From Aurantiacibacter aquimixticola (GTDB taxonomy: Bacteria > Pseudomonadota > Alphaproteobacteria > Sphingomonadales > Sphingomonadaceae): a stretch of 64,000 nucleotides of DNA. The DNA is taken from the NCBI RefSeq assembly GCF_003605475.1, contig NZ_RAHX01000001.1, positions 1,364,001-1,428,000 on the forward strand. The letters are read 5' to 3'. The notes beneath the pieces were generated by a model that was not told the DNA's origin, did not search any database, and worked only from the letters and a program-made list of their open reading frames with translations. The position numbers and the translations under genes are program-made. This document shows, in pieces, positions 1-64,000 of the stretch (positions are counted from its first letter, which is position 1; every line of letters starts with the position of its first letter).

Positions 1-963
1 AATACGGTGAAGGTTCGCCAGAACCTCGCTTACGCTTACGCCGTTGCCGGTCGCTGGCGCGAAGCGCGCATGATGGCTTCGCAGGATATTCCTGCACACG
101 AAGTCGGCACCCGCATGACGGAGTGGGCACAGATGGCTTCGGCCGACGCCTACCAGGCTCGCATCGCCAATCTGCTCGGCGTTCCCGCGGGCATTCGCGA
201 TGGCGGCCAGCCGACGCATCTTGCGCTCGCCAATACCGTGCCGACGCAGCTGGCCGAGGCGCCCACCGCAGCCGCACCTGCTCCGATGGCGATGGCCGCT
301 CCTGCAGAGCGGATCAGCCTGCCGGTGAGCGGTGGTGAGCTGCCTTCCGTTGGCGCGCCCGATAGCCGCTATGAAACGGTGGCCCAGCCCGCTGCGCGCC
401 GGAGCCAGCCGGAAAGCTTCGCCAATGCGTTCGCCGACACGGCTCCCGTTGCCGAAGTCGAGCGGAGCGATGAATTCGTAACCCGCCCCGTGGTCCAGCC
501 CGCTTCTCGCGAGCTAGCCGTTGCCGCGAGCGCGCCTGCACCGCGAGCCACCGCGCCTGCCGCAACCGCGCCGCGCACCAGCGCCATCACCGCCGCGCGT
601 GATATCACGCAGCCGGCCCTCGTGCGGAGCAAGCGCGCAAGCGCCCCGGTCACCGATATCGCCAGCGATCCGACGCATCTCGTTCAGCTCGGCAGCTTTT
701 CCAGCCAAGCGAGCGCCGAGCGTGCCTGGGGCATCTATGTCGAGCGCTACCCTGAGCTGGCCGACCGCCAGATGGTCATCACACAGGCCGTGGTGCGTGG
801 CCGCAATTACTGGCGCGTTTCCGCTGGCGGCTTCGACAATGCGAGCAGCGATGCCATGTGCGACCGCGTCGATGCGGCGAGTGGCGATGGCTGCATCAGC
901 TGGGCCGCCAGCAGCCCGCTGCCCGGCGCTGTCGATACGGGCGTTCGCCTCGCGCGCCGCTAA
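1..963 (+). CDS. SPOR-domain protein with TPR-like segment (5' end outside window)
   Basis: The reading frame is open from base 1, so the gene starts upstream; the GTG at base 7 is probably not the true start. The first visible residues (RQNLAYAYAVAGRWREAR) read like a tetratricopeptide repeat. A long Ala/Pro-rich, low-complexity linker follows (about residues 75-215). The C-terminal 80 residues form a SPOR-type domain, beginning HLVQLGSFSSQASAERAW and containing YWRVSAGGF. SPOR domains bind denuded septal peptidoglycan, so an envelope or cell-division role is likely. The frame ends in TAA just before a strong terminator. The domain call is good; the overall protein identity is not resolved because the N-terminus is missing. 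Confidence 0.8.
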   Translation, partial: NTVKVRQNLAYAYAVAGRWREARMMASQDIPAHEVGTRMTEWAQMASADAYQARIANLLGVPAGIRDGGQPTHLALANTVPTQLAEAPTAAAPAPMAMAAPAERISLPVSGGELPSVGAPDSRYETVAQPAARRSQPESFANAFADTAPVAEVERSDEFVTRPVVQPASRELAVAASAPAPRATAPAATAPRTSAITAARDITQPALVRSKRASAPVTDIASDPTHLVQLGSFSSQASAERAWGIYVERYPELADRQMVITQAVVRGRNYWRVSAGGFDNASSDAMCDRVDAASGDGCISWAASSPLPGAVDTGVRLARR

Positions 964-996
964 TTATCTTCCCCTTCTCCTGGCGAGAAGAACCCG

Positions 997-1035
997 AAAG
1001 CCCCTCCCCGTCCACCGGGAGGGGCTTTCTTTTTT
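997..1035 (+). terminator. Rho-independent terminator after the SPOR gene
   Basis: A 12-bp perfect inverted repeat (AAAGCCCCTCCC at 997-1008, GGGAGGGGCTTT at 1017-1028) with an 8-nt loop is followed on the + strand by C and a six-T run. It sits 34 bp after the SPOR-gene stop and just before the 3' end of the convergent SDR gene, so it probably also insulates that transcript. Confidence 0.9.
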
Positions 1036-1038
1036 GGC

Positions 1039-1797
1039 CTAGAGCCGGAAGCCGCCGTCGCTCACCAGCGTCGTGCCAGTGATGCCGGCAGACGTATCTG
1101 AGAGCAGGAAGAGGATTTGCCCGGCTATCTCCTCGGCAGTCGCAAAGCGGCCTAGCGGCGTCGCCTGCGCAGCCATCGTCGCGAGCGCCCCGGCGCGGTC
1201 GCCCTGGTGCTTGGCCACGAGCTCCTCGAAGAACGGGACGCCGTCCCAGATCGCAGTATCGACGCCGCCGGGCGCGATCGCGTTGACGCGCACGCCCTTT
1301 CGCGCAGCTTCCTTGGCGGCAACCTTGGCCAGCTGGATCACCGCCGCCTTGGAGGAGGCATAAGCAGCAATGCCCTGCTCCGCCTTGACGCCGGTGACCG
1401 AGGCGGTGAGCACGATGGACGCGCCTTCCGATGCCTGCCGCATCGCGGTTCTCAGCGACAGGAATGCCCCGTCGTAATTGACCGAGGTGACGCGCTTCCA
1501 GTTCTCGAATGTCGATTTGACGATCGGCGCGTTCTCTCCGGCGATCCCGGCATTCAGCACCGCGCCATCGAAGGTGTCGCCAGCCGCCTCGATCGTGTCC
1601 CACAGGCCTTCGTCGGCGACATCCCCTGCATGCCGCACGGTCTCGCAATCGAGTTCCAGCCCATCCAGAGCGTCGCCATTGCGGTCGACCAGCACCAGCT
1701 TTGCCGCGCCCGCTCTCGCAAGCGCAAGCGCGCAGGCAGCCCCGATGCCGGAGGCTGCGCCGGTAACCAGCACCGTCTTTCCAGTCATGTCAGTCAT
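1039..1797 (-). CDS. SDR-family oxidoreductase
   Basis: This is a 252-residue classical short-chain dehydrogenase/reductase. The cofactor motif TGAASGIG lies near residues 13-20, an NAG motif near residue 88, and the catalytic YxxxK as YASSKAA near residues 146-152. The C-terminus (LLSDTSAGITGTTLVSDGGF) is typical of NAD(P)-dependent SDRs acting on hydroxy or keto groups. The chosen ATG overlaps the end of the upstream dihydroorotase-like gene by 8 bp and has a GGGAGG element 11 nt upstream; a second ATG three codons in is possible. It is the last gene of a pyrB-led operon, but nothing ties it to pyrimidine synthesis. Substrate unknown. Confidence 0.88.
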   Translation of the reverse strand: MTDMTGKTVLVTGAASGIGAACALALARAGAAKLVLVDRNGDALDGLELDCETVRHAGDVADEGLWDTIEAAGDTFDGAVLNAGIAGENAPIVKSTFENWKRVTSVNYDGAFLSLRTAMRQASEGASIVLTASVTGVKAEQGIAAYASSKAAVIQLAKVAAKEAARKGVRVNAIAPGGVDTAIWDGVPFFEELVAKHQGDRAGALATMAAQATPLGRFATAEEIAGQILFLLSDTSAGITGTTLVSDGGFRL

Positions 1798-3016
1798 CGA
1801 TCCGCATTCCTCCCTTGAACAGCGCGGTGACGCGGCCCTGCACGGGCTGCCGGTCGAACGGGGTATTACCCGCCTGCGCTTCCATCTTCTTCGAATCCAC
1901 CACCCAGGGCGCTTCAGGATCGACGATAGCGATGTCCGCCTCCTTGCCGACGGCCAGCTCCCCCGCCTCCACGCCCAGAAGCCGGGCTGGATTTCGCGCG
2001 ATCAGATCGAAGGCGCGCGGCAAGTCGATCACGCCATCGCGCACCAGCGTCAGCGTCATCGCCAGCAGCGTCTCGGCTCCGGCCACGCCGGGTGCCGCGT
2101 CGGCGAAGGGAAGGTTCTTGTCTTCCGGTCCGCGCGGATCGTGGCCGCTCGAGATTACATCGATCGTATTGTCGCCGATGGCCTCGATCACGGCCTGCCG
2201 GTCATCCTCCTCGCGCAATGGCGGGGACAGCCGGAAGAAGGTGCGGTAATCGGCCAGTGCGAGGTCTGAGAACATGAAATGCGCCGGCGTCACGCCCGCG
2301 GTGATCGCCACGCCGCGCGCTTTTGCCTGGCGCACGAGATCGAGCCCAGCGCGGGTCGTGACCTGGCGGACATGGATACGCGCGCCGCTCGCCTCTGCCA
2401 GTGCAATATCGCGGGCCAGAGCCAGCGTTTCCGCAGCCTTGGGCGCACTGGGAAGCCCGAGCCTCGTGGCCATCTCCCCAGCGGTCGCCGCCGCATTGCC
2501 GACCAGCGTGGCATCTTCGGCATGGGTCACGACCACAAGGTCGAGCATCGCGGCATATTGCAGCAGTCGCAACATCACACCGCTATCGCCGATCCATTTT
2601 CTACCCGTCGCCACCGCCTTGGCACCGGCATCCTGCATCAGCGCGATTTCCGCCAATTGCTCGCCCGCCAGCCCAACGGTCGCCGCAGCGAGTGGATGCA
2701 CCCAGAGATCGGGCTTGCCACTCTGCGCTGCAAATCTCACCCGCGCTGGATGATCGAGCGGTGGAGACTGGTCCGGCATCAGCGCAGCGCGCGTGATCCC
2801 GCCGAAATGGAAGGCGGGTTTGTCGATAGCGAACACGCCCAGATCGACGATGCCCGGGACAACGAGCTTTCCGGCCGCGTCCAGCACGTCGTCGGCGTTT
2901 CTCTGGCCCTTGCTGTCCGATATCCGTCCGTCATCGGCGTGCAGCGACTGCTCGAAAACGCCGTCGGGCCGAACGATCCGGCCATTGCGGATGGAAAGCG
3001 CGCGCGCCTGTCTCAC
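1790..3016 (-). CDS. Dihydroorotase-like protein, probably non-catalytic PyrX type
   Basis: The 408-residue product has the amidohydrolase-type dihydroorotase fold and starts with GTG overlapping the pyrB stop (GTGA), so the two are translationally coupled. The usual metal-binding DxHxH strand after GIVD is replaced by [13 protein letters not shown], with no HxH. The late TDHAPH-type motif with its catalytic Asp reads [12 protein letters not shown]. In Pseudomonas-type systems an inactive dihydroorotase homologue (often named pyrC' or pyrX) is coupled to pyrB and is needed as a structural subunit of aspartate transcarbamoylase. The same role is inferred here, so a catalytic dihydroorotase should lie elsewhere in the genome. 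The frame extends upstream to 3445, but that part is only the shadow of pyrB. Confidence 0.85.
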
Positions 3017-4044
3017 ACCCACTCCCCCTCGCCCCAGCCGGAGATCCCGCGAGCCTTGCGTGTCAGAATGTCGAGGCAGGCCATGCGAATGGCGACGCCC
3101 ATCTCCACTTGCTGCGTGATGATCGAACGGCCTTTCAGATCTGCGATGTCGCTGTCGATTTCGACCCCACGGTTCATCGGCCCGGGATGCATGACGATGG
3201 CGTCGTCCCCGGCGAGCGCCAGCCGTTCTTTCGTCATTCCGTACAGGTGCCGGTATTCGCGTGGGCTGGGAATGAACTGCCCGTCCATCCGCTCGTTCTG
3301 CAGGCGCAGCATCATCACGACGTCGGCCCCCGCGAGGGCATCGTCGAAGCGAGTGAATGTCTCGACCTCCATCCGCGCGATCCCGCTCGGCATCAGCGCT
3401 GGCGGCGCGCAGAGGCGCACCGAAGCCCCAAGCGCCTGGAGGCACAGGATGTTCGAGCGGGCAACCCGGCTGTGGAGGATGTCTCCGCAGATCGTCACTT
3501 TCAGCCCGGTGAAATCCTCGGCCTCCTGTCCCCGCGCGCGCAGCACGTGGCGCAACGCCAAAGCATCGAGCAGCGCCTGGGTCGGGTGTTCATGTTGTCC
3601 GTCACCGGCATTGAGAACCGGGCAATCCACCTTGCCCGCAATTAGACCCGTCGCCCCGCTCGACCCGTGGCGGATGACGATGGCGTCGGCCCGCATGGCG
3701 TTGAGCGTCATCGCCGTATCGATCAGCGTTTCACCCTTTTTCACCGACGATTGCGCGGCATGCATATTGACGACATCGGCGCCGAGGCGTTTGCCCGCGA
3801 TCTCGAAGCTGAGCAGCGTCCGCGTCGAATTTTCGAAGAAGGCATTGATGATCGTGAGGCCGGACAGGCTGTCCGAATGCTTTGCCGCCTGCCGGTTGAA
3901 AGCCACATATCGCTCGGCCTCGGCCAGCAGATAGAGGATTTCGTGGCGTTCCAGATCGCCGATGGCGATCAGGTCGCGATGCGGAAACGCCCGTCTCCCC
4001 GCCGGGAAGCGGGATGCGGAGGTATCGGAGGGCGGCGCTGTCAT
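3013..4044 (-). CDS. pyrB: Aspartate carbamoyltransferase catalytic subunit
   Basis: The enzyme catalyses carbamoyl phosphate plus aspartate to N-carbamoylaspartate, the committed step of pyrimidine synthesis. The carbamoyl-phosphate motif is seen as [13 protein letters not shown] (about residues 69-81), and [10 protein letters not shown] and the late HPGPMNRG motif are present. ATG at 4044 gives 343 residues, slightly longer than E. coli PyrB because of an N-terminal tail ([12 protein letters not shown]); a longer frame to 4113 has no better start. The gene is coupled by GTGA overlap to a dihydroorotase-like gene lacking metal ligands, the arrangement known for class A-type ATCase dodecamers. 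It is divergent from sppA. Confidence 0.95.
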
Positions 4045-4120
4045 TAAAGCCAAGCCGTTAGTCGAGAGCCGTGCGCACCTCAAGCGGTTAAAGCTGGCCC
4101 TGCCGCGCCGCACTGCCTAA

Positions 4121-6055
4121 ATGGCGAGCGAGACTGATTTCCAACGGGGATTTTCGATGGGTTTTGCGCGCAAGGTTTGGCGATTGCTGGTGGGCATCAA
4201 GGATGGGCTCGCGCTTCTTTTCCTGTTGCTTTTCTTCGCCCTCCTCTTCGCAGCGCTGAGCGCCCGGCCCAATCCCGGCGTGGTGCGCGATGGCGCGCTT
4301 CTGCTCGATATCGATGGCGTGGTCGTCGAGGAAGTGGCACCGATCGATCCTTTTGCCGCCCTGATTTCGCAAAGCGTCCCGGTGCGCGAATATGCGGCGC
4401 GAGACCTTATTCGTGCGATCGATGCAGCAGCTGGGGACGAGCGTATCGAGGCGCTGGCGCTCGATCTCACCAGTTTCCTTGGCGGCGGCGCCGTTCACAT
4501 GCAGGGGATCGCCGAAGCGCTCGACCGCTTTAGCGCAGCGGGCAAGCCGATCTACAGCTACGGCATTGCCTATAGTGACGATGCCATGCTGCTCGCGGCC
4601 CACGCGGACGAGGTTTGGGTGGATCCGCTGGGCGGCGTGGTCATCACCGGGCCGGGCGGCGAGAACCTGTATTACGCGAATGCGCTCGAACGCTTCAACG
4701 TGAACGCGAACGTCTATCGCGTCGGCACTTACAAGAGCGCGGTCGAACCGTGGACACAGAACGAAATGTCTCCCGCCGCGCGCGAAAACCTCACGCAACT
4801 TCTGGCAACGCTATGGGGTGAATGGCGCGCGGCCGTAACGGCGGCGCGGCCGGATGCGGATATCGACCTGGTCACCAGCGATGTCGATGCATGGCTCGAA
4901 GCGTCGAATGGCGACCTGGCGCAGGCATCCCTTGCGGCTGGCCTTGCCGATCGTATCGGTACGCGCGTCGAATGGGGGGAGCGCATTGCCCAGGAAGTCG
5001 GCGAGGACGACTGGAATGACGATCCCGGAACCTTCGCCGCGACCGAATTCGATCCCTGGCTCGCGGATGTCGAAGCGGACCTCGACATTGGCGGTGACGG
5101 AAAGGTCGGCGTCGTAACTATCGCCGGGACGATTACGGACGGGGAGGCCGGGCCGGGCTCTGCTGGCGCTGCCCGCATCGAAGCGTTGCTGGACGATGCC
5201 CTCGACGACGATCTGGACGCACTGGTGGTGCGCGTGGACTCGCCCGGCGGCAGCGTCACCGGCTCGGAGACCATTCGACGCGCAATCCTGCGGCATAAGG
5301 ACGCTGGGGTTCCGATCGCCGTATCCATGGGCAATTACGCCGCCAGCGGTGGGTATTGGGTGGCAACCCCGGCAGAGCGCATTTTCGCTGAGCCGCAGAC
5401 GCTCACCGGCTCCATTGGCGTTTTCCTCGTCGTTCCAAGCTTCGAGGACGCCTTGGCGGAATACGGGATCAATTCCGATGGCGTCCGAACGACCGGCTTG
5501 TCCGGTCAGCCGGACCTGTTCTCCGGCTTTACACCGGAAGCCGACGCCTTGCTGCAGAATACGGTGGAAAGCACCTATGGCCGGTTCCTCGCATTGGTCG
5601 CTTCTGCACGGGGCATCAGCCCCGAACGTGCCGACGAGCTTGGCCAGGGGCGCGTCTGGGATGGCGGCGCCGCGCGTCAGCTGGGCCTGGTGGATCAGTT
5701 CGGCGATCTGGATGCCGCGATTGCGTGGGCGGCCGCACGCGCAGAACTGGGCGAAGACTTCGACGTGCGCTATCTCGGCAAGGATGCCGACTCCTATAGT
5801 TCGCTCCTGTCACGCATGATGGCCGGTGGCGGCGCGGAACAGACGAGAAGCGCGGATGTCGCCGCTCTTCTTGCTCGGCGTGAAAACGAAAGGCTGGCGC
5901 GCATCGTCGACGATTTCGAGACATTGCTCGGCAGCGAGGGTGTGCAGGCCCGGTGCGTCGAATGTATGGCCGTTCCAGCGGCAGCGCCTGCGTCGTCTCG
6001 ACCTGAACCGTCACGCGGATTGCTCGCTTGGCTGGTTCAAGGGCTGCGCCGTTAA
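4121..6055 (+). CDS. sppA: Signal peptide peptidase SppA, 67K long form
   Basis: This S49-family membrane serine protease of 644 residues degrades cleaved signal peptides in the cytoplasmic membrane. A signal-anchor helix lies at about residues 28-46 (LALLFLLLFFALLFAALSA). Two tandem peptidase-like halves are present, as in the E. coli 618-residue enzyme. The catalytic Lys is K205 in GTYKSAVEP and the Ser is S409 in NYAASGGYW, matching E. coli K209/S409. ATG at 4121 is used; a second ATG at 4157 (MGFARKVW) would shorten the cytosolic tail by 12 residues and is also plausible. The gene is divergent from pyrB and monocistronic. Confidence 0.95.
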   Translation: MASETDFQRGFSMGFARKVWRLLVGIKDGLALLFLLLFFALLFAALSARPNPGVVRDGALLLDIDGVVVEEVAPIDPFAALISQSVPVREYAARDLIRAIDAAAGDERIEALALDLTSFLGGGAVHMQGIAEALDRFSAAGKPIYSYGIAYSDDAMLLAAHADEVWVDPLGGVVITGPGGENLYYANALERFNVNANVYRVGTYKSAVEPWTQNEMSPAARENLTQLLATLWGEWRAAVTAARPDADIDLVTSDVDAWLEASNGDLAQASLAAGLADRIGTRVEWGERIAQEVGEDDWNDDPGTFAATEFDPWLADVEADLDIGGDGKVGVVTIAGTITDGEAGPGSAGAARIEALLDDALDDDLDALVVRVDSPGGSVTGSETIRRAILRHKDAGVPIAVSMGNYAASGGYWVATPAERIFAEPQTLTGSIGVFLVVPSFEDALAEYGINSDGVRTTGLSGQPDLFSGFTPEADALLQNTVESTYGRFLALVASARGISPERADELGQGRVWDGGAARQLGLVDQFGDLDAAIAWAAARAELGEDFDVRYLGKDADSYSSLLSRMMAGGGAEQTRSADVAALLARRENERLARIVDDFETLLGSEGVQARCVECMAVPAAAPASSRPEPSRGLLAWLVQGLRR

Positions 6056-6148
6056 AGCATCTGACGAGGCTTCGTCTTGCCTTCATCGGGCGCGCATGGC
6101 AAAGGCGCGCCCCTGCCGTGAATCGACGACCGTAGCGATCTCTCGGGC

Positions 6149-6223
6149 GGGCGCGTAGCTCAGTGGTAGAGCACACCCTTCACACGGGTGGGGTCGCAAG
6201 TTCAATCCTTGCCGCGCCCACCA
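6149..6223 (+). tRNA. tRNA-Val (anticodon CAC)
   Basis: The cloverleaf can be drawn fully. The 7-bp acceptor stem pairs GGGCGCG (6149-6155) with CGCGCCC (6213-6219), followed by discriminator A and an encoded CCA. The D arm contains GCTCAGTGGTAGAGC. The anticodon stem CACCC/GGGTG encloses the loop TTCACAC with anticodon CAC. The T stem GCAAG/CTTGC encloses TTCAATC. The 3' half is duplicated at 37666-37713, so this gene is the integration target of the genomic island; it remains intact because the element supplies the 3' part. Confidence 0.96.
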
Positions 6224-6224
6224 T
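6177..6224 (+). repeat. attL: 48-bp direct repeat inside the tRNA 3' half
   Basis: The 48 bases from the anticodon stem through CCA plus one T are identical to 37666-37713. Outside the repeat the sequences diverge on the left and keep only patchy similarity (TTCAATG) on the right. This is the expected core left by a tyrosine-integrase element at a tRNA 3' end. Confidence 0.95.
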
Positions 6225-6259
6225 CTTTTCAATGACTTAGAAGAGATGGTTTGGATTTA

Positions 6260-6279
6260 CCTGTAAAAATCCTGTAAAA
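6260..6279 (+). repeat. Paired arm-type repeats near attL
   Basis: Two copies of CCTGTAAAA begin at 6260 and 6271, 11 bp apart. The same pair with the same spacing occurs near attR (37562 and 37573). Position and helical spacing suggest integrase or excisionase arm-binding sites. Confidence 0.7.
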
Positions 6280-6459
6280 CATAGGCGTTCGTGCGCGGAC
6301 TTTTGCGGCGGCTTTCGGAGCACCATGTCGAAGGCTGAGTTCGGGGAAACCGACCGGGGCCCAAGAGGCCTTTTGCGCGTTATAGGTTTGAAGGTAATCA
6401 GGACACCCCAAACTAAGCCAATAACGAGTTGCTAACCCTCAGCGTGCGAGACGCCGCGA

Positions 6460-7035
6460 ATGAAAGCTTCAGATGCCCATTCGCTCCTGCTCACATGCCA
6501 GAATCCTCAAAAAGCTTTGACCGAGTTCGGAGATGCTGTCGCCCGGGGCCGCATCCACGGGACCGCTACGGTGCTCCACTTGGAAACTGGCCATGCGGGC
6601 GAATTCGCTAAAATCAAACGCTATTGGCTGCGCATCGAAGAGCAGGCTCAGCAGGCCGCTGTGTGGACTTGGGGTAGAGCGGAACTGGCAAGCCAAGGCG
6701 AAAACCCCGCAATACGCTTAAGCGATATTGTGTTCGACGAGGGCGCCGTCGAGAGTTTTGTCGCCGAACGAAAACCGTCAAAGCCAGAGCGCGGAAAAAA
6801 GCGAAACCAAGATGATTGGACGCCGTTCTGGGTAGCGGCAATTCAGCTAGCCAAAGCTGGAAGATTGAATGCTGGATACTTCCCAACGAAAAAAGCTCTT
6901 CATGACCGTCTCCACGTGATGATGGGAGCGACGATGGACATCCAAACGATCAAACCGCTGTCTCGTGTAATCTACGAAGAAGTCTTGCAACCAAATGTTG
7001 TCGAGGTCGAGCAGGCGGTGGCCGAGACCGACTAA
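6460..7035 (+). CDS. Hypothetical island protein, 191 aa
   Basis: No family was recognised. The first gene inside attL is a soluble protein with no membrane segment or signal. It has a basic middle (SKPERGKKRNQDDW, about residues 105-120) and an acidic C-terminal tail (EEVLQPNVVEVEQAVAETD). Tryptophans cluster around residues 55-73. It is separated from the next genes by a 690-bp stretch and so is probably an independent unit. Its position beside the att site is where recombination directionality or regulatory genes are often found, but no helix-turn-helix could be identified, and that role is not claimed. Confidence 0.55.
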   Translation: MKASDAHSLLLTCQNPQKALTEFGDAVARGRIHGTATVLHLETGHAGEFAKIKRYWLRIEEQAQQAAVWTWGRAELASQGENPAIRLSDIVFDEGAVESFVAERKPSKPERGKKRNQDDWTPFWVAAIQLAKAGRLNAGYFPTKKALHDRLHVMMGATMDIQTIKPLSRVIYEEVLQPNVVEVEQAVAETD

Positions 7036-7725
7036 CCCTTTGAACGCCAATTGCGCACCATTTGCGCACCTTGCTCATCTTTTAGCATTCAGCACACCTC
7101 CCGAATCGGCGTCCTCGTGTTCGGGATTCAGGTGTTCGATATTCATACAGTTCTGCCTTTCGGTTCGTATCCGAACCGACGAGGCGAATGCCGAGCGTTT
7201 TTCACACTCTTTTCCATTCACCCTGCCGGTTCACCCGGCAGGTCATTCTGAAGTGTTCGAAATTTCATTCGGCCCGCAGCTGTCAGCGATAGGGTCCGCC
7301 CTCCCCAAGGTGTCGCCACACCGCCCCAGGCCATGACAGGCCGCACCACACAAGGAGGCTTCTGAAAGCCGACGTGCGAGCCTTTGGCGAGCTATACTCG
7401 TCGGACCTTCAGTCCGAACGAGCGCAGCAAAATGGTTCGCGCCATAGGTGCATACCATTTTGCGGTATTGCGCCTAAAAAATTGAGTGCGATTGTTTACC
7501 AATAAATGGTTCGTCAGCGATCTTGCCATTTGCCGCGAACGTTGTCGAAAAAACCGTTCGTAATTGTAAAGATGGCTTCGCGAACCCGCATCATGATGGG
7601 GTTCGCAGGCACTCCTTCTTCTCGATGCGGAAAGAACCATCGCTTTGGAAGGGGGCCCCTTTTCCTTCGCTACGAACAAAAATTGATGGGGCGTTTGGCA
7701 TACCCGCTAACCGCATCCTAAAACC
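7036..7725. other. 690-bp stretch without a convincing gene
   Basis: Short open frames exist on both strands, but none shows a credible start, composition or family resemblance. The only structure noticed is an 8-bp hairpin (CCTGCCGG at 7222-7229, CCGGCAGG at 7235-7242) without a T run. The sequence is noticeably less GC-rich from about 7430 to 7600. It probably holds the promoter of the operon beginning at 7726 and may include decayed sequence. Confidence 0.5.
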
Positions 7726-9489
7726 ATGGGTATGCTCGAAGATGACCCTCACTGCGCCTATCGCGAATTGCTCAACCGGACTGCGCTAGCGATCGTTCCT
7801 GACGCGACCGCTGAGGACGTCGAAATCAGCAAGCGATTGCGGCGGATCCGAACCCATCTCAAAGGCGGCGCCAGCTATGACAAGCTTTCGCAGGATCTGC
7901 AGTTTGCACGCAATCCGGCGCTTGTCTCAACTCATAAGAACAAGACGCGCAAGAGGCTGAGTAGAACCGTCGAACGGACAACGAAGGCAGCTGCAGAAGC
8001 AACTGCAGATGCTCTAGCAAAGAACCTAGTCGCCGATCAGGCGAGACTAGAATTGGAGCTGTTCGACAGCGCCGAACCGCTCGCCGAGGACGTCCCCCAG
8101 TCGCGAGAAAACCCAAGCGAGGATGGATACAACCTTCGCTATCTCAAGCGACTTATCGGAAAGTTTTCTGCTCATGATGTAAGCCGCTCCGCCGTTCAGT
8201 CCGCCCCATCTTATGCCCTTTCCATAGCCGCCGAACTCATTGGGTGGGCAACGCGCGATCGCGAGTTCGAGGATCCTCAGAACCCCATTCCGCATCTCCA
8301 TCAAGTCGGCGTTTTCGAATGTTGGCGTGACGAACTTTCCGATGAAGAAGCAGTATGGATCGACCGTGCGGCGGCGCTTGATCGCACGTGTGTCATGGAT
8401 GAAGTTCGCCGAGTCTTCGGCATCGATTTGCCTATCGATTATCCAATGTCGAGTGCTGCGCTTATGGGTATGGCACGACTCGCAGACGCGGATAATCCCA
8501 TGGCCAAAATCGACTGGGATCTGCATCGAACTGCGGGAGAAAAACTCGAATCCAACGAAGTAGCATTCGTGCAATCGAGCCTCGGCCTAGACGAAAGTAG
8601 GCGCGCCGTCGCGGAGGCGACGGTCTCGTTTCTCAAGCGCCGTATCGAGGACGAGACGATCCGAAATTTCGAGCTCTCGGTGCCATTCGGTCACATTCGC
8701 CTTATGATCGATGCACTCGACCCAGCGAGCAACGAGACGGACGACTGGGTGCCTCGCTTCTGTGAGAAAATCCAGACGCTGGCGGAGCAACTTGCCCCCG
8801 TAGTCAGAAGCGAGGAGGTCTTCTTCGCGCTGATGCATGCGGCGCACGAACACAGTTTCGCGAAGGTGAAATTCAACGAGATGGACGCCGTCAAGCGCGC
8901 TGGCGACAGGCACCGGCGCAACATGGAAGCGCTCGACGAGGCGCTGGCTTCCGGCTTGCAGTTCAAGTTCCGCAGCGATGGCATGGTAATTCTCGAGGAC
9001 CACCCTGACTTTCATCTTATTGCCCAGCAACCGATGACCCGCGAAACCTACATGAGCCCAGCCTCCACACCGTGCGAAGACGAAGCGGGAGTGGCATGCG
9101 GATCCGTCGAAGAGACACAAACAGAGCTTCCGCCAGAGGATGATAAAAACATTCAGGGCGCTGGAATTCCGTTTACCCGCACCGCTGAACGAGAAGCCTC
9201 GCATGATGAGGGCAGCACCGACCGATCGCCCCCTATCGCTCGAGAAGAGGGAGCCGGACCGCGGGTGCAGACCGAACTCAGAGATAGCCCGAGGGACGAA
9301 GTCTCGGAAGCCGGCGAGAGCGCCTCTGAGGGAAATGAAGCGACTTCGCGTGAGGTTGACGCCGCTTTTCTTTCGGACGCCAGGGCCGTCTCAACAGAGG
9401 TCACCATACTGCCTCCTATCCGCACACATGAGCGCAGACAAAGGCGTCAAGCGTCTCTGTTCGACGTCAACGACAAGGACGTTATATGA
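7726..9489 (+). CDS. Large protein of unknown function, first gene of a three-gene unit
   Basis: The product is a 587-residue soluble protein with no recognised domain. Residues 1-110 are helical and basic/polar, including a repetitive Thr/Ala stretch (TTKAAAEATADALAKN). The middle (about 130-440) is globular with several Trp/Cys residues. From about 445 to 560 it is a long acidic, Ser/Glu/Pro-rich and probably disordered linker, ending in a short basic tail (THERRQRRQASLFD). The stop overlaps the next start (ATGA), implying translational coupling. The next two proteins have lengths like TraL and TraM of IncP plasmids, so a mobilisation-related role is possible; a defence role is equally open. 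Confidence 0.65.
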   Translation: MGMLEDDPHCAYRELLNRTALAIVPDATAEDVEISKRLRRIRTHLKGGASYDKLSQDLQFARNPALVSTHKNKTRKRLSRTVERTTKAAAEATADALAKNLVADQARLELELFDSAEPLAEDVPQSRENPSEDGYNLRYLKRLIGKFSAHDVSRSAVQSAPSYALSIAAELIGWATRDREFEDPQNPIPHLHQVGVFECWRDELSDEEAVWIDRAAALDRTCVMDEVRRVFGIDLPIDYPMSSAALMGMARLADADNPMAKIDWDLHRTAGEKLESNEVAFVQSSLGLDESRRAVAEATVSFLKRRIEDETIRNFELSVPFGHIRLMIDALDPASNETDDWVPRFCEKIQTLAEQLAPVVRSEEVFFALMHAAHEHSFAKVKFNEMDAVKRAGDRHRRNMEALDEALASGLQFKFRSDGMVILEDHPDFHLIAQQPMTRETYMSPASTPCEDEAGVACGSVEETQTELPPEDDKNIQGAGIPFTRTAEREASHDEGSTDRSPPIAREEGAGPRVQTELRDSPRDEVSEAGESASEGNEATSREVDAAFLSDARAVSTEVTILPPIRTHERRQRRQASLFDVNDKDVI

Positions 9490-10211
9490 GCAACGACATC
9501 GTGACTCGAAGCCCCCACTGGGATGCGATATGTGCAGTCACTAAGGTGGAGGATGTGGCAAGCGGGGTCAGCTTCCCGATTTCAAAAAGCCAAGCATCGC
9601 ATCTGACCGATACTTATATCATCGCTCACTATGATGGCGAGGGCGCGAGCACGCTCGCACTCATGTTGGCCTGTTTCCTTACGACCGAACCGATGATTTT
9701 CGAAGTCGGCACACCGGCAAGCCGGGCGTTCAAATCCCTGGCTGAGGAGCGGCGGTTCGCTCCTCCCGCGCACGCGGCCAATCCGGTGAACGCTGCGATC
9801 GACGAGCGGCTGCGCCACCCTGAAATCCCCGCCATTGTCGAGTTTGGACGTATGCATTGGCGAGATGCGATTAATGTCGGAAGACACCTTCAAGGACCGC
9901 GTTTCTCGGCAACCGTATACTTTTGCTTTTTGGCCTCAGAGAACGATCAAACTTTGCAAATTCCGAACTTGGCCTCGGATGCCGGGCTTCACAAAGTGCT
10001 GGCCTTTGGCGGTTACAAGATTTCCCGAGAAACCCGCGATGGCGTCATCAAGATTCCGATAATCCCATCCGACATGCAGCGGCTAATCTACAGCGAAGGG
10101 CTATCCCTAACGGATGCCGCCAATGCCACTTCTGATAAATTTTCGCTGGGTGTGTTCCTAGACGAATTCAAACAATTCGGGCTGGACGTGAATTGGGAAT
10201 TGACCGGATGA
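9486..10211 (+). CDS. Protein with degenerate P-loop-like segment, possibly TraL/MobD-like
   Basis: The product has 241 residues. Near residue 42 the segment IIAHYDGEGASTLALMLACF has the position and shape of the ParA/MinD deviant Walker A region (KGGxGKST) but lacks both lysines, so ATP hydrolysis is doubtful. The C-terminal region (LSLTDAANATSDKFSLGVFLDEFKQF) vaguely recalls the end of TraL of RP4, which is also 241 residues. ATG overlaps the upstream stop, and the gene's own stop overlaps the next ATG. The TraL comparison is from memory of the family and is weak; treat it as a hypothesis. Confidence 0.55.
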   Translation: MSNDIVTRSPHWDAICAVTKVEDVASGVSFPISKSQASHLTDTYIIAHYDGEGASTLALMLACFLTTEPMIFEVGTPASRAFKSLAEERRFAPPAHAANPVNAAIDERLRHPEIPAIVEFGRMHWRDAINVGRHLQGPRFSATVYFCFLASENDQTLQIPNLASDAGLHKVLAFGGYKISRETRDGVIKIPIIPSDMQRLIYSEGLSLTDAANATSDKFSLGVFLDEFKQFGLDVNWELTG

Positions 10212-10663
10212 TAACTCTCGACGACCTTTGGCAAAGCCTATTTGGCCAACCGATCACCACGTTCGAACGACGTATTATGACCGGAGTGTTAGACTATATC
10301 GGAGAGCGTAGCCCGGTCCTCGTGCTCGCCGCTATCTTGGTTTACATTCTGACCTTCGTTCTGCTTCGCGATCCAGCCAGCCCCTTCGTCATTTCGCGGA
10401 AACTTGGCGATACCATGCGCGATTTGGAGCGGCGCTTGCATGAGAACGAGCAGGGAGCTTACCTGTTCACACTCGCCCGCAAAGAGCTATTCGAAGACAT
10501 CGAATTCACGAAGAATGTTTTGGCGCTCGCTCGAAAAGACGCCCGTGAGAGAGAGGATCTGCCCGCGCGCGCATATTGGAAAATCGGAGTCGTCTCGTTC
10601 GCTGGGATGTTGGGCGCAATAGCGTTTAGTTTAAGCATTCTTAAGCTGACCGGCTTGGCATAG
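10208..10663 (+). CDS. Small membrane protein, third gene of the unit
   Basis: The product has 151 residues with two hydrophobic segments, about residues 32-50 (SPVLVLAAILVYILTFVLL) and 126-148 (VVSFAGMLGAIAFSLSILKL), separated by a charged helical stretch of about 75 residues (REREDLPAR and similar) that could form a coiled coil. ATG at 10208 overlaps the upstream TGA; an upstream in-frame TTG at 10193 is less likely because the ATGA coupling matches the junction before it. A membrane partner for the two upstream soluble proteins is inferred. TraM-like (RP4) is one candidate; no family was firmly recognised. Confidence 0.6.
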   Translation: MITLDDLWQSLFGQPITTFERRIMTGVLDYIGERSPVLVLAAILVYILTFVLLRDPASPFVISRKLGDTMRDLERRLHENEQGAYLFTLARKELFEDIEFTKNVLALARKDAREREDLPARAYWKIGVVSFAGMLGAIAFSLSILKLTGLA

Positions 10664-10933
10664 CGTCTGCCACGTGCCGCCTGATTTCTCTTCAATCTCT
10701 TTTGTATTTCCCAGCTGACTGAAAGCTGGCTACGATTGCGTTCTGCGTGCCTGCCGAACACTCAACCTCCAAGTAGTTGATCCGCGCTGCGTTGGGACTG
10801 GACGCGGCTGGAGCCGTGGCGTTAACTGCGAGACAAGCACCTTAAATCAAGCCAGCGGCGAGCAGAGCAATGGCGCGGGTCCTGTCATGGACCAACGAAC
10901 ATAGCTAGCCGAGCAATCGCAGAAAGAACATTC

Positions 10934-13426
10934 ATGGCCGTCAAAAAGTCCGACCTTTATTCATCGCTCTGGGCGTCCTGTAATGAGCTGCGCGGCGGCA
11001 TGGATTCGACCCAATACAAGGACTACGTCCTTTTCATGCTGTTCATCAAATATGTGTCGGACAAGTATGCGAACAGCGACGACATGGAGCCTCCGATCGT
11101 CATCCCCAAAGGCGCATCCTTTGATGACATGGTGGCGCTTACCGGTAACCCGGAGATCGGCGATCTCATCAACACTCAGGTCATTCAACCGCTTGTCGAA
11201 GCCAACGAACGGCTGGCTCGCACCGACTTTCCGGACTTTAACGATCCGAACAAGCTTGGGGATGGTAGTGAGAAAGAGAAGCGGATCAGCAACCTGATTG
11301 CGATTTTCAACAGTCCCGATCTCGATTTCGCGCAGAACCGTGCCGATCATGATGACATTCTGGGAGATGCCTACGAATACCTGATGCGGCACTTCGCGAC
11401 GGAAAGCGGCAAGAGCAAAGGCCAGTTCTACACGCCATCCGAAGTCAGCCGCATTATCGCAAAAGTTATCGGTATCTCTCCCCAAAATTCCGTGGCTGGA
11501 ACCACCGCATACGACCCCACATGCGGCTCCGGCTCGCTGCTACTCAAGGTTGCAGCTGAAGCGGGCAAACGGATCACCCTGGAAGGCCAAGAGAAAGACG
11601 TCACCACCGCCGGTCTTGCCCGCATGAATATGATCCTGCACGACTTCCCAACCGCCAATATCCTGCCCGGCAATACGCTGACAGCGCCCAAGTTCTTGGA
11701 AAATGAGCGCTTGCGCACTTACGATTACGTCGTCGCAAACCCACCCTTCTCGGACAAGTCATGGAGCAATGGCTTCTCCTATGACGAGGAGGGAGCGGTC
11801 GCGGACATTCATAACCGCTTCGTCTGGGGGGCGCCGCCGAAAAAGCAGGGCGATTACGCATACCTGCTCCACATCATCCGCTCGATGAACAGCACAGGCA
11901 AGGCGGTCTGCGTCCTCCCTCACGGCGTCCTGTTCCGCGGCAATGCCGAGGCGACCTTGCGCGAGGCGCTCGTGCGATCTGGCTACCTCAAGGGGATCAT
12001 TGGCCTGCCTGCCAACCTTTTTTATGGGACCGGCATCCCGGCCTGTCTTGTCGTGCTCGACAAGGAGAACGCCACCGCCCGCCGCGGGATCTTCATGATC
12101 GACGCCGCCAAAGGGTTCCGAAAGGACGGCGCCAAAAACCGCCTGCGCGAGCAGGACATCCACCGGATCGTCGACACTTTCCGCAAGGGTGCGGATGTGC
12201 AGAGATACGCCCGCATGGTCCCGTTTGACGAAATCATGGACGAGCGAAACGCCTTCAACCTGAACCTCGCGCGCTACATCGACACGTCTGAGCCGGAAGA
12301 CATCCACGATATCGACGCGCATCTCAACGGTGGCATCCCTGTAAGAGATGTCGAGGCGCTTCATCCTTGGTGGGAGGTCATGCCCGGGCTTCGCGGCAAG
12401 CTATTCGGAGATTTGCGGCCCGGCTATCTCGATATGACGCTCCCCGCTGAAGAAGTGAAGGATGCGATCAGCGCCGACACGGAATTCAAGCGTTTCGCGA
12501 CCTCGGCCGGAGAAGTCTTTACTGCCTGGCGCGAAAGGACGGATGCGACGTGCCGCCGCTTTGCAGCCGGCGATAATCCGAAAGAGCTGATCGAAACAGT
12601 CTCCGAGGATTTGCTGGAAGCCTTCCGGGCTGTCCCGATGCTCAACCACTATGACGTGTATCAGCATTTGATGGATTATTGGGCCGAGGCTCTGCAGGAT
12701 GACGCTTATCTGATCGCGGCTGTCGGCTGGGTCGATGGCGTGCAGCCGCGCGAAATTACCAAGCGCAAGGGCAAGAGCGGTAAGATGGAATGGCCCGAGC
12801 CGGGTGACTACACGCTGGGCAAACGCCGCTTCACGTCCGATCTGGTTCCGGCGCGGCTTATGGTGGATCGCTATTTCGAAGCCGAACAGGCGGCGATCGA
12901 CGAGCTCGACGGTCGCATCGCCGAACTGGAACAGGATCTTGCCGACCAGATCGAGGAAGGTTCGGGCGAGGACGGATTGCTGTCCGAGGTGATCGAGGGC
13001 GAAGGCGACAAGCAGAAGATCGTAGCCAAGGCGCTTAAGGACAGGCTGAAGGAGATCGGCGAAGACCTCGATTTCGCAGATGAGCGAGCCGCGCTCGAAG
13101 CCTACAAAAAGGTTATGGATGCGCTCGCCAAGACGAAGAAGCAGCGCAAAGCGGCCCAAGACAAGCTCTGGCAACTTGTTCATAAGAGATACGCTGCACT
13201 CAGCGAGGATGACGTGAAGACACTCGTAGTCGCTGACAAATGGCTGGCGGTCGTCAAGGAGAGGGTTGCCGGGGAGGTGCAGCAGGTGGCTCAAAAGCTT
13301 GCTGCTAGGGTCTGCACCCTTGCCGAGCGTTACGCTTCGCCCTTGCCTCAGTTGGAGCGGGAGGTTGATACGCTTTCATCGCGTGTTGCCGGTCATCTCA
13401 AGGCCATGGGTGCAACATGGAAATAA
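10934..13426 (+). CDS. hsdM: Type I restriction-modification methyltransferase subunit HsdM
   Basis: An N6-adenine methyltransferase of 830 residues. An N-terminal HsdM helical domain is followed by SAM-binding motif I (DPTCGSGSLLLK, about residues 196-207) and catalytic motif IV NPPF (about 272). Family members of about 500 residues are usual; here a roughly 330-residue C-terminal extension, rich in Glu/Lys/Ala and strongly helical (AALEAYKKVMDALAKTKKQR), is present, as in a known long HsdM subgroup. Its 3' end overlaps hsdS by 10 bp. It should act with HsdS and HsdR as a pentameric enzyme, methylating the bipartite target specified by HsdS. Confidence 0.95.
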   Translation: MAVKKSDLYSSLWASCNELRGGMDSTQYKDYVLFMLFIKYVSDKYANSDDMEPPIVIPKGASFDDMVALTGNPEIGDLINTQVIQPLVEANERLARTDFPDFNDPNKLGDGSEKEKRISNLIAIFNSPDLDFAQNRADHDDILGDAYEYLMRHFATESGKSKGQFYTPSEVSRIIAKVIGISPQNSVAGTTAYDPTCGSGSLLLKVAAEAGKRITLEGQEKDVTTAGLARMNMILHDFPTANILPGNTLTAPKFLENERLRTYDYVVANPPFSDKSWSNGFSYDEEGAVADIHNRFVWGAPPKKQGDYAYLLHIIRSMNSTGKAVCVLPHGVLFRGNAEATLREALVRSGYLKGIIGLPANLFYGTGIPACLVVLDKENATARRGIFMIDAAKGFRKDGAKNRLREQDIHRIVDTFRKGADVQRYARMVPFDEIMDERNAFNLNLARYIDTSEPEDIHDIDAHLNGGIPVRDVEALHPWWEVMPGLRGKLFGDLRPGYLDMTLPAEEVKDAISADTEFKRFATSAGEVFTAWRERTDATCRRFAAGDNPKELIETVSEDLLEAFRAVPMLNHYDVYQHLMDYWAEALQDDAYLIAAVGWVDGVQPREITKRKGKSGKMEWPEPGDYTLGKRRFTSDLVPARLMVDRYFEAEQAAIDELDGRIAELEQDLADQIEEGSGEDGLLSEVIEGEGDKQKIVAKALKDRLKEIGEDLDFADERAALEAYKKVMDALAKTKKQRKAAQDKLWQLVHKRYAALSEDDVKTLVVADKWLAVVKERVAGEVQQVAQKLAARVCTLAERYASPLPQLEREVDTLSSRVAGHLKAMGATWK

Positions 13427-14697
13427 GGCGAGGATACAAGCAGACCGAGATCGGAGTTCTCCCAGCGGATTGGCCTGTTGAACCCCTTGAACGGTTTCTT
13501 AAACAGAGAGCGACTTACGGGGTTGTCAAAGCGGGCAAGTTCCAATCTGTTGGGATACCTATGCTAAGGGGTGGAGACATTGCTGAAGGACGCATTGGCT
13601 CTGACCATCCTCTGATCTCAGTTGAGAAAAGCTCCGAATATGCGCGAACCGTCCTTCGGCAAAATGATGTCGTCATCGCCCTGGTTGGATACCCGGGCGA
13701 GGCAGCAGTCGTCCCGGCAAGATTGATAGGCGCAAATATATCCAGAGCTGTTGGGCTTTTGCGAACAAAGGCCAAGCTCAATCCAAACTTCCTGGTTGCA
13801 CTCCTAAACTCGCCTTCTGGTCGAGCCGAGTTTCTGCGGCCTAGTGCCGGATCTGCCCAGATCGTTGTGAATCTTAGTGCTCTTAACAAAATGCGCCTTC
13901 CCGTCCCGTCACTCCCCGAACAGCGCGCCATAGCGGTGGCGCTGGCGGATGTGGATGCGACGATTGCGGCTATGATCAAGCTGCTCGCCAAAAAGCGCGA
14001 CCTGCGCACCGCCACCATGCAGCGCTTGCTCACGGGAGAGAAGCGTCTTGCAGGCTTTTCAGAGCAATGGAGCTTCGCAAACCTAGGAGATTGTTTAACA
14101 GCGCCGCCTAGCTACGGCATCAATGCGCCCGCAGTTCCTCACTGTGACACTCTTCCCCGATACATCCGCATTACGGACATTACGGAAGAAGGTGATTACC
14201 TTCCTGACCCGCTGGTAGGCGTAAAATCGCACGACCCTCGCTATATTCTAAAGCCAGGCGACATAGTGTTTGCAAGAACCGGTGCCACGACTGGTAAAAC
14301 CTATCTATACGATCCGAAAGATGGGCAGCTTGTATACGCGGGATTTCTGATCCTAGCCCGTCCCGATCCTGAAAAACTAGTATCGAAATTTCTTGCTGCC
14401 TACACCACTACCAGATCTTATTGGAATTGGGTGAAAACTGTTTCTTTGCGCAGCGGGCAACCCGGCATAAACGGCCAACAGTTCGCTCGCCTCGAGATTC
14501 CTTTACCACCTGTCGATGAGCAGCTGGCTATCGCAGAAGTCATAACGGCGGCAGATCAGGAAATCGCTCTTCTAAAGGCTCGGATCAAGAAAACGCAGGC
14601 CCTCAAGCAGGCAATGATGCAGGCGCTTCTTACCGGCCGCGTGCGCCTTCCTCTCGAAACAGTCGAGGACGCCGGCAAGGAGCTTGCCGATGCTTGA
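13417..14697 (+). CDS. hsdS: Type I restriction-modification specificity subunit HsdS
   Basis: A 426-residue protein with two target-recognition domains separated and followed by conserved helical spacers. The first spacer contains LPEQRAIAVALADVDATI (about residues 166-183) and the second PPVDEQLAIAEVITAADQEI (about 366-385). The repeated LLTG motif (MQRLLTGEKRL, MQALLTGRVRLP) ends each spacer, giving the pseudo-twofold HsdS layout. The codon pattern of both recognition domains is less GC-rich than hsdM and hsdR, as expected for shuffled specificity regions. ATG overlaps hsdM; the stop overlaps hsdR. The target sequence cannot be predicted from this alone. Confidence 0.94.
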   Translation: MEIRRGYKQTEIGVLPADWPVEPLERFLKQRATYGVVKAGKFQSVGIPMLRGGDIAEGRIGSDHPLISVEKSSEYARTVLRQNDVVIALVGYPGEAAVVPARLIGANISRAVGLLRTKAKLNPNFLVALLNSPSGRAEFLRPSAGSAQIVVNLSALNKMRLPVPSLPEQRAIAVALADVDATIAAMIKLLAKKRDLRTATMQRLLTGEKRLAGFSEQWSFANLGDCLTAPPSYGINAPAVPHCDTLPRYIRITDITEEGDYLPDPLVGVKSHDPRYILKPGDIVFARTGATTGKTYLYDPKDGQLVYAGFLILARPDPEKLVSKFLAAYTTTRSYWNWVKTVSLRSGQPGINGQQFARLEIPLPPVDEQLAIAEVITAADQEIALLKARIKKTQALKQAMMQALLTGRVRLPLETVEDAGKELADA

Positions 14698-17600
14698 CCG
14701 CCCCCGGAGCGAACGGGTGACACAGGATCGCCTCGTGCGCTTTATTACCGCGCCCGCAGCGAACGACGGTCTTGGCTATAATTATCTCGGCGACTGGTCC
14801 AAGCGCGATAACAATCGCTGCGTCGAGCCCGAGCTTCTGCGCTCGAACCTATCCGAGCGGGGTTACACGCCGGACGAGATCAACGCCGCCCTCACCAAGC
14901 TGATGCAGGCGATCGAGGTCACAGGAACCACGCTCTACCAGGCGAACATGCGCACCTACACGCTGCTGCGTTACGGCGTGGACGTGCAAACCTCAGCCAG
15001 CGAGCCCTTCAAGACAATCCATCTGGTCGACTGGGACAACCCAGACAACAACGATTTCGCTTTGGCAGAAGAGGTAACCATCAGGGGCGGCCACGAGCGG
15101 CGGCCCGACCTCGTGGTCTATCTCAACGGGCTTGCTGTCGCGGTGATCGAACTCAAGCGCTCCTCGGTCGAGATCGGCGACGGGATCCGGCAACTGATCT
15201 CCAACCAAGAGGAAATATTCAACGCCCCGTTCTTCGCCACCGCGCAATTGCTGCTAGCCGGCAACGACACCCAAGGGCTGCGCTATGGAACGGTGGGAAC
15301 GCCCGAAACCTACTTCGTGGAATGGCGCGACGAGGACCCGCCAACCGACGATTTCGCTCCAGGTGTTTTGCTGGACCGACCGGTTAGTCAGATCCTGCGC
15401 AAGGACCGCCTTCTCGATCTCATCCGGCACTTCGTCATTTTCGACGCCGGCCAGAAGAAGGTGCCACGGCAGCATCAGTTCACCGGAGTAAAGTTGGCCC
15501 AGGAACGGCTGGCAAAACGCGAGGGCGGCGTGATCTGGCACTCGCAGGGTTCGGGCAAGAGTATCCTCATGGTGCTGCTGGCAAAATGGATACTGGAACA
15601 CGACCCCGAGGCGCGTGTTCTCATCGTTACTGACCGGGACGAACTCGATAAGCAAATCGAGGGCGTGATGCGAAACGCCGGTGTCACCGCAGCCGACGCA
15701 CCCTCGCCGCGGGTGACGAAGCGGGATCAATTCGTGAGCTGGCTTGGTTCCCCCTCGCCCCGCCTGATCTGCGCGCTGATCCATAAATTCGACACGACCG
15801 ACCTATCGGGTCCGCCGCCAAAGGTGCACGGCCGGTTCTACGTCTTCGTGGACGAGTGCCACCGCACGCAGGGCGGCGACATGAACAAACAGATGAAGCG
15901 TTGGTTGGAGGGTGCGATCTTCGTAGGCTTTACCGGCACGCCGCTCCTGAAGAAAGACCGGCAGACCACGCGAGACGTGTTCGGGACCTACATCCATACC
16001 TACAAATTTCAGGAAGCCGTGCGGGACAAGGTGGTCCTCGACCTGAAATACGAAGCCCGCGACGTGCCGCAGAAAATGACGGACCCAGCTGCCATCGACG
16101 CTTGGTTCGAGAAGCAGACTAAGGGCCTGAACAAATATCAGAAGGCAGTTCTTCGCAAGCGGTGGGCGAGGATGGAAGAGCTGCTCAGTTCGACAGGCCG
16201 CAAACAGCGTATCGTTGCTGAGATCGTCAAGGACTTCGATCTCAAGCCTCGCCTGTCAGATGATCGCGGCACAGCGATCCTAGTCGCCGATTCCATTCGC
16301 GATGCATGCGAATACTTCCGACTTTTTCAGGGCACCCGTCTGGCTGGCCAAGTGGGGATTGTCACCTCATTCGAGCCGAACCACAACGCGGTCTCCCGTG
16401 AACCTGCCAAGAGCGATGAACGCTATAAGTTCGACACCTACACGATTTTCGTGCTCGCGAGCGGTCAGAGCACCGGAGCCTATGAAACGGAGATCAAGCG
16501 TCGGTTCATCGATGAACCAGCGAACATGAAGCTGATCATCGTCGTCTCAAAGCTGCTCACCGGCTTCGATGCCCCAAGCTGCACCTACATCTACCTCGAC
16601 GACACGCTGCGCGATCACAATCTTTTTCAGGCAATTTGCCGCACCAACCGGCTCGATGGCGACGACAAGGAATATGGCTACATTGTCGACTTCAAGGAGC
16701 TGTTTGGAAAGGTCCAAGAGGCAATCGCAATCTACAGCTCCGACGAGCTCGATGTCGACCAAGGGGACGGCGGCGACAATAACGTCACGATCAAGGAATG
16801 GCTCGAAGAAGGGAAGGCGCGACTGGAGGCTATCCGCGAGGAACTGCACTATTTATGCGAACCCGTTCCGCCGCCTCGCGAGGTTGAGCAGTTTCTGCGA
16901 TATTTCTGCGGCGATGCCGGTAGCCCCGAAGCGCTGCTGGAGACGGAACCGTTGCGGATCGCCTTCTACAAGTCGGTTGCCTCGTTCGTGCGAGCGTATG
17001 GTGCACTGGCCGCCAACCTAGAAGAGGCGGGATACTCAGCGACAGAGCAGGCCGAGATCGTTGGAGAAGTCGAGGCGTATGTGGACTTGCGCGCAGCGAT
17101 CAAGCGACACTCGGGAGAGGAACTCGACATCAAGCCCTACGAGGCGGATATGCGGCACCTCCTGAACACTTACATTGAGGCAGAGGCAGCCAACACTCTT
17201 GGAACGCTCTCCAAGGTATCGCTCACCGAAGCGATCATCGAGACCGGAATCCACGATGCCATTGCCAAACAGCTCAACGAGAAAGGCAAGCTTTCGAAGA
17301 ACGCGATCGCCGAAGGGATTATCAACAATATCCGCAAGACGATCATCCGCGAGCAGTTAACAGATCCGCGCTTCTATGAGGAGATGTCCAAACTGCTCGA
17401 GGACCTAATTAAGCATGCTCGCGAGAGTGCGGTAGCTTACGAAGAGTTTCTTCGCGAGGCCGAGGAACTGGTTAGGAAACTAGCGGAAAAGGAAGCCGAT
17501 CCGGGGCTACCTGCAGCGCTTCAAGGCAACCGTGAGGCTGCTGTGATCTACAACAACTTGGCAGCGCTCCCGGCGACGACATTCGCTTGTCCGCTAGGTG

Positions 17601-17785
17601 ATGATGAAAGAGCAAATCTAGCTCTAGAAGTGGACATCGCTGTCCGCGAGCGCGCGCCCGCAGGATGGAAAGGCGATCCCATCCGAGAAAAGGAAGTTAA
17701 AAACACACTGTTCCCCCTCTTCGACCGCGACCGTGATGCTACCATGGCGATATTCAAAATCATCAAGAGCCAACCGGGGTATTGA
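14690..17785 (+). CDS. hsdR: Type I restriction endonuclease subunit HsdR
   Basis: A 1031-residue motor nuclease. The N-terminal PD-(D/E)XK site is visible as RRPDLVVY followed by AVIELKRSS (about residues 135-155). The SF2 translocase follows, with Walker A HSQGSGKS (about 283-290), a DECH box in FVDECHRTQGG (about 386-396), motif III TGTP and motif VI QAICRTNR. The C-terminal helical region is for HsdM/HsdS docking. ATG at 14690 is preferred to the TTG two codons upstream; it overlaps the hsdS stop by 8 bp. Complete and apparently functional, cutting unmethylated DNA after translocation. Confidence 0.95.
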   Translation: MLDRPRSERVTQDRLVRFITAPAANDGLGYNYLGDWSKRDNNRCVEPELLRSNLSERGYTPDEINAALTKLMQAIEVTGTTLYQANMRTYTLLRYGVDVQTSASEPFKTIHLVDWDNPDNNDFALAEEVTIRGGHERRPDLVVYLNGLAVAVIELKRSSVEIGDGIRQLISNQEEIFNAPFFATAQLLLAGNDTQGLRYGTVGTPETYFVEWRDEDPPTDDFAPGVLLDRPVSQILRKDRLLDLIRHFVIFDAGQKKVPRQHQFTGVKLAQERLAKREGGVIWHSQGSGKSILMVLLAKWILEHDPEARVLIVTDRDELDKQIEGVMRNAGVTAADAPSPRVTKRDQFVSWLGSPSPRLICALIHKFDTTDLSGPPPKVHGRFYVFVDECHRTQGGDMNKQMKRWLEGAIFVGFTGTPLLKKDRQTTRDVFGTYIHTYKFQEAVRDKVVLDLKYEARDVPQKMTDPAAIDAWFEKQTKGLNKYQKAVLRKRWARMEELLSSTGRKQRIVAEIVKDFDLKPRLSDDRGTAILVADSIRDACEYFRLFQGTRLAGQVGIVTSFEPNHNAVSREPAKSDERYKFDTYTIFVLASGQSTGAYETEIKRRFIDEPANMKLIIVVSKLLTGFDAPSCTYIYLDDTLRDHNLFQAICRTNRLDGDDKEYGYIVDFKELFGKVQEAIAIYSSDELDVDQGDGGDNNVTIKEWLEEGKARLEAIREELHYLCEPVPPPREVEQFLRYFCGDAGSPEALLETEPLRIAFYKSVASFVRAYGALAANLEEAGYSATEQAEIVGEVEAYVDLRAAIKRHSGEELDIKPYEADMRHLLNTYIEAEAANTLGTLSKVSLTEAIIETGIHDAIAKQLNEKGKLSKNAIAEGIINNIRKTIIREQLTDPRFYEEMSKLLEDLIKHARESAVAYEEFLREAEELVRKLAEKEADPGLPAALQGNREAAVIYNNLAALPATTFACPLGDDERANLALEVDIAVRERAPAGWKGDPIREKEVKNTLFPLFDRDRDATMAIFKIIKSQPGY

Positions 17786-18489
17786 TGGTCGAGACAATCG
17801 AAATCGCTGACTTGTCGATCGCAGTGACTCGAAAGGCAGTGAAGAATGTCCACCTTTCGGTTCATCCTCCGGAAGGTCGCGTCACACTCGTTGCACCGAC
17901 TGACACACGGATCGAAGTGGCTCGCGCCTACGCCATTACACGCCTAGGTTGGATACGAAAGCAGCAGGAGCGATTCCGGGACCAAGTTCGCGAGTCACCG
18001 CGGCGGTTCGTGACACGCGAAAGCCATCATCTTTGGGGAAGACGTCACCTCCTGAAGATCGAAGAGCACGAAGGTCGACAAGGTGTGACTGTTGGCCACC
18101 GAACCATCCACCTTCGTGTCAGGCCTGGGTCAGACACATCAAAGCGGGCCGAAATCATTCATCGATGGCACCTCCGTCTTTTGCACCAAGCCCTGCCGCC
18201 CATAATTGAAAAATGGGAGCCTCGTTTGAGCGTAACCGTCGAACGCTACTTCCTCCAACGAATGAAAACGAAGTGGGGCAGTTGTAACGCTGTGCAGCGG
18301 ACGATTAGATTGAACACCGAACTCGTGAAGAAGCCCCGCGACCTACTCGAATACGTGGTGGTGCACGAAATGATCCATATTCTCGAACCAACCCATAGCC
18401 CGAGATTCTTCGAGCTTCTCACAAAGAACTATCCGAACTGGGCCGAGGCTCGCCTAGAACTGAACGAGCTTCCGGTCCCTGCGATGTAG
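17785..18489 (+). CDS. YgjP-like (DUF45) metallopeptidase linked to type I RM
   Basis: A 234-residue protein with the zinc-metallopeptidase signature HEMIHILEPTHSPRFFELL (about residues 192-210; HExxH plus downstream H), preceded by the family motif MKTKWGSCN. YgjP/DUF45 proteins are frequently encoded beside hsdR. Here the start overlaps the hsdR stop by one base (TGATG), so it is the fourth gene of the hsd operon. The role is unknown; control or clearance of the restriction complex is a reasonable inference from linkage, but no cleavage substrate is established. It ends 96 bp before the convergent WYL gene. Confidence 0.88.
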   Translation: MVETIEIADLSIAVTRKAVKNVHLSVHPPEGRVTLVAPTDTRIEVARAYAITRLGWIRKQQERFRDQVRESPRRFVTRESHHLWGRRHLLKIEEHEGRQGVTVGHRTIHLRVRPGSDTSKRAEIIHRWHLRLLHQALPPIIEKWEPRLSVTVERYFLQRMKTKWGSCNAVQRTIRLNTELVKKPRDLLEYVVVHEMIHILEPTHSPRFFELLTKNYPNWAEARLELNELPVPAM

Positions 18490-18584
18490 GCAAAGAGCTT
18501 TTTGGGGCGAGATTGTTTTCGACCTGCTCGAAGGTCGCGATCAAACTTCTTTACGAGAGCAGGATCAAGCGGTGTCAGCCTCGC

Positions 18585-19607
18585 TCACAATCTGTCGCTT
18601 CGTTTCTGTTTATCCTTGGGCTGCATAGGAGCGGTCACGGCCAACTCCGCCAATCTCAACCGCTCGCGCATCACTTCCTCCAATTCCTGAGGCGCCTCGA
18701 TGCGAACCTCGCCGCCCCAAGTGAACAAATGTTCGGCTATTTCGCGCAATCCTCCCGAGTGGAAGCGAACCACGACTCCATTACCGTCCGCCTCGATGCT
18801 CTGGTGCGGATGGAAACGCCAACGCCGGGCGCGCTCAGCACTTTCGGGACCGACCCTGAGAACGATATCGTGGCCTTCCTCGCGCCAGATGCCGAAGCTG
18901 CGGCCCATCCATTCGTCGAGGTCCCAGTTTTCTTCTGGAGCGCCGGGCTCCTCGCTCGCGCGGACTTCACTCATTCGGTCGAGGCGGTAAGGGACAGGGT
19001 CGAGATCGCGGTCCGGCAGCTTGCCGATAAGGTAGGTCACCGAACCGTGTATGAGGCCGAAGGGAACGACCCGGCGCCATTTCGGCCCGTTCGCGCCTTC
19101 CGCCCGGTAGTCGAATTCGACGCAGCACCCCGCCATGATGGCGCCTTGGATGCAGGCGACCGTCTCGGGGGCGTTTTCGATCATCGGGCCGGCCGGGACA
19201 TGATGGCGCTGCAGGCGGACCAGCGGATCGAGATCAGGTGCCATGCGGCTCTTCACCTCACGCCTGAGCCCCGCCTGCACCTTGGCAACCAAGCTTTCGA
19301 GCAGCGGCGCCTGAGCAGAGCCCGCCCGCCGTTGCGTGGCAGCGAGCGATTGCAAAGCGGCAATCTCAGCGACGTTTGGCTGCGTGAAAGCAGAGTGCAA
19401 CGAGCCCGGTATGCGAAAGCGCTTGCGGCGATCCTCGACTATCTCCTCGAGGTCGAAATGGATGAGGATGAGATCGCGCAGCCGCTCTGCGGTGCGGCGG
19501 TCCGCGCCGATTTCTTGGGCCATCTCATCGAGCGTCAGGCCCTCAGTGCTTTCGCTGAGTGCCTTGACGAGAGTTAGCAGCCGGTCGAGCTTCGCCATGC
19601 GCGCCAT
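18585..19607 (-). CDS. WYL-domain transcriptional regulator
   Basis: A 340-residue protein with an N-terminal winged helix-turn-helix (LDRLLTLVKALSESTEG through GADRRTAERLRDLI, about residues 7-47) and a central WYL domain (about 140-220; FDYRAEG, VPFGLIHGSVTYLIG). A WCX-like C-terminal part follows (RFHPHQSIEADGNGVVVRF). WYL proteins of the BrxR/CapW type sense nucleic-acid ligands and repress defence operons. It is the last gene of the ten-gene - strand array, 7 bp after mcrC, so autoregulation of the array is the natural hypothesis. A second ATG at 19598 is possible. Confidence 0.9.
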   Translation of the reverse strand: MARMAKLDRLLTLVKALSESTEGLTLDEMAQEIGADRRTAERLRDLILIHFDLEEIVEDRRKRFRIPGSLHSAFTQPNVAEIAALQSLAATQRRAGSAQAPLLESLVAKVQAGLRREVKSRMAPDLDPLVRLQRHHVPAGPMIENAPETVACIQGAIMAGCCVEFDYRAEGANGPKWRRVVPFGLIHGSVTYLIGKLPDRDLDPVPYRLDRMSEVRASEEPGAPEENWDLDEWMGRSFGIWREEGHDIVLRVGPESAERARRWRFHPHQSIEADGNGVVVRFHSGGLREIAEHLFTWGGEVRIEAPQELEEVMRERLRLAELAVTAPMQPKDKQKRSDRL

Positions 19608-19614
19608 TGGTTGG

Positions 19615-20958
19615 CTACTCCACTAACGTCGGCATAGGCGCTGTAGCGTCGCCTGACGGCCGGCGGGAAAGCATTTTAGCACAGAGCCGCGCAAGTGATT
19701 CCGTTAGGTCCGCTTCCTTCAGGGCCACGTCCACCGACGCGATCCGCAGGCACTCACTGCCACCCACGATACCGAACCGGGCACGCTCGCCTAATTCTTC
19801 ACCCGGGCGGCTCGGATAGAGTAACATCAGCTCCTTCGTGCGGTAGAGCCGCGCATAGGCCATCAGCTGGTAGACGTCGGATTGGCTAACGCCGTGCTTT
19901 CGGTCGAGCGGGTCGGAGCCGAGCTTCTTCCACTTGGTGTCGACGATCGCGCAGGTCTCGCCGCCGCGGCGCAGGATAATGTCGGGCTTGGTGCTAAACA
20001 CGTTCCCAGTTTCAAGATGCTCGCCGGTGAAGGCGCCGAGGCAGGCGCGATGCCCGCCCTGTTCCACCAATTCGATCCCGCTCCCGACAAGCGCGCGGCG
20101 CAGCAGCACCGCAACGTATTTCTCGAACAGATCGTTCATCGGGAAGAGTAGCGTGAGGCCCTCAGGTGCCTCCGTATCATGATGAGTCGCCTGCCAGTCG
20201 CGTTGGAGCAGCAGCCTCGTCAGACGGAACAGCGCCGCCCAGCGTCGGTTCGTGCGATCGATGCGGACTTGTGTCCACGGCAGGCGATTGACCGGCACGA
20301 GGGGAATGTCGGCAAGCGTGCAGCGCAGCTCGTCCAGCTTGCGCCGAGTAGCGTGCGAACGTGCATGCCCGGCGAGGAACACAACCGCCGCCGCCATCAC
20401 GCGCATCAGGGGCGTGTCCGACTCTAACTGGTCGAAGCGGCAGGCTAGCCGGTCGGGCCGCACGGCGTTACGTGTAAACTGGCGGGTCACGTCGAGCCGC
20501 CCGCGCAATGCGGGCAGATCGTCCTCGCGCGGGACATAGGCGCGCGGCAGGCCTCGCCGCACCTCCGCCAAGAGGCGCGTCGCAAACGCATCGATAAGGA
20601 TTTCAAGCAGACTCGTCTTCTGTCGCGCGATCGCCGCCTCGCTCCCGATGCCGAGATCGAGACCGAGCGCAACATCGAGCATCCGCACGAGGCGATGCCG
20701 GACAGTGTTCTGATCCTCGGCCGCGTCTTCAGGATCGACCTTGGGCAGGATTTCAAGACTGGAGCCCTTCGCCGAAACGATTCCAACCATTTGGCGCGCG
20801 ATCAGCCGATCGCGGCCCAACACCATGATGTTGGTCGCATCCTCGCGGGCCAGCGGATGCGCGCAAGCAGCGGCATGAAGCGCATCAGCACTCTCACGCG
20901 TCAGGCCGTTCTCGCCGAAGCGCGCGTGCCCCCACTCGTGCAGCGTCAGGTGAGTCAT
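19615..20958 (-). CDS. mcrC: McrC-family nuclease subunit of McrBC-type restriction system
   Basis: A 447-residue McrC-type protein with an N-terminal helical/beta domain (LTLHEWGHARFG) that contacts the McrB motor. Its C-terminal PD-(D/E)XK nuclease shows KPDIILR followed by IVDTKWKKL (Asp near residue 325, DTK near 339) and a downstream YQLMAYARLY helix. ATG at 20958 overlaps the upstream stop (ATGA); the frame runs on to 21033 but that part has no family resemblance. It cuts DNA when assembled with the McrB-like GTPase two genes upstream. The catalytic residues are intact. Confidence 0.92.
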   Translation of the reverse strand: MTHLTLHEWGHARFGENGLTRESADALHAAACAHPLAREDATNIMVLGRDRLIARQMVGIVSAKGSSLEILPKVDPEDAAEDQNTVRHRLVRMLDVALGLDLGIGSEAAIARQKTSLLEILIDAFATRLLAEVRRGLPRAYVPREDDLPALRGRLDVTRQFTRNAVRPDRLACRFDQLESDTPLMRVMAAAVVFLAGHARSHATRRKLDELRCTLADIPLVPVNRLPWTQVRIDRTNRRWAALFRLTRLLLQRDWQATHHDTEAPEGLTLLFPMNDLFEKYVAVLLRRALVGSGIELVEQGGHRACLGAFTGEHLETGNVFSTKPDIILRRGGETCAIVDTKWKKLGSDPLDRKHGVSQSDVYQLMAYARLYRTKELMLLYPSRPGEELGERARFGIVGGSECLRIASVDVALKEADLTESLARLCAKMLSRRPSGDATAPMPTLVE

Positions 20959-21698
20959 GGAGCGAATGCCACCTGCATCGCGCGTGCGTGGTCGGCGGCC
21001 GCGCCGCTGATGGCCGAAAGCCATCCGCGCCACGAGCAGGTCGCGAAACCCACCCGGTCACCCGCCACTCTTACTTGGAGGTCTTCGATCTCGCGGCGAT
21101 GCTGAAGGAAATCGCCGTCGGATATCTCCATTCCGCCGCCCGGTTCGGCGAAAAGATAGAGCAGAACAGGTTCGAGCCCCTCGCGGCTTGCTTGCGTCGC
21201 AATGCCGAGTGCGTGCTTGACGAGCTGCGCCGCATCTAGGTGGCGATATCTTCGGGGCTCGGCGCGAAGCAGGTCGCGCATGGCCCGCCAGCGGGACATC
21301 CCGTCGCCCCAGACATCACGGTCATAGGCCTCGGACAGTTCTGCGGGTTTCGCGCCGCGAAAAGGCTCGTATCGCTTGGACTCGACGCCGATCAGATGCG
21401 TCTCGGTCCAGACGGCGGCATCAAGCCAAGGGTGTCGTCCGCCGCTCCACGGAAATCGCATCTCGCATTCGATACCAACCTTGACAGGGCGGCCGGATAA
21501 ATCGGCGAGCGGCGGGAAGGCAGGCAGTTCACTGGGCCGCTCCAGGAACCATCCGAATCCGTTGGCCGCTAGCGCCGCGCTGCTCTGCGGATTGGCAAAC
21601 TTGCCACTGGCGATCTCATTACCTGCCGCGCGTTCGAGTATTGCGCGAACGCGGTCTTCAGGAACGCCCGGCAAAAACAGAGGGTTGCCCTCGCTCAA
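20955..21698 (-). CDS. PD-(D/E)XK restriction-endonuclease-like protein (PGN_0703-like)
   Basis: A 247-residue protein inserted between the mcrB-like and mcrC genes. A PD-(D/E)XK core is visible: E near residue 76 (GIECEMRFPW), WLDAAVW (Asp near 92) and GVESKRYEP (ESK near 104-106). The layout resembles the PGN_0703 family of putative restriction endonucleases, from memory. It starts with TTG overlapping the mcrB stop (TTGA) and its stop overlaps the mcrC ATG, so it is tightly coupled to the McrBC unit. An additional nuclease in that position is unusual. It may give a second cleavage activity or modify target choice; function not established. Confidence 0.75.
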   Translation of the reverse strand: MSEGNPLFLPGVPEDRVRAILERAAGNEIASGKFANPQSSAALAANGFGWFLERPSELPAFPPLADLSGRPVKVGIECEMRFPWSGGRHPWLDAAVWTETHLIGVESKRYEPFRGAKPAELSEAYDRDVWGDGMSRWRAMRDLLRAEPRRYRHLDAAQLVKHALGIATQASREGLEPVLLYLFAEPGGGMEISDGDFLQHRREIEDLQVRVAGDRVGFATCSWRGWLSAISGAAADHARAMQVAFAP

Positions 21699-24694
21699 GC
21701 GACGACCTCCGCTGAGATCGCGCCGGACGGCTTTCGCTTTACCAAGCGAGAGTAGGCGCCTTCTTCGAAGCTATCGAGAACACGCCAGCTCTTCAGCGGC
21801 TCGCTGCCCTCGCCCATTGGATCCTCAATGGTCTTGCATTCGAGGAAATTGCCGCCCTTATCCTTCTCGCCAAGAACCGCAGCCAGGCGGTTCCAGTCTT
21901 CAAAGAAATATTCCTGGAGAAGCGGGATGACCTTGTCGCTCATGACCGCGTCAACTTGCGGCTTCGTTTTGCAGCCGATGAAGAAGGCATGGCCAATCCG
22001 GTGGTCGCGATCGACGAGGTATTCGATCCGCTGGTTTATTGTCTCAAGCACCTGCGCGAGCGGAAGGCCGGTTGCCTTCTCTGCTTCCAGGAAGGCCTCG
22101 ACCGAAGTATCGGGAGCCATCTCCTCGAAGCGGAACCGGCGGCGCAGCGCGGTGTCGAGTAGCGCGATCGAGCGGTCGGCGGTGTTCATCGTGCCGATAA
22201 TGTGCAGGTTCGCGGGCACACCGAATTCGCGCTTGGAATAGGGCAACCGGACCTTGAGCGCGTTCGGCATGCCGAGCCGTTTGTCCGGTTCGATCAGCGT
22301 AATGAGCTCGCCGAAGACCTTGGAGATGTTGGCGCGGTTGATCTCATCGATGATGAGGACGTGGGGGAGGACGTCTCCTTCTTCCGGATTGTTATCGTCG
22401 ACCTCTTGCGGGCCGCTGTTGAGCAATCGCTCAAGGACCTGAAGATTCAGCCGCCCGCGAGGCAATTCGTAGATGGTATCGAGGCTGAAGCGTTTGTCTG
22501 GGCTGAGTTCGCCGACAGGCACGCCGTCAGGATCGCTCCAGACCCAGGAGACTTTTCGTCGATGAGTGTAACGCCCATCGGGGCGCGGGGCGTATTCGTA
22601 ATCGCCTTCAACGATACCGATTGCGCGAAAGGCATTGAGGCCCTTCGAAGCGACAATAACATCACCGATACTCAGCTGATTCCGGAACCGGTCCGGTGAT
22701 TTGACCATCCCCATCTGCGGGGTAATCCGTTCATCCGGAAAATGGCGCTCCAATTCAGCCTGAACCTCGTCCCGACTCGTGAAACGCTCATCGCTCCAAT
22801 CCACATCCCGGAAACCGAACATCGCATATCCTTGTTCGAGGGAGTCTTCGAAAACCCATGCGCTATGCGGGTCGTTCGATTGCCCCAAGGACATCTTGAA
22901 AATCTTCCGACCCTCGAGAGAGATTCCATCTTCATTGCGACGCACACGCGTCTGGGCGCGATCGGCAATGCGGGCGAAGAGACCGCTTTCCGCCTTGAGG
23001 CTGAAACCGCCACTTTCGCTCGGACCGTCCGTGTCGGGCCTGAGCCCTTCGATGAATTCCTCGTAGCTGAAGCTCTGGTGGAAGGTGACCATCTCGACCT
23101 GCCGCGCATCGACGAGTTCGCGATAGCGCTTCATCAATGCCGCGCGGCCTTGGGCGTCTTCCCCATATTCGACCGAACCATCGCACAGGCGCACTGCCTC
23201 CCGGGCCGTGCGATAAGTCTTGCCAGTGCCAGGCGGGCCGTAGAGGATCAGGTTGGTCGGTTGCACGATAGTGTCCTTACTTTCTGTTGGCGCACCAAGA
23301 AGACGGTCACGCCAAAAGGGGTCGTTCAGAAACCAGTCGTAATCCTGTTCTTCCCCATCGAGTAGATAACGTCGCAAGCGATCGGCAGACTCTTTCTCGC
23401 TCGGATCGCGCAGGCGCCAAACGGCATGGTTGCTTGTATAGAAATACCAGGTGCGAGGCTCATCCCACTGCTGCCACTCTACCCCGACGCGTAGCCCGTC
23501 TTCGCTCATCTCGGTGATGGTGCCTTCCGCGCGGAAGCGGTTTGCAGTGACGATGCCTCCTTTGGTATCGAACGGGAGTTCGGTCGCACGGGGCACGAAA
23601 TCTTTAAGGAAGATGCGATCGCCTATCTGCATCTCACGCACGCGCCGGTTATTGGCGCTGCCTGTGTCGGTGAGAAGGCTCCATTCGCCACGCTCGAGGA
23701 AACGCGGCACGCCGTCTTCTTGGCCCCAAAGGGAGGTGACTAACCAAATAGGCACGGGGTCTAGTTCGCCGGTGCCTGACTTGTCGCCAGACTCACTTTC
23801 GTAACGTTCCACCAGCTGAGACAGAACTTCGGCGTTCGGAACTTCGATCTTGCTGACTTCCCGTGGGTTGGGAACGTCGTGTCGCAGACGATGTGGCAAG
23901 TTCGAATTCCGGGACTTTTGCGAAGGGTAGTCTGTGACGGTCACCTGCTGCACAGACCAATGACCATATGAGCCTTCAAGCCAAATTTGCGTTCGCGCTG
24001 CTTCGAGATCCAGCGCGAGCTGCCGACCATCTTCGAGCGCGAACGACGCAATCTTGTTCGTTTGTCCGATCGGCTCGCCCAGGCTTTCCCGTAGCGTGCG
24101 CAGGGCCCAATAATCTTCCTTGGCCAAGTCGAACACGAACCGGGTCGCTGTGCTCATGTCAGCACCGAAGCTTTGCGGCGGCGGCACATCTGCCATTCCG
24201 TGGAACTTGCGCCCCCGCATGGCCTGACAAATATTCGGCCAAGCATCATTCAGACCGAGAGCATCATTCACATCCTTTACGACCAGTTCGGCGCTCTGTC
24301 CGTCCCGCTCACGGGCGGGCTCGATATAGTTCTCGAGGACGAACCGCCGAATCCGATCAGCATCGTTCGCGCTTGCATGGCCGTCGAGGAATTGGCCATA
24401 TTGCATCAACCAGCTACGCCAATTCGAGAGTCTGTTTCTCGGTTTTTCGGACTCAGGCATGAGGACGCGGAACCGCTCACCGCCACTGTCGAAATCCGTC
24501 CTTAGTCTCGAAATCGCTTCACGAATGTCTGCGAAGCGGTCCGCCTCCCAAGCTGCTTCGAGGTCTGGGTAGTGAAAGCCCAGATCGGCCAATTTTTTCT
24601 CGATTGTTCTCACCGCATGGACGCGTGTATTGCGTCCGCTTTCGGTATTCGCCCCGTTCGTTTCGAGCCAATCTCTGAATTCGCTTTCCCTCAC
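21695..24694 (-). CDS. McrB-like AAA+ GTPase with EVE-like domains, one inside the motor
   Basis: A 999-residue protein. Residues about 1-290 are a helical N-terminal region; about 315-430 form a PUA/EVE-like beta module (PIWLVTSLWGQ through YTSNHAVWRL). Walker A YGPPGTGKTYR lies near 480, Walker B HVLIIDEINRANISKV near 780, and the McrB signature GTMNTADRS near 838. About 300 residues separate Walker A from Walker B, and this insert contains a second EVE-like module (HSAWVFEDSLEQGYAMFGF through ERLLN). EVE domains read modified bases, so recognition of modified phage DNA is inferred. GTG at 24694 is preferred: it overlaps the upstream stop and has GAGGAGGGAGG upstream; an ATG at 24718 exists but overlaps more. 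Confidence 0.88.
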   Translation of the reverse strand: MRESEFRDWLETNGANTESGRNTRVHAVRTIEKKLADLGFHYPDLEAAWEADRFADIREAISRLRTDFDSGGERFRVLMPESEKPRNRLSNWRSWLMQYGQFLDGHASANDADRIRRFVLENYIEPARERDGQSAELVVKDVNDALGLNDAWPNICQAMRGRKFHGMADVPPPQSFGADMSTATRFVFDLAKEDYWALRTLRESLGEPIGQTNKIASFALEDGRQLALDLEAARTQIWLEGSYGHWSVQQVTVTDYPSQKSRNSNLPHRLRHDVPNPREVSKIEVPNAEVLSQLVERYESESGDKSGTGELDPVPIWLVTSLWGQEDGVPRFLERGEWSLLTDTGSANNRRVREMQIGDRIFLKDFVPRATELPFDTKGGIVTANRFRAEGTITEMSEDGLRVGVEWQQWDEPRTWYFYTSNHAVWRLRDPSEKESADRLRRYLLDGEEQDYDWFLNDPFWRDRLLGAPTESKDTIVQPTNLILYGPPGTGKTYRTAREAVRLCDGSVEYGEDAQGRAALMKRYRELVDARQVEMVTFHQSFSYEEFIEGLRPDTDGPSESGGFSLKAESGLFARIADRAQTRVRRNEDGISLEGRKIFKMSLGQSNDPHSAWVFEDSLEQGYAMFGFRDVDWSDERFTSRDEVQAELERHFPDERITPQMGMVKSPDRFRNQLSIGDVIVASKGLNAFRAIGIVEGDYEYAPRPDGRYTHRRKVSWVWSDPDGVPVGELSPDKRFSLDTIYELPRGRLNLQVLERLLNSGPQEVDDNNPEEGDVLPHVLIIDEINRANISKVFGELITLIEPDKRLGMPNALKVRLPYSKREFGVPANLHIIGTMNTADRSIALLDTALRRRFRFEEMAPDTSVEAFLEAEKATGLPLAQVLETINQRIEYLVDRDHRIGHAFFIGCKTKPQVDAVMSDKVIPLLQEYFFEDWNRLAAVLGEKDKGGNFLECKTIEDPMGEGSEPLKSWRVLDSFEEGAYSRLVKRKPSGAISAEVVA

Positions 24695-27600
24695 TTGCCT
24701 CCCTCCTCGATCACCCATGCAAGGGTATTCACCAATTGTAGATGATCGACACTTTTCGCGTCCAATTCCAGTAGCTTCGGATTAGCTACAACGACCGCCA
24801 ATGTCCTAGCACGGCTGATTGCCACGTTGATGCGGTTCTTCGAATAAAAGAACTCGACATGGCGCGGCAGGTCGTCCGGGGTCGACGTCGCGAGTGATAC
24901 GATCACCACCTCAGCTTCTTGACCTTGGAACTTGTCGACTGTGCCCACGCGCGCTTCGGCGGGCAACGCAGCCGTGAGTGCATTCACCTGCATGTTGTAA
25001 GGTGCCACGATCAGGATGTTCTTCCACCCGATCTTGCCGGTCTTACCCGCACGATCAGTGTATTCAGTCCCGATCAGACCTTCGGCCAGTTCTTTCACCC
25101 GTGATACTTCAGCATCACTTCGCTGGCCGCAGCCGGTGTGATCCATCGCCACGAAGCGGATCCCGCTATCGGCGAGCACGGGATCATGGCCAGACTGCAA
25201 ATGGAGCCGCTGGCGCGCGCAATCGGGATGAGCTTTGAGCCGTCCATCATAGACCGCGTCCGAGATGAAACCACAAATCGAGGGATGCATACGCCAACTG
25301 GTATCGAGCAGGATTCCTCGGTCGGGTGCGACAGTGGCCTCGCCCTGCAACAGATAATCCAGCGCCGAGAGGCCACTCTCGCCCGGATGAGCGCCTTGGA
25401 TGGGCTGGGCCAGCTGCATCTGGTCGCCCACGAGCACGATATTGCGTGCTGCCGATCCCATCGCCAGCAAATGACCTAAGGATACCTGTCCAGCCTCATC
25501 CACGAACAGGTAGTCGAGCGTCTGATCGAAATCGCTATCGGCAAACAGCCAAGCGGTGCCGCCAATCAGATCAGGCATGTAACCATGCACATCAGCGGCT
25601 TTCTCAATGTCGGTTATGATTCGGCCATTGAGCCGTTGCTCGTCATTTCCATGCGTGCATTTCTTCACGCCGACGAAGCTGAGTCCAGTCTCATCCGCGA
25701 CATCCTCTACTTTGGCTAGCAGGTTGTTGATCGCCTTGTGACTGTTGCTGGAAACGCCGACCTTCTTGCCTGCAGCGAGCAACGAGCAGATCACGTGCGC
25801 ACCTGTGAAGGTCTTGCCTGTGCCCGGCGGTCCTTGGACAAATAAGGTCGTGCCATCCATCGCCAAACAGCGCATGGTGGCGGCTTCGATCAGGCTTTCG
25901 CCATCTTGGACTAGCGACAAACCATTCCAGCTGAGCAATCGCGGCGCTCTTCTTTCGATGATATCGAGCAGCGCGCTATAGGGTCGCTCGTCCGCCTCTT
26001 CCACCGGGGCAGGAACGCCGTTCAGCCACTCCTCTTCCGCCATACCTGCCCAAGCCAGCGCGACCCGGCGAACGGCGGCAACCAGAATTTGGTTCGGCAC
26101 AGTCGGCTCGGGGATCAGTGAGCCTTCCAATGGCCAGACCCCTTTGGCTGCGTTGCCTCGCTTGATTTCGACCGTGCCGGCTTCGCAATCGAGCGCTACG
26201 ATTGTGCCCACCTTCGAAAGGCTCGGCGCATGAAGGACCACCGATCCTTCCCGAAGTTTCGTCTCCTGCGGCGCAAACCGATAGCTGGCGATGGTGCTGC
26301 GCTTATCTGGTCGTTGCCAAATTCCCTCTTCATCGGGGTCTGGCACGATCCCTCCGATACACTCATGATCTTCTGCGAGCTCATCCGGATCACGCTCACA
26401 GCGGTCGAACATGGCCCAAAAGGCCGGCTTATCGGCTCTGCGATGAAACTGCGTGAGGTGTCCGACTAGCGCCCTACCTTCTTCGCTTTCCGGCAATGTC
26501 CCGGCTTTGATGGCCGTGAGTAGCCTCTGGGAGCGCACCTCGGCTTCAGCGCGTGCTTCTGCTTTTTCATCGGGAACCGCCGTAGCAGGACCAACTGGTC
26601 GCCACGGCAAATCCTTCATGCGCAATTCTACCAGCCAGTCGCGCAGTGCCTCGGTATTTTCGCAATCCACCTTATTGTATTCGAGGATGCCGTCGAGGAT
26701 CGCCTGTTCGTTGGTTTTTTGCCAGCTTTTGTATTCAACAACAGACTGGTCAGCCTTGGTCACATCGCCCTGCCGCGCTTCGGCAAAGAATATCTCCATC
26801 GTTTTCAGCGACAGGTTGTCTTCGCTTGTTCGGATAGCCTGCCTCAAGACACCATAGAGATCGACGAACCTCCGTTGGCGCAGCAAATTGTCCAGCAGTT
26901 CTTCACGGCTGGCATGAAGCGTGGATAGGCGGCGGAGCGCCGTAATCTCGTAAGGGGCATAGTGGTAAACGTGCGCGCCGGGATTGGCCTCGAGATGCGC
27001 GGCCATCCAGTCTATCGTGCTTTCGAAAGCAATTCGTTCGTCAGCGTGGTTATGCCCCCACCGAAAACGGAACTGCGGACTGGATCCGTCGCGATAGTGC
27101 ACGCCCCACAGGTAATCGAGCCCGCCCTCTTCCAGCGGATCACCCTCAAGGTCGAAAAACAGGTCAGCGGGGTCGGGTTGCGGGAGGTTGGCAAAGCCCC
27201 TGCCTTCCTCAATCGGCAAAGGCTCGGCCACTGGCTCTCCGCCCTGCCAGCGGGTCTGCTGAATTCGGGCCTGCGCACGCAATTTGTCGAGGGTGGCGGG
27301 CGCGAGGCGGGGGATGCGCTGATCGTCCGGAAAAGAGGCGAGTTGCGCGACCGTGGATACGCCAGCCGCCCGAAGTTTTTCGATCTGTGGCTTGCCTATC
27401 CCGCACACGCGCGAAAGGTGGTCCTCAGCTTCCCAGACCTCAGCACAATGGTCTCGCCACGGACAAAGGCCGCACGCTGCACAGGGCTCCGGCTCGCTTT
27501 CCTCTGCCCCACTTTCCACGAAAGCGAGGAAGCGGGCGATAGCGGCTCCGAGCACTTTATCAAAGTCAACCAAACCAAAGCTCTCGCGTCGCCCGTCGCC

Positions 27601-28113
27601 CAGTTGGACATGCGCACGGCGCGGTGCCTTGCCCTGGATCGCGGCAATCATTCGCGCATAGAGGCCAAGCTGCACCACGTGGCTCGCCTTGGCCGAGCGC
27701 GCCAGCTTGGTGTCCACCGGTTCGTAGGACCAGTCGCCAAGGTTAGACGGCTTATCTACCCGGATCAGGAAATCGGCGAAGCCGCTCCATGGAGGCTGCA
27801 GAAAGGCAGCTTGGAATATTGCCTTCGCGCCTTGTTCCATGGCCTCCCTTGTCCGCAATGCGCGACTTTCCAGCAAGCCTTTCTCGGGTATCTCGACTAA
27901 GCCCCCTTCATCCGCAAGCTGCTCACGATAGGCATCCTCGTGCTCAAGCCCCGCCTGTTGCACAAGCTTGCCCATGGCGTCGTCTTCGGCCTGTTGCGGG
28001 GCAGCGTCAGGCTCTCGTAACCGCGCCAGGTCGAGTGCGGTGGCATGGGCACAGCCTAGATAGCGGACAAGGTCCGACGGTGAATAGAGGATGGCGTTAT
28101 CGAACTGACGCAT
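24691..28113 (-). CDS. TM0106-type RecB-like nuclease fused to SF1 helicase
   Basis: An 1140-residue three-part protein. A RecB/Cas4-like PD-(D/E)XK domain occupies about residues 80-235 (FADFLIRV, YEPVDTKLA, QLGLYARM), with a cysteine cluster CAACGLCPWRDHC near 215 suggesting a 4Fe-4S site. A DnaQ/RNase-H-like domain follows (DLFFDLEGDP, about 310-500). The C-terminus is a Dna2/Upf1-type SF1 helicase: Walker A VQGPPGTGKTF near 755, Walker B LFVDEAGQ near 871, GDQMQLAQPI, and DKFQGQEAEVVIVS. It probably unwinds and degrades DNA ends. Its stop overlaps the McrB-like start (GTGA), linking it to the restriction genes. Confidence 0.9.
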   Translation of the reverse strand: MRQFDNAILYSPSDLVRYLGCAHATALDLARLREPDAAPQQAEDDAMGKLVQQAGLEHEDAYREQLADEGGLVEIPEKGLLESRALRTREAMEQGAKAIFQAAFLQPPWSGFADFLIRVDKPSNLGDWSYEPVDTKLARSAKASHVVQLGLYARMIAAIQGKAPRRAHVQLGDGRRESFGLVDFDKVLGAAIARFLAFVESGAEESEPEPCAACGLCPWRDHCAEVWEAEDHLSRVCGIGKPQIEKLRAAGVSTVAQLASFPDDQRIPRLAPATLDKLRAQARIQQTRWQGGEPVAEPLPIEEGRGFANLPQPDPADLFFDLEGDPLEEGGLDYLWGVHYRDGSSPQFRFRWGHNHADERIAFESTIDWMAAHLEANPGAHVYHYAPYEITALRRLSTLHASREELLDNLLRQRRFVDLYGVLRQAIRTSEDNLSLKTMEIFFAEARQGDVTKADQSVVEYKSWQKTNEQAILDGILEYNKVDCENTEALRDWLVELRMKDLPWRPVGPATAVPDEKAEARAEAEVRSQRLLTAIKAGTLPESEEGRALVGHLTQFHRRADKPAFWAMFDRCERDPDELAEDHECIGGIVPDPDEEGIWQRPDKRSTIASYRFAPQETKLREGSVVLHAPSLSKVGTIVALDCEAGTVEIKRGNAAKGVWPLEGSLIPEPTVPNQILVAAVRRVALAWAGMAEEEWLNGVPAPVEEADERPYSALLDIIERRAPRLLSWNGLSLVQDGESLIEAATMRCLAMDGTTLFVQGPPGTGKTFTGAHVICSLLAAGKKVGVSSNSHKAINNLLAKVEDVADETGLSFVGVKKCTHGNDEQRLNGRIITDIEKAADVHGYMPDLIGGTAWLFADSDFDQTLDYLFVDEAGQVSLGHLLAMGSAARNIVLVGDQMQLAQPIQGAHPGESGLSALDYLLQGEATVAPDRGILLDTSWRMHPSICGFISDAVYDGRLKAHPDCARQRLHLQSGHDPVLADSGIRFVAMDHTGCGQRSDAEVSRVKELAEGLIGTEYTDRAGKTGKIGWKNILIVAPYNMQVNALTAALPAEARVGTVDKFQGQEAEVVIVSLATSTPDDLPRHVEFFYSKNRINVAISRARTLAVVVANPKLLELDAKSVDHLQLVNTLAWVIEEGGK

Positions 28114-28188
28114 TCGCGATTACTCCTTGCGAACGCGGTAGCAGTCTGCTGCGACAGAAACGGTCGGTTGTGAAAAAGAATGCTGGCA

Positions 28189-30225
28189 TTAGAATCCCAT
28201 AGAAGATTTTTCAAACCCACGGCCTTCTCGTTCTTCGATCAGCCATTTTGCGAGAACCTTGGGATCCTTCTCTGCCAGTAGTTTTGCCCGCTTGCTGACG
28301 AGAAAATAATCTCCGGGCGTCGTGCCAGCAACCGGCAGCCTTGCAGGTGCATGGAAGCCAAACCATCGCTTGAACTGCGCTCGTGCTCGATGCTCATCGA
28401 GCGGTTTGAATTTGGCACCAACAGTAAATCTGCGCTGCGTCGCCGGATCGAAATCGTCCGCTAGGTTGGTCGTCGCCACGAATGGCGCTTTCAATGCATC
28501 CATCTGGCGGAGCATCTCGTTGACCATGCTGCGTTCCCACCCTCGCTGGGCGTTTCGGCGGTCAGTGAGGAAATCATCCGCTTCGTCGATCAGCAACAGC
28601 CCCTTGCAGCGTGATGCCTCTTGGAAGGCCGCGGCGATGTTAGCTTCGGTTTCACCTACATACATGCCGAGTAGGTCTGAGCCGCGCCGTTCGACGAGTT
28701 CGATCTGGAGCCGTTCGGCCAGATGGCGGGCGTAGGCACTCTTGCCAGTTCCGCTCGGCCCCGACAGCAGTAGACTCCAGTCACGATCCTCGGACGCTTC
28801 GAGCCGGCCGGCCAGCGCGTCAAGATCACGGTCCGCCACCGCGAGAGCGGGATCATAGGTCGGTGGCAACGCCACGGGGCTCGGGGCTCGGCCCGTGATC
28901 GCGGTCACCAGACCTTCTCCGATTGCTAGAGCCTGTTCGAGAGTGCCCCCTGCCTCCTTCGCGCCTTTCACCGCCGACGCAAGAACGGCGGGAGCAGCAG
29001 GCAGAGAGGCGAGACGATGCCTGTCATTTTCGGACAGCTTCAACTTTGCTTTCTTCGCGTGTAAATCGACAATCCGTTGCCGCACCGCGAGCGACGGTTT
29101 CGGAAATTCGATTGCAAGCGACATGCGCCGGATCAGCGATTCCTCGAAGCGCCACAGATCGTTCACGATCCAAATCGTCGGGCGATCTCCGCCCTCGATT
29201 AGGCCATTCAGGAACTGTTTAGACCGGCCGCCACGGTCTTCCAGAGCCCCCAGCTGCAGCACGTCGTCAGCCTCGTCCATCACCACAACACGGCCCGGTT
29301 CTCCGCTAGTCAGCGCCCGCAACAAGGTCAGGTGCGCCAGCCTCTCGCGGCGGTTCGGTTCCCGGCCGCTCTCATCCTCCATACCGGCAAAGACGGCACG
29401 CTTGCCCGTGCGGGAAGCGAGCAGCCTGGCAAATTCCGTCTTCCCGGTTCCCGGCGGCCCGTAGAGCAGAATTGCGCATCCCCTTGCCGCTCCGACGAGT
29501 GTCTCTGCAATTTCTCGCTGCGGCCCAATGTGGTCGAAGTCACACCAGGCAAGCGTCGATGGCTTGGCAACCGGCATCAGCTGCCTTGCCAAGCGGGAAG
29601 GCGGCGATCCCGATTTTGCGACCCGTTGCAGGAAATTGTTGGCTGAAACCTCTCCGTCGCGGTCGTTGTCGACAAGACCGGTGCTCCACAGCTGCGCTCC
29701 AACCGCCAAACGGTCCTCCACCTTGAAGAGGGGGAGATCGTTCAGAAATGCGATCTTGCGTGCAGACGGGTTGTGCCCCCCACCGGGCAGCGCCCGGATC
29801 AGCTTGTCCCATTCATCATGCGTGGAACACCGCGCAAGCGTCAAGATAATTGCCCGCTCAATGGCGTCGAGCTTCAGCATCTTCGCCAGCCAGTCGATCC
29901 GGCGATCAAGCGACGTGCGCTTTATCGTTCTACCTCTAGAATTGCCCCTGACCAGCCGACGCAGCAAAGGGGGATACTGCTGACTGGTGAGCAGCTCCCA
30001 GTCCTCCTCGTTATCGAAAACCTTGTTCGCAGGCTCGGCGTTCGTCCATGCTTCCAGCAGCTCCGAACCGCACTTGCGAAGCTGCTGATCGGACATCCGG
30101 CTGACCACGTCACACCATGTCTGCGCGAAGAGCCTAGCTTCTTCGTTGGAAGAAAAGGACGTTTCGGATCGGCGGTGGCTATGGCGGTGGCGATGCCTCA
30201 AGCGGTGGAGTTCTGATTCTGTCAT
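28189..30225 (-). CDS. Double-AAA ATPase with His-rich N-terminus
   Basis: A 678-residue protein with two AAA modules. The first has LLYGPPGTGKTEF near residue 257, VVVMDEADDVLQ near 310 and an Arg-rich second region of homology (ESLIRRMSLAIEFPKP). The second has LLSGPSGTGKSAY near 490 and LLLIDEADDF near 545, with ATTNLADDFDPATQRRF downstream. The N-terminus carries HRLRHRHRHSHRR, which may bind metal or nucleic acid. The layout recalls CDC48/ClpA-like unfoldases, although neither clan is certain. It lies 75 bp upstream of the RecB-helicase gene and is read as part of the same transcript; a chaperone or remodelling role is inferred. Confidence 0.85.
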   Translation of the reverse strand: MTESELHRLRHRHRHSHRRSETSFSSNEEARLFAQTWCDVVSRMSDQQLRKCGSELLEAWTNAEPANKVFDNEEDWELLTSQQYPPLLRRLVRGNSRGRTIKRTSLDRRIDWLAKMLKLDAIERAIILTLARCSTHDEWDKLIRALPGGGHNPSARKIAFLNDLPLFKVEDRLAVGAQLWSTGLVDNDRDGEVSANNFLQRVAKSGSPPSRLARQLMPVAKPSTLAWCDFDHIGPQREIAETLVGAARGCAILLYGPPGTGKTEFARLLASRTGKRAVFAGMEDESGREPNRRERLAHLTLLRALTSGEPGRVVVMDEADDVLQLGALEDRGGRSKQFLNGLIEGGDRPTIWIVNDLWRFEESLIRRMSLAIEFPKPSLAVRQRIVDLHAKKAKLKLSENDRHRLASLPAAPAVLASAVKGAKEAGGTLEQALAIGEGLVTAITGRAPSPVALPPTYDPALAVADRDLDALAGRLEASEDRDWSLLLSGPSGTGKSAYARHLAERLQIELVERRGSDLLGMYVGETEANIAAAFQEASRCKGLLLIDEADDFLTDRRNAQRGWERSMVNEMLRQMDALKAPFVATTNLADDFDPATQRRFTVGAKFKPLDEHRARAQFKRWFGFHAPARLPVAGTTPGDYFLVSKRAKLLAEKDPKVLAKWLIEEREGRGFEKSSMGF

Positions 30226-30267
30226 GCGCCTCTGATATGTGCGAGGTGCGACAGAACTGGACGCAAC

Positions 30268-31395
30268 CTAGCTAACGATCTTTCGCTCAAGCAGGAATGG
30301 GCGAAGCACTGCAGCCTTGCCGGCAACCCAAGAGACGATTTCGCCGCCACGCGCATCTGGATCGGCAGAAAATGCGGACAGGCTCTCGATCGCAAGGAAA
30401 TCACTAGCTGGGCGCAGAAACCCTTCTGGCGCGTCCTTCGTCATGGTAAAATAGTCGTCGTCTCCGTTAAAAAACCCAACGTAGACGTGCGGGCCGACTA
30501 GATCACGGCCGATCTCTTCGCTGTCATACCACGAATCGAGTTCTGGAAACCAAACTCCAGTCTCAATATAGCTCCAGCCGCTTGAACTGTTCGGTGCAGA
30601 TAGCGCGTATCTATGAGCATTCACCGTCCCATAATCGGGATCAGCCTTAATTCGATAGCTCGCCGTCTTACCACAGGCGGCAATTCCCGCTGCCTCTTGC
30701 CACATCCGATCAACTAGATTCTCCAGACTGGCCGCTTGCGAGACATACAACTGAGCGGACGATAGAGCGACCGCATCAGGAAACTCGTTGCTCATGTTCT
30801 GATCCCTCAAATATCTTGAAAAAGCCCGCGAAAGACCAGCAGCAAAATGATCTTCAGCCAAATCGGCAGTAAGGGCCTCTATCTTGCGGGCAACAACACC
30901 CCAAGTGGAGTGACAACGGGAGAAGTCGTGGTAAAGACTTGCAGACGCTTCTGCTGTGAAGTCTCTCGGTGGTGGAGTCAGATGCGTGATAAAAACCAAG
31001 GCCCTCGGCATGTCACAATCTTCGCCGTGTTCTTTTAGCCAATCAGCATACGCGCGAAGCTGATGAATTTGCACTCCCTCATTCTCTCGCTCGGAGACCG
31101 CATGACCAACCTTATTTTCGAATAGAATCCAAGGCTGACCATTGAACTTTATGAGCATGTCTGGACGGCCATATTTACCCGCGTGATACTGTGTGAGAAC
31201 TTCGATCTCGCCAGCATCGACGGCAACTGAGATATCACGATCTGCCCTTGTGAACTCCTTCAGGAGCTCAGCCAGGACCTGCGACGGCAGGGATCTAATC
31301 GTTGCAGCCAAACATTCCGTAGTCCAATCTTCAATCGGGTCCTTGTTCTCGCGCTGTCGATACGCAAAGAGATCAATGAATAGGTCATTATTCAA
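30268..31395 (-). CDS. PD-(D/E)XK nuclease family protein
   Basis: A 375-residue protein whose N-terminal half has a clear PD-(D/E)XK core: GRPDMLIKFNG (Asp near residue 79) and WILFENKVGH (ENK near 93-95), followed by the helix IHQLRAYADWL. This matches the PDDEXK_4 type. The C-terminal half is a beta-rich domain containing many aromatic residues (YVGFFNGDDDYF) that could be a target-binding region. It begins with TTG overlapping the DUF2779 stop (TTGA), so it is coupled to that gene, and lies 42 bp upstream of the AAA gene. Codon use is less GC-rich than its neighbours, suggesting separate acquisition into the array. Confidence 0.85.
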   Translation of the reverse strand: MNNDLFIDLFAYRQRENKDPIEDWTTECLAATIRSLPSQVLAELLKEFTRADRDISVAVDAGEIEVLTQYHAGKYGRPDMLIKFNGQPWILFENKVGHAVSERENEGVQIHQLRAYADWLKEHGEDCDMPRALVFITHLTPPPRDFTAEASASLYHDFSRCHSTWGVVARKIEALTADLAEDHFAAGLSRAFSRYLRDQNMSNEFPDAVALSSAQLYVSQAASLENLVDRMWQEAAGIAACGKTASYRIKADPDYGTVNAHRYALSAPNSSSGWSYIETGVWFPELDSWYDSEEIGRDLVGPHVYVGFFNGDDDYFTMTKDAPEGFLRPASDFLAIESLSAFSADPDARGGEIVSWVAGKAAVLRPFLLERKIVS

Positions 31396-32876
31396 GTTCG
31401 GTTCTCCAAGGCCCTAGCGATCGTGACCATCGCCCACGTATCTCTCGCACAATACGCTCTTAGGGCATCCGATAACGCCCCACGCCGCGCATCACTGCAC
31501 GCTTGGTCCGCCGCCTCATGCCACGCCATCTGCGCGTTCCCGCCATCTTTGACCTCGAGCGTAGCATAATCCAATTCGGGCGCGATCGTCGGCAGGACAG
31601 CCTTGATCGACCAGCTTCCACGCTGATCCCTGTGATACCAGTTGTTGCGTGTGACGGGCAGGAGATCGACAGTCGCTTCCGCCTTAGCCAGCAGCGACTC
31701 AGCCAAATCCGGCTCCCACCCGGCCAAATCACGCAGCACACGGCGTTCGAATGGCGCATAGTAGGCGACGATGGTCGCATCGCTCGGAATCATCTCGACC
31801 AGCGCCTCGGCACAGGTGCGGCGCGGATCGCTGCCATCGCAGCTGAGGAATTCGTGGTGCGTGATCGTCCCGTCTTCCTGTTCCAAATGGAGCGAGAACT
31901 GGAACGGGATCTGCTGATATGGCCGTGTGCCAATCCATCTCGGAACGGCAGGTGCGATGGTTTCGAAATCGAGCCAGGCCCGCGGCCAGCCCCATCCTGC
32001 AATTTCCCGGCGCGCACCTTCAGCATTATGGAACGGAACGCCGTCGCGTGTAGCGGCCAAGATCTGCGCGTTGGTGCCACTGAGGTCATCCGGCGAGAGG
32101 TCGAGCAGGTTTTCGATGCCTTTCGTCTGCCATTTTTTGCCGCCTCCGCGCGGAAGGACGGTAACCGGCCATTTGGGCCCTGACGGCAGGTCGCGCCCGC
32201 AATAGGCCGCGAATTCGCATTCGAACGGCGATGAGCAGTGATCGCCCATCTCCAGCTCCGGTTCCTCGCCCGCGAGCACAGCTCTTGCCTGCTCCACCAG
32301 CGCGGCGCGACCGGCTATCGTGTCCTCCAGCTCGTCCAGCAGATCGACATCGGTGAACAGTCCGGCGTAATCGCCCGCCCGGGTCAGTTCGAATGTCTTG
32401 TCGATGTGCCGGATCGCCGCACTTTCCAGCTCTAGGCCAGCTTCGCGCAGGGCCCACACTTGCGTCGCAAGATCTCCGCGATGGTAGTCTTTCACCCCGG
32501 TCGAGCTCTTCACCTCAGCCGCGCGCCACGCATTGCTCTCGGTTCGCTCAAGCACATCGACGCGCACCAGAACGCCCTCATGCTGAAAAGTGGCTTCGAA
32601 GATCGGGCCGGGATGCCCCTCGCCGAGCAGGCGCGTCGTGGCAGCAAGCGCGGCCGTCAGGTCAGGCTCCGCTTCAACCATCACTCCTTGAGGATGCAGT
32701 GCACAGGCAATCTCCCCCACTTCGTTGCCACCGGCAAAGCGCATCTCGGCGCCCTCGTCATGTTGCGCGAATTCGGGTCGGTGGACCGACAGCCACAGTT
32801 TCTTCGGGCACTGCTCGAAGGACGTGATGCGGGACTTGGAAAGGCCGTAGCGGCGAGGAGCGTTAGTGTCGTGCAT
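31392..32876 (-). CDS. DUF2779 nuclease (Cas4/RecB-like plus DnaQ-like domains)
   Basis: A 494-residue protein. The N-terminal part has SFEQCPKKLWLSVH (about residues 15-28), LVRVDVLER and AAEVKSSTGVKDYHR (Glu-Val-Lys near 120), with a later cluster CSSPFECEFAAYC (about 214-226), the pattern of Cas4/RecB nucleases carrying an Fe-S cluster. The C-terminal DUF2779 part begins WLDFETIAPAVP (about 300), a DEDD exonuclease-type first motif, and continues with YYAPFERRVL. ATG at 32876 is chosen over the GTG one codon earlier. The domain plan parallels the RecB plus RNase-H half of the 24691-28113 protein, without a helicase. Single-strand or end-processing activity is inferred. Confidence 0.85.
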   Translation of the reverse strand: MHDTNAPRRYGLSKSRITSFEQCPKKLWLSVHRPEFAQHDEGAEMRFAGGNEVGEIACALHPQGVMVEAEPDLTAALAATTRLLGEGHPGPIFEATFQHEGVLVRVDVLERTESNAWRAAEVKSSTGVKDYHRGDLATQVWALREAGLELESAAIRHIDKTFELTRAGDYAGLFTDVDLLDELEDTIAGRAALVEQARAVLAGEEPELEMGDHCSSPFECEFAAYCGRDLPSGPKWPVTVLPRGGGKKWQTKGIENLLDLSPDDLSGTNAQILAATRDGVPFHNAEGARREIAGWGWPRAWLDFETIAPAVPRWIGTRPYQQIPFQFSLHLEQEDGTITHHEFLSCDGSDPRRTCAEALVEMIPSDATIVAYYAPFERRVLRDLAGWEPDLAESLLAKAEATVDLLPVTRNNWYHRDQRGSWSIKAVLPTIAPELDYATLEVKDGGNAQMAWHEAADQACSDARRGALSDALRAYCARDTWAMVTIARALENRT

Positions 32877-32938
32877 CACGCCCTATTACAGAATAGCCAC
32901 GTCAAATATGGTCGTGCCGGGTCTGATTTCGCCACCCC

Positions 32939-33796
32939 TCATTTTAGTGACGCAAGAAAACTGGTCGGCGAAAGCGTTGCGTGAGCGTCCAGAGGGGGCC
33001 GAAGCGAAAACGCCTTGGGCTGACGAGCGAAATCCCAAAGCCGAACAAGGTGCCAGTGATCACGTCGATCGTCAGCCACGGCAAGTTCGTTTGCGCTAAG
33101 GTGGAAGGGTGTCCGTTCCCACCCGTTAGTTGTTTTCACCTCCAGCAGCCGATCGGAACCATCCGGCTCGAAACTGGAAATATCGTAGCCATAACCATCT
33201 CCGTCCTCCGCCGATGTCCAACGCACCTTGCGAGCGAGGTCAGCCCTCCCCGCAGATTCAAGCCGTGCTCGTTCGTGCACAAGCATTTGCTCTTCGCCGG
33301 CTTTGCCCAAGGCGCGATTACGAGCGTCGCGTTCCGCCACGTCGTATTTCAAACCAATCTTGGCCATGAATTCGGCGTCCACGGGGGGTGGCTCATTCCG
33401 CTGCGAGGGAGCGGGACCGAATTCGAGCAAGGCCTCGGTCGGCGGGCCTATCCAATTCGCTGCCGCAGGGTCTCTTAGGCGCGATTGATTTTCTCGCGGA
33501 GCAAGCCAGTCCTCATTGCGATCCAGCCAGCGCAACACTCCATCAACTAAGGCATTCTGGAAATTAGCCGCCGGTTTGTAGCCTGGAATCCATGGCTGAC
33601 CGAGACCGAGCAGGACTGCGCTGATATTCTGATGTTTGAACTCAATCGAACCTCGCCCGCGCCCGATCCTCTTCTGTAATCCCCGATTGTGCGCGGCCTT
33701 ATTGTAACTAATTCCTGCGATGTCGTCTGTTAGCATCGCGAAGTAGTCCGCAACGGCAGCATCGATCTCCGGGGCAGTCCAGTCCTCGCCCGCCAA
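32939..33796 (-). CDS. DUF3883-domain protein
   Basis: A 285-residue protein. The C-terminal DUF3883 domain is clear: ALGKAGEEQMLVHERARL, GYGYDISSFEPDG and RLLEVKTTNG (about residues 165-225), then HLSANELAVA and HWHLVRLWDF. The D...ExK arrangement resembles PD-(D/E)XK-like folds, and DUF3883 occurs in McrBC, DISARM-like and other defence loci. The N-terminal 90 residues (AVADYFAMLTDDIAG, IEFKHQNISAVLLGLG) form a separate helical domain that may bind DNA. It starts with TTG 5 bp after the HEPN stop; no in-frame ATG precedes it. Function in the array is not known. Confidence 0.8.
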   Translation of the reverse strand: MAGEDWTAPEIDAAVADYFAMLTDDIAGISYNKAAHNRGLQKRIGRGRGSIEFKHQNISAVLLGLGQPWIPGYKPAANFQNALVDGVLRWLDRNEDWLAPRENQSRLRDPAAANWIGPPTEALLEFGPAPSQRNEPPPVDAEFMAKIGLKYDVAERDARNRALGKAGEEQMLVHERARLESAGRADLARKVRWTSAEDGDGYGYDISSFEPDGSDRLLEVKTTNGWERTPFHLSANELAVADDRRDHWHLVRLWDFARQPKAFSLRPPLDAHATLSPTSFLASLK

Positions 33797-33801
33797 GCCT
33801 C

Positions 33802-34500
33802 TTACTCTTCAACCACTGGATACATCGGCATCGCCCACTCGGCATCCGGATTGTCCATCATTAGGTCTATGAACACAGGCAGCAAACAGCCAAGCAGGGA
33901 TGCCCCGTCTCGCACCTGGTTGCGGTTGGCGCTGCTGTCCCAAGTGGCGCCGCCGTGCACCAGCTGGTTGCGCAACACGTAGAGGCGATCGAACAGGATG
34001 GAGAGGACGATAGCGGTGTCCTTCTCAGCAAGCGCACGGTTGGCGGCGCGCTTGGCACTGTCGAAACTGACTTCCCAACCGGCCCCGCCAAATTCCCCAG
34101 CATGGTGCTTCCAGAACGGAGCGAAGACATACTTATTGTCCATCAGCAGGCGGATTTCCTGGCTGAAGCGCTCCCAGATGACGTTGTAGATCCGGTTACT
34201 CGAATCCATCTCGACCAGGGTCGCGAAGAACTGGTCGAACCGCTCCCGCTCGTTTCCGGCCCTGCCCTCACCGTCAAGCGCGCGGTCCAGATCACCGGCG
34301 TAAGCGGCATTGAATCCGATCCACAAAAGGATGAAGCGGACGTCGAGATCGTCCTTTTCATTCTCCGCACGTCTCAGCCAGCTCAGCGCTCTATGGACAC
34401 GCAGCGTAAGTGGCAGCGGAAAAGCATCGCGCATTTTGCGCTGCTTTTGCTTGAGCATTTCGGGATCAAGCGAATTTTCGGACTGAGGAATAGTCTTCAT
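33802..34500 (-). CDS. HEPN-domain-like protein, first gene of the array
   Basis: A 232-residue, mostly helical protein. RNQLVHGGATW near residue 173 fits the HEPN ribonuclease motif R-x4-H, in the expected late helix after LSILFDRLYVL. The N-terminal helices (RVHRALSWLRRAENEKDD, FILLWIGFNAAYAG) match the Apea-like HEPN class. HEPN proteins are often RNA-cleaving effectors in abortive infection or toxins. It opens the ten-gene - strand run, 5 bp before the DUF3883 gene. The 170 bp upstream should hold the array promoter, but no strong -10/-35 pair was seen. Ribonuclease activity is inferred from one motif. Confidence 0.7.
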   Translation of the reverse strand: MKTIPQSENSLDPEMLKQKQRKMRDAFPLPLTLRVHRALSWLRRAENEKDDLDVRFILLWIGFNAAYAGDLDRALDGEGRAGNERERFDQFFATLVEMDSSNRIYNVIWERFSQEIRLLMDNKYVFAPFWKHHAGEFGGAGWEVSFDSAKRAANRALAEKDTAIVLSILFDRLYVLRNQLVHGGATWDSSANRNQVRDGASLLGCLLPVFIDLMMDNPDAEWAMPMYPVVEE

Positions 34501-34670
34501 TCTTTATTGCTAGCAACTTCAGGACGCTTCACCAGAATGCCCCCATATTGATTTGACAGGTATCGATTTGCTCTCAGTAGCCGAAAGTATGTCCTCTCAT
34601 ATCCGAACACGGTATTTGACCGCCGCCGGTGAATCAAACACCCTGCTTCTTTAAGATTGGGAGCGCGAAA

Positions 34671-35183
34671 TCAAGCTCCCGGAAGCTTAAATTCTTCCAT
34701 GATAAATTGACTAACCACGCGGTTTAGAAAGGCCTTTGTATAGTGATCTTCTAGCCCTTTCGTCGACAGCCCGGCATCAATAAGCAGCTCCTCTAAAGAT
34801 ACAAGTCTATCCCGCAATCCCAGCTTTATTGCCGCACGGAAACTCGCTTTGTCAGGACCACACAAAATCCAGGGGTCTTTGCGCTTATGGGCATGAGCCC
34901 AAAGATCTTCTTCTCCAGGATCCATTCGCAGCCCCTCAAGCTCTATCGCCAGGGAGGCACGTTCTTCGTCTGAAACACCGTGAACCTTCAATTTAGTGAG
35001 GCTCTGCATAAGGACTGCGCTGTCCGGGAGCTTTCGAAAGTATGAGCCCGCCTCACCCTCCACCATTTCTACGGTTTCAAGCTGTCCACCATAAGAGCCG
35101 AGGAGGCCTTTCCATACAGCGTTATCTACAGCCGCGCCGATAGCATTGTTATCCAACAGAATCGAACCGGCGAACCTAGCCAT
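34671..35183 (-). CDS. PIN-domain-like protein, putative toxin
   Basis: A 170-residue protein. ILLDNNAIGAAVD at residues 8-20 is a typical PIN first strand with the metal-binding Asp, and DPWILCGPDKASFRAA (about 116-131) resembles the third PIN motif. Acidic residues between them (LAIELEGLRMDPGEEDLW) can supply the other ligands. It begins 3 bp after the XRE-ImmA/IrrE gene, an arrangement used by toxin-antitoxin or induced-response modules. The toxin role is inferred from the fold and linkage. Base composition is less GC-rich than the backbone. Confidence 0.65.
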   Translation of the reverse strand: MARFAGSILLDNNAIGAAVDNAVWKGLLGSYGGQLETVEMVEGEAGSYFRKLPDSAVLMQSLTKLKVHGVSDEERASLAIELEGLRMDPGEEDLWAHAHKRKDPWILCGPDKASFRAAIKLGLRDRLVSLEELLIDAGLSTKGLEDHYTKAFLNRVVSQFIMEEFKLPGA

Positions 35184-35186
35184 GAA

Positions 35187-36299
35187 TTACAAGCCTTCAG
35201 GCACAGCAATACAGTGGTCGCGGAATATACCTTTCAGTTCATTAACGTTTACGCCAAGCTGCTGAGCAACGCGCCGCTTCGAAACGTAGCCTTGATCCAT
35301 AGCCTTCCCGACTACATCCATGAATGCATGCGAGAAAAGTGGCGGAGCCTCTTTGTCAGTTCGCGCGCGACCATTATTACGCAGCAGATCGTCCGAAATA
35401 TCGTGGGCCATCGCCTTCGAAAGTAACCCCAATGCTACCAGACGCCATTTCAGCGCTTGTCCAGTCACTAGGAGTTCGTCCGCCACCTTGTTGATCCGCG
35501 CTGACAGTTCCTGAACGCCCATGCCTGTCCACTGGCCAAAACGCTCGAGAACCTTCTTAGGCATTAGGAGGGCTGACGCAAAATTATCAGCCAGCTGCTC
35601 GACACGGTTGCGCTTCCCAACAAAACCCAAGGCAGCCTCACTATAATCTGGCGGCATTTGCTCCCACGTCATTATGTGAAAGAGTTCATGCGCCAGATCG
35701 AAGTTTCGCCTCCCGACAACCTCATTACGATTCACAAGCACGGCATCAAGTTCGGGCAAGCGGCAAGCCGCACCAGACACACCATCGATAGCATCAACCA
35801 TAAGCACTAAAATGCCAAAAACGCTCTCCATGGCGTTTGGCAAGTTTGCCGCAGGGACCTCGCCAAGTGCCAACTCATTTGCCACACGCTCGCCTTCAGA
35901 CATCGCATCTTCGTAGCTCGATTGCCTAGTAAGCGGCAGCCTCGGACGGCGCAGCATCGCAGGACGGCCAACCCGCGGAGCCTCGTGCCTAAACATCGCG
36001 ATCCAGCTACCGGCCATCTCCTCAAAATCTTTGAGATCGGTTAAGGAGCGGCCTGTTTGACGCCAAGAGAAGCTGCCTTCACCAACAATCCGATACGGAT
36101 CGGTAAAATAGTCGAGGCCCACATCAAAATTCTTGGAAAGCGCTAGCAATTCCTCGGGTTTGACCTTGCGCTCCCCGGTTTCAATATTTGAGACAATCTG
36201 ACGAGATTTGACGCCCAACATGGCGGCCACAGCATCTTGATCGACGCCACGCTCATCGCGAAGCGCCTTGAGACGCTTACCAATTAATGTGAGGGACAT
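35187..36299 (-). CDS. XRE-family regulator with ImmA/IrrE metallopeptidase domain
   Basis: A 370-residue protein. An N-terminal XRE helix-turn-helix (IGKRLKALRDERGVDQDAV and SRQIVSNIETGERK, about residues 5-45) is followed by an ImmA/IrrE zinc peptidase with DLAHELFHIMTW near 200 (HExxH) and a downstream acidic QLADNFASALLMP helix. ATG at 36299 is chosen because GGAGAG lies 6 nt upstream; the frame extends to 36320. Proteins of this design sense stress or phage signals and cleave or release repressors. It is followed after 3 bp by the PIN-like gene. A palindrome overlapping its promoter suggests autoregulation. Confidence 0.9.
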   Translation of the reverse strand: MSLTLIGKRLKALRDERGVDQDAVAAMLGVKSRQIVSNIETGERKVKPEELLALSKNFDVGLDYFTDPYRIVGEGSFSWRQTGRSLTDLKDFEEMAGSWIAMFRHEAPRVGRPAMLRRPRLPLTRQSSYEDAMSEGERVANELALGEVPAANLPNAMESVFGILVLMVDAIDGVSGAACRLPELDAVLVNRNEVVGRRNFDLAHELFHIMTWEQMPPDYSEAALGFVGKRNRVEQLADNFASALLMPKKVLERFGQWTGMGVQELSARINKVADELLVTGQALKWRLVALGLLSKAMAHDISDDLLRNNGRARTDKEAPPLFSHAFMDVVGKAMDQGYVSKRRVAQQLGVNVNELKGIFRDHCIAVPEGL

Positions 36300-36322
36300 A
36301 TCAGCTCTCCGTTCGAGCATGA

Positions 36323-36355
36323 CATATAATCTTGCATTTTGGGTTATGCAAGATT
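36323..36355 (-). promoter_or_regulatory. Promoter and palindromic operator of the XRE-ImmA/PIN pair
   Basis: On the - strand, TTGCAT (forward 36346-36351) and TATATG (forward 36323-36328) are separated by 17 bp and lie just upstream of the XRE gene, a good sigma-70-like pair. A 10-bp perfect inverted repeat (AATCTTGCAT at 36328-36337, ATGCAAGATT at 36346-36355, 8-bp spacer) overlaps both elements, as an XRE autorepressor site would. Confidence 0.72.
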
Positions 36356-36361
36356 TTTTAG

Positions 36362-37531
36362 CTACAGTTGTAGCGTAGCAAGAGCGCTCTCGGCATCATC
36401 CCGCACCAAATGGCCATAGTGCTTTTCTATCATTGCAACACTCGTGCCGGACAGCTGTGCGACTGTAAGGATGGGTAAGCGGGCGCGCACGAGATCCGTT
36501 ATGACGCTGTGGCGGAGGGTGTAGGCGGATACGGCGTCTGGCAGTCCGGTCCCCCCGACGGCCTTCTTAATTGGGTGTTTCCAAGCGTCCTTGTTCCAAT
36601 GCGCTCCACCCGACCGTGAAAAAATGTAGCCGCCCGGCAATTTACCCTTCACCTGGTTGGCAAAGAAATCGGCGATCACGGGTGGCAGCGAAATTTGGCG
36701 AGGATTATCGTTTTTATCGTAGCCGATAATCAAGGAACGAGTGCGCTTATCAAAATTGCCAGCCGTGAGCTTTGCGAGCGCGCCTGGGCGAAGTGGTAGC
36801 AGACAGAGGCCCTTGACGAACGGCTTGGCTTCTTCGCTCATCGCATCGATCAATCGCTTCCGTTCTGCTTTATCAAGATACAATGGACGACGTTTATCGG
36901 CACCTTTGTGTGGCTTTAAAGCTTCTTGCCATGCAGCCTCTGTGTTCGGCAGCCCCTCCATCAGCACCTGACCTAAGGCTGCGCGCAACGGCACCATATC
37001 TCGATTGACAGTCGACTTCTCGCGCTTCTTCCAGCGTTTCTCCCCCTTATTGCTCCTTGTGAGTAAGGCTGGTGTCTCCTCCAGCCGCTTGCGCCATGCC
37101 CGCAAGTGATGTCGCCGCAGCTTGTCGAGCTTCACCTTCGCGATCGGATCGGAATAGACGTGGCGTCGGAAGACGCCCTCTGCAATTGCACCGGGTTTCT
37201 CTCGTAAATATGCCTCGCAAGCATCCGAAACCGTCACGAGACTGGCGGCGCGAACCCCTCCGCTCTCCACGGTATCAGCCCAGGTTTCGGCATCGGCCTT
37301 TGCCTGCTTGAAAACGTCGTGTCCGCTCAGCTTCCCGTAGTCTCCGAGGCACTTGCGCGAATAACGGTTGGTATCCGGATTATAGGCGCGAGCAAACCAC
37401 GTCCCTCCGACCTTTTTCACGGATGGACTGTATCCGAGGTAACAGCCTTGGCGGAGGCGCTGCCAATGCGGATCGCCCTTGTCCTTCGGCACTAACCTTT
37501 CCCGTTCCCCAATGCGGCTCAGATCAGGCAT
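36362..37531 (-). CDS. Tyrosine-type site-specific integrase of the island
   Basis: A 389-residue phage-type integrase that recombines attP with the tRNA-Val attB. The N-terminal arm/SAM-like region contains TWFARAYNPDTNRYSRK. The catalytic domain shows the first Arg in LCLLPLRPGALAKLT (about residue 245), YTLRHSVITDLV in place of the usual HxLRH (first His is Tyr), and the nucleophilic Tyr in MIEKHYGHLV (about 377). The substitution is tolerated in many island integrases. The start lies 135 bp from attR, and the stop is TAG just before the XRE promoter. It is the only recombinase gene in the element and is apparently intact. Confidence 0.94.
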   Translation of the reverse strand: MPDLSRIGERERLVPKDKGDPHWQRLRQGCYLGYSPSVKKVGGTWFARAYNPDTNRYSRKCLGDYGKLSGHDVFKQAKADAETWADTVESGGVRAASLVTVSDACEAYLREKPGAIAEGVFRRHVYSDPIAKVKLDKLRRHHLRAWRKRLEETPALLTRSNKGEKRWKKREKSTVNRDMVPLRAALGQVLMEGLPNTEAAWQEALKPHKGADKRRPLYLDKAERKRLIDAMSEEAKPFVKGLCLLPLRPGALAKLTAGNFDKRTRSLIIGYDKNDNPRQISLPPVIADFFANQVKGKLPGGYIFSRSGGAHWNKDAWKHPIKKAVGGTGLPDAVSAYTLRHSVITDLVRARLPILTVAQLSGTSVAMIEKHYGHLVRDDAESALATLQL

Positions 37532-37561
37532 CTACTCCCCGAACCACCCTTCCTCAAAAAT

Positions 37562-37622
37562 CCTGTAAAAAACCTGTAAAACGCTGGTGAACAGCCACGA
37601 CCATTGACATTTGTTTTTACAG
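37562..37622 (+). repeat. Arm-type repeats near attR
   Basis: CCTGTAAAA occurs at 37562-37570 and 37573-37581, 11 bp apart exactly as near attL, with an inverted copy TTTTTACAG at 37614-37622. They sit between the integrase start and the core, the expected place for integrase arm sites. Confidence 0.7.
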
Positions 37623-37665
37623 CATTTTCCTGTTCGGGTAAAGTCGCAATTGTCCGCAACCCCCT

Positions 37666-37713
37666 CCTTCACACGGGTGGGGTCGCAAGTTCAATCCTTG
37701 CCGCGCCCACCAT
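37666..37713 (+). repeat. attR: 48-bp direct repeat of the tRNA-Val 3' half
   Basis: Identical over 48 bases to 6177-6224. The 5' half of the tRNA is absent, so this is not a second tRNA gene but the displaced end of the original target. Confidence 0.95.
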
Positions 37714-37896
37714 TTCTTCAATGGGTTAGCCAGAGACGTCGTTCAGTGTGTCGAAATTGTGTCGGATATGTTCTGCGATCACAGGTGCAAACTTCGCAGC
37801 CGCCACAGTCCAATACGATGGATTGTTTCTGAGCGTTAATGCTCGCCGCAGGGCGTATCAATCGGCCTCACCGACCGGGTTCCTATCCTTGCTCTC
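37714..37896. other. Intergenic segment right of attR
   Basis: From the integrase start (37532) to 37896 there is no gene; the island part holds the arm sites and attR. The 183 bp beyond attR show no coding signal, repeat or terminator that I could recognise. Confidence 0.6.
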
Positions 37897-39231
37897 TTAT
37901 GGCGGGAAGACATCGGGGCCCTCCTCGCCCTTTGCGATAAGCATCGATTTCTTGTTGCTGAGCGCGTCGAAGCCATCCTTGCCGTAATATTTGCCCTAGC
38001 CGCTGTTGCCGACTCCGCCGAACGGCAGGTTGTCGACCCAGCAATGCAAATTGGTCTGGTTGACGCAGCCGCCTCCGAATGGGACCGAGTCGATGATCGT
38101 ATCGATCACATCGGAATTCTCGCTGAAAATATAGCAGGCGAGCGGCTTGGGTTTGGAGACGATACTCGCAATCACGTCCTCCAGATCATCATATGGCAGT
38201 ACCGAGAGCACCGGGCCAAACACTTCTTCCTGCATGGCAGGATCGGACCAGTCGGCAGGGTAGAGGACGGTCGGCTCGATAAAGCGTTTTTCGGGATCGG
38301 CACTGCCTCCGTGAACGACCGTGTCCTCTACGATCGCTTCGGCAACCTTCTCGGCCGCCTCGACGCTGATCATGCGCGCCAGTTCCGGGCTTGCTTTCGG
38401 GTTCCCTGTATACATGCGGCGGATCGCCAGCTTGAGGCGGGCGATGAACTCGTCTGCAACGCTGCGTTCGACGCAGACATAGCGCGGCGCGATGCACCAC
38501 TGGCCGGACATGGCGATATGACCCCATGCAATGCGTTCGGCCGCGAGGTCGAGATCGGCAGTGGCATCCACGATAGCGGGGTTCTGCCCGCCCAGCTCGA
38601 GAATGACCGGTGTGAGGTGCTCGGCGGCAGCGCGCATCACGACCTTGCCGACATTCGAGCTGCCGGTGAAGAAAATGAAATCAAAGGGTAGCTCAAGGAG
38701 TTCACTGATTTCTTCGTGCCCCCCGGTCACCACTGTCACCGCCTCGCGCTCGAAATATTGCGGCACCAGTTTTTCGAGCAATGCCGCTACTTCGGGCGTA
38801 GAGTTCTACGGTTTGAGTACGACCGGATTGCCTGCGGCGAGCGCCGCGACAGCCGGGTCGATGACGAGCAGCAGCGGCGCGTTGAAGGGGCCGACAACCA
38901 TTGTCGGGCCGACAGGCTCGCGGTAGATCATCCCGCGATAGCCCATATCAGCCAAGCGCTGTGGCAGCTCGCGTTCTTCAGGCGCTATATAATCATCGAG
39001 GTGCGCGAGATAATTGTCGATGACCCCGGTCGGCAAGATCACCTCGAAGGCTTGTTCGAAGCTCGGCTTGCCATAGTCGGCATGGATCGCCTCACACCAG
39101 GCATCGCGGTGGTCGTTGAGCATCTGCTTCATGCGCCCAAGCTGCAGGCGGCGCCATGCTGCGGTCTTGGATTTGTCCGACCAGAACAGCTCCTGTTGGC
39201 GATGCAGCTGTGTGGCGAAGCGATTGTCCAC
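37897..39231 (-). pseudogene. Aldehyde dehydrogenase with two in-frame TAG codons
   Basis: Reading through, the frame encodes a nearly complete class 3-like aldehyde dehydrogenase of about 444 codons: GPFNAPLLLVIDPAVAAL, FFTGSSNVGK (cofactor loop), LELGGQNP (catalytic Glu) and SGQWCIAP (catalytic Cys), ending with GKDGFDALSNKKSM. TAG interrupts at 38808-38806, right after NPVVLKP, and again at 37998-37996 after GGVGNSG, where related enzymes continue with another residue then G. The GTG at 39231 is only a tentative start. All catalytic residues remain, so decay is recent or the stops are sequencing errors. It follows the SDR terminator and probably belonged to the same AraC-controlled detoxification locus. 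Confidence 0.8.
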
Positions 39232-39256
39232 AGCGGGTCCGGCAACGTTTGATGAA

Positions 39257-39296
39257 GAAAAAATGAAGCGGAGGCGGGGGTCGCCGCCTCCGCTTC
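39257..39296 (-). terminator. Rho-independent terminator after the SDR pseudogene
   Basis: A 13-bp perfect inverted repeat (39265-39277 with 39284-39296, arms GAAGCGGAGGCGG / CCGCCTCCGCTTC) with a 6-nt loop is followed on the - strand by ATTTTTTC. It lies about 50 bp after the SDR stop and separates it from the aldehyde dehydrogenase remnant. Confidence 0.88.
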
Positions 39297-39346
39297 GGAG
39301 CACGCAACGGGTCGCTGCTGCGCGCCCGGGGGGGGGGGCGCGACCC

Positions 39347-40116
39347 TTATTTGGTCGTATATTCACCGTTGACGAGAATGTCTGGCCCGTCATCCACCAG
39401 CCTTCGCTGACAATGAAGCGGATATAGGGCGCGATATCTTCGATATCGGTGAGGCCGGTGGACGAGAATGCCGACATGGCCGTCTGCGATTTGTGGAACT
39501 GAGTCGTCTCGTCGGTTTCCTGGCCGTAGAAGAACGGCGTGTCCATCGGACCCGGGCCGATCGAGTTAACCGAGATACCGCGCTCGACAAACTCCTTGGG
39601 GGCAGCGCGCGTGAAGTGCTCGACCGGCGCTTTGGCACCGCCATAGGTCGAATAGCCGGGCGCGAACGCGCCAAGTAGCGAGGTGACTACGGTAAGGAGC
39701 TTGCCTTCATCGTTGAGGTGCTTGCCCGCCTGCTTTATGAAGAAGCAGGCCGCTTTGCTGTTCACATCGAACGTTTTGTCGTATTCGTCTTCGCTCGTCT
39801 CGACGATCGGCTTGCGAAGCACCTTCCCGACCGTGTTGATCGCGATATCGACGCCGCTCAGCGCAGCCTTCGCATCTGCAAACAGCTTCTCGTTAGCCGC
39901 ATCGGTGGTCAGGTCGCCCGACGGCAAAACGGATTTCGCACCGGCCGCTTCGACATCTTTCGCGACCTGCTCGGCATCGCCCTTCGATGAATCGCTGTGG
40001 TAATGGATCGCGACGCCGCTCGCGCCATGCTTTGGGAGATCGCGTGCGATGAGACCGCCCAATTTCTTCGATGCGCCGGTGACAAGAACGTTCATGCTTT
40101 CGAGTGTGGTCTTCAT
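39347..40116 (-). pseudogene. SDR oxidoreductase with C-terminal frameshift
   Basis: From ATG 40116 (GGAGAG 8 nt upstream) the product begins MKTTLESMNVLVTGASKKLG and has the SDR features LVTGASKKLG, NTVGK, YSTYGGAKAPVEHF and SVNSIGPGPMDTPFF. Near 39380 the frame breaks: after WWMTGQ the expected ending ILVNGEYTTK with a TAA at 39349-39347 is found one base out of frame, indicating loss of one base. The unshifted frame runs on across the terminator into the aldehyde dehydrogenase. Only the last ten residues are affected, so a sequencing error or mild damage is possible. It is divergent from the AraC gene. Confidence 0.78.
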
Positions 40117-40211
40117 GTTATGCTCTCCTGAAGTTGACGGGTGGCCTTCAAGATACGCACGCGGCCTCCCGATCGCTTTGGCGTGCTCCGCTAAGCTTGT
40201 ACGATCTCCGG

Positions 40212-41069
40212 ATGAGCGCCGCTGCCCAACCCGTAACCCTGCTGGAAGAAAGCGGGCCTGGCTTATCCTTCGGGCGTTACCGCGAGAACATCCGTGAAGG
40301 CGTTGAATGGCCAATGCAGGACGATCGGCACACGCTAATCCTGCATCTCGACGGCCGCATGGAACGCTTGGAATCCGAGCCCGAAGGGAGCGGGTCGATC
40401 CGCGGCGGCGCAATCGCCGGCGAAGTCTGGTCGGTACCGGCGCAGCGGCGCTACATCACTGCAGCCAGGGGCGGCGTCGTCACTTATGCCGTTATCAAGA
40501 TCGATCCGGCTGCCGCGATAAAATGGCTCGGCGGACGGGTTACGGATGTGCAACTATCCGGCTTCCTTGGTCGCTACGATCCGTATTTGTTGCAGGCTGC
40601 TATCCAGCTTAGCGACATGCTTCGAAGCTCAGGCGACCTTGCGCGTCTTGGAGCGCATCATGGAGCGCAAGCGCTAACGGCGCATATTTTGGCACAATAT
40701 CAGCCCGACAGACAGCGTCCCGCATTTCGGCAGAGGCGTAGATCCGAGCTGCCATTTCCTGCTGTGAAACGACTAGCGGAATATATCGCCGATAATCTTG
40801 ATGAGACGATCACTCTCTCTGCCCTGGCCGACGTAGCCGGGATGAGTGAACATCAACTGCTTGAGGGCTTTATGCTCGAATTCGGCACGACACCGATGCA
40901 GCATATTATCGACCAACGGTTGCGGAGGGTTCGAGAGCAGCTCTTGCACACAGGGAAGCCCATTGCCGAGATCGCTGTCGCGTGCGGCTTTTCCAGCCAC
41001 AGCCATCTTACAAAACATTTTTCGGCTCGACTAGGAATGTCGCCGAGCGAATTTCGACGGAATGGTTGA
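40212..41069 (+). CDS. AraC-family transcriptional regulator
   Basis: A 285-residue protein. The C-terminal 100 residues contain two helix-turn-helix motifs: LSALADVAGMSEHQLLEGF and IAEIAVACGFSSHSHLTKHF, with the family ending SPSEFRR. The N-terminal cupin-like half (HTLILHLDGRMERL, VPAQRRYITAARGG) would bind the effector. ATG at 40212 is used; the open frame extends to 40104 without family resemblance. The start lies 95 bp from the divergent SDR start, so it very likely controls the SDR and aldehyde dehydrogenase genes, both now damaged. It appears intact. Confidence 0.9.
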   Translation: MSAAAQPVTLLEESGPGLSFGRYRENIREGVEWPMQDDRHTLILHLDGRMERLESEPEGSGSIRGGAIAGEVWSVPAQRRYITAARGGVVTYAVIKIDPAAAIKWLGGRVTDVQLSGFLGRYDPYLLQAAIQLSDMLRSSGDLARLGAHHGAQALTAHILAQYQPDRQRPAFRQRRRSELPFPAVKRLAEYIADNLDETITLSALADVAGMSEHQLLEGFMLEFGTTPMQHIIDQRLRRVREQLLHTGKPIAEIAVACGFSSHSHLTKHFSARLGMSPSEFRRNG

Positions 41070-41160
41070 GACGTCCTCGGTGTTCGTCTGCTTAGCGCGT
41101 GTTAGCGACCAATAGCGAACAGTCTTCAAACCATCCAAAGTCGGTCATAGCATCGCCAAA

Positions 41161-41206
41161 TCTGCTGGCCAGAAGCGGTCGGCCAGCAGATTTGGCCGAC
41201 CGCAGA
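41161..41206. repeat. Overlapping inverted repeats 3' of the recombinase remnant
   Basis: Two alternative 10-bp hairpins interlock: TCTGCTGGCC (41161-41170) with GGCCAGCAGA (41181-41190), and GCGGTCGGCC (41175-41184) with GGCCGACCGC (41194-41203). No T run follows on either strand, so a plain terminator is unlikely. It sits directly at the 3' end of the recombinase pseudogene. Confidence 0.7.
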
Positions 41207-41211
41207 TGTGA

Positions 41212-41844
41212 TCAGATGTCGGTCCTCTCAGCTAGTAGCAAAGCATCCTCGACATCGACACCAAGGTAACGCACCGTGTTCTCGATTTTCGTATGGCCCA
41301 GCAGAATCTGGATAGCCCGGATGTTGCCCGCTGCGCGGTCGATCATCGCTGCCTTCGTTCGTCTGAGCGAATGCGTCCCGTACTCAGCCTTGCGAAGGCC
41401 GATCGCCGTTACCCATTCATCGACCAAGCGTGCATACTGTCGTGTGCTCATATGGCCGGTTAAGTCGACACGGCTCGGGAATAGATAATCGCTGGTGGAA
41501 CCGCCTCGCTTTTCCAGCCATGCAAGCAAGGTGGCTCTCACGTGGGCTGTGAGTTCAAACTGCACTGATCGATTGGTCTTTTGCTGGATTACAGTGGCTC
41601 AATTGCGAATGTTGGCACCCGCAACCACGTCACCGATCTTAATTTTCACTAGATCGCAACCGCGCAACTTGCTGTCGATGGCGAGATCGAAAAGGGCTTT
41701 GTCTCTCAATCGTTCTTCGCGATCGAGATGGAAGCGGATCGCCCAGATCTGTTCCTGCGTCAGCGGACGCTTCGTTCCGACATTCTTTCCAGCGTTCCAG
41801 GCCGGGCGATGCCGCATCGCTGTATCAAATCGTGAACATCCCAT
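41212..41844 (-). pseudogene. Short tyrosine recombinase interrupted by TGA
   Basis: Read through one TGA (41601-41599), the 210-codon frame is a complete short tyrosine recombinase: first Arg in SKLRGCDLVKIK, then THSLRRTKAAMID, LLGHTKIENTVRYLGV (His and nucleophilic Tyr). The stop falls after ANIRN, where related proteins have Arg; CGA to TGA is a single transition. No N-terminal arm domain exists, typical for this short family, which is common and often degenerate in alphaproteobacteria. Palindromes flank it on both sides. It is unrelated to the island integrase at 36362. Confidence 0.85.
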
Positions 41845-41912
41845 AGTCTTTCCCCTCGGCCAGTATTGGCCGAGAAGGTAACGCTCAAAATGGTGGTGCT
41901 AATTGTGGGCCG

Positions 41913-41931
41913 GAAGCGGACCGTCCGCTTC
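41913..41931. repeat. Near-perfect palindrome upstream of the recombinase remnant
   Basis: GAAGCGGAC (41913-41921) pairs with GTCCGCTTC (41923-41931) around a single C. The core GAAGCGG also occurs as AGAAGCGGTC at 41171-41180 on the other side of the recombinase remnant, suggesting related recombination or regulatory sites. Confidence 0.6.
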
Positions 41932-42009
41932 TGGTCTCGCGCCTCAGAGAAGCGGGCAATCGGTAAGAGGGTCGCGCCTCTAAAAAGTGGTTCTCGCATA
42001 GTCTCTGAC

Positions 42010-45000
42010 TTAGCTTCCTGTAGTTTGCAGGTCGCGGAGCTCCGGTTCGCAGGCTTGCACCTTTAGCTCCAGATTATAGATCTCGCTTACCGAAGCTACT
42101 AGTAGCGGCTCCTGAGCCGACAGACACAGGTCCAAGCGTTCTGCTTGCTCGGGATCTATAATGAAGCTGTACGTGCCTGGTGGGACTCTTTCGAAAAAGA
42201 AGTAACCGCCGCGCTCAGTCCGCACATAGTCGACAAGCTCACCTGTTTCATCATACATTTGCAGCCGAAGGCCGGATACTCCGCGTTCGCTCTCCTCCTC
42301 TTGGAACGAGACGATGCCTTCAACCTCGCTCAGTTCGACGACCGCGAAGTCGAGTGTTTGGAAACGGCCAGCGCGGGGCTCGACTTGAATACCTCGGTTC
42401 ACCGGTGACATGTAAATGTCGGGAAGGCTCGAAGGGTCAAGTTGGATCACCACACGGTTGCCGTTGCCAAGCTGCCCAAGTCGGGCTCGACCAAATTCAT
42501 CTGTTAATGTCGACGCGTTGGCCGAACTGATCGTCACGTCGGGCAGTGGGACGTCCCCGGCACTAAAGGCGTGATCTCCATCAAGGTCATGAAATGCGCG
42601 GACCGAAACGGCGCCAGAGCCAGCCATGCCCGGTTGCGCGACGAAGAATGAATTTCGTACCGGGTCGCGTCCGAAACTGAGGTTTAGACGCAGAGCGATG
42701 ACATGATCATCACGCTCGAAATCATATTGGCTGTCCAGCGCGAGAGAGAACCGATCAAACTCTCGTACTGCCGAAAATCCAAGCGTCGCTCCGCCATTTT
42801 CGAAGGCGTAGCCAGCTGATGCACGGAGGACAGTTCTGTCGTCCAATGCATGACTGACTTCGGCAGCTGCTTGGGTGATCGCGGTATCGGGAAACAAGCG
42901 GAAACCGACCGATCCCCTTAGTTGCGTGGATGACCTGTTGAACGTCGCCAGATCGAAGCTGGCAAGCGCCTGATCGAAGCCGGAACCGGTTGGAGTGGAG
43001 AGTTCAATATAGCTCACTGCCGACGAAGCGATGAGGCCTGAGAACCGTGCAGACGCGCGCAGCGATGCGTTGGTTTGGACCCGTCCGTCCTGGAATGCGG
43101 TCCTACGACCCCTCAGGGTCAGCGGTACATAGAGATCGTTGCCAAGATCGATGGATGTGTTGAAGTCGACCTCTGTCGCTCGTGTGAGTGGCTGAGTGCC
43201 TGTGGCACGAAGCTCATCGATAAACGGCCCTGAGTATTCAAAGTGCGTAAGGCGAAATCCTCCGCCAAGTGCGCGTCCGCCCAAGCCGACACCGAAGGCC
43301 GTTCCGCCGCCGTCGGAAAATGCAGCATCTGCCAGGATGGCCAGTCCACCCAAACCAGACCTAAGGCCGCCTGTCGCGATCCACCGATCCGCCCCGCGAT
43401 CCTCAAACATGGCTCCGCTTGCATTCACGGTGATTGACGAATTCAGACCGTATGAAACCTCGGCAACGGCCTGTAGATCGCCAAAGCGCGTGTCTGGCCG
43501 GAAATCAGGGCCCTCGACACCTAGCAGGTTGACGCTCCGCTCGACGATTCCGGCGGAATATTGCAAGCCCCCAGAGGCGAGCCTTCCGTCCCCTACGCTG
43601 ATCCGGCGGACCTCTTCACGCCGCTGACCTTGCGGACCGTAGAAGATGAGCCTGAAAACATTCAGGCCATAGTCGACCGGAATCTGGAGGAATTCGTATT
43701 GCCCGTTCACCCGTTCGCGCGTCGATCCCAACAGGATGTCGTTCCGATAGAGTTCGACTTCATAGCCGTCCAAGAGAACACCGCGAAAATCGATTTCATC
43801 GAAAACTGAAAAACCGTCCAATGCCTGGTTGGTAACGAATGCGCCCCTTCCTGAGGCACCACGAAGCCCGACGGGCATTGCGAGCGTCGCGACGTCGCCT
43901 AAGGCAAATTCAGTAGCCTGAAGTGGGCCGAGCAGGTCGCCGTCTGCGTCCCGCCTTCCCAATTCAACAAGCGCAGCCGTGAGGCCATCTCGCGTGGTCG
44001 CGCTCACATAGGCTTGCGCTGTCAGAAATGCGAAATCTCCGGCGATGCGAAGATCACTCTCAAACCTCTCGCCGCGAGGCACATCGGAGACCGCCCGGAG
44101 TTCCGCGTCGATGATCGGAAAGGAAAGCGCCGCCCATGGCAATTCTTCACGTGGCCATGCAGCTTGCTCTGGCGAATTGGCGCGTAGACTAAGCCGCTCC
44201 CTCTCCGCCCGTCGCCGCATCCGCTCCTCGAATGGAAACGGCTCCAAGGTGGTGAGGATGATCGCTTGAGAGCGCAAGTCCGTCTCGACTTCTAACGGGA
44301 AGATTTCCGCGAAGAGATCGGCACGCAGGAAGGTTTCTCCGTCAAATGCCTGCCCTGCAGATTGATCTAATTGGATCGTCCGACCCTGTAGCTCGATTGT
44401 CCCTTCCCGCAGATTGATAAAGACCGTGCGATCTTCGGACAGGTACCAGCCGCTGGCATAATTGCCGTCATCACTGATCTGGATCGGTAAATCCAACAGT
44501 CGCGAGAGTTCACCTACGGGAAGATAGGTGCCATCTCTGGCGCCATAGGCAATGATGGTCTCGGTGGCAGATGTACCGACCACTCGAAGCTGCAGAATGA
44601 GCTCGTCATCGTAACCGAAGAGCGGATCATCTTGATTGCCAATCGAGGTTGCGTCGTCGGTCTCGCCAATGGCGGGAATACTTGTAGTCGTTGCTGCCAA
44701 CGTGTCGGGTGGTGGCGCGAAGTCAGAAGCTTCTGATGTTTCCGTTTTGCTGAACAAAGCCACACCGCTATCAGCGAGCTGGGCATCAAGGGTGCGATCC
44801 AAAAGTGTGTCGCTGCTATGTGCACGTTCGGACGCCGCAGAACCCATAGGCACAGGGGCCTCAAGTTCTGAATGCTCCTCAGAGTCTTCCGCTTCCAGCT
44901 CTGCTGTCACTTCAATCGAGAATTCGTCGAGCACGCAGTCGATTGCGTGTGTGTAGGCGGAGACCGCTGTCGTGACTCCTTCAAGCGGTGCCGCAGAATC

Positions 45001-45690
45001 GGTTTTATTCTCGATGTCCGTTCGAGTGTCAGCAACGCTTAAGACATGCTGATTTGCGATTTCGTGAGTTCGGAGGCGGTGCTTGACTTTGACTGATCCG
45101 AATCGCGGGTCAGGAAATGATATCTCCGTACCGACTGCAACGTCTACGCTTTGTTCAGAGGCCTTGTCTTCGTCGCCAATTTGATCGCTCGGTGCAGCAA
45201 GACCTTCATGCGGCACCACGGGATTGATTGCAGCAGGTTCAGGTGAGATCGCGACAATGACTCGTGGATCATCTGCAACCGGCAAGGTCTCGTCTTCTCT
45301 TGCTGCCACAGGTTCGCCGAGAGCGGCGTAGCGCGCATCGTCGCTGACGGGAGGGCGAACCCGATGGGGGCCCTCGGTTTCAGGTGTCGCTGCTATTACG
45401 AAACGCTGATGCGGCACGAGTGCGGGAGCCACAGTCAAGTCGGTCTGTCCGAAGCTCGGCCCAGGCAAAACAGGCAGCTCTTGTTGGAACCTTCGCCAAT
45501 CGTAGTGGCCGTTGCGTGGAGCACCCTCTCGATTGGCCAGATCCGCAACGGCACTACTATCGACTGTACCAACGGTCCGGAATGGATCTTCGCCCGCTAG
45601 CTGCTCGACTTTGCCACTGATCGTAACGCCGAGAATTGCCGAGCCTAAAGAGAGGCCGCCAAGCAACTGTTTCGACGGAGGGCGCATCAC
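42010..45690 (-). CDS. Very large usher-like outer-membrane protein
   Basis: A 1226-residue product. An N-terminal hydrophobic stretch (QLLGGLSLGSAILGVTI) is followed by about 350 residues of acidic, Ser/Pro-rich sequence lacking fold signals. From about residue 370 an usher-like part begins (ELILQLRVVG, ADLFAEIFPLEVETDLRSQ), then a long alternating beta-strand region (about 560-1000) like a 24-strand translocation barrel. The end carries Ig-like/carboxypeptidase-regulatory repeats (GAVSVRAFHDLDGDHAFSAG and GGYFFFERVPPGTYSF). GTG overlaps the chaperone stop. It should secrete the DUF4402 subunits to the cell surface. It exceeds the usual 800-900 residues of FimD/PapC. Confidence 0.78.
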   Translation of the reverse strand: MMRPPSKQLLGGLSLGSAILGVTISGKVEQLAGEDPFRTVGTVDSSAVADLANREGAPRNGHYDWRRFQQELPVLPGPSFGQTDLTVAPALVPHQRFVIAATPETEGPHRVRPPVSDDARYAALGEPVAAREDETLPVADDPRVIVAISPEPAAINPVVPHEGLAAPSDQIGDEDKASEQSVDVAVGTEISFPDPRFGSVKVKHRLRTHEIANQHVLSVADTRTDIENKTDSAAPLEGVTTAVSAYTHAIDCVLDEFSIEVTAELEAEDSEEHSELEAPVPMGSAASERAHSSDTLLDRTLDAQLADSGVALFSKTETSEASDFAPPPDTLAATTTSIPAIGETDDATSIGNQDDPLFGYDDELILQLRVVGTSATETIIAYGARDGTYLPVGELSRLLDLPIQISDDGNYASGWYLSEDRTVFINLREGTIELQGRTIQLDQSAGQAFDGETFLRADLFAEIFPLEVETDLRSQAIILTTLEPFPFEERMRRRAERERLSLRANSPEQAAWPREELPWAALSFPIIDAELRAVSDVPRGERFESDLRIAGDFAFLTAQAYVSATTRDGLTAALVELGRRDADGDLLGPLQATEFALGDVATLAMPVGLRGASGRGAFVTNQALDGFSVFDEIDFRGVLLDGYEVELYRNDILLGSTRERVNGQYEFLQIPVDYGLNVFRLIFYGPQGQRREEVRRISVGDGRLASGGLQYSAGIVERSVNLLGVEGPDFRPDTRFGDLQAVAEVSYGLNSSITVNASGAMFEDRGADRWIATGGLRSGLGGLAILADAAFSDGGGTAFGVGLGGRALGGGFRLTHFEYSGPFIDELRATGTQPLTRATEVDFNTSIDLGNDLYVPLTLRGRRTAFQDGRVQTNASLRASARFSGLIASSAVSYIELSTPTGSGFDQALASFDLATFNRSSTQLRGSVGFRLFPDTAITQAAAEVSHALDDRTVLRASAGYAFENGGATLGFSAVREFDRFSLALDSQYDFERDDHVIALRLNLSFGRDPVRNSFFVAQPGMAGSGAVSVRAFHDLDGDHAFSAGDVPLPDVTISSANASTLTDEFGRARLGQLGNGNRVVIQLDPSSLPDIYMSPVNRGIQVEPRAGRFQTLDFAVVELSEVEGIVSFQEEESERGVSGLRLQMYDETGELVDYVRTERGGYFFFERVPPGTYSFIIDPEQAERLDLCLSAQEPLLVASVSEIYNLELKVQACEPELRDLQTTGS

Positions 45691-46685
45691 GGCACAAGAA
45701 TGTCCTGACTGGCTAATGTTTCGCCTGGTGATACGTCATCATCGACGAAACTAATGGTCAGGGCGCGGCCGGATTGCAGTAGGGCTGGATCCAGGTCGGG
45801 ACGGACGAAAAGCTCGATGTCGCGGTAGTCGACCTCCGGGTAGATTCCGACTCCACGCGCGATGGCTACCGGCTCTTGGGCACCGTCTGCCGATACGACC
45901 ACATCTCCATAGGCGGAGCGGGTGCCGGCACGAGTGAGCCGTAGACGGATGGCCACGCCACTGGCAGTTTCGACGACGGTTGCAGCCTCAATGCCGACAT
46001 CAAGAGTCGTTTCGCCGATACGAACAATCACCGGAATAGAAATTGCAAACCGCGGGCGAATGACGACGCCAATTCCCTCTCCGCCAGAACCTGCTCCTGT
46101 GGCTTGTTCGATAGTCAGACCCTCATCCGTCTCCGGCACGGAAATGACAGTAAAGTGCGATCGGTATTCGCCATCGGGCAGGTCGGCGGGTGGCCTCGCC
46201 ATGACACGAACGGTTTGCGCTTCATTGCCAGCAAGCCGCACTCGGCGCGGAGACCAACGCAACATATCACTGGCGGGATTAAGCCGCTCTAGAGTTGCCG
46301 ACGCATCGGGGGCATCTGTTGGAACGAGCCCGCCTTCCGGCGTCATGACAAGATCGCGCACTGAAATCTCATACTCGCCTGTGGCTGCTACGCGGTTGTA
46401 GAGGCCAACAGTCGCAACCCTCTGGCGACGGTCCACAATTATACGACGGGGATAGAGATTGATATCGCCCATGCCGCCGACCGAGCCTTCTGGCGGAACG
46501 GTGGTCGGGCGCAGTCCCAGTACCGCCTCATCATTGTAGGGATCAGCCTCTTGCGCTTCGGTCGATTGCACCGATCCCTCTTGCGCGCTAGCGTCGGAGA
46601 TCGGCACGCAGATCGCTATTGCAGCAAGAAAGCCAACAGCCACGCCTTTGGGGCAAAAAGCTCTTTGAATTATGGAAAACGTCAC
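45687..46685 (-). CDS. Periplasmic PapD-like fimbrial chaperone
   Basis: A 332-residue protein with a signal peptide (VAVGFLAAIAICVPISDASAQ, cleavage near residue 35). The first Ig-like domain is recognisable from LYPRRIIVDRRQRVATVGLYN, RWSPRRVRLAGNEAQTVRV and DGEYRSHFTVISVPE, the PapD pattern with conserved basic residues at the subunit-binding edge. It is longer than classical chaperones (about 230 residues) with an extra loop around the VIRPRFAISIPVIVR segment. The stop overlaps the usher start. It should donate a strand to DUF4402 subunits in the periplasm. Confidence 0.85.
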   Translation of the reverse strand: MTFSIIQRAFCPKGVAVGFLAAIAICVPISDASAQEGSVQSTEAQEADPYNDEAVLGLRPTTVPPEGSVGGMGDINLYPRRIIVDRRQRVATVGLYNRVAATGEYEISVRDLVMTPEGGLVPTDAPDASATLERLNPASDMLRWSPRRVRLAGNEAQTVRVMARPPADLPDGEYRSHFTVISVPETDEGLTIEQATGAGSGGEGIGVVIRPRFAISIPVIVRIGETTLDVGIEAATVVETASGVAIRLRLTRAGTRSAYGDVVVSADGAQEPVAIARGVGIYPEVDYRDIELFVRPDLDPALLQSGRALTISFVDDDVSPGETLASQDILVP

Positions 46686-46751
46686 GACGCCACCCGATGT
46701 TTCATTACGGGACGGGCTATGGGAAACTATCTAGTCGGTGACAAGCCTGAC

Positions 46752-47279
46752 CTAGAAGTAAAGCACCGTTATTACAAAATCGCCCGAGTAGCTTCCCGGT
46801 GACTGGTTGGCGCCGATGTTGAGCGTGCCGCCCATGTCCAGCCGCCATTCGGAATTGGTACCCGCGGTCGAAGTGCGGACCAGTCGTGCCGTGGTGTTAT
46901 CAACGAGCATACTGTCGGACCCGCTGCTGATCGTCACGGACCGTGGATAGTAGGCGATGAAGAAGAAGCTGCCATCCTGTTCGATTCTGAACTGAGCAGG
47001 GCCGCGACCGTCAGGCGGTTGTGCCACGTACATGGCTGAAGCCACCGCGCCGGTCGGGACGACCGAACCGTCTACGCCAACGCGAAGCGTGCTTGCCGTG
47101 GCCGGGCTGGCGAAAGCGCCAAACCGCAGATCGGCGATCCGCGTGACACGCGAAGGTGCAACAACCGCTGCGCCTGCCGTTCCCTCTGCTTCGGAGTCCT
47201 CGTCCTGCGCGTTGGCTGGAAGCGAGAATGAAGCGAGCGACATGGCTATCGCAGCTGCAAGGGCTGGATAGAGCTTCAT
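46752..47279 (-). CDS. DUF4402 fimbrial subunit-like protein (second copy)
   Basis: A 175-residue exported protein with a signal peptide (LAAAIAMSLASFSLPANA). DUF4402 features include TRIADLRFGAFASP near residue 45 and the C-terminal beta strands GGTLNIGANQSPGSYSGDFVITVLYF, the normal ending with alternating hydrophobics for chaperone donor-strand complementation. It is 58 bp downstream of the first subunit gene, with a hairpin between them. Probably a minor or adaptor pilin; no adhesin domain is seen. Confidence 0.82.
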   Translation of the reverse strand: MKLYPALAAAIAMSLASFSLPANAQDEDSEAEGTAGAAVVAPSRVTRIADLRFGAFASPATASTLRVGVDGSVVPTGAVASAMYVAQPPDGRGPAQFRIEQDGSFFFIAYYPRSVTISSGSDSMLVDNTTARLVRTSTAGTNSEWRLDMGGTLNIGANQSPGSYSGDFVITVLYF

Positions 47280-47301
47280 GCTAGTTCTTCTGAAGGGTTA
47301 G

Positions 47302-47330
47302 GTGCGGGCCGCCAAGATAGCGACCCGCAC
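47302..47330 (-). promoter_or_regulatory. Hairpin between the two subunit genes
   Basis: GTGCGGGCCGC (47302-47312) pairs with GCGACCCGCAC (47320-47330) with one mismatch and a 7-nt loop. No T run follows on the - strand. In pilin operons such intercistronic structures set the ratio of major to downstream subunits; this role is inferred. Confidence 0.55.
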
Positions 47331-47337
47331 AAAACAC

Positions 47338-47841
47338 TTAGTTGTAGGCGACTTCGACGAGGTAGGTGCCGGCGTAGTCACCAGCTTCCTGGTCGGCGCC
47401 AACGGTCAGCGCGCCGCCAACCGTGAAGTCCGCTGCACCAGCAGCATCAAGCGTGTGGTTGGCACGTGCGTCCGGCACAAAGGCCATCGTGTCGGTGCCG
47501 TTGGTGTGCGTGATCGTGCCGTTGTTTACGGTGATCGAGAAACGACGGTTTGCGTCGCCGGCAACAGTGAACTCGTCCGAAGATTCGTTCGAACCAGCAA
47601 GCAGGACAACGTCGCCAGTTGTCGAGCCAGCGCCGCCACGGGTCACAACGACCGTGCCGCCAGCACCTGCAGTGAAGGTGCCGAAGCTCAGTTCAGCGCC
47701 AGCAACATGCGTCAGCGTAATCGGAGCTACGACTTCTGCAGTCGCCGAACCTTCGGCCTGGTTGTCATCAAGCGCCTGCGCGAAAGCGGAGGTCGAGGTA
47801 AAAGCTGCTGCAGTTGCAGCCAGAACAGCAAATTTCTTCAC
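47338..47841 (-). CDS. DUF4402 fimbrial subunit-like protein, probable major subunit
   Basis: A 167-residue exported protein starting with GTG (KKFAVLAATAAAFTSTSAFA signal peptide). The mature part is Gly/Thr/Ala-rich with the DUF4402 motifs ELSFGTFTAGAGGTVVV (about residues 50-66) and the closing strand DQEAGDYAGTYLVEVAYN. It is the first gene after a 277-bp gap and the most pilin-like, so it is likely the most abundant product. The gap upstream is AT-richer around 47930-47960 and should contain the operon promoter. Confidence 0.85.
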   Translation of the reverse strand: MKKFAVLAATAAAFTSTSAFAQALDDNQAEGSATAEVVAPITLTHVAGAELSFGTFTAGAGGTVVVTRGGAGSTTGDVVLLAGSNESSDEFTVAGDANRRFSITVNNGTITHTNGTDTMAFVPDARANHTLDAAGAADFTVGGALTVGADQEAGDYAGTYLVEVAYN

Positions 47842-48118
47842 GTCATATACCCTTTTATGGTCTTTGATTTCGCCCGCATTGAAAGCGAGCGCCCCAGCGA
47901 GAAGGGTTAAGGACGCCCTCCCGATGGCTACGGGTTAATGCGTAAAGATTAACAAACTGCTCAGTAGTGACACGGTTTTACAGACATGAACCTACGAAAA
48001 GAGAAGTTAGACGATCAACTGCCTGCTCGGACGCGCCGTCCGCTCGAGATCCATATCATAAGGCATGGGGCTTGGCTCTCTGGCCCGAGATCACTTAAGC
48101 TCTAGATTGACGGTTTTA

Positions 48119-48724
48119 TCAGCGACGTGGCCTGCCCTCGGAAACTAATTCGACATAAACGGGAAGGGGAACGGTCAGAGATGCGCCACCATATGATCGG
48201 CTCACGGTAAGTGTACCGCCTACCGAAAACGTGCTCGTACAAATCCGAGTCCGGCAATTTGGGATCGATATTCTGATCGGTCGTCCGCTCTCTAGGCGGG
48301 TTGCGCCGGGAATATCGGTTTGGATCGAGGAAACATCAGCCTCAATCCCGTCAACCGTGACGCGCGAAGTGTCGTAGACATGAAGGTCGATTTCAATGTC
48401 GAGCACGCGCCGACTCTGGTTTCCGCGATCATATGTAACTGTGAAGCGAGCGGGAGAGGGAGTGCTGCCTTCCAGCGCGACGATAGCATCATCTGTTACC
48501 AGCCCATTAGCGCTAACCGTTCGTCGCCCGGTCCCAAACACCATGAATGTACCGAAATGAAGATCGCTTTCCGCTCTGATCGTAACGCGAGCGGGATCTA
48601 CGTCGTTCGATGAGGGGAGCTCCGCGTTTAGAGGAATGGCGCCTATCAACAGTGCTGATTTCGCCAGAGAAATCGAAAGGGGAAATAGCATAAGGACTGT
48701 CTGCGTCGGCTTTCGAAAAGGCAA
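48119..48724 (-). CDS. Divergent DUF4402-like exported protein
   Basis: A 201-residue protein with an N-terminal hydrophobic segment (VLMLFPLSISLAKSALLIGA). ESDLHFGTFMVFGTGRRTV near residue 55 matches the DUF4402 first motif, and the C-terminus has SVGGTLTVSRSYGGASLTVP. Two cysteines (CRTRIC) near 160 may form a disulfide. It lies 277 bp upstream of the main subunit gene, same strand, so may be a separately transcribed tip or accessory subunit. Homology to DUF4402 is weaker than for the other two. Confidence 0.65.
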   Translation of the reverse strand: MPFRKPTQTVLMLFPLSISLAKSALLIGAIPLNAELPSSNDVDPARVTIRAESDLHFGTFMVFGTGRRTVSANGLVTDDAIVALEGSTPSPARFTVTYDRGNQSRRVLDIEIDLHVYDTSRVTVDGIEADVSSIQTDIPGATRLESGRPIRISIPNCRTRICTSTFSVGGTLTVSRSYGGASLTVPLPVYVELVSEGRPRR

Positions 48725-48996
48725 ACTGTGCTTTCCGAACTAGCCTTTAGCTGTCGCAGTTTCAATAAAGCCTTGGAGTAAGCCGTCAGCTGTCTGCATG
48801 CCCTTGTATTTTTGGCGTCCGCCGGAATGGTGCTATCGAGTTTGCGCTTTCAGGTCTTAAGAGCTCGGACGATTATGTCCAAGATTGGGGCGCAAAGCGG
48901 ACATACGCTGACGTCAGAAATTTCTTCAAGACAGGCGGCGGCAGTACGGTATCTTCGCGTTCGCGAAACCGCACAAATGAGTCTATAGTCAGCGAC

Positions 48997-49359
48997 ATGG
49001 CCGCAACCTTTGGAACCGAGACAACCTGGCGCAGGCACTGCACTCGTGAAGAGGCTGATGATCTTGCTCGGCGATTGACCATTTCGAAGGCCGAGCTGGC
49101 GCGCACTGTCCGTGTGCAACCATCCGCTCTTTCTCGCGATAACCTGTCGGCTGCCACGCAAGCTGCGTTCGATCCGTTGTTAAACATTCTCGAAAGTGCC
49201 ACCAAAGTGGCTGGCAACGAGGAACGCGCCGTCACTTGGTTCAATCATTATCCAATCGTCCCGATGGGAAGGCTGCCTGCCATTGCGCATCTTGCCTACG
49301 GCGATGCGGAAGGCGTGAAGGAGTTCATGGATTTGACGCAGGACGGCGTCTATTCCTGA
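48997..49359 (+). CDS. Orphan Xre/MbcA/ParS-type antitoxin-like protein
   Basis: A 120-residue protein. The N-terminal part (TREEADDLARRLTISKAEL, SALSRD) is helix-turn-helix-like. The C-terminal 60 residues fit the MbcA/ParS toxin-binding (DUF2384) domain: FDPLLNILESATKVAGNEE, AVTWFNHYPIVPMGRLPA, YGDAEGVKEFMDL. Such genes normally precede a RES-domain toxin that degrades NAD. No RES frame is found in the next 2 kb, so the toxin has been lost or lies elsewhere. Start chosen at ATG 48997. Confidence 0.75.
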   Translation: MAATFGTETTWRRHCTREEADDLARRLTISKAELARTVRVQPSALSRDNLSAATQAAFDPLLNILESATKVAGNEERAVTWFNHYPIVPMGRLPAIAHLAYGDAEGVKEFMDLTQDGVYS

Positions 49360-49525
49360 GGCGCCTTTTTGTCCGGAGCACTTAGGCTCTGCCGCATGAT
49401 CGCCGATAGATTGCAACTCGGTAAGTTCGTGTACCTGTCAAGATCTGCACAGCCTGTTGAACAGATGTTTCTGTCGAATTAGGCGCGACCCGCCCGCCCT
49501 CGGCATGACGAACCGCACCGTTTCG

Positions 49526-49813
49526 CTATTGCATTTCGTCAGGCCAGACGTCGCCAATCTCCTCGATCCATCGCCGCAATCGCTCGGACTGCGCTTTGAA
49601 CTCAGCGCGTTCGCTATCGGACATCAGCCCGGCTGGAGTGTTGGTCTGCAGCTGGTCATGGAAGTCCGACACTGCATCGATCCGCACGAGCATGACCTCG
49701 ACCTTGCCCCGATCGTAGATCTCGAAGGTGCGGGTCTTCGCCAATTCGGCATAATTGGCGAAGTCCTTCGCGACCTCGTCGACCGACACTCGAAAACAGG
49801 CATTGTTTGACAT
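49526..49813 (-). CDS. Phd/YefM-like small protein
   Basis: A 95-residue protein beginning MSNNACFRVSVDEVAKDF. The first 55 residues resemble the Phd/YefM antitoxin fold: a short helix (VDEVAKDFANYAELAKT), a strand (TFEIYDRGKVEVMLV) and then IDAVSDFHDQL. The tail is helical and acidic. No adjacent toxin is recognised. ATG at 49813 is preferred to the frame start at 49843 because it matches the family's N-terminus. It is the last of four small - strand genes. Confidence 0.6.
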   Translation of the reverse strand: MSNNACFRVSVDEVAKDFANYAELAKTRTFEIYDRGKVEVMLVRIDAVSDFHDQLQTNTPAGLMSDSERAEFKAQSERLRRWIEEIGDVWPDEMQ

Positions 49814-49902
49814 GAATTCGAACCTTTCGATTGCTTGCAACAATCCCGCCGACCACGGAGCCGTGAGGCGATGCAGTCGGGCAGGCGAAAGGTTCTCTGG
49901 TT

Positions 49903-50169
49903 TTAGTTGTCGGCCATCGTGTTCATATCGTCCAGAACGGGCGATGTCATTCCCGCCGCGAATTCCTCATCATAGAGCAGTTCCATGGTCCTGGCGTTGC
50001 TGAAGCGGACCAGTGCCTCGTACTCACATCGCGACAACAGGATGAAGGATGGCAGCCCGCTATCGTCAGCTTCGACCCCGACAGGCCGGATTACAGCATC
50101 GGCAAGAACGTCATCGAGATCGCGGCAGAGCTTGTCGCGATCGACAGTGCGGTAGGTCTATTTGCGCAT
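49903..50169 (-). pseudogene. Small Phd-like gene with an early TAG
   Basis: A 267-bp frame starts ATG CGC AAA and is stopped at once by TAG (50160-50158), then stays open for 84 codons to TAA at 49903. The body reads TYRTVDRDKLCRDLDDVL, LPSFILLSRCEYEALVRF and ELLYDEEFAAGM, with good codon composition and a Phd/YefM-like middle. CAG to TAG would explain the stop. No alternative ATG, GTG or TTG with a ribosome-binding site was seen immediately downstream, so it is called broken; expression from an unusual start cannot be excluded. Confidence 0.5.
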
Positions 50170-50209
50170 CCACTTTTCTCCCGTTTGCGTCATCGGTTCG
50201 GCAGTATTC

Positions 50210-50543
50210 CTATCGCTCGGATCTTCGCGAATATCTGCTGCCGGTTCGGGCTTCTGCCCCCGGTTCGCCGTCGCTAGCGCTCTCCTGCTCTACGCGCCTC
50301 ACGCTATGATGGATCTCGTTGAAGCGTTTGACCACAGGCGGGTTGTATTCAAGATGCTCGACGACCTTTCTCTCGTCGCCCGGTTCGGTCAGGACGAACT
50401 TGCGATTGTCCTTTGTGGCCATGGAGGAACACGCTGACATTGGCAACGCCGTCGGCAACGTTGAGCCTAAGAGTCTGAAGCGCCTTGTCCATCGCCTCGC
50501 CAAACTCCTCGATCGAATAGCGGCTTCCGAATGTGATCTTCAT
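50210..50543 (-). pseudogene. Small gene possibly split by a frameshift
   Basis: Two overlapping frames look like halves of one protein. The first (ATG 50543, stop 50349) begins MKITFGSRYSIEEFGEAMDK and reads well to VSVFLHGHKG. The second (ATG 50422, stop 50210) begins MATKDNRKFVLTEPGDERKV and reads well to EIHHSVRRVEQES. A one-base change near 50420 would join them into about 110 residues. Alternatively they are two overlapping genes. No family recognised. Confidence 0.45.
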
Positions 50544-50577
50544 GGCAGGTGAGCCCCGGCAGATTGAATATCCATGT

Positions 50578-50904
50578 TCACAGCCCGAAGCTGCACACCG
50601 AGGTGTATGGCGGCGCGAGCCGGTCGATCCGCGACCAGAACGTCCCGGCGCCGCTCGGCGCGTGCCTGTTCACGGGCACTGCGATCTCGGCAAGCGGTCC
50701 GCGGATCTCGATGACGAGGCCGCAATTAGTCTCATCGCCAACCGTGAGATCGCTCTGGAACTGCGCTAGCTCGCGGCGCTCTTCCTCCAGCACCTCGACC
50801 GCTCGCACCAGACGCTCCGCTTCTCGGGTTTCGGCGGCGACAAAGCTCTGCCGCGTCGGCAAGCGGTCGGGCCTAAACAGATAGATCGCGGTTTCGTTCG
50901 ACAT
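50578..50904 (-). CDS. Hypothetical protein, 108 aa
   Basis: From ATG 50904 the product begins MSNETAIYLFRPDRLPTRQS and has a helical, Glu-rich middle (AERLVRAVEVLEEERREL, residues 34-51) followed by strands (NCGLVIEIRGPLAEIAVPVN). No family was recognised. It heads the row of small - strand genes, 34 bp before the next start, and lies 150 bp from the divergent serS start. The longer open frame to 51222 has no coding character and overlaps serS. Confidence 0.5.
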   Translation of the reverse strand: MSNETAIYLFRPDRLPTRQSFVAAETREAERLVRAVEVLEEERRELAQFQSDLTVGDETNCGLVIEIRGPLAEIAVPVNRHAPSGAGTFWSRIDRLAPPYTSVCSFGL

Positions 50905-51056
50905 ACCCAAGATGCGGCCGGAGCAGTCGACTCCCCGCATCGCCGTCGCGCAGGATGCCGGACCTGTCCATCTCGGCAATACTAACCGACGGGCCGCACA
51001 GTCGGTGCTTCCGAGTGCTGGACAAGTGGGCACAGGCGCGGGCATAGGCCGCCGCC

Positions 51057-52340
51057 ATGCATGACCTTCGCCAGATCCGCGAAAATCCCGAAGCCTTCGA
51101 TGCCGCACTCGCCAAACGCGGTGCCGAGCCGGAGGCAGCGAAAATCCTGTCGCTGGACGAGCAGCATCGTGCAATCCTAACGCGCCTCCAGGAAGCGCAG
51201 AGTCGCCGAAACGAGGCGTCAAAGGCGATCGGCCAGGCGATGGGCCAAGGCGACACGGAAAAGGCCGATGCGCTGAAGGCCGAAGTCGCGCAGATCAAGG
51301 CCGACATGCCCGCCCTCGAAGAGCGTGAGCGGGAGCTTGGTGGACAGGTGAAGGTGCTGCTCGCCAGCCTCCCCAATGCGCCCGCCGAGAACGTGCCGTC
51401 GGGTAATGATGACGGCGACAATGTCGAAGTGTCCACTTGGGGTGAGAAGCGCGGATTCAATTTTACGCCGAAAGAACACGCCGATCTCGGCCCCGCGCTC
51501 GGCATGGATTTCGAGACCGGCGCCAAGCTGGCGGGCGCACGCTTTTCCTTCCTTCGCGGCGATATGGCCAGGCTGCACCGCGCGATCGCGCTGTTCATGC
51601 TCGACACGCAGACCGGCGAGAACGGCTACACCGAATGCAATCCGCCAGTGCTGGTGAACGATGCCGCGATGTTCGGCACCGACAAGCTGCCGAAGTTCGC
51701 AGACGATAGCTTCCGGACAACCGATGATCGCTGGCTCATCCCAACATCCGAAGTCAGCCTCACCGCATCGGTCGCTGGCGACATTATCGCCGAGCTTGCG
51801 CAGCCCATTCGCCTCACTGCGCATACGCTCTGCTTCCGCAGCGAAGCGGGCGCGGCGGGCAAGGATACACGCGGCTTCATCCGCCAGCACCAGTTCGAAA
51901 AGGTCGAGCTCGTCAGCATCTGTCGCCCGCAGGATAGCGAGGCCGAGCATGAGCGGATGACAGCGTGCGCTGAGGGCATTCTGAAGGCCCTCGACCTGCC
52001 TTATCGCAAGATGCTGCTGTGCACGGGAGATATGGGCTTCGGTGCACGGAAGACCTACGATCTCGAAGTCTGGCTTCCGGGCCAAGGAGCCTATCGTGAG
52101 ATTTCGTCCTGCTCCAACACTGGCGATTTCCAGGCAAGGCGGATGAATACCCGCTATCGCCCGGAAGCTGGTGGCAAGAAAACGCAGTTCGTCCACACAC
52201 TGAACGGCTCCGGCCTTGCCGTCGGTCGCACTCTGGTGGCGGTGATGGAAAATTATCAGCGCGAGGATGGCGCGGTCGTGGTGCCGGACGTGCTCAAGCC
52301 CTATATGGGCGGCGTGGACATTCTGCTACCTGCAGCCTGA
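51057..52340 (+). CDS. serS: Seryl-tRNA synthetase
   Basis: A 427-residue class II synthetase that charges tRNA-Ser and tRNA-Sec. The N-terminal long antiparallel coiled coil spans about residues 30-100 ([18 protein letters not shown] through [15 protein letters not shown]). Class II motif 2 is seen as [22 protein letters not shown] region (about 260-282), and motif 3 as [16 protein letters not shown] (about 380-396). TSEVSLTA marks the serine/ATP site. ATG at 51057 matches the family N-terminus. Its stop overlaps the surE start by one base. Confidence 0.97.
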
Positions 52341-53095
52341 TGCGCATTCTTCTGACCAATGACGACGGCATTCATGCGCCCGGTCTCGCCGTGCTGGAGG
52401 CGCTGGCGGCGCAGCTTTCCGACGATGTGTGGATATGCGCTCCGGCGGAAGAGCAATCTGGCGCAGGCCACTCGCTGACGCTGCATCAGCCGGTCCGCCT
52501 GCGAAAACATGGCGAGCGTCGATATTCGGTCACCGGCACGCCGACCGATTCGGTCAACCTCGCCCTGCGCAAACTGTTCGACGATGCGCGACCCGACCTC
52601 GTCATTTCCGGCGTGAATGCGGGCGAAAATCTTGGCGATGACATCACCTATTCGGGCACGGCATCGGCTGCAATGGAAGCGGCGCTCGCCGGTATCCCGG
52701 CAATCGCGCTTAGCCAGGCCTTTCGCGACAACGGCCCAAGTTTCTCCGCGACCGAAGAATGGGGCGAGCGCGTCTTGGAACCGCTCATCGACATTTCCAT
52801 GGCCCGCCGCACTTTCATCAATGTCAACTTCCCGGCCCTGCCCGCCAACGATGTGCGCGGCATTCGCGTGGTGCGGCAGGGATTTCACGATTACGCGCGC
52901 GGCTCGCTGGTCGAGGGACGGGATCCGCGGGGACGGCCCTATTACTGGTTCGGCCTGCAGGATGCGGAACACACGCTCGACCATGGCACCGATCTCGAAG
53001 CGGTGGCGGACGGGTATATAGCCGTGACGCCGCTGCAACTCGACCTTACCCATCATGCAGCAATCGGCGCGCTGGCCGATCGGTTCGCGGCTTAG
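52340..53095 (+). CDS. surE: 5'/3'-nucleotidase SurE
   Basis: A 251-residue metal-dependent phosphatase acting on nucleoside monophosphates. The N-terminal motif ILLTNDDGIHAPGL carries the DD metal site, and SGVNAGENLGDDITYSGTASAA the conserved Asn loop (the residues lie near 90-111). It usually neighbours pcm; here it follows serS with TGATG overlap, a pairing seen in sphingomonads and other alphaproteobacteria. The stop is TAG, and the next gene starts 9 bp later, so the three genes are likely cotranscribed. Confidence 0.97.
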   Translation: MRILLTNDDGIHAPGLAVLEALAAQLSDDVWICAPAEEQSGAGHSLTLHQPVRLRKHGERRYSVTGTPTDSVNLALRKLFDDARPDLVISGVNAGENLGDDITYSGTASAAMEAALAGIPAIALSQAFRDNGPSFSATEEWGERVLEPLIDISMARRTFINVNFPALPANDVRGIRVVRQGFHDYARGSLVEGRDPRGRPYYWFGLQDAEHTLDHGTDLEAVADGYIAVTPLQLDLTHHAAIGALADRFAA

Positions 53096-53104
53096 GAGAG
53101 CGCG

Positions 53105-54223
53105 GTGGCAAGATCGAGCGCCAAGGACAAACGAAAGCGTCGGCTCGGCAAACGTCAGTTCGCGCCGCTGCGCCGCGCTGTCCGGATACCGGTATGGGGC
53201 GATCTCGGCATCCGGCTGAGCCTTGCACTGTTCCTGATCTTTATTGTCGTGATGATCCACTGGTGGGACCGCGAAGGCCTTGTCGACAATCTCGATGGCC
53301 ATGTCAGCTTCCTCGACGTGGTTTATTTCACCATGATTTCGATCACGACCACGGGCTTCGGAGATATCGCCCCGATCAGCGATCAGGCGCGCCTTGTGGA
53401 GGCCATCATCGTGACCCCGATCCGTTTCGCCGTGTTTTTCATCTTCGTCGGCACGGCCTACAACTTCATCATCAAGCGCAGCTGGGAGAAATGGCGCATG
53501 GCTCGCATTCAGGAAAAGCTGACCGACCATGTGGTCGTCCTCGGCTTCGGCGTCTCCGGCTCCGAAGCGGTGGGCGAATTGATCGAGCGCGGCACCGATC
53601 CATCCTGCATAGTGGTGATGGACATGGATCAGGAGCGGCTTGAAAATGCCGAGGCGCTCGGCTGCAATGTCATCGAGGCGGACGCGACGCGGGACGAGAA
53701 TCTCGAAGCCGTACATATCGATGAAGCACAGGCGGTGCTCGTTTCGGCAGGCCGCGACGATGCCTCGATCTTGATCGTGCTCAGCGTCCGTCACCTCGCG
53801 CCAAACGTGCCGATCAGCGTGGTGGTGCGCGCAGCCGATAACGAGCTGATTGCGCGACAGGCCGGCGCCGACAACGTCATCAACCCGGTGCGCTTCACCG
53901 GCCTGCTGCTGGCAGGCTCCGCCGAGGGTGCGCACATCGCCGATTACCTGGGCGATCTGGCCTCTGTTACCGGGCGTGTGAAGCTGGTTGAACGCGAAGT
54001 GCTGAAGGAAGAGATCGGCAAGCCGCTCAGCGATCTCGCCACGAAGGGCCGGGGTCTTCGGATCTATCGCAACGGCGGAGCCTGCGGCTTCTGGGAACAT
54101 GAGGCCGAATGCCTGCAGGCTGGCGATATCGTGGTCGAAATTCTGCCTTCGGACGACGACAAGCCGGATGCGACCCGCGAACAGCGCGAAGCGGAGGAAG
54201 CCGCCGCCCAGGCTGCCGGCTAG
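53105..54223 (+). CDS. Potassium channel with TrkA-N (RCK) domain
   Basis: A 372-residue protein with a basic N-terminus and a first membrane helix at about 36-52 (IRLSLALFLIFIVVMIH). The pore helix and selectivity filter SITTTGFGDIAP lie near 78-89, and a second membrane helix at about 100-120. The cytosolic NAD-binding TrkA-N domain starts HVVVLGFGVSGSEAVGELI (near 140), followed by a TrkA-C-like part. It forms a two-helix ligand-gated K+ channel in the inner membrane. The start is GTG, 9 bp after surE. Its end overlaps the convergent DUF1761 gene by 4 bp. Confidence 0.92.
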   Translation: MARSSAKDKRKRRLGKRQFAPLRRAVRIPVWGDLGIRLSLALFLIFIVVMIHWWDREGLVDNLDGHVSFLDVVYFTMISITTTGFGDIAPISDQARLVEAIIVTPIRFAVFFIFVGTAYNFIIKRSWEKWRMARIQEKLTDHVVVLGFGVSGSEAVGELIERGTDPSCIVVMDMDQERLENAEALGCNVIEADATRDENLEAVHIDEAQAVLVSAGRDDASILIVLSVRHLAPNVPISVVVRAADNELIARQAGADNVINPVRFTGLLLAGSAEGAHIADYLGDLASVTGRVKLVEREVLKEEIGKPLSDLATKGRGLRIYRNGGACGFWEHEAECLQAGDIVVEILPSDDDKPDATREQREAEEAAAQAAG

Positions 54224-54651
54224 GTCATAGCCACGAAAACGCCGCCTGCCGCCGCCATGCCGGTGACAAAATAGCCGGCATCGATTGCGAACAGCTTTGC
54301 AGGCCGCATCTGGTAGAGGTAGTTGATGCCCAGCGCCGGGGCCATCACGGCTGCGCCCAGACCCACTGCCATCATCATGATCGCCCGGTCGCTCGGCTGC
54401 GTCGCGGCGACGAGGTGACCGAGCGTCAACACGACCAGCATCTCGAACGCGAAGCACAGCAGCATGATCAGCCACACCGGGTTTCTGGTACGCGGAGCGC
54501 TGCCATCAGTGACGACCTCTCCATCGTCGCCCATCGTGATGCCTGTCAGTCGCTGCCACGGCTTGCCGAAGAGCGGTCCGTACCAGAGCGCACCGATCGC
54601 GAAGAACGCGGTTGTTCCCAGCAACACTGCGAGCATGTTCGTCTCACCCAC
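54220..54651 (-). CDS. DUF1761 membrane protein
   Basis: A 143-residue protein with four predicted membrane helices: LAVLLGTTAFFAIGALWYG, VWLIMLLCFAFEMLVVLTLG, AIMMMAVGLGAAVMAPALGI and a C-terminal AGYFVTGMAAAGGVFVA. The WYGPLFGKPWQRL motif after helix 1 is characteristic of DUF1761. GTG at 54651 has GGGAGAGG upstream; ATG at 54636 is an alternative. No function is established for the family. It is convergent with the K+ channel gene. Confidence 0.88.
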   Translation of the reverse strand: MGETNMLAVLLGTTAFFAIGALWYGPLFGKPWQRLTGITMGDDGEVVTDGSAPRTRNPVWLIMLLCFAFEMLVVLTLGHLVAATQPSDRAIMMMAVGLGAAVMAPALGINYLYQMRPAKLFAIDAGYFVTGMAAAGGVFVAMT

Positions 54652-54727
54652 TACACCTCTCCCCTCTGTGTCGACCCGCTGTCACCACTAGCGCATCGCC
54701 GCCCGCGGGTGTAGGGGCGCGCCCGCA

Positions 54728-56113
54728 ATGGCCATTGACACCACCACCACGATCCCCGACCAGAAACGCGTCGGCATGGTCAGCCTCGGCTGCCCGAAAG
54801 CGCTGGTTGATTCCGAGCGCATCCTCACCCGGCTGCGGGCTGACGGCTATGCCATGTCGCCCGACTATGCCGGCGCCGACGTGGTGCTGGTCAACACCTG
54901 CGGCTTTCTCGACTCCGCCAAGGAAGAGAGCCTCGATGCCATCGGGGAGGCGATCGCCGAGAACGGCCGCGTCATCGTGACCGGCTGCCTGGGCGACGAG
55001 GCGGAGCTGATCCGCAAGCGCCACCCCGGCGTCCTCGCCATCACCGGCGCGCACCAGTACGAGGACGTTGTCGAGGCCGTGCACGAGGCCGCGCCGCCTT
55101 CGCAGGGGCCCTTCATCGACCTGGTGCCTCAACCCGACATCAAGCTCACCCCGCGCCACTACTCCTACCTCAAGATCAGCGAGGGGTGTAACCACTCCTG
55201 CGCCTTCTGCATCATCCCGCAGCTGCGCGGGAAGCTCGCCAGCCGCCGGATCGACGCGGTGCTGCGCGAGGCGGAGAAGCTGGTCGCCGCCGGCACGAAG
55301 GAGCTGCTGGTCATCAGCCAGGACACCTCCGCTTACGGCGTCGACACCCGTCACGAGGAGCGCGAGTGGAAGGGTCACCCGGTCCGCGCCCATATGACCG
55401 ATCTCGCAAGAGAGCTCGGCCAGCTTCGCACCGCCGACAACGCCCCGCCCTGGGTGCGCCTGCACTACGTTTACCCCTATCCGCATGTCGATCAGGTCAT
55501 CCCGCTGATGGGCGAGGGGCTGCTCACCCCCTATCTCGACATCCCCTTCCAGCACGCCGCGCCGCGCGTGCTGAAGGCGATGCGCCGTCCGGCCAACGAG
55601 GCCAAGGTGCTGGAGCGCGTCCGCCAGTGGCGCGCCATCGCGCCCGATCTCACCATCCGCTCCAGCTTCGTGGTCGGCTTTCCGGGCGAGACGGAGGACG
55701 ACTTCGCCTACCTGCTCGACTGGCTGGAGGAGGCCCAGCTGGACCGGGTGGGCGCCTTCCGCTTCGAACCGGTGGAGGGCGCGGCGGCCAACGCGCTGCC
55801 GGGCCCAGTGCCCGAAGCCGTCAAGGAGGAGCGCTTTGCCCGGCTGATGGAGGTGACCGAGCGGATCAGCACCGCCAAGCTCGCCGCCAAGGTCGGCCGC
55901 ACCCTGCCCGTCATCGTGGATGAGGTTGGCGAGCCGGACGAGGATGGCGACATCGGCGCCACCGGCCGCAGCCAGGCCGACGCCCCCGAGATCGACGGCC
56001 AGGTGTTCCTGCGCAACGTGCCCGAGACGCTGGCACCGGGAGACGTGGTGGACGCCGTGATCGAGGACTCGGACGAGCACGACCTGTTCGGGGTGCCTGC
56101 CACGGCTAACTGA
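54728..56113 (+). CDS. rimO: Ribosomal protein S12 methylthiotransferase RimO
   Basis: A 461-residue radical SAM enzyme that methylthiolates an aspartate of ribosomal protein S12. The N-terminal UPF0004 domain has [16 protein letters not shown], with further cluster cysteines in [13 protein letters not shown] and VTGCLG. The radical SAM motif is [17 protein letters not shown] near residue 155, and a TRAM domain lies at the C-terminus ([20 protein letters not shown]). Codon use is more extreme (nearly all GAG, CTG, ACC) than in the flanking genes. The start is ATG 54728. Confidence 0.96.
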
Positions 56114-56418
56114 TTCGTTCAGCCTGAGCGCCCATTTCATGAACAACATCGTTGGAAGTTGATGAAGTGCATGCATGTGAGACATGCAAAAGTTTCGCGG
56201 CGGCGGCGTGTGGGGGTCGACGATAGGAAAGAGCCTGCCTTCCGGACGAGGAAAGGCGAGGCGAAGCTAGACACTTCGCGAGGCTGTAGGACAGCCGGTG
56301 CGACGATTGAGCATTTGGACTCGGCAAATTCGCGCGTGCCTTAGGTATTTACCCTAATAGCCAGTGCTTCGGGAAATTGGTCCAGTGAGCTCATTACCTA
56401 GCTTCGAGGGGGCGGGTT
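56114..56418. other. 305-bp intergenic stretch
   Basis: Nothing convincing was found. A GCATGT/ACATGC inverted repeat near 56172-56186 and an AT-rich patch near 56340-56365 just upstream of the DUF1800 gene, which may contain its promoter, are the only structures seen. Confidence 0.5.
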
Positions 56419-58086
56419 TTGAGCGAAGCACAATTACGCAAAAGCACTAGCGGCTATACAATCCACGCGGATATGGGCGGCGCTGCATTTGCGTCGGTAG
56501 CCTTATCGGCTTGCGGGGGCGGCGGCTCGAAAAGTGGGTCCAGCACAGGCGCGACAGTCGCCAGTCCTTCGGTCACGCCGCAAGCGAAGCACAGCCTCGC
56601 CGAAGCCAGCCGGTTTCTAAGCCAAGCCACGCCGGGCACGACGCGAAGGGAGATCGAAGTCGTTGCGAAAGACGGAATTGAGGACTGGCTGAACAAGCAG
56701 CTGGCGATACCCAGACAGTCTCAGAATTTCGACTGGCTAGTGAGCAAGGGCTATCACGCCGAAGACCAGATGTTTGCGCTGGCGCACTGGGAACGCCCGT
56801 TATGGAAGGGGTTGCTGACAGGTAGAGATAAGCTGCGGCAGAGGATCACGCTGGCGCTCCTCGACATATTCGTGGTCGGTATAAGGCCGCTGAATCCTTA
56901 CTGGCGAAGTTTCGCGATGGCGAATTACTTCGATATTCTGGCCGATCATTGCTTCGGCAACTTCCGGCGGTTGCTGGAGGAGATTTCGTTCTCAACCGCG
57001 ATGGGATCGTATCTCACCTTTCTCAACAGCAGCAAAGCGGATTCCAAAGGCCGGAAGCCGGATGAGAATTTTGCACGCGAACTGATGCAGCTGTTTTCCA
57101 TCGGCACGTATCTTCTCAACGACGACGGGTCTGCCAAAGCCAGCTCTGCGGGCACGACAATACCGACGTATTCGCAAACCGATATCTCGGAATTGGCAAG
57201 AGTGTTCACGGGGATGCGCTCTTCCGGTGCACGCGAAGATTTTCGTCAGCATCGGCATCGACTGCGAATTGATCCGGCATACAACGACACTGGGTCAGTC
57301 AATTTTCTGGGCAACACGATCAGCGGGGGCGGCGAACAGGCCGTCTCGGCTGCCATTGACACCGTATTCTCACACGCAAATGTCGGACCCTTTCTCGCCA
57401 CGCGCCTGATCCAGTCGCTCACCACGAGCAACCCATCCAGCGGCTATGTGTCCCGCGTTGCCAGAGTTTTCGCCAATAATGGCAAAGGCGAGCGAGGAGA
57501 CCTCGCGGCTGTCATTCGCGCCGTACTGCTTGATGGCGAAGTCCGCTCGGGGCCGGTTCGGGGCGGAGGCAGGCTTCGCGATCCGGTTCAGCGTTTTACA
57601 AATTGGGGCCACGCTTTTCGAGTCGACGACGAGAAAGACGAATGGTCCATGCCAATGCTTGTCGGAAGCTTGGGGAAAGAGCCAGGATGGAGCCCGACGG
57701 TCTTTAATTTTCACGAGTCCGACTACTCGCCGCCCCGGACGAGGATCAGCGAACGCGGCCTCGTGGCACCCGAATTCCAGATCCTGTCGGAACAGACCGC
57801 GATGCAGCATATCAACTTTACCGCCAAGGCAGTCCGCGGCTGGCTGGGCTATTACGGTCTCGCTCCCGACCGCAAAGACTTCGCAGCGCTCAGCGATGAC
57901 GCGCGTGCTCTGGTCGATGAACTCGCTCTCGTGCTTGCGGCAGATCAGATTTCAGCCGCCAGGCGCGATCAAATTGTCCAAATCGTCGAAACCGCAACCG
58001 TCAGTCAAAAAGACCGAGAGACATGGCGCATCAATCTCGCAACATTGGCCGTGATGATTTCTCCCGAATATCTGGTGATCGAATGA
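56419..58086 (+). CDS. DUF1800-domain protein
   Basis: A 555-residue protein of the DUF1800 family. Diagnostic segments include AEASRFLSQATPGTTRREIE, KLRQRITLALLDIFVVG, SRGRKPDEN-like KGRKPDENFARELMQLFSIG, and the closing DRETWRINLATLAVMISPEYL. An LSAC lipobox followed by a Gly/Ser-rich tether lies at residues 29-40, suggesting a lipoprotein, although the preceding segment is a weak signal. The start is TTG with GAGGGGGCG upstream. The stop overlaps the DUF1501 start (ATGA), the usual partnership. The biochemical role is unknown; extracytoplasmic function is inferred. Confidence 0.88.
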   Translation: MSEAQLRKSTSGYTIHADMGGAAFASVALSACGGGGSKSGSSTGATVASPSVTPQAKHSLAEASRFLSQATPGTTRREIEVVAKDGIEDWLNKQLAIPRQSQNFDWLVSKGYHAEDQMFALAHWERPLWKGLLTGRDKLRQRITLALLDIFVVGIRPLNPYWRSFAMANYFDILADHCFGNFRRLLEEISFSTAMGSYLTFLNSSKADSKGRKPDENFARELMQLFSIGTYLLNDDGSAKASSAGTTIPTYSQTDISELARVFTGMRSSGAREDFRQHRHRLRIDPAYNDTGSVNFLGNTISGGGEQAVSAAIDTVFSHANVGPFLATRLIQSLTTSNPSSGYVSRVARVFANNGKGERGDLAAVIRAVLLDGEVRSGPVRGGGRLRDPVQRFTNWGHAFRVDDEKDEWSMPMLVGSLGKEPGWSPTVFNFHESDYSPPRTRISERGLVAPEFQILSEQTAMQHINFTAKAVRGWLGYYGLAPDRKDFAALSDDARALVDELALVLAADQISAARRDQIVQIVETATVSQKDRETWRINLATLAVMISPEYLVIE

Positions 58087-59459
58087 TGAAGCTGTCCGAA
58101 TTCCCCGGCGCGTCAAGTCGTCGAGATTTTCTGCGCGGCGCAGGCAGCCTTCCGCTTACGGGCGTCCTGCTCGCATCCGGCGCGCAAGCGCAATCGGCGC
58201 AAAATACGGATTATCGGGCTTTGGTTTGCATCTATCTGCAAGGTGGCTGGGACAATTGGAGCATCTTCGTGCCATTCGACGAGGCGAGCCATGCCGCATA
58301 TGGCGAGGCGCGTGGAGCGATGGCCCTGTCTCAAAGCGAGCTGGGCTCTGGTGTCCTCCAGCCGCGAAACGATATGGAAGGGCGCAGCTTCGCGTTGCAT
58401 CCTCAGATGACCGGCTTGCGCGACGCATTCCGCAATGGCGATTTGGCGATCGTTCAGAATGTCGGCACTCTCTGGCAGCCGGTATCGAAGCAAGGGATCC
58501 GGGACGGCGCTCTCATCCCCTCCCAGCTTTTCAGCCATAACCACCAGAGCCGATTGGCGCTGGCAGGCTATAGCGACAAGGCGAATACGGGGTGGGGTGG
58601 ACGCATTGCGGACAGGATGCGCGGGCGAAACGCGCGGCAGACACTGACGTCCCTGAACGCAACGACACACGCACAATTCCTGAGCGGTGCCGACACGTCA
58701 CCATACGCGATCACCGAAAAAGGCGCCGTGCAACTTCTCGACGGAGACACTTCGTTTTTTGGCACGGATATCGCGCAACTTGTCGAGTCGGTCGCAACTG
58801 GCAGTCACGACAATCCAATGCGCGATACGCTGTCGGACGTAACGCGCCGCACACTTGACCATGCAGGTCTGCTTGGATCGAGCTTTGCGCGAATTGACGG
58901 CAGTGAACTGCCGGAATTGCAGATTGGCAGCAGCGATCTTGCCGAACAGCTCCGCGCCATCGCCCGCGCAATCGCCGTCGGGCCATCGCTTGGAATGCGT
59001 AGACAGGTTTTCTTCGCAAGGATGCACGGCTGGGACACGCATTCCGGTGGTCTCGGAGACGTTCGCATTCAGGCGAGTGAAATCGACCGCGCTCTTTCCG
59101 GCTTCCACCGGTTACTGCAGAGGTGGGGCTTATCATCGGCAGTGACGACGGCTTCCGTCAGCGATTTCGGCCGCACTTTGGCTTCGAACGGAGATGGCAG
59201 CGACCATGGCTGGGGCGGGACGAGCTTCGTCTTGGGCGGAGCAGTCGCTGGCGGAAGGATTTACGGCAAATCGCCAACCGTGGCGCTCGATGGACCCGAC
59301 ACACTTTCCGGCGGACGCCTGATCCCGACGACGTCGACCGATCAGATCGCAGCCAGTTTGGCGCGATGGATGGGCGTCGCCGATACCGATTTGGCCTCCA
59401 TCGCAAACAATATCGGCCACTTTCCCGCCGATCAGAGAGCTTTGCCGATTTTTCGCTAA
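58083..59459 (+). CDS. DUF1501-domain protein with Tat-type signal
   Basis: A 458-residue protein starting at ATG 58083, overlapping the DUF1800 stop. The N-terminus SSRRDFLRGAGSLPLTGVLL is a twin-arginine signal. The body has the alkaline-phosphatase-like DUF1501 features: ICIYLQGGWDNWSIF-type opening (VCIYLQGGWDNWSI), FALHPQMTGLRDAF, and SDFGRTLASNGDGSDHGWGG with a metal-binding His near the end. The pair is probably exported together. The frame extends to 58023 upstream, which is only overlap with DUF1800. Confidence 0.9.
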   Translation: MMKLSEFPGASSRRDFLRGAGSLPLTGVLLASGAQAQSAQNTDYRALVCIYLQGGWDNWSIFVPFDEASHAAYGEARGAMALSQSELGSGVLQPRNDMEGRSFALHPQMTGLRDAFRNGDLAIVQNVGTLWQPVSKQGIRDGALIPSQLFSHNHQSRLALAGYSDKANTGWGGRIADRMRGRNARQTLTSLNATTHAQFLSGADTSPYAITEKGAVQLLDGDTSFFGTDIAQLVESVATGSHDNPMRDTLSDVTRRTLDHAGLLGSSFARIDGSELPELQIGSSDLAEQLRAIARAIAVGPSLGMRRQVFFARMHGWDTHSGGLGDVRIQASEIDRALSGFHRLLQRWGLSSAVTTASVSDFGRTLASNGDGSDHGWGGTSFVLGGAVAGGRIYGKSPTVALDGPDTLSGGRLIPTTSTDQIAASLARWMGVADTDLASIANNIGHFPADQRALPIFR

Positions 59460-59469
59460 GCGGACTTTT

Positions 59470-60684
59470 CTACCGCCGCGCCCGGCTCACGACCTCACCC
59501 TCGATCACCACGCCTGTCACCGGGGTCACATATTCGAACGGGTCGCCGTCGAACATGGCGACGTCTCCGTCCTTGCCGACTTCGAGGCTGCCGACGCGGC
59601 TGTCCATGCCGATGATGCGGGCCGCATCGATGGTGACGCTGGCGAGCGCGTCCTGCGGGGCAAGGCCGTTGCCGGCGGCATAGCCTGCTTCCCACAACAC
59701 CACGCGGGTCTTGGGGACATAGGCTTCGTAACCCGATTGCAGGGCGAAGGGCACGCCCGCCTCCGCCAGCACGGCGGCGGTGGTGAGGGCGGCGTTCTCG
59801 AGCTCGCCTGAATTGCGCGCCATCGTCGGGTGGAGGGTGAGCGAGACGCCCGCCTCGCGCAGCTCGTCCAGCATCATGTGCGCGTCCGCCGCGCCGTCGA
59901 TCACCACGGTGATATCGAATTCCTCGGCAAGGCGCAGCGCGCTCTGCATGTCCTGCATGCGATTGGCGGTGATGAGCAGCGGGGTCTCGCCGCGAAGGAC
60001 GGACTGAAACGCCTCGTTCATCAGATCGCGGCGGCCGCTGTTCTCGGCGTCGTCGTCCTCTTCGTCGGAGCCGCCCGATTGCGCGGCGACCAGCGCCTGG
60101 CGCAGCATCGCCATCTGCTTGGCGCGGGTGCCGGGGGAGCTTTCGTCCAATGCCCATGCGCCGAGATTGGCGGCGATCATCGTGCCGTCCTCCACCAGCG
60201 CCTCTTCCACCGTGTTGCCGCGCGTCTTCACCACCATGGTCTGCCCGGACACGAGCGCGCCGGGGCCGTGGCCGGTGTGCAGCGTGGTCGTGCCGAGCTC
60301 GCGCACCCATTGCACCAGCCGGTCATGCGGGTTGTAGGCGTCTATCGCCCGCAAGTGAGGCTGGACGGGGGCGCTGTCGTCGAGCTGGTCCTGATCGTCC
60401 GGCTGGTTGAGATAGCCGGTGAGGCCCACCGTGCTGTGCGCGTCCACCAGGCCGGGAGTGACGACGGGCGCGGTGAGCACTTCCATGCCTTGCGGGATGG
60501 CGGTGCTGGCGGCGGGACCGACGGCGGTGATGCGCCCGTCCTCGATCACCACGACGCCGTCCGTGATCACGCCCTGCGGGCCCATGGTCCAGACCTGACC
60601 CCCGCGCACCGCGACGTCCTGCGCGAAAGCGGTGGTGGAGAGGAGTGCGGCGGCGAATGCGCCGATTAGTGCAAAGCTTTTCAT
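59470..60684 (-). CDS. Secreted amidohydrolase-family protein lacking the HxH motif
   Basis: A 404-residue exported protein (FALIGAFAAALLSTTAFAQD signal). It has the amidohydrolase beta-sandwich start (VRGGQVWTMGPQGVITDG) and PGLVDAHSTVGLTG where active enzymes have HxH; here it is HST, so metal binding is incomplete. The C-terminus is normal (GSLEVGKDGDVAMFDGDPF). ATG overlaps the upstream amidohydrolase stop, so the two are coupled, probably as a heteromer or a catalytic/structural pair. Substrate unknown; imidazolonepropionase-like in layout. Confidence 0.85.
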   Translation of the reverse strand: MKSFALIGAFAAALLSTTAFAQDVAVRGGQVWTMGPQGVITDGVVVIEDGRITAVGPAASTAIPQGMEVLTAPVVTPGLVDAHSTVGLTGYLNQPDDQDQLDDSAPVQPHLRAIDAYNPHDRLVQWVRELGTTTLHTGHGPGALVSGQTMVVKTRGNTVEEALVEDGTMIAANLGAWALDESSPGTRAKQMAMLRQALVAAQSGGSDEEDDDAENSGRRDLMNEAFQSVLRGETPLLITANRMQDMQSALRLAEEFDITVVIDGAADAHMMLDELREAGVSLTLHPTMARNSGELENAALTTAAVLAEAGVPFALQSGYEAYVPKTRVVLWEAGYAAGNGLAPQDALASVTIDAARIIGMDSRVGSLEVGKDGDVAMFDGDPFEYVTPVTGVVIEGEVVSRARR

Positions 60685-62000
60685 CGTGCGCCCTCCAGCA
60701 TGATCGCCTCTCTTTCGAGGACATGGTGCCCCGCGCTCTGCGGATCGCCCGCGCCGTAGCCGCCGCTTGCCTGCAGCGCGTCGTCCGGATCGGTGATGTC
60801 GAACACGTTCTCGCCCATCACCCAGGTTTCCTGCAGGTCGGTATAGACCGACAGCGGATCGCCATCGAGGATGAGGAAATCGGCGTATTTGCCGGGGGCG
60901 AGGCTGCCGACCCGGTCGTCCAGCCCCAGCTGCACCGCGCCGTTGATGGTCATCGCCCTGAGCGCGCCTTCGCGGCTCATGCCGCCGCGCACGGCGATGG
61001 CGGCCTGGCGGAACATCAGGCGGCTGTCGATGATCGGATCGTCCGAATGCAGCGAGAGGAACACGCCCGCCCGCTCAAGCTCGGCGGCGGTGTCGATATC
61101 GGCGCTCATCGCTTCCAGCTTCCCGCCAGGGCTGTCCACCAGGATGGCGGAGACCGGCACGCCCGCCGCCGCGATCTCGCGCGCGACCTGGCCGCTTTCG
61201 ATGCCGTGCTGGATCAGCATGTCGAAGCCGAATTCCTCGCGCAGGCGCAGCGCCGTCATGATGTCGTCGCTGCGATGGGTATGGAAATGGACGAGCCGCT
61301 CGCCATCGAGGATTTCGCACATCGCTTCCATGCCGATATTGCGGGGCGAGCGATCGCCTTCGCAATATTCCTGCGCCGCCACGAAATGGCTGCGGACCAT
61401 CGCCGCGCTACGTGCGCGGGTGGAGGGAAAGGCCGGATTGTCGCGAATGGGATTGGTGCCGTTCGCCATCTTCATGCCGCCCGCGATCCCGCCATCGGCA
61501 TTGCGATGGGCGAGCTCTTCTATTGTATTGCCCTCGACAAGGTGCATGTAGAAGGTCTGCCCGCTCATCAGCCAGCCGCTGCCGGGCATGATGTTGGCGG
61601 TGGTGACGCCCCCTGCCCGCGCCCGGGCGATGGAGGAGTGTCGGACATTGATGCTGTCGAGCGCGCGCACGTCCGGCTGGATGGCGGAAGAGCTGTCCGC
61701 GCCCGAAACCTGGCCGATATGCGAATGCGTGTCGACGATGCCGGGCATGATGACCATGCCGGAGGCGTCACGCGTTTCCGCGCTCGCCGGGATTGCCGTC
61801 CCCGCCCCGCCGACCGCAACGATCTCGCCATTATGGACGACAAGCGTGCCGCCCTGGATCGTGCCGGTGCCGCTATCGGCGTTCATCGTGTGGATGGTCG
61901 CGCCGGTAAAAGCGATGGGCCGCTCCTGCGCGGCGGCTGGCGTGGTGGCAAGCGCCGCAAGCGCGGATGCAGCGGCGAGTGCTGCCTTGGTCGATGGCAT
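60681..62000 (-). CDS. Secreted amidohydrolase, HxH-containing partner
   Basis: A 439-residue exported protein starting MPSTKAALAAASALAAL (signal to about residue 25). PGIVDTHSHIGQVSG contains the metal-binding HxH; LVHFHTHRSDDIMTAL and LSLHSDDP supply the later His and Asp ligands. GSLAPGKYADFLILDGDPL closes the barrel. ATG at 62000 fits the signal peptide; the frame runs to 62060. It is upstream of and overlaps the HST-type paralogue. Likely a periplasmic metal-dependent hydrolase of cyclic amides or peptides. Confidence 0.88.
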   Translation of the reverse strand: MPSTKAALAAASALAALATTPAAAQERPIAFTGATIHTMNADSGTGTIQGGTLVVHNGEIVAVGGAGTAIPASAETRDASGMVIMPGIVDTHSHIGQVSGADSSSAIQPDVRALDSINVRHSSIARARAGGVTTANIMPGSGWLMSGQTFYMHLVEGNTIEELAHRNADGGIAGGMKMANGTNPIRDNPAFPSTRARSAAMVRSHFVAAQEYCEGDRSPRNIGMEAMCEILDGERLVHFHTHRSDDIMTALRLREEFGFDMLIQHGIESGQVAREIAAAGVPVSAILVDSPGGKLEAMSADIDTAAELERAGVFLSLHSDDPIIDSRLMFRQAAIAVRGGMSREGALRAMTINGAVQLGLDDRVGSLAPGKYADFLILDGDPLSVYTDLQETWVMGENVFDITDPDDALQASGGYGAGDPQSAGHHVLEREAIMLEGAR

Positions 62001-62072
62001 TGGAAGTCCTCTCCTGTCCGAGTGCGGGAGAGTAACGAGACGGGTCAGCTTTGCAAGCAAGCGGTGTCGCGC

Positions 62073-62801
62073 CTAAGCGGTTACGCACTCCGGTTTGATG
62101 CCAATCGCCAAAACAGGGCAACCGCCATTCCGACCGGCATCGAGACGATAGAGCAATTTGCCCATCCACGTCGTTGATGCGCCGAACTTCTTGTAAACCT
62201 CATCCTTGCCCTCACGCCCGTCTTTCGTGAGCACTTTTCCGAGGCTACGAAGATAGGTGGTATCGAGAGATGAGCCGCGTGTGAGAATGATGCCGACATC
62301 GATTGCCCCGGCATCGTAGAAAGCCGAGAATGCGTAAAGATCGCGATCGTATGTCTGATCCTTTGAATTCCATTCCAGATCAAGCGCGACCCGTCCATTA
62401 AGAAAGTCGATCCTGTGACCGTCGAGAAACCCTTCTCGTATGTAAGAGGCGATCAAACTGTCTTTCTTCTTTGCATGGAGCAGTTTCACATGCAGGTCGG
62501 CTGATATACGTGATTCTCGCCAACCAGCCGGCTCGGTGAAGAGGGTGTCTACATACGACGCAATCGGTCCTTTGCTCCCGCCCGGAGTACGGATCATCTC
62601 CCGCGATATCTGAAACTGCTCTAGCGCATCGACAATTTGACCGAATTGCTCAGGAAAACTGGCCTGAAGAATGGTCGCTGCATTGCGATAACTGAAGATC
62701 TCGAATTTGTTGCGAAGTTCAGGAGAAAAGATCTGCTCGATCAGCGCTCCACTGTCGGCGCCACTCCCGCCTGAGACGTCGTCCGTCATCTCACCGCTCA
62801 T
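62073..62801 (-). CDS. BglII/BstYI-family type II restriction endonuclease
   Basis: A 242-residue protein matching the BglII/BstYI family. The catalytic stretch HRIDFLNGRVALDLEWNSKD (about residues 128-147) has Asp and E-W-N in the family's D...ExQ/N arrangement, followed by TYDRDLYAFSAFYD. Family members cut inside GATC-core hexamers such as AGATCT or RGATCY, so a similar target is likely. GTG/ATG overlap with the upstream methyltransferase stop (4 bp) marks an RM pair. Composition is clearly less GC-rich than the flanking genes, indicating transfer. Confidence 0.88.
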   Translation of the reverse strand: MSGEMTDDVSGGSGADSGALIEQIFSPELRNKFEIFSYRNAATILQASFPEQFGQIVDALEQFQISREMIRTPGGSKGPIASYVDTLFTEPAGWRESRISADLHVKLLHAKKKDSLIASYIREGFLDGHRIDFLNGRVALDLEWNSKDQTYDRDLYAFSAFYDAGAIDVGIILTRGSSLDTTYLRSLGKVLTKDGREGKDEVYKKFGASTTWMGKLLYRLDAGRNGGCPVLAIGIKPECVTA

Positions 62802-63526
62802 TCAGCCGCAATCGCCATCGAGTTGTGGCTGTAAGTGTCCCAAGTCGGCTTATAATCGTCGTCGGCTTGATTACCCCAAACGGTCCAGTTTTTCCGTGTT
62901 CCGCGACTGAACAATTCGATACGAGGACCCCAGCTGCATTCCTCAATAATCGGATATTGCTCATCGGGTTTACGGCTGTGTTCGCGTTTGCGCGATTGGA
63001 TCATGTTCACTTGCCTGCGCCCAGGGTCTAGCGTTCGGGCATTCTTGCCACGGACACCGAAGAGAAGCACCTCTGTAACGTTGCGAAAATAGAATCCGAC
63101 ACCGCGGCCGTCCGAACCACCATCCTTGCGAATCTTGTGCCAGACTATGTTGGAAACATAGCGAAAGCCCCAAGCCTCCATCACCCGAAGTCCATCGGGA
63201 AGCAACGCATTCGGCACCCAAAGATAAAGATGAGACGGATCCGCTGATATCTCCGCCACGGGCAAATCGCAGATTTCTTCGAGCGTCATTGTCCCGTAGC
63301 GATTGAGCCGCTTATGCTCGGGAGCGACCTTCCCGGTACGGTTTTGAAACTGCCACGGTGGATCGGCCAAGATCGTGCCAAATTCCACGCCGTTGGCGAT
63401 GCGCAAAAGGTCGGAACCTGCGTCGTTCTGATTTTGGAACATATCGTGATCATGGGCGAAGCAAGAAAAACTGTCAATGTGTGCCTTTCGTTCTTCCCCC
63501 GCATAGGTGAAAGGCTGTAAAACCAT
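62798..63526 (-). CDS. MT-A70-family adenine methyltransferase
   Basis: A 242-residue methyltransferase. GTILADPPWQFQNRT (about residues 48-62) has the DPPW catalytic motif of MT-A70 N6-adenine enzymes; LYLWVPNALLPDGL and NWTVWGNQ are further family landmarks. ATG at 63526 is chosen; the frame extends to 63748 without homology and overlaps the divergent transglutaminase gene. It is the first gene of the RM pair and should protect the site cut by the BglII-like nuclease. Confidence 0.9.
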   Translation of the reverse strand: MVLQPFTYAGEERKAHIDSFSCFAHDHDMFQNQNDAGSDLLRIANGVEFGTILADPPWQFQNRTGKVAPEHKRLNRYGTMTLEEICDLPVAEISADPSHLYLWVPNALLPDGLRVMEAWGFRYVSNIVWHKIRKDGGSDGRGVGFYFRNVTEVLLFGVRGKNARTLDPGRRQVNMIQSRKREHSRKPDEQYPIIEECSWGPRIELFSRGTRKNWTVWGNQADDDYKPTWDTYSHNSMAIAAE

Positions 63527-63584
63527 TATCGCGCAATAGCTCTGTCGCGGTGAAACAAGGGATAGCGCCAATCGTTCACCACCC

Positions 63585-64000
63585 ATGCCCATAGAGATCA
63601 CGACGAGCTTCTCGTTCCACCTCGACGAGCCGACCGACCTGCTGCTGCAGTTCCAGGCCGCCGCCCTTCCCGAGCAGACTTTGCTGGAAACCGACACCTG
63701 GCTGACCAAGGCGATGCATATCGCCAGCGTTCCGGCGCAGGATGCCATCGGGGAGCGTGTCTGGGTGCGGGCCGAGGGCGACTACCGCGTCGATTACACC
63801 GCCAGGGTGGAGGTCAATCGCATGTCGCCGGAGATCGGCAAGCTTGCCATGCTCGATCCGCACGACCTGCCGGGCGAGGCCGTGGAATACGTATTCGATT
63901 CGCGGTACTGTCAGGCCGACCGTATGCAGGCCTTCGTGGAGGATGAATTCGGCTCTTTGAAAGGCGGCGAGCGCATCGCCGCCATGCGCGACTGGATCGC
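63585..64000 (+). CDS. Transglutaminase-family protein (3' end outside window)
   Basis: The first 138 codons are seen. The N-terminus MPIEITTSFSFHLDEPTD and the segment DSRYCQADRMQAFVEDEFG followed by GGERIAAMRDWI match bacterial transglutaminase-like proteins with the N-terminal beta domain; the catalytic Cys-His-Asp part would lie beyond the window. The start is ATG 63585, 58 bp from the divergent methyltransferase start. Confidence 0.85.
   Translation, partial: MPIEITTSFSFHLDEPTDLLLQFQAAALPEQTLLETDTWLTKAMHIASVPAQDAIGERVWVRAEGDYRVDYTARVEVNRMSPEIGKLAMLDPHDLPGEAVEYVFDSRYCQADRMQAFVEDEFGSLKGGERIAAMRDWI

Follow-up and report, generated by a model that had tools for sequence, protein, structure and literature searches.

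Does a long run of same-strand genes that includes McrB and McrC encode one defence system or a set of separable ones, and what holds its members together? The question is raised by an array of ten genes in a 64-kb stretch of DNA (the window), which a preliminary description had read as a single system built around McrBC, with several systems stacked in one transcript as its alternative.

Organization of the array

The ten genes are arranged head to tail on the minus strand with overlaps or gaps of at most 75 bp, and their open reading frames (from 34500 down to 18585) agree with the layout first described. From the upstream end, these are g10 (33802–34500), a 232-aa HEPN-like RNase; g9 (32939–33796), a PD-(D/E)XK-like DUF3883/NOV_C protein (NOV_C, 4e-19) that matches the PADLOC candidate profile PDC-S36 at 1e-117 (residues 1–284 on profile positions 1–279 of 280); g8 (31392–32879), a Cas4/RecB-like nuclease with a DUF2779 exonuclease domain (PF11074, 2e-41); g7 (30268–31395), a 375-aa PD-(D/E)XK-like nuclease in an exchangeable slot; and g6 (28189–30225), a tandem AAA+ ATPase with CDC48/p97-like modules (AAA, 8e-38, two stretches). 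There follow g5 (24691–28113), which contains a RecB-like nuclease (TM0106 RecB-like, 2e-80), an RNase_H_2 exonuclease (4e-25) and a UPF1/DNA2-type SF1 helicase (AAA_12, 5e-29); g4 (21695–24718), a McrB-type GTPase with an NxxD motif and an exchangeable N-terminus (AAA_5, 1e-16; PRK11331 McrB, 3e-36); g3 (20955–21698), a REase-ARP-like PD-(D/E)XK nuclease (PF22558, 7e-8); g2 (19615–20958), an McrC composed of DUF2357 and a PD-DxK nuclease (PF10117, 6e-70); and g1 (18585–19607), a WYL/WCX regulator (Pfam WYL and WCX) with matches to DriD structures.

The junctions include gaps of 5, 59, 42, 75 and 7 bp and four 4-bp stop-start overlaps: TTGA (g8/g7), GTGA (g5/g4), TTGA (g4/g3) and ATGA (g3/g2). 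These overlaps, also part of the preliminary description, are present once two start codons are shifted; the g5/g4 overlap requires the GTG at 24694, instead of the ATG at 24718, as the g4 start, and the g3/g2 overlap requires an McrC start at 20958 in place of 21033, where the longest ORF begins.

The family labels first proposed hold by profile for eight genes, and those of g10 and g7 come from motifs. Neither of these two has a Pfam match at 0.01. The g7 label derives from its RPD...ENK motif, its PDDEXK_1 match being weak (E 0.046). HEPN RNases are defined by an Rx4–6H motif, which g10 carries as R177/H182, kept in 22 of 22 homologues; its label is based on this motif (RNQxxH in all 22 sampled) and on the NCBI names of its plasmid homologues. 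The predicted g10 model is all-helical and of modest quality (mean pLDDT 70), and a fold search with it gave no match at E 0.001.

Catalytic residues were compared in 3 to 38 homologues per motif (locus L037 left out). Every sampled homologue that has a residue at the position concerned keeps the catalytic one, for the motifs of HEPN, DUF3883, DUF2779, RecB, RNase H, helicase, McrB, REase and McrC alike. McrC D351, D365 and K367 are kept in 28/28 homologues, g3 D93, E106 and K108 in 9/9, the g4 GTPase motif NTAD (NxxD) in 28/28 sampled McrB proteins, the g5 residues in 37/37 and 38/38, the g7 motif in 3/3, the g8 motifs in 18/18, and g9 D205, E219 and K221 in 8/8. The exception to full conservation is the Walker lysine of g6, present in 28/30 homologues for the first AAA module and in 34/34 for the second. 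Comparison of the window with two relatives gives dN/dS values of 0.05–0.20 where dS is unsaturated; three pairs with the relative L002 are saturated.

A tRNA-Val island

The array is located within a 31.5-kb island at tRNA-Val (CAC; 6149–6223, plus strand, ARAGORN), which also carries a type I restriction-modification (RM) system. The left attachment repeat (6177–6234, plus strand) is the 3′ part of the tRNA gene, and this 58-bp segment is 96.6% identical to the right repeat (37666–37723, plus strand), a copy of the tRNA-Val end. A tyrosine integrase (36362–37531, minus strand; PF00589, 6e-9) adjoins the right repeat, and a 94% identical homologue is next to the array in locus L004. The type I genes HsdM, HsdS and HsdR (10934–17785, plus strand) are assigned by Pfam.

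Between the array and the integrase (34671–36320, minus strand) are an XRE/IrrE gene (PADLOC RmrA, 7e-25) and a 170-aa partner of no known family. They are perhaps a RosmerTA-like pair. Elsewhere on the island, a gene at 7726–9489 (plus strand) encodes a 587-aa protein with no Pfam or PADLOC match.

Genome G590 has the same island with its type I genes and lacks the counterpart of window bases at about 19.7–33.7 kb, with the WYL, DUF3883 and HEPN genes left as fragments. In L070 (9141–10067), the same island in another genome, the type I RM system is kept and most of the array is gone, a natural deletion.

Linkage of the array families across genomes

A survey of 346 genomes of the order (thresholds: g5, E 1e-100; HEPN, 1e-10; McrC, PF10117; DUF2779, 1e-30) found g5 in 28, HEPN in 14, McrC in 38 and DUF2779 in 21. 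Co-presence and proximity were tallied by hand. The g5 and McrC families occur together in 13 genomes (within 10 kb in 12), g5 and HEPN in eight (six within 10 kb), HEPN and McrC in seven (all within 15 kb), HEPN and DUF2779 in seven (all within 20 kb), DUF2779 and McrC in ten (nine within 20 kb), and g5 and DUF2779 in seven (six within 20 kb). Expected co-presence is 0.9 to 3.1 genomes (hypergeometric P 5e-7 to 6e-4, kinship ignored), and linkage of these families beyond chance is supported.

Five families (WYL, HEPN, g5, McrB and McrC) are found together in nine loci: the window, L002, L004, L037, L039, L040, L035, L077 and L111, a count that is not a rate because the plasmids were chosen by hand. 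Two of these loci are plasmids of Aminobacter (L035) and Leisingera (L077), and L002 is a contig of genome G514, from the same family as the window (that of Qipengyuania marisflavi). In most of the nine, g5 meets McrB with small gaps or overlaps. Loci L038, L101, L103 and L114 repeat or overlap others and are excluded from the counts; L037, from a strain distinct from that of L004, is additionally excluded from the McrC tree and the later locus family table, in which the gene caller missed the McrB of L004.

The members also occur apart. McrBC is one cassette, absent from many loci that hold other array families; no McrC lies within 10 kb of g5 in 16 of the 28 genomes that carry it, many g5 loci are without McrBC, HEPN and WYL, and the HEPN, DUF2779 and AAA+ genes are each also found alone. 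Among 215 genomes of the class, five in addition to the window contain g5: L111 has McrBC, WYL and HEPN with it, and the other four have none of these. Linkage to g5 is spread over several lineages of the McrC tree, requiring at least 7 changes, 6 of them forced by well-supported branches; shuffles were as low in 34/500, giving no single clade and no clear clustering. Distant relatives of the tandem AAA gene are present in 10 of 384 other genomes of the class, and the 11 loci around them contain a WYL gene in six (tblastn) and other array families in none. Viral contigs, scanned with each of g4 and g5, yielded no relatives.

These patterns bear on whether the array is a plain defence island, in which unrelated systems are stacked by chance in a hotspot and the WYL protein serves its neighbour only, or nothing. 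Solitary HEPN, DUF2779 and AAA+ genes, the type I RM system and RmrA-like gene on the same island, and the composite arrays on tRNA-inserted elements described in the available text of PMC12458937 are as this reading would have them. However, the same families are repeatedly co-located in differing orders and on differing replicons, and boxes at cassette starts (below) exceed what a shared hotspot would lead one to expect. We regard it as rather unlikely.

Swaps and a probable mosaic structure

The tight spacing and the four stop-start overlaps would suit one integrated ten-protein restriction machine expressed from a single transcript, as would the largely shared gene order of L002, L004 and L037. 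However, among the fetched loci all ten families are present in the window alone: L002 is without g3 and has an ADP-ribosylglycohydrolase gene between g6 and g5, L004 and L037 are without g7, and L040 is without g9, g7 and g6. Genes are thus swapped, lost or solitary in relatives, and the single ten-gene machine, which we judge highly improbable given also the predicted box sites within the array, was rejected as the account of this locus. The gene-order check proposed at the outset divides, with the families co-located beyond chance and the complete set, among the fetched loci, confined to the window.

From the integrase to g5, L004 and L037 share 96.0% identity across 13.4 kb, and a 3.5-kb segment at the other end is 88.4% identical; the two arrays are near-identical, yet their McrB N-termini are unrelated. 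The N-terminus of L037 is instead shared with the window (94% over residues 9–309). In the g7 slot beside the AAA+ gene, L004 and L037 both carry a different PD-(D/E)XK-like gene that resembles g7 weakly (E 0.002). The exchanges of the McrB N-terminus and of the g7-slot gene have clean borders. In L003 a DNA-ligase-like gene group stands where DUF3883 would be. Relative to L004, dS varies along the array from 0.18 to 0.76, a spread that fits a mosaic.

The first 200 residues of McrB may constitute a widely shared reader domain. Residues 8–200 of g4 (window 21695–24118 region) are 52% identical to the N-termini of AAA ATPases on Klebsiella plasmids. The swapped PD-(D/E)XK slot of L004 and L037 also includes a 248-aa candidate ORF on the strand opposite to the array (L004 9193–9939). 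On a Croceicoccus marinus plasmid (L032/L114), g5, interrupted by an IS5 element, adjoins McrB and an McrC that lacks annotation (56% identical), and two WYL genes lie close by. A SNF2-type helicase of about 1050 aa recurs with a 460–620-aa partner beside McrC, DUF2779 or WYL genes (L042, L035, L055, L083 and L099), and this pair is probably another cassette.

The WYL regulator and predicted operators

Protein g1 matches DriD structures 9pfq and 8tp8 at 3e-64 over residues 3–321 of 340 and by sequence is a full-length DriD homologue, with a predicted wHTH-3HB-WYL-WCX architecture. The available text of PMC12340889 names 9PFQ, 9PFV, 9PGA and 7TZV as DriD and describes this Caulobacter protein as an ssDNA-binding activator that recognizes ATACGAC-N7-GTCGTAT and activates a divergent operon. 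Among the seven structure matches at E 0.1 in the searched set, none carries the name BrxR; BrxR structures are deposited in the PDB, according to PMC9122601.

A search for a common palindrome before WYL and HEPN genes gave nothing convincing before the DriD consensus was applied. The GAC-N7-GTC core is present in 12 of 21 divergent WYL intergenic regions and in 22 of 322 control divergent regions (Fisher 2e-8), and the 13 other spacings tested occur in 0–3 of the 21. Upstream regions of HEPN genes contain it in 2 of 23 cases, and that in the window has none. The N7 spacing was tested after a weak excess in partly the same regions and in light of the DriD paper; the held-out test is cleaner in this respect. 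With a matrix built from 12 of 13 WYL sites and a cut-off of 17 bits, 25 of 44 held-out sites are near array-gene starts, whose share of the length is 3.6% (P 5e-25), and 19 are elsewhere; distant control loci contain one operator site in 362 kb. In relatives, operator sites are found ahead of DUF2779, the AAA+ gene and g5, and in L003 there is one ahead of the swapped-in ligase gene.

The window has three predicted DriD-type operators on the minus strand. The first, in the g6/g5 gap before g5 (28149–28169), has an exact GAC-N7-GTC core and scores 14.3 bits, the best in the 64 kb. The second, in the g7/g6 gap before g6 (30246–30266), scores 9.5 bits with one core mismatch; its counterpart in L004 and L037 reaches 22.2 bits. 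The third, in the g9/g8 gap before g8 (32897–32917), scores 12.7 bits with one core mismatch, and 19.5 bits in L004 and L037. These scores are weak when compared with five shuffled 64-kb windows (maxima 7.9 to 13.8 bits) and with other places in the window (up to 12.7 bits), so the argument is carried by position and not by score: the three best predicted sites of the array fall exactly in its three widest gaps (75, 59 and 42 bp).

Scans of 18400–36400 for sigma-70 promoters (5 found, 5.7 expected) and terminators (18 found, 17.4 expected) were at chance level. The location of the predicted operators, inside the array at cassette borders, suggests that it may not be one transcript. The alternative first offered, several systems stacked together, is the better fit, though possibly with more than one transcript.

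Relationship to known systems

McrBC type IV restriction is represented here by an NxxD McrB GTPase beside an McrC with DUF2357 and an intact PD-DxK nuclease in one operon, and g4 and g2 have the GTPase motifs and intact McrC nuclease expected of McrBC. The arrangement differs in that g5 is directly upstream and overlapping, an extra REase gene lies between McrB and McrC, and a WYL gene follows. CoCoNuT superoperons, in the available text of PMC11090510, likewise combine McrB and McrC with HEPN and a helicase of the UPF1/DNA2 type, in some cases within long arrays on one strand, but they are defined there by an NxD GTPase signature and have CARF/RtcR control, whereas here control would be by WYL and g5 has RecB and RNase H domains. 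Membership was ruled out by the NxxD motif (NTAD) of g4, shared by all 28 sampled McrB proteins.

The Caulobacter DriD regulon, as given in the accessible part of PMC12340889, has a homologous WYL activator, the GAC-N7-GTC core and a divergent layout that is found in many of the relatives here, whereas the predicted targets here are nuclease cassettes on mobile elements. BrxR-controlled islands, in the part of PMC9122601 available, similarly have a WYL regulator beside mosaic defence loci including type IV restriction, but BrxR is described as a repressor and the best structure matches of g1 are DriD. The ARMADA, Druantia and Zorya arrays of PMC12458937 are also conserved multi-system arrays on tRNA-inserted elements; they consist of other genes, and the available text reports no WYL box chain. 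Arrays on tRNA-inserted elements, McrBC and WYL-controlled islands are all of known kinds; we regard the predicted chain of DriD-type boxes over defence cassettes as new. A search of the open literature, with subscription journals mostly outside it, found no description of this gene set.

A proposed composite locus under DriD-like control

We think it somewhat probable that the array is assembled from cassettes into a mobile, composite defence locus with ssDNA-responsive, DriD-like WYL control. Four putative cassettes can be delimited: A, HEPN–DUF3883; B, DUF2779 with the exchangeable PD-(D/E)XK gene; C, the tandem AAA+ gene; and D, g5–McrB–REase–McrC–WYL. A predicted DriD-type box stands before each of cassettes B, C and D. 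Both regulation by the WYL protein and an anti-phage function of the array are inferred from sequence.

In the proposed mechanism, the WYL protein would act like DriD and bind ssDNA arising from phage replication, incoming plasmids or damage, and the ssDNA-bound form would activate cassettes B, C and D, with possible positive feedback since the WYL gene is the last of cassette D. McrBC would cut modified foreign DNA by way of its exchangeable reader domain, and the nuclease-helicase g5 and the Cas4/DEDD-like enzymes would degrade the products. HEPN, with no box and outside the regulon, may cut RNA as a backstop.

The same control could instead serve a DNA-damage or repair regulon, in which a DriD-like protein governs nucleases and helicases that mend DNA and phage defence is secondary. 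DriD runs a DNA-damage response according to the available text of PMC12340889, and g5 resembles DNA2 and g6 CDC48. However, the families are patchy (g5 in 28/346 genomes), are located on islands and plasmids, and keep company with McrBC, HEPN and PDC-S36. This pattern suggests conflict more than housekeeping, and we consider a repair regulon very unlikely.

A further proposal within the composite-locus reading, to which we give a little less than even credence, is that an ssDNA alarm of the DriD type controls a series of swappable cassettes, each with its own promoter, for which the box is the entry ticket, with McrBC one member and HEPN outside. It touches on how dangerous nucleases are silenced until needed and how defence islands exchange parts. 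The WYL, HEPN, nuclease-helicase, McrB and McrC genes form a defined unit on conjugative plasmids and chromosomes of several orders. If the proposal is correct, many unrelated nucleases would be induced by one sensor of ssDNA from phage replication, plasmid entry or damage, and new cassettes would be able to join by means of a short DNA box.
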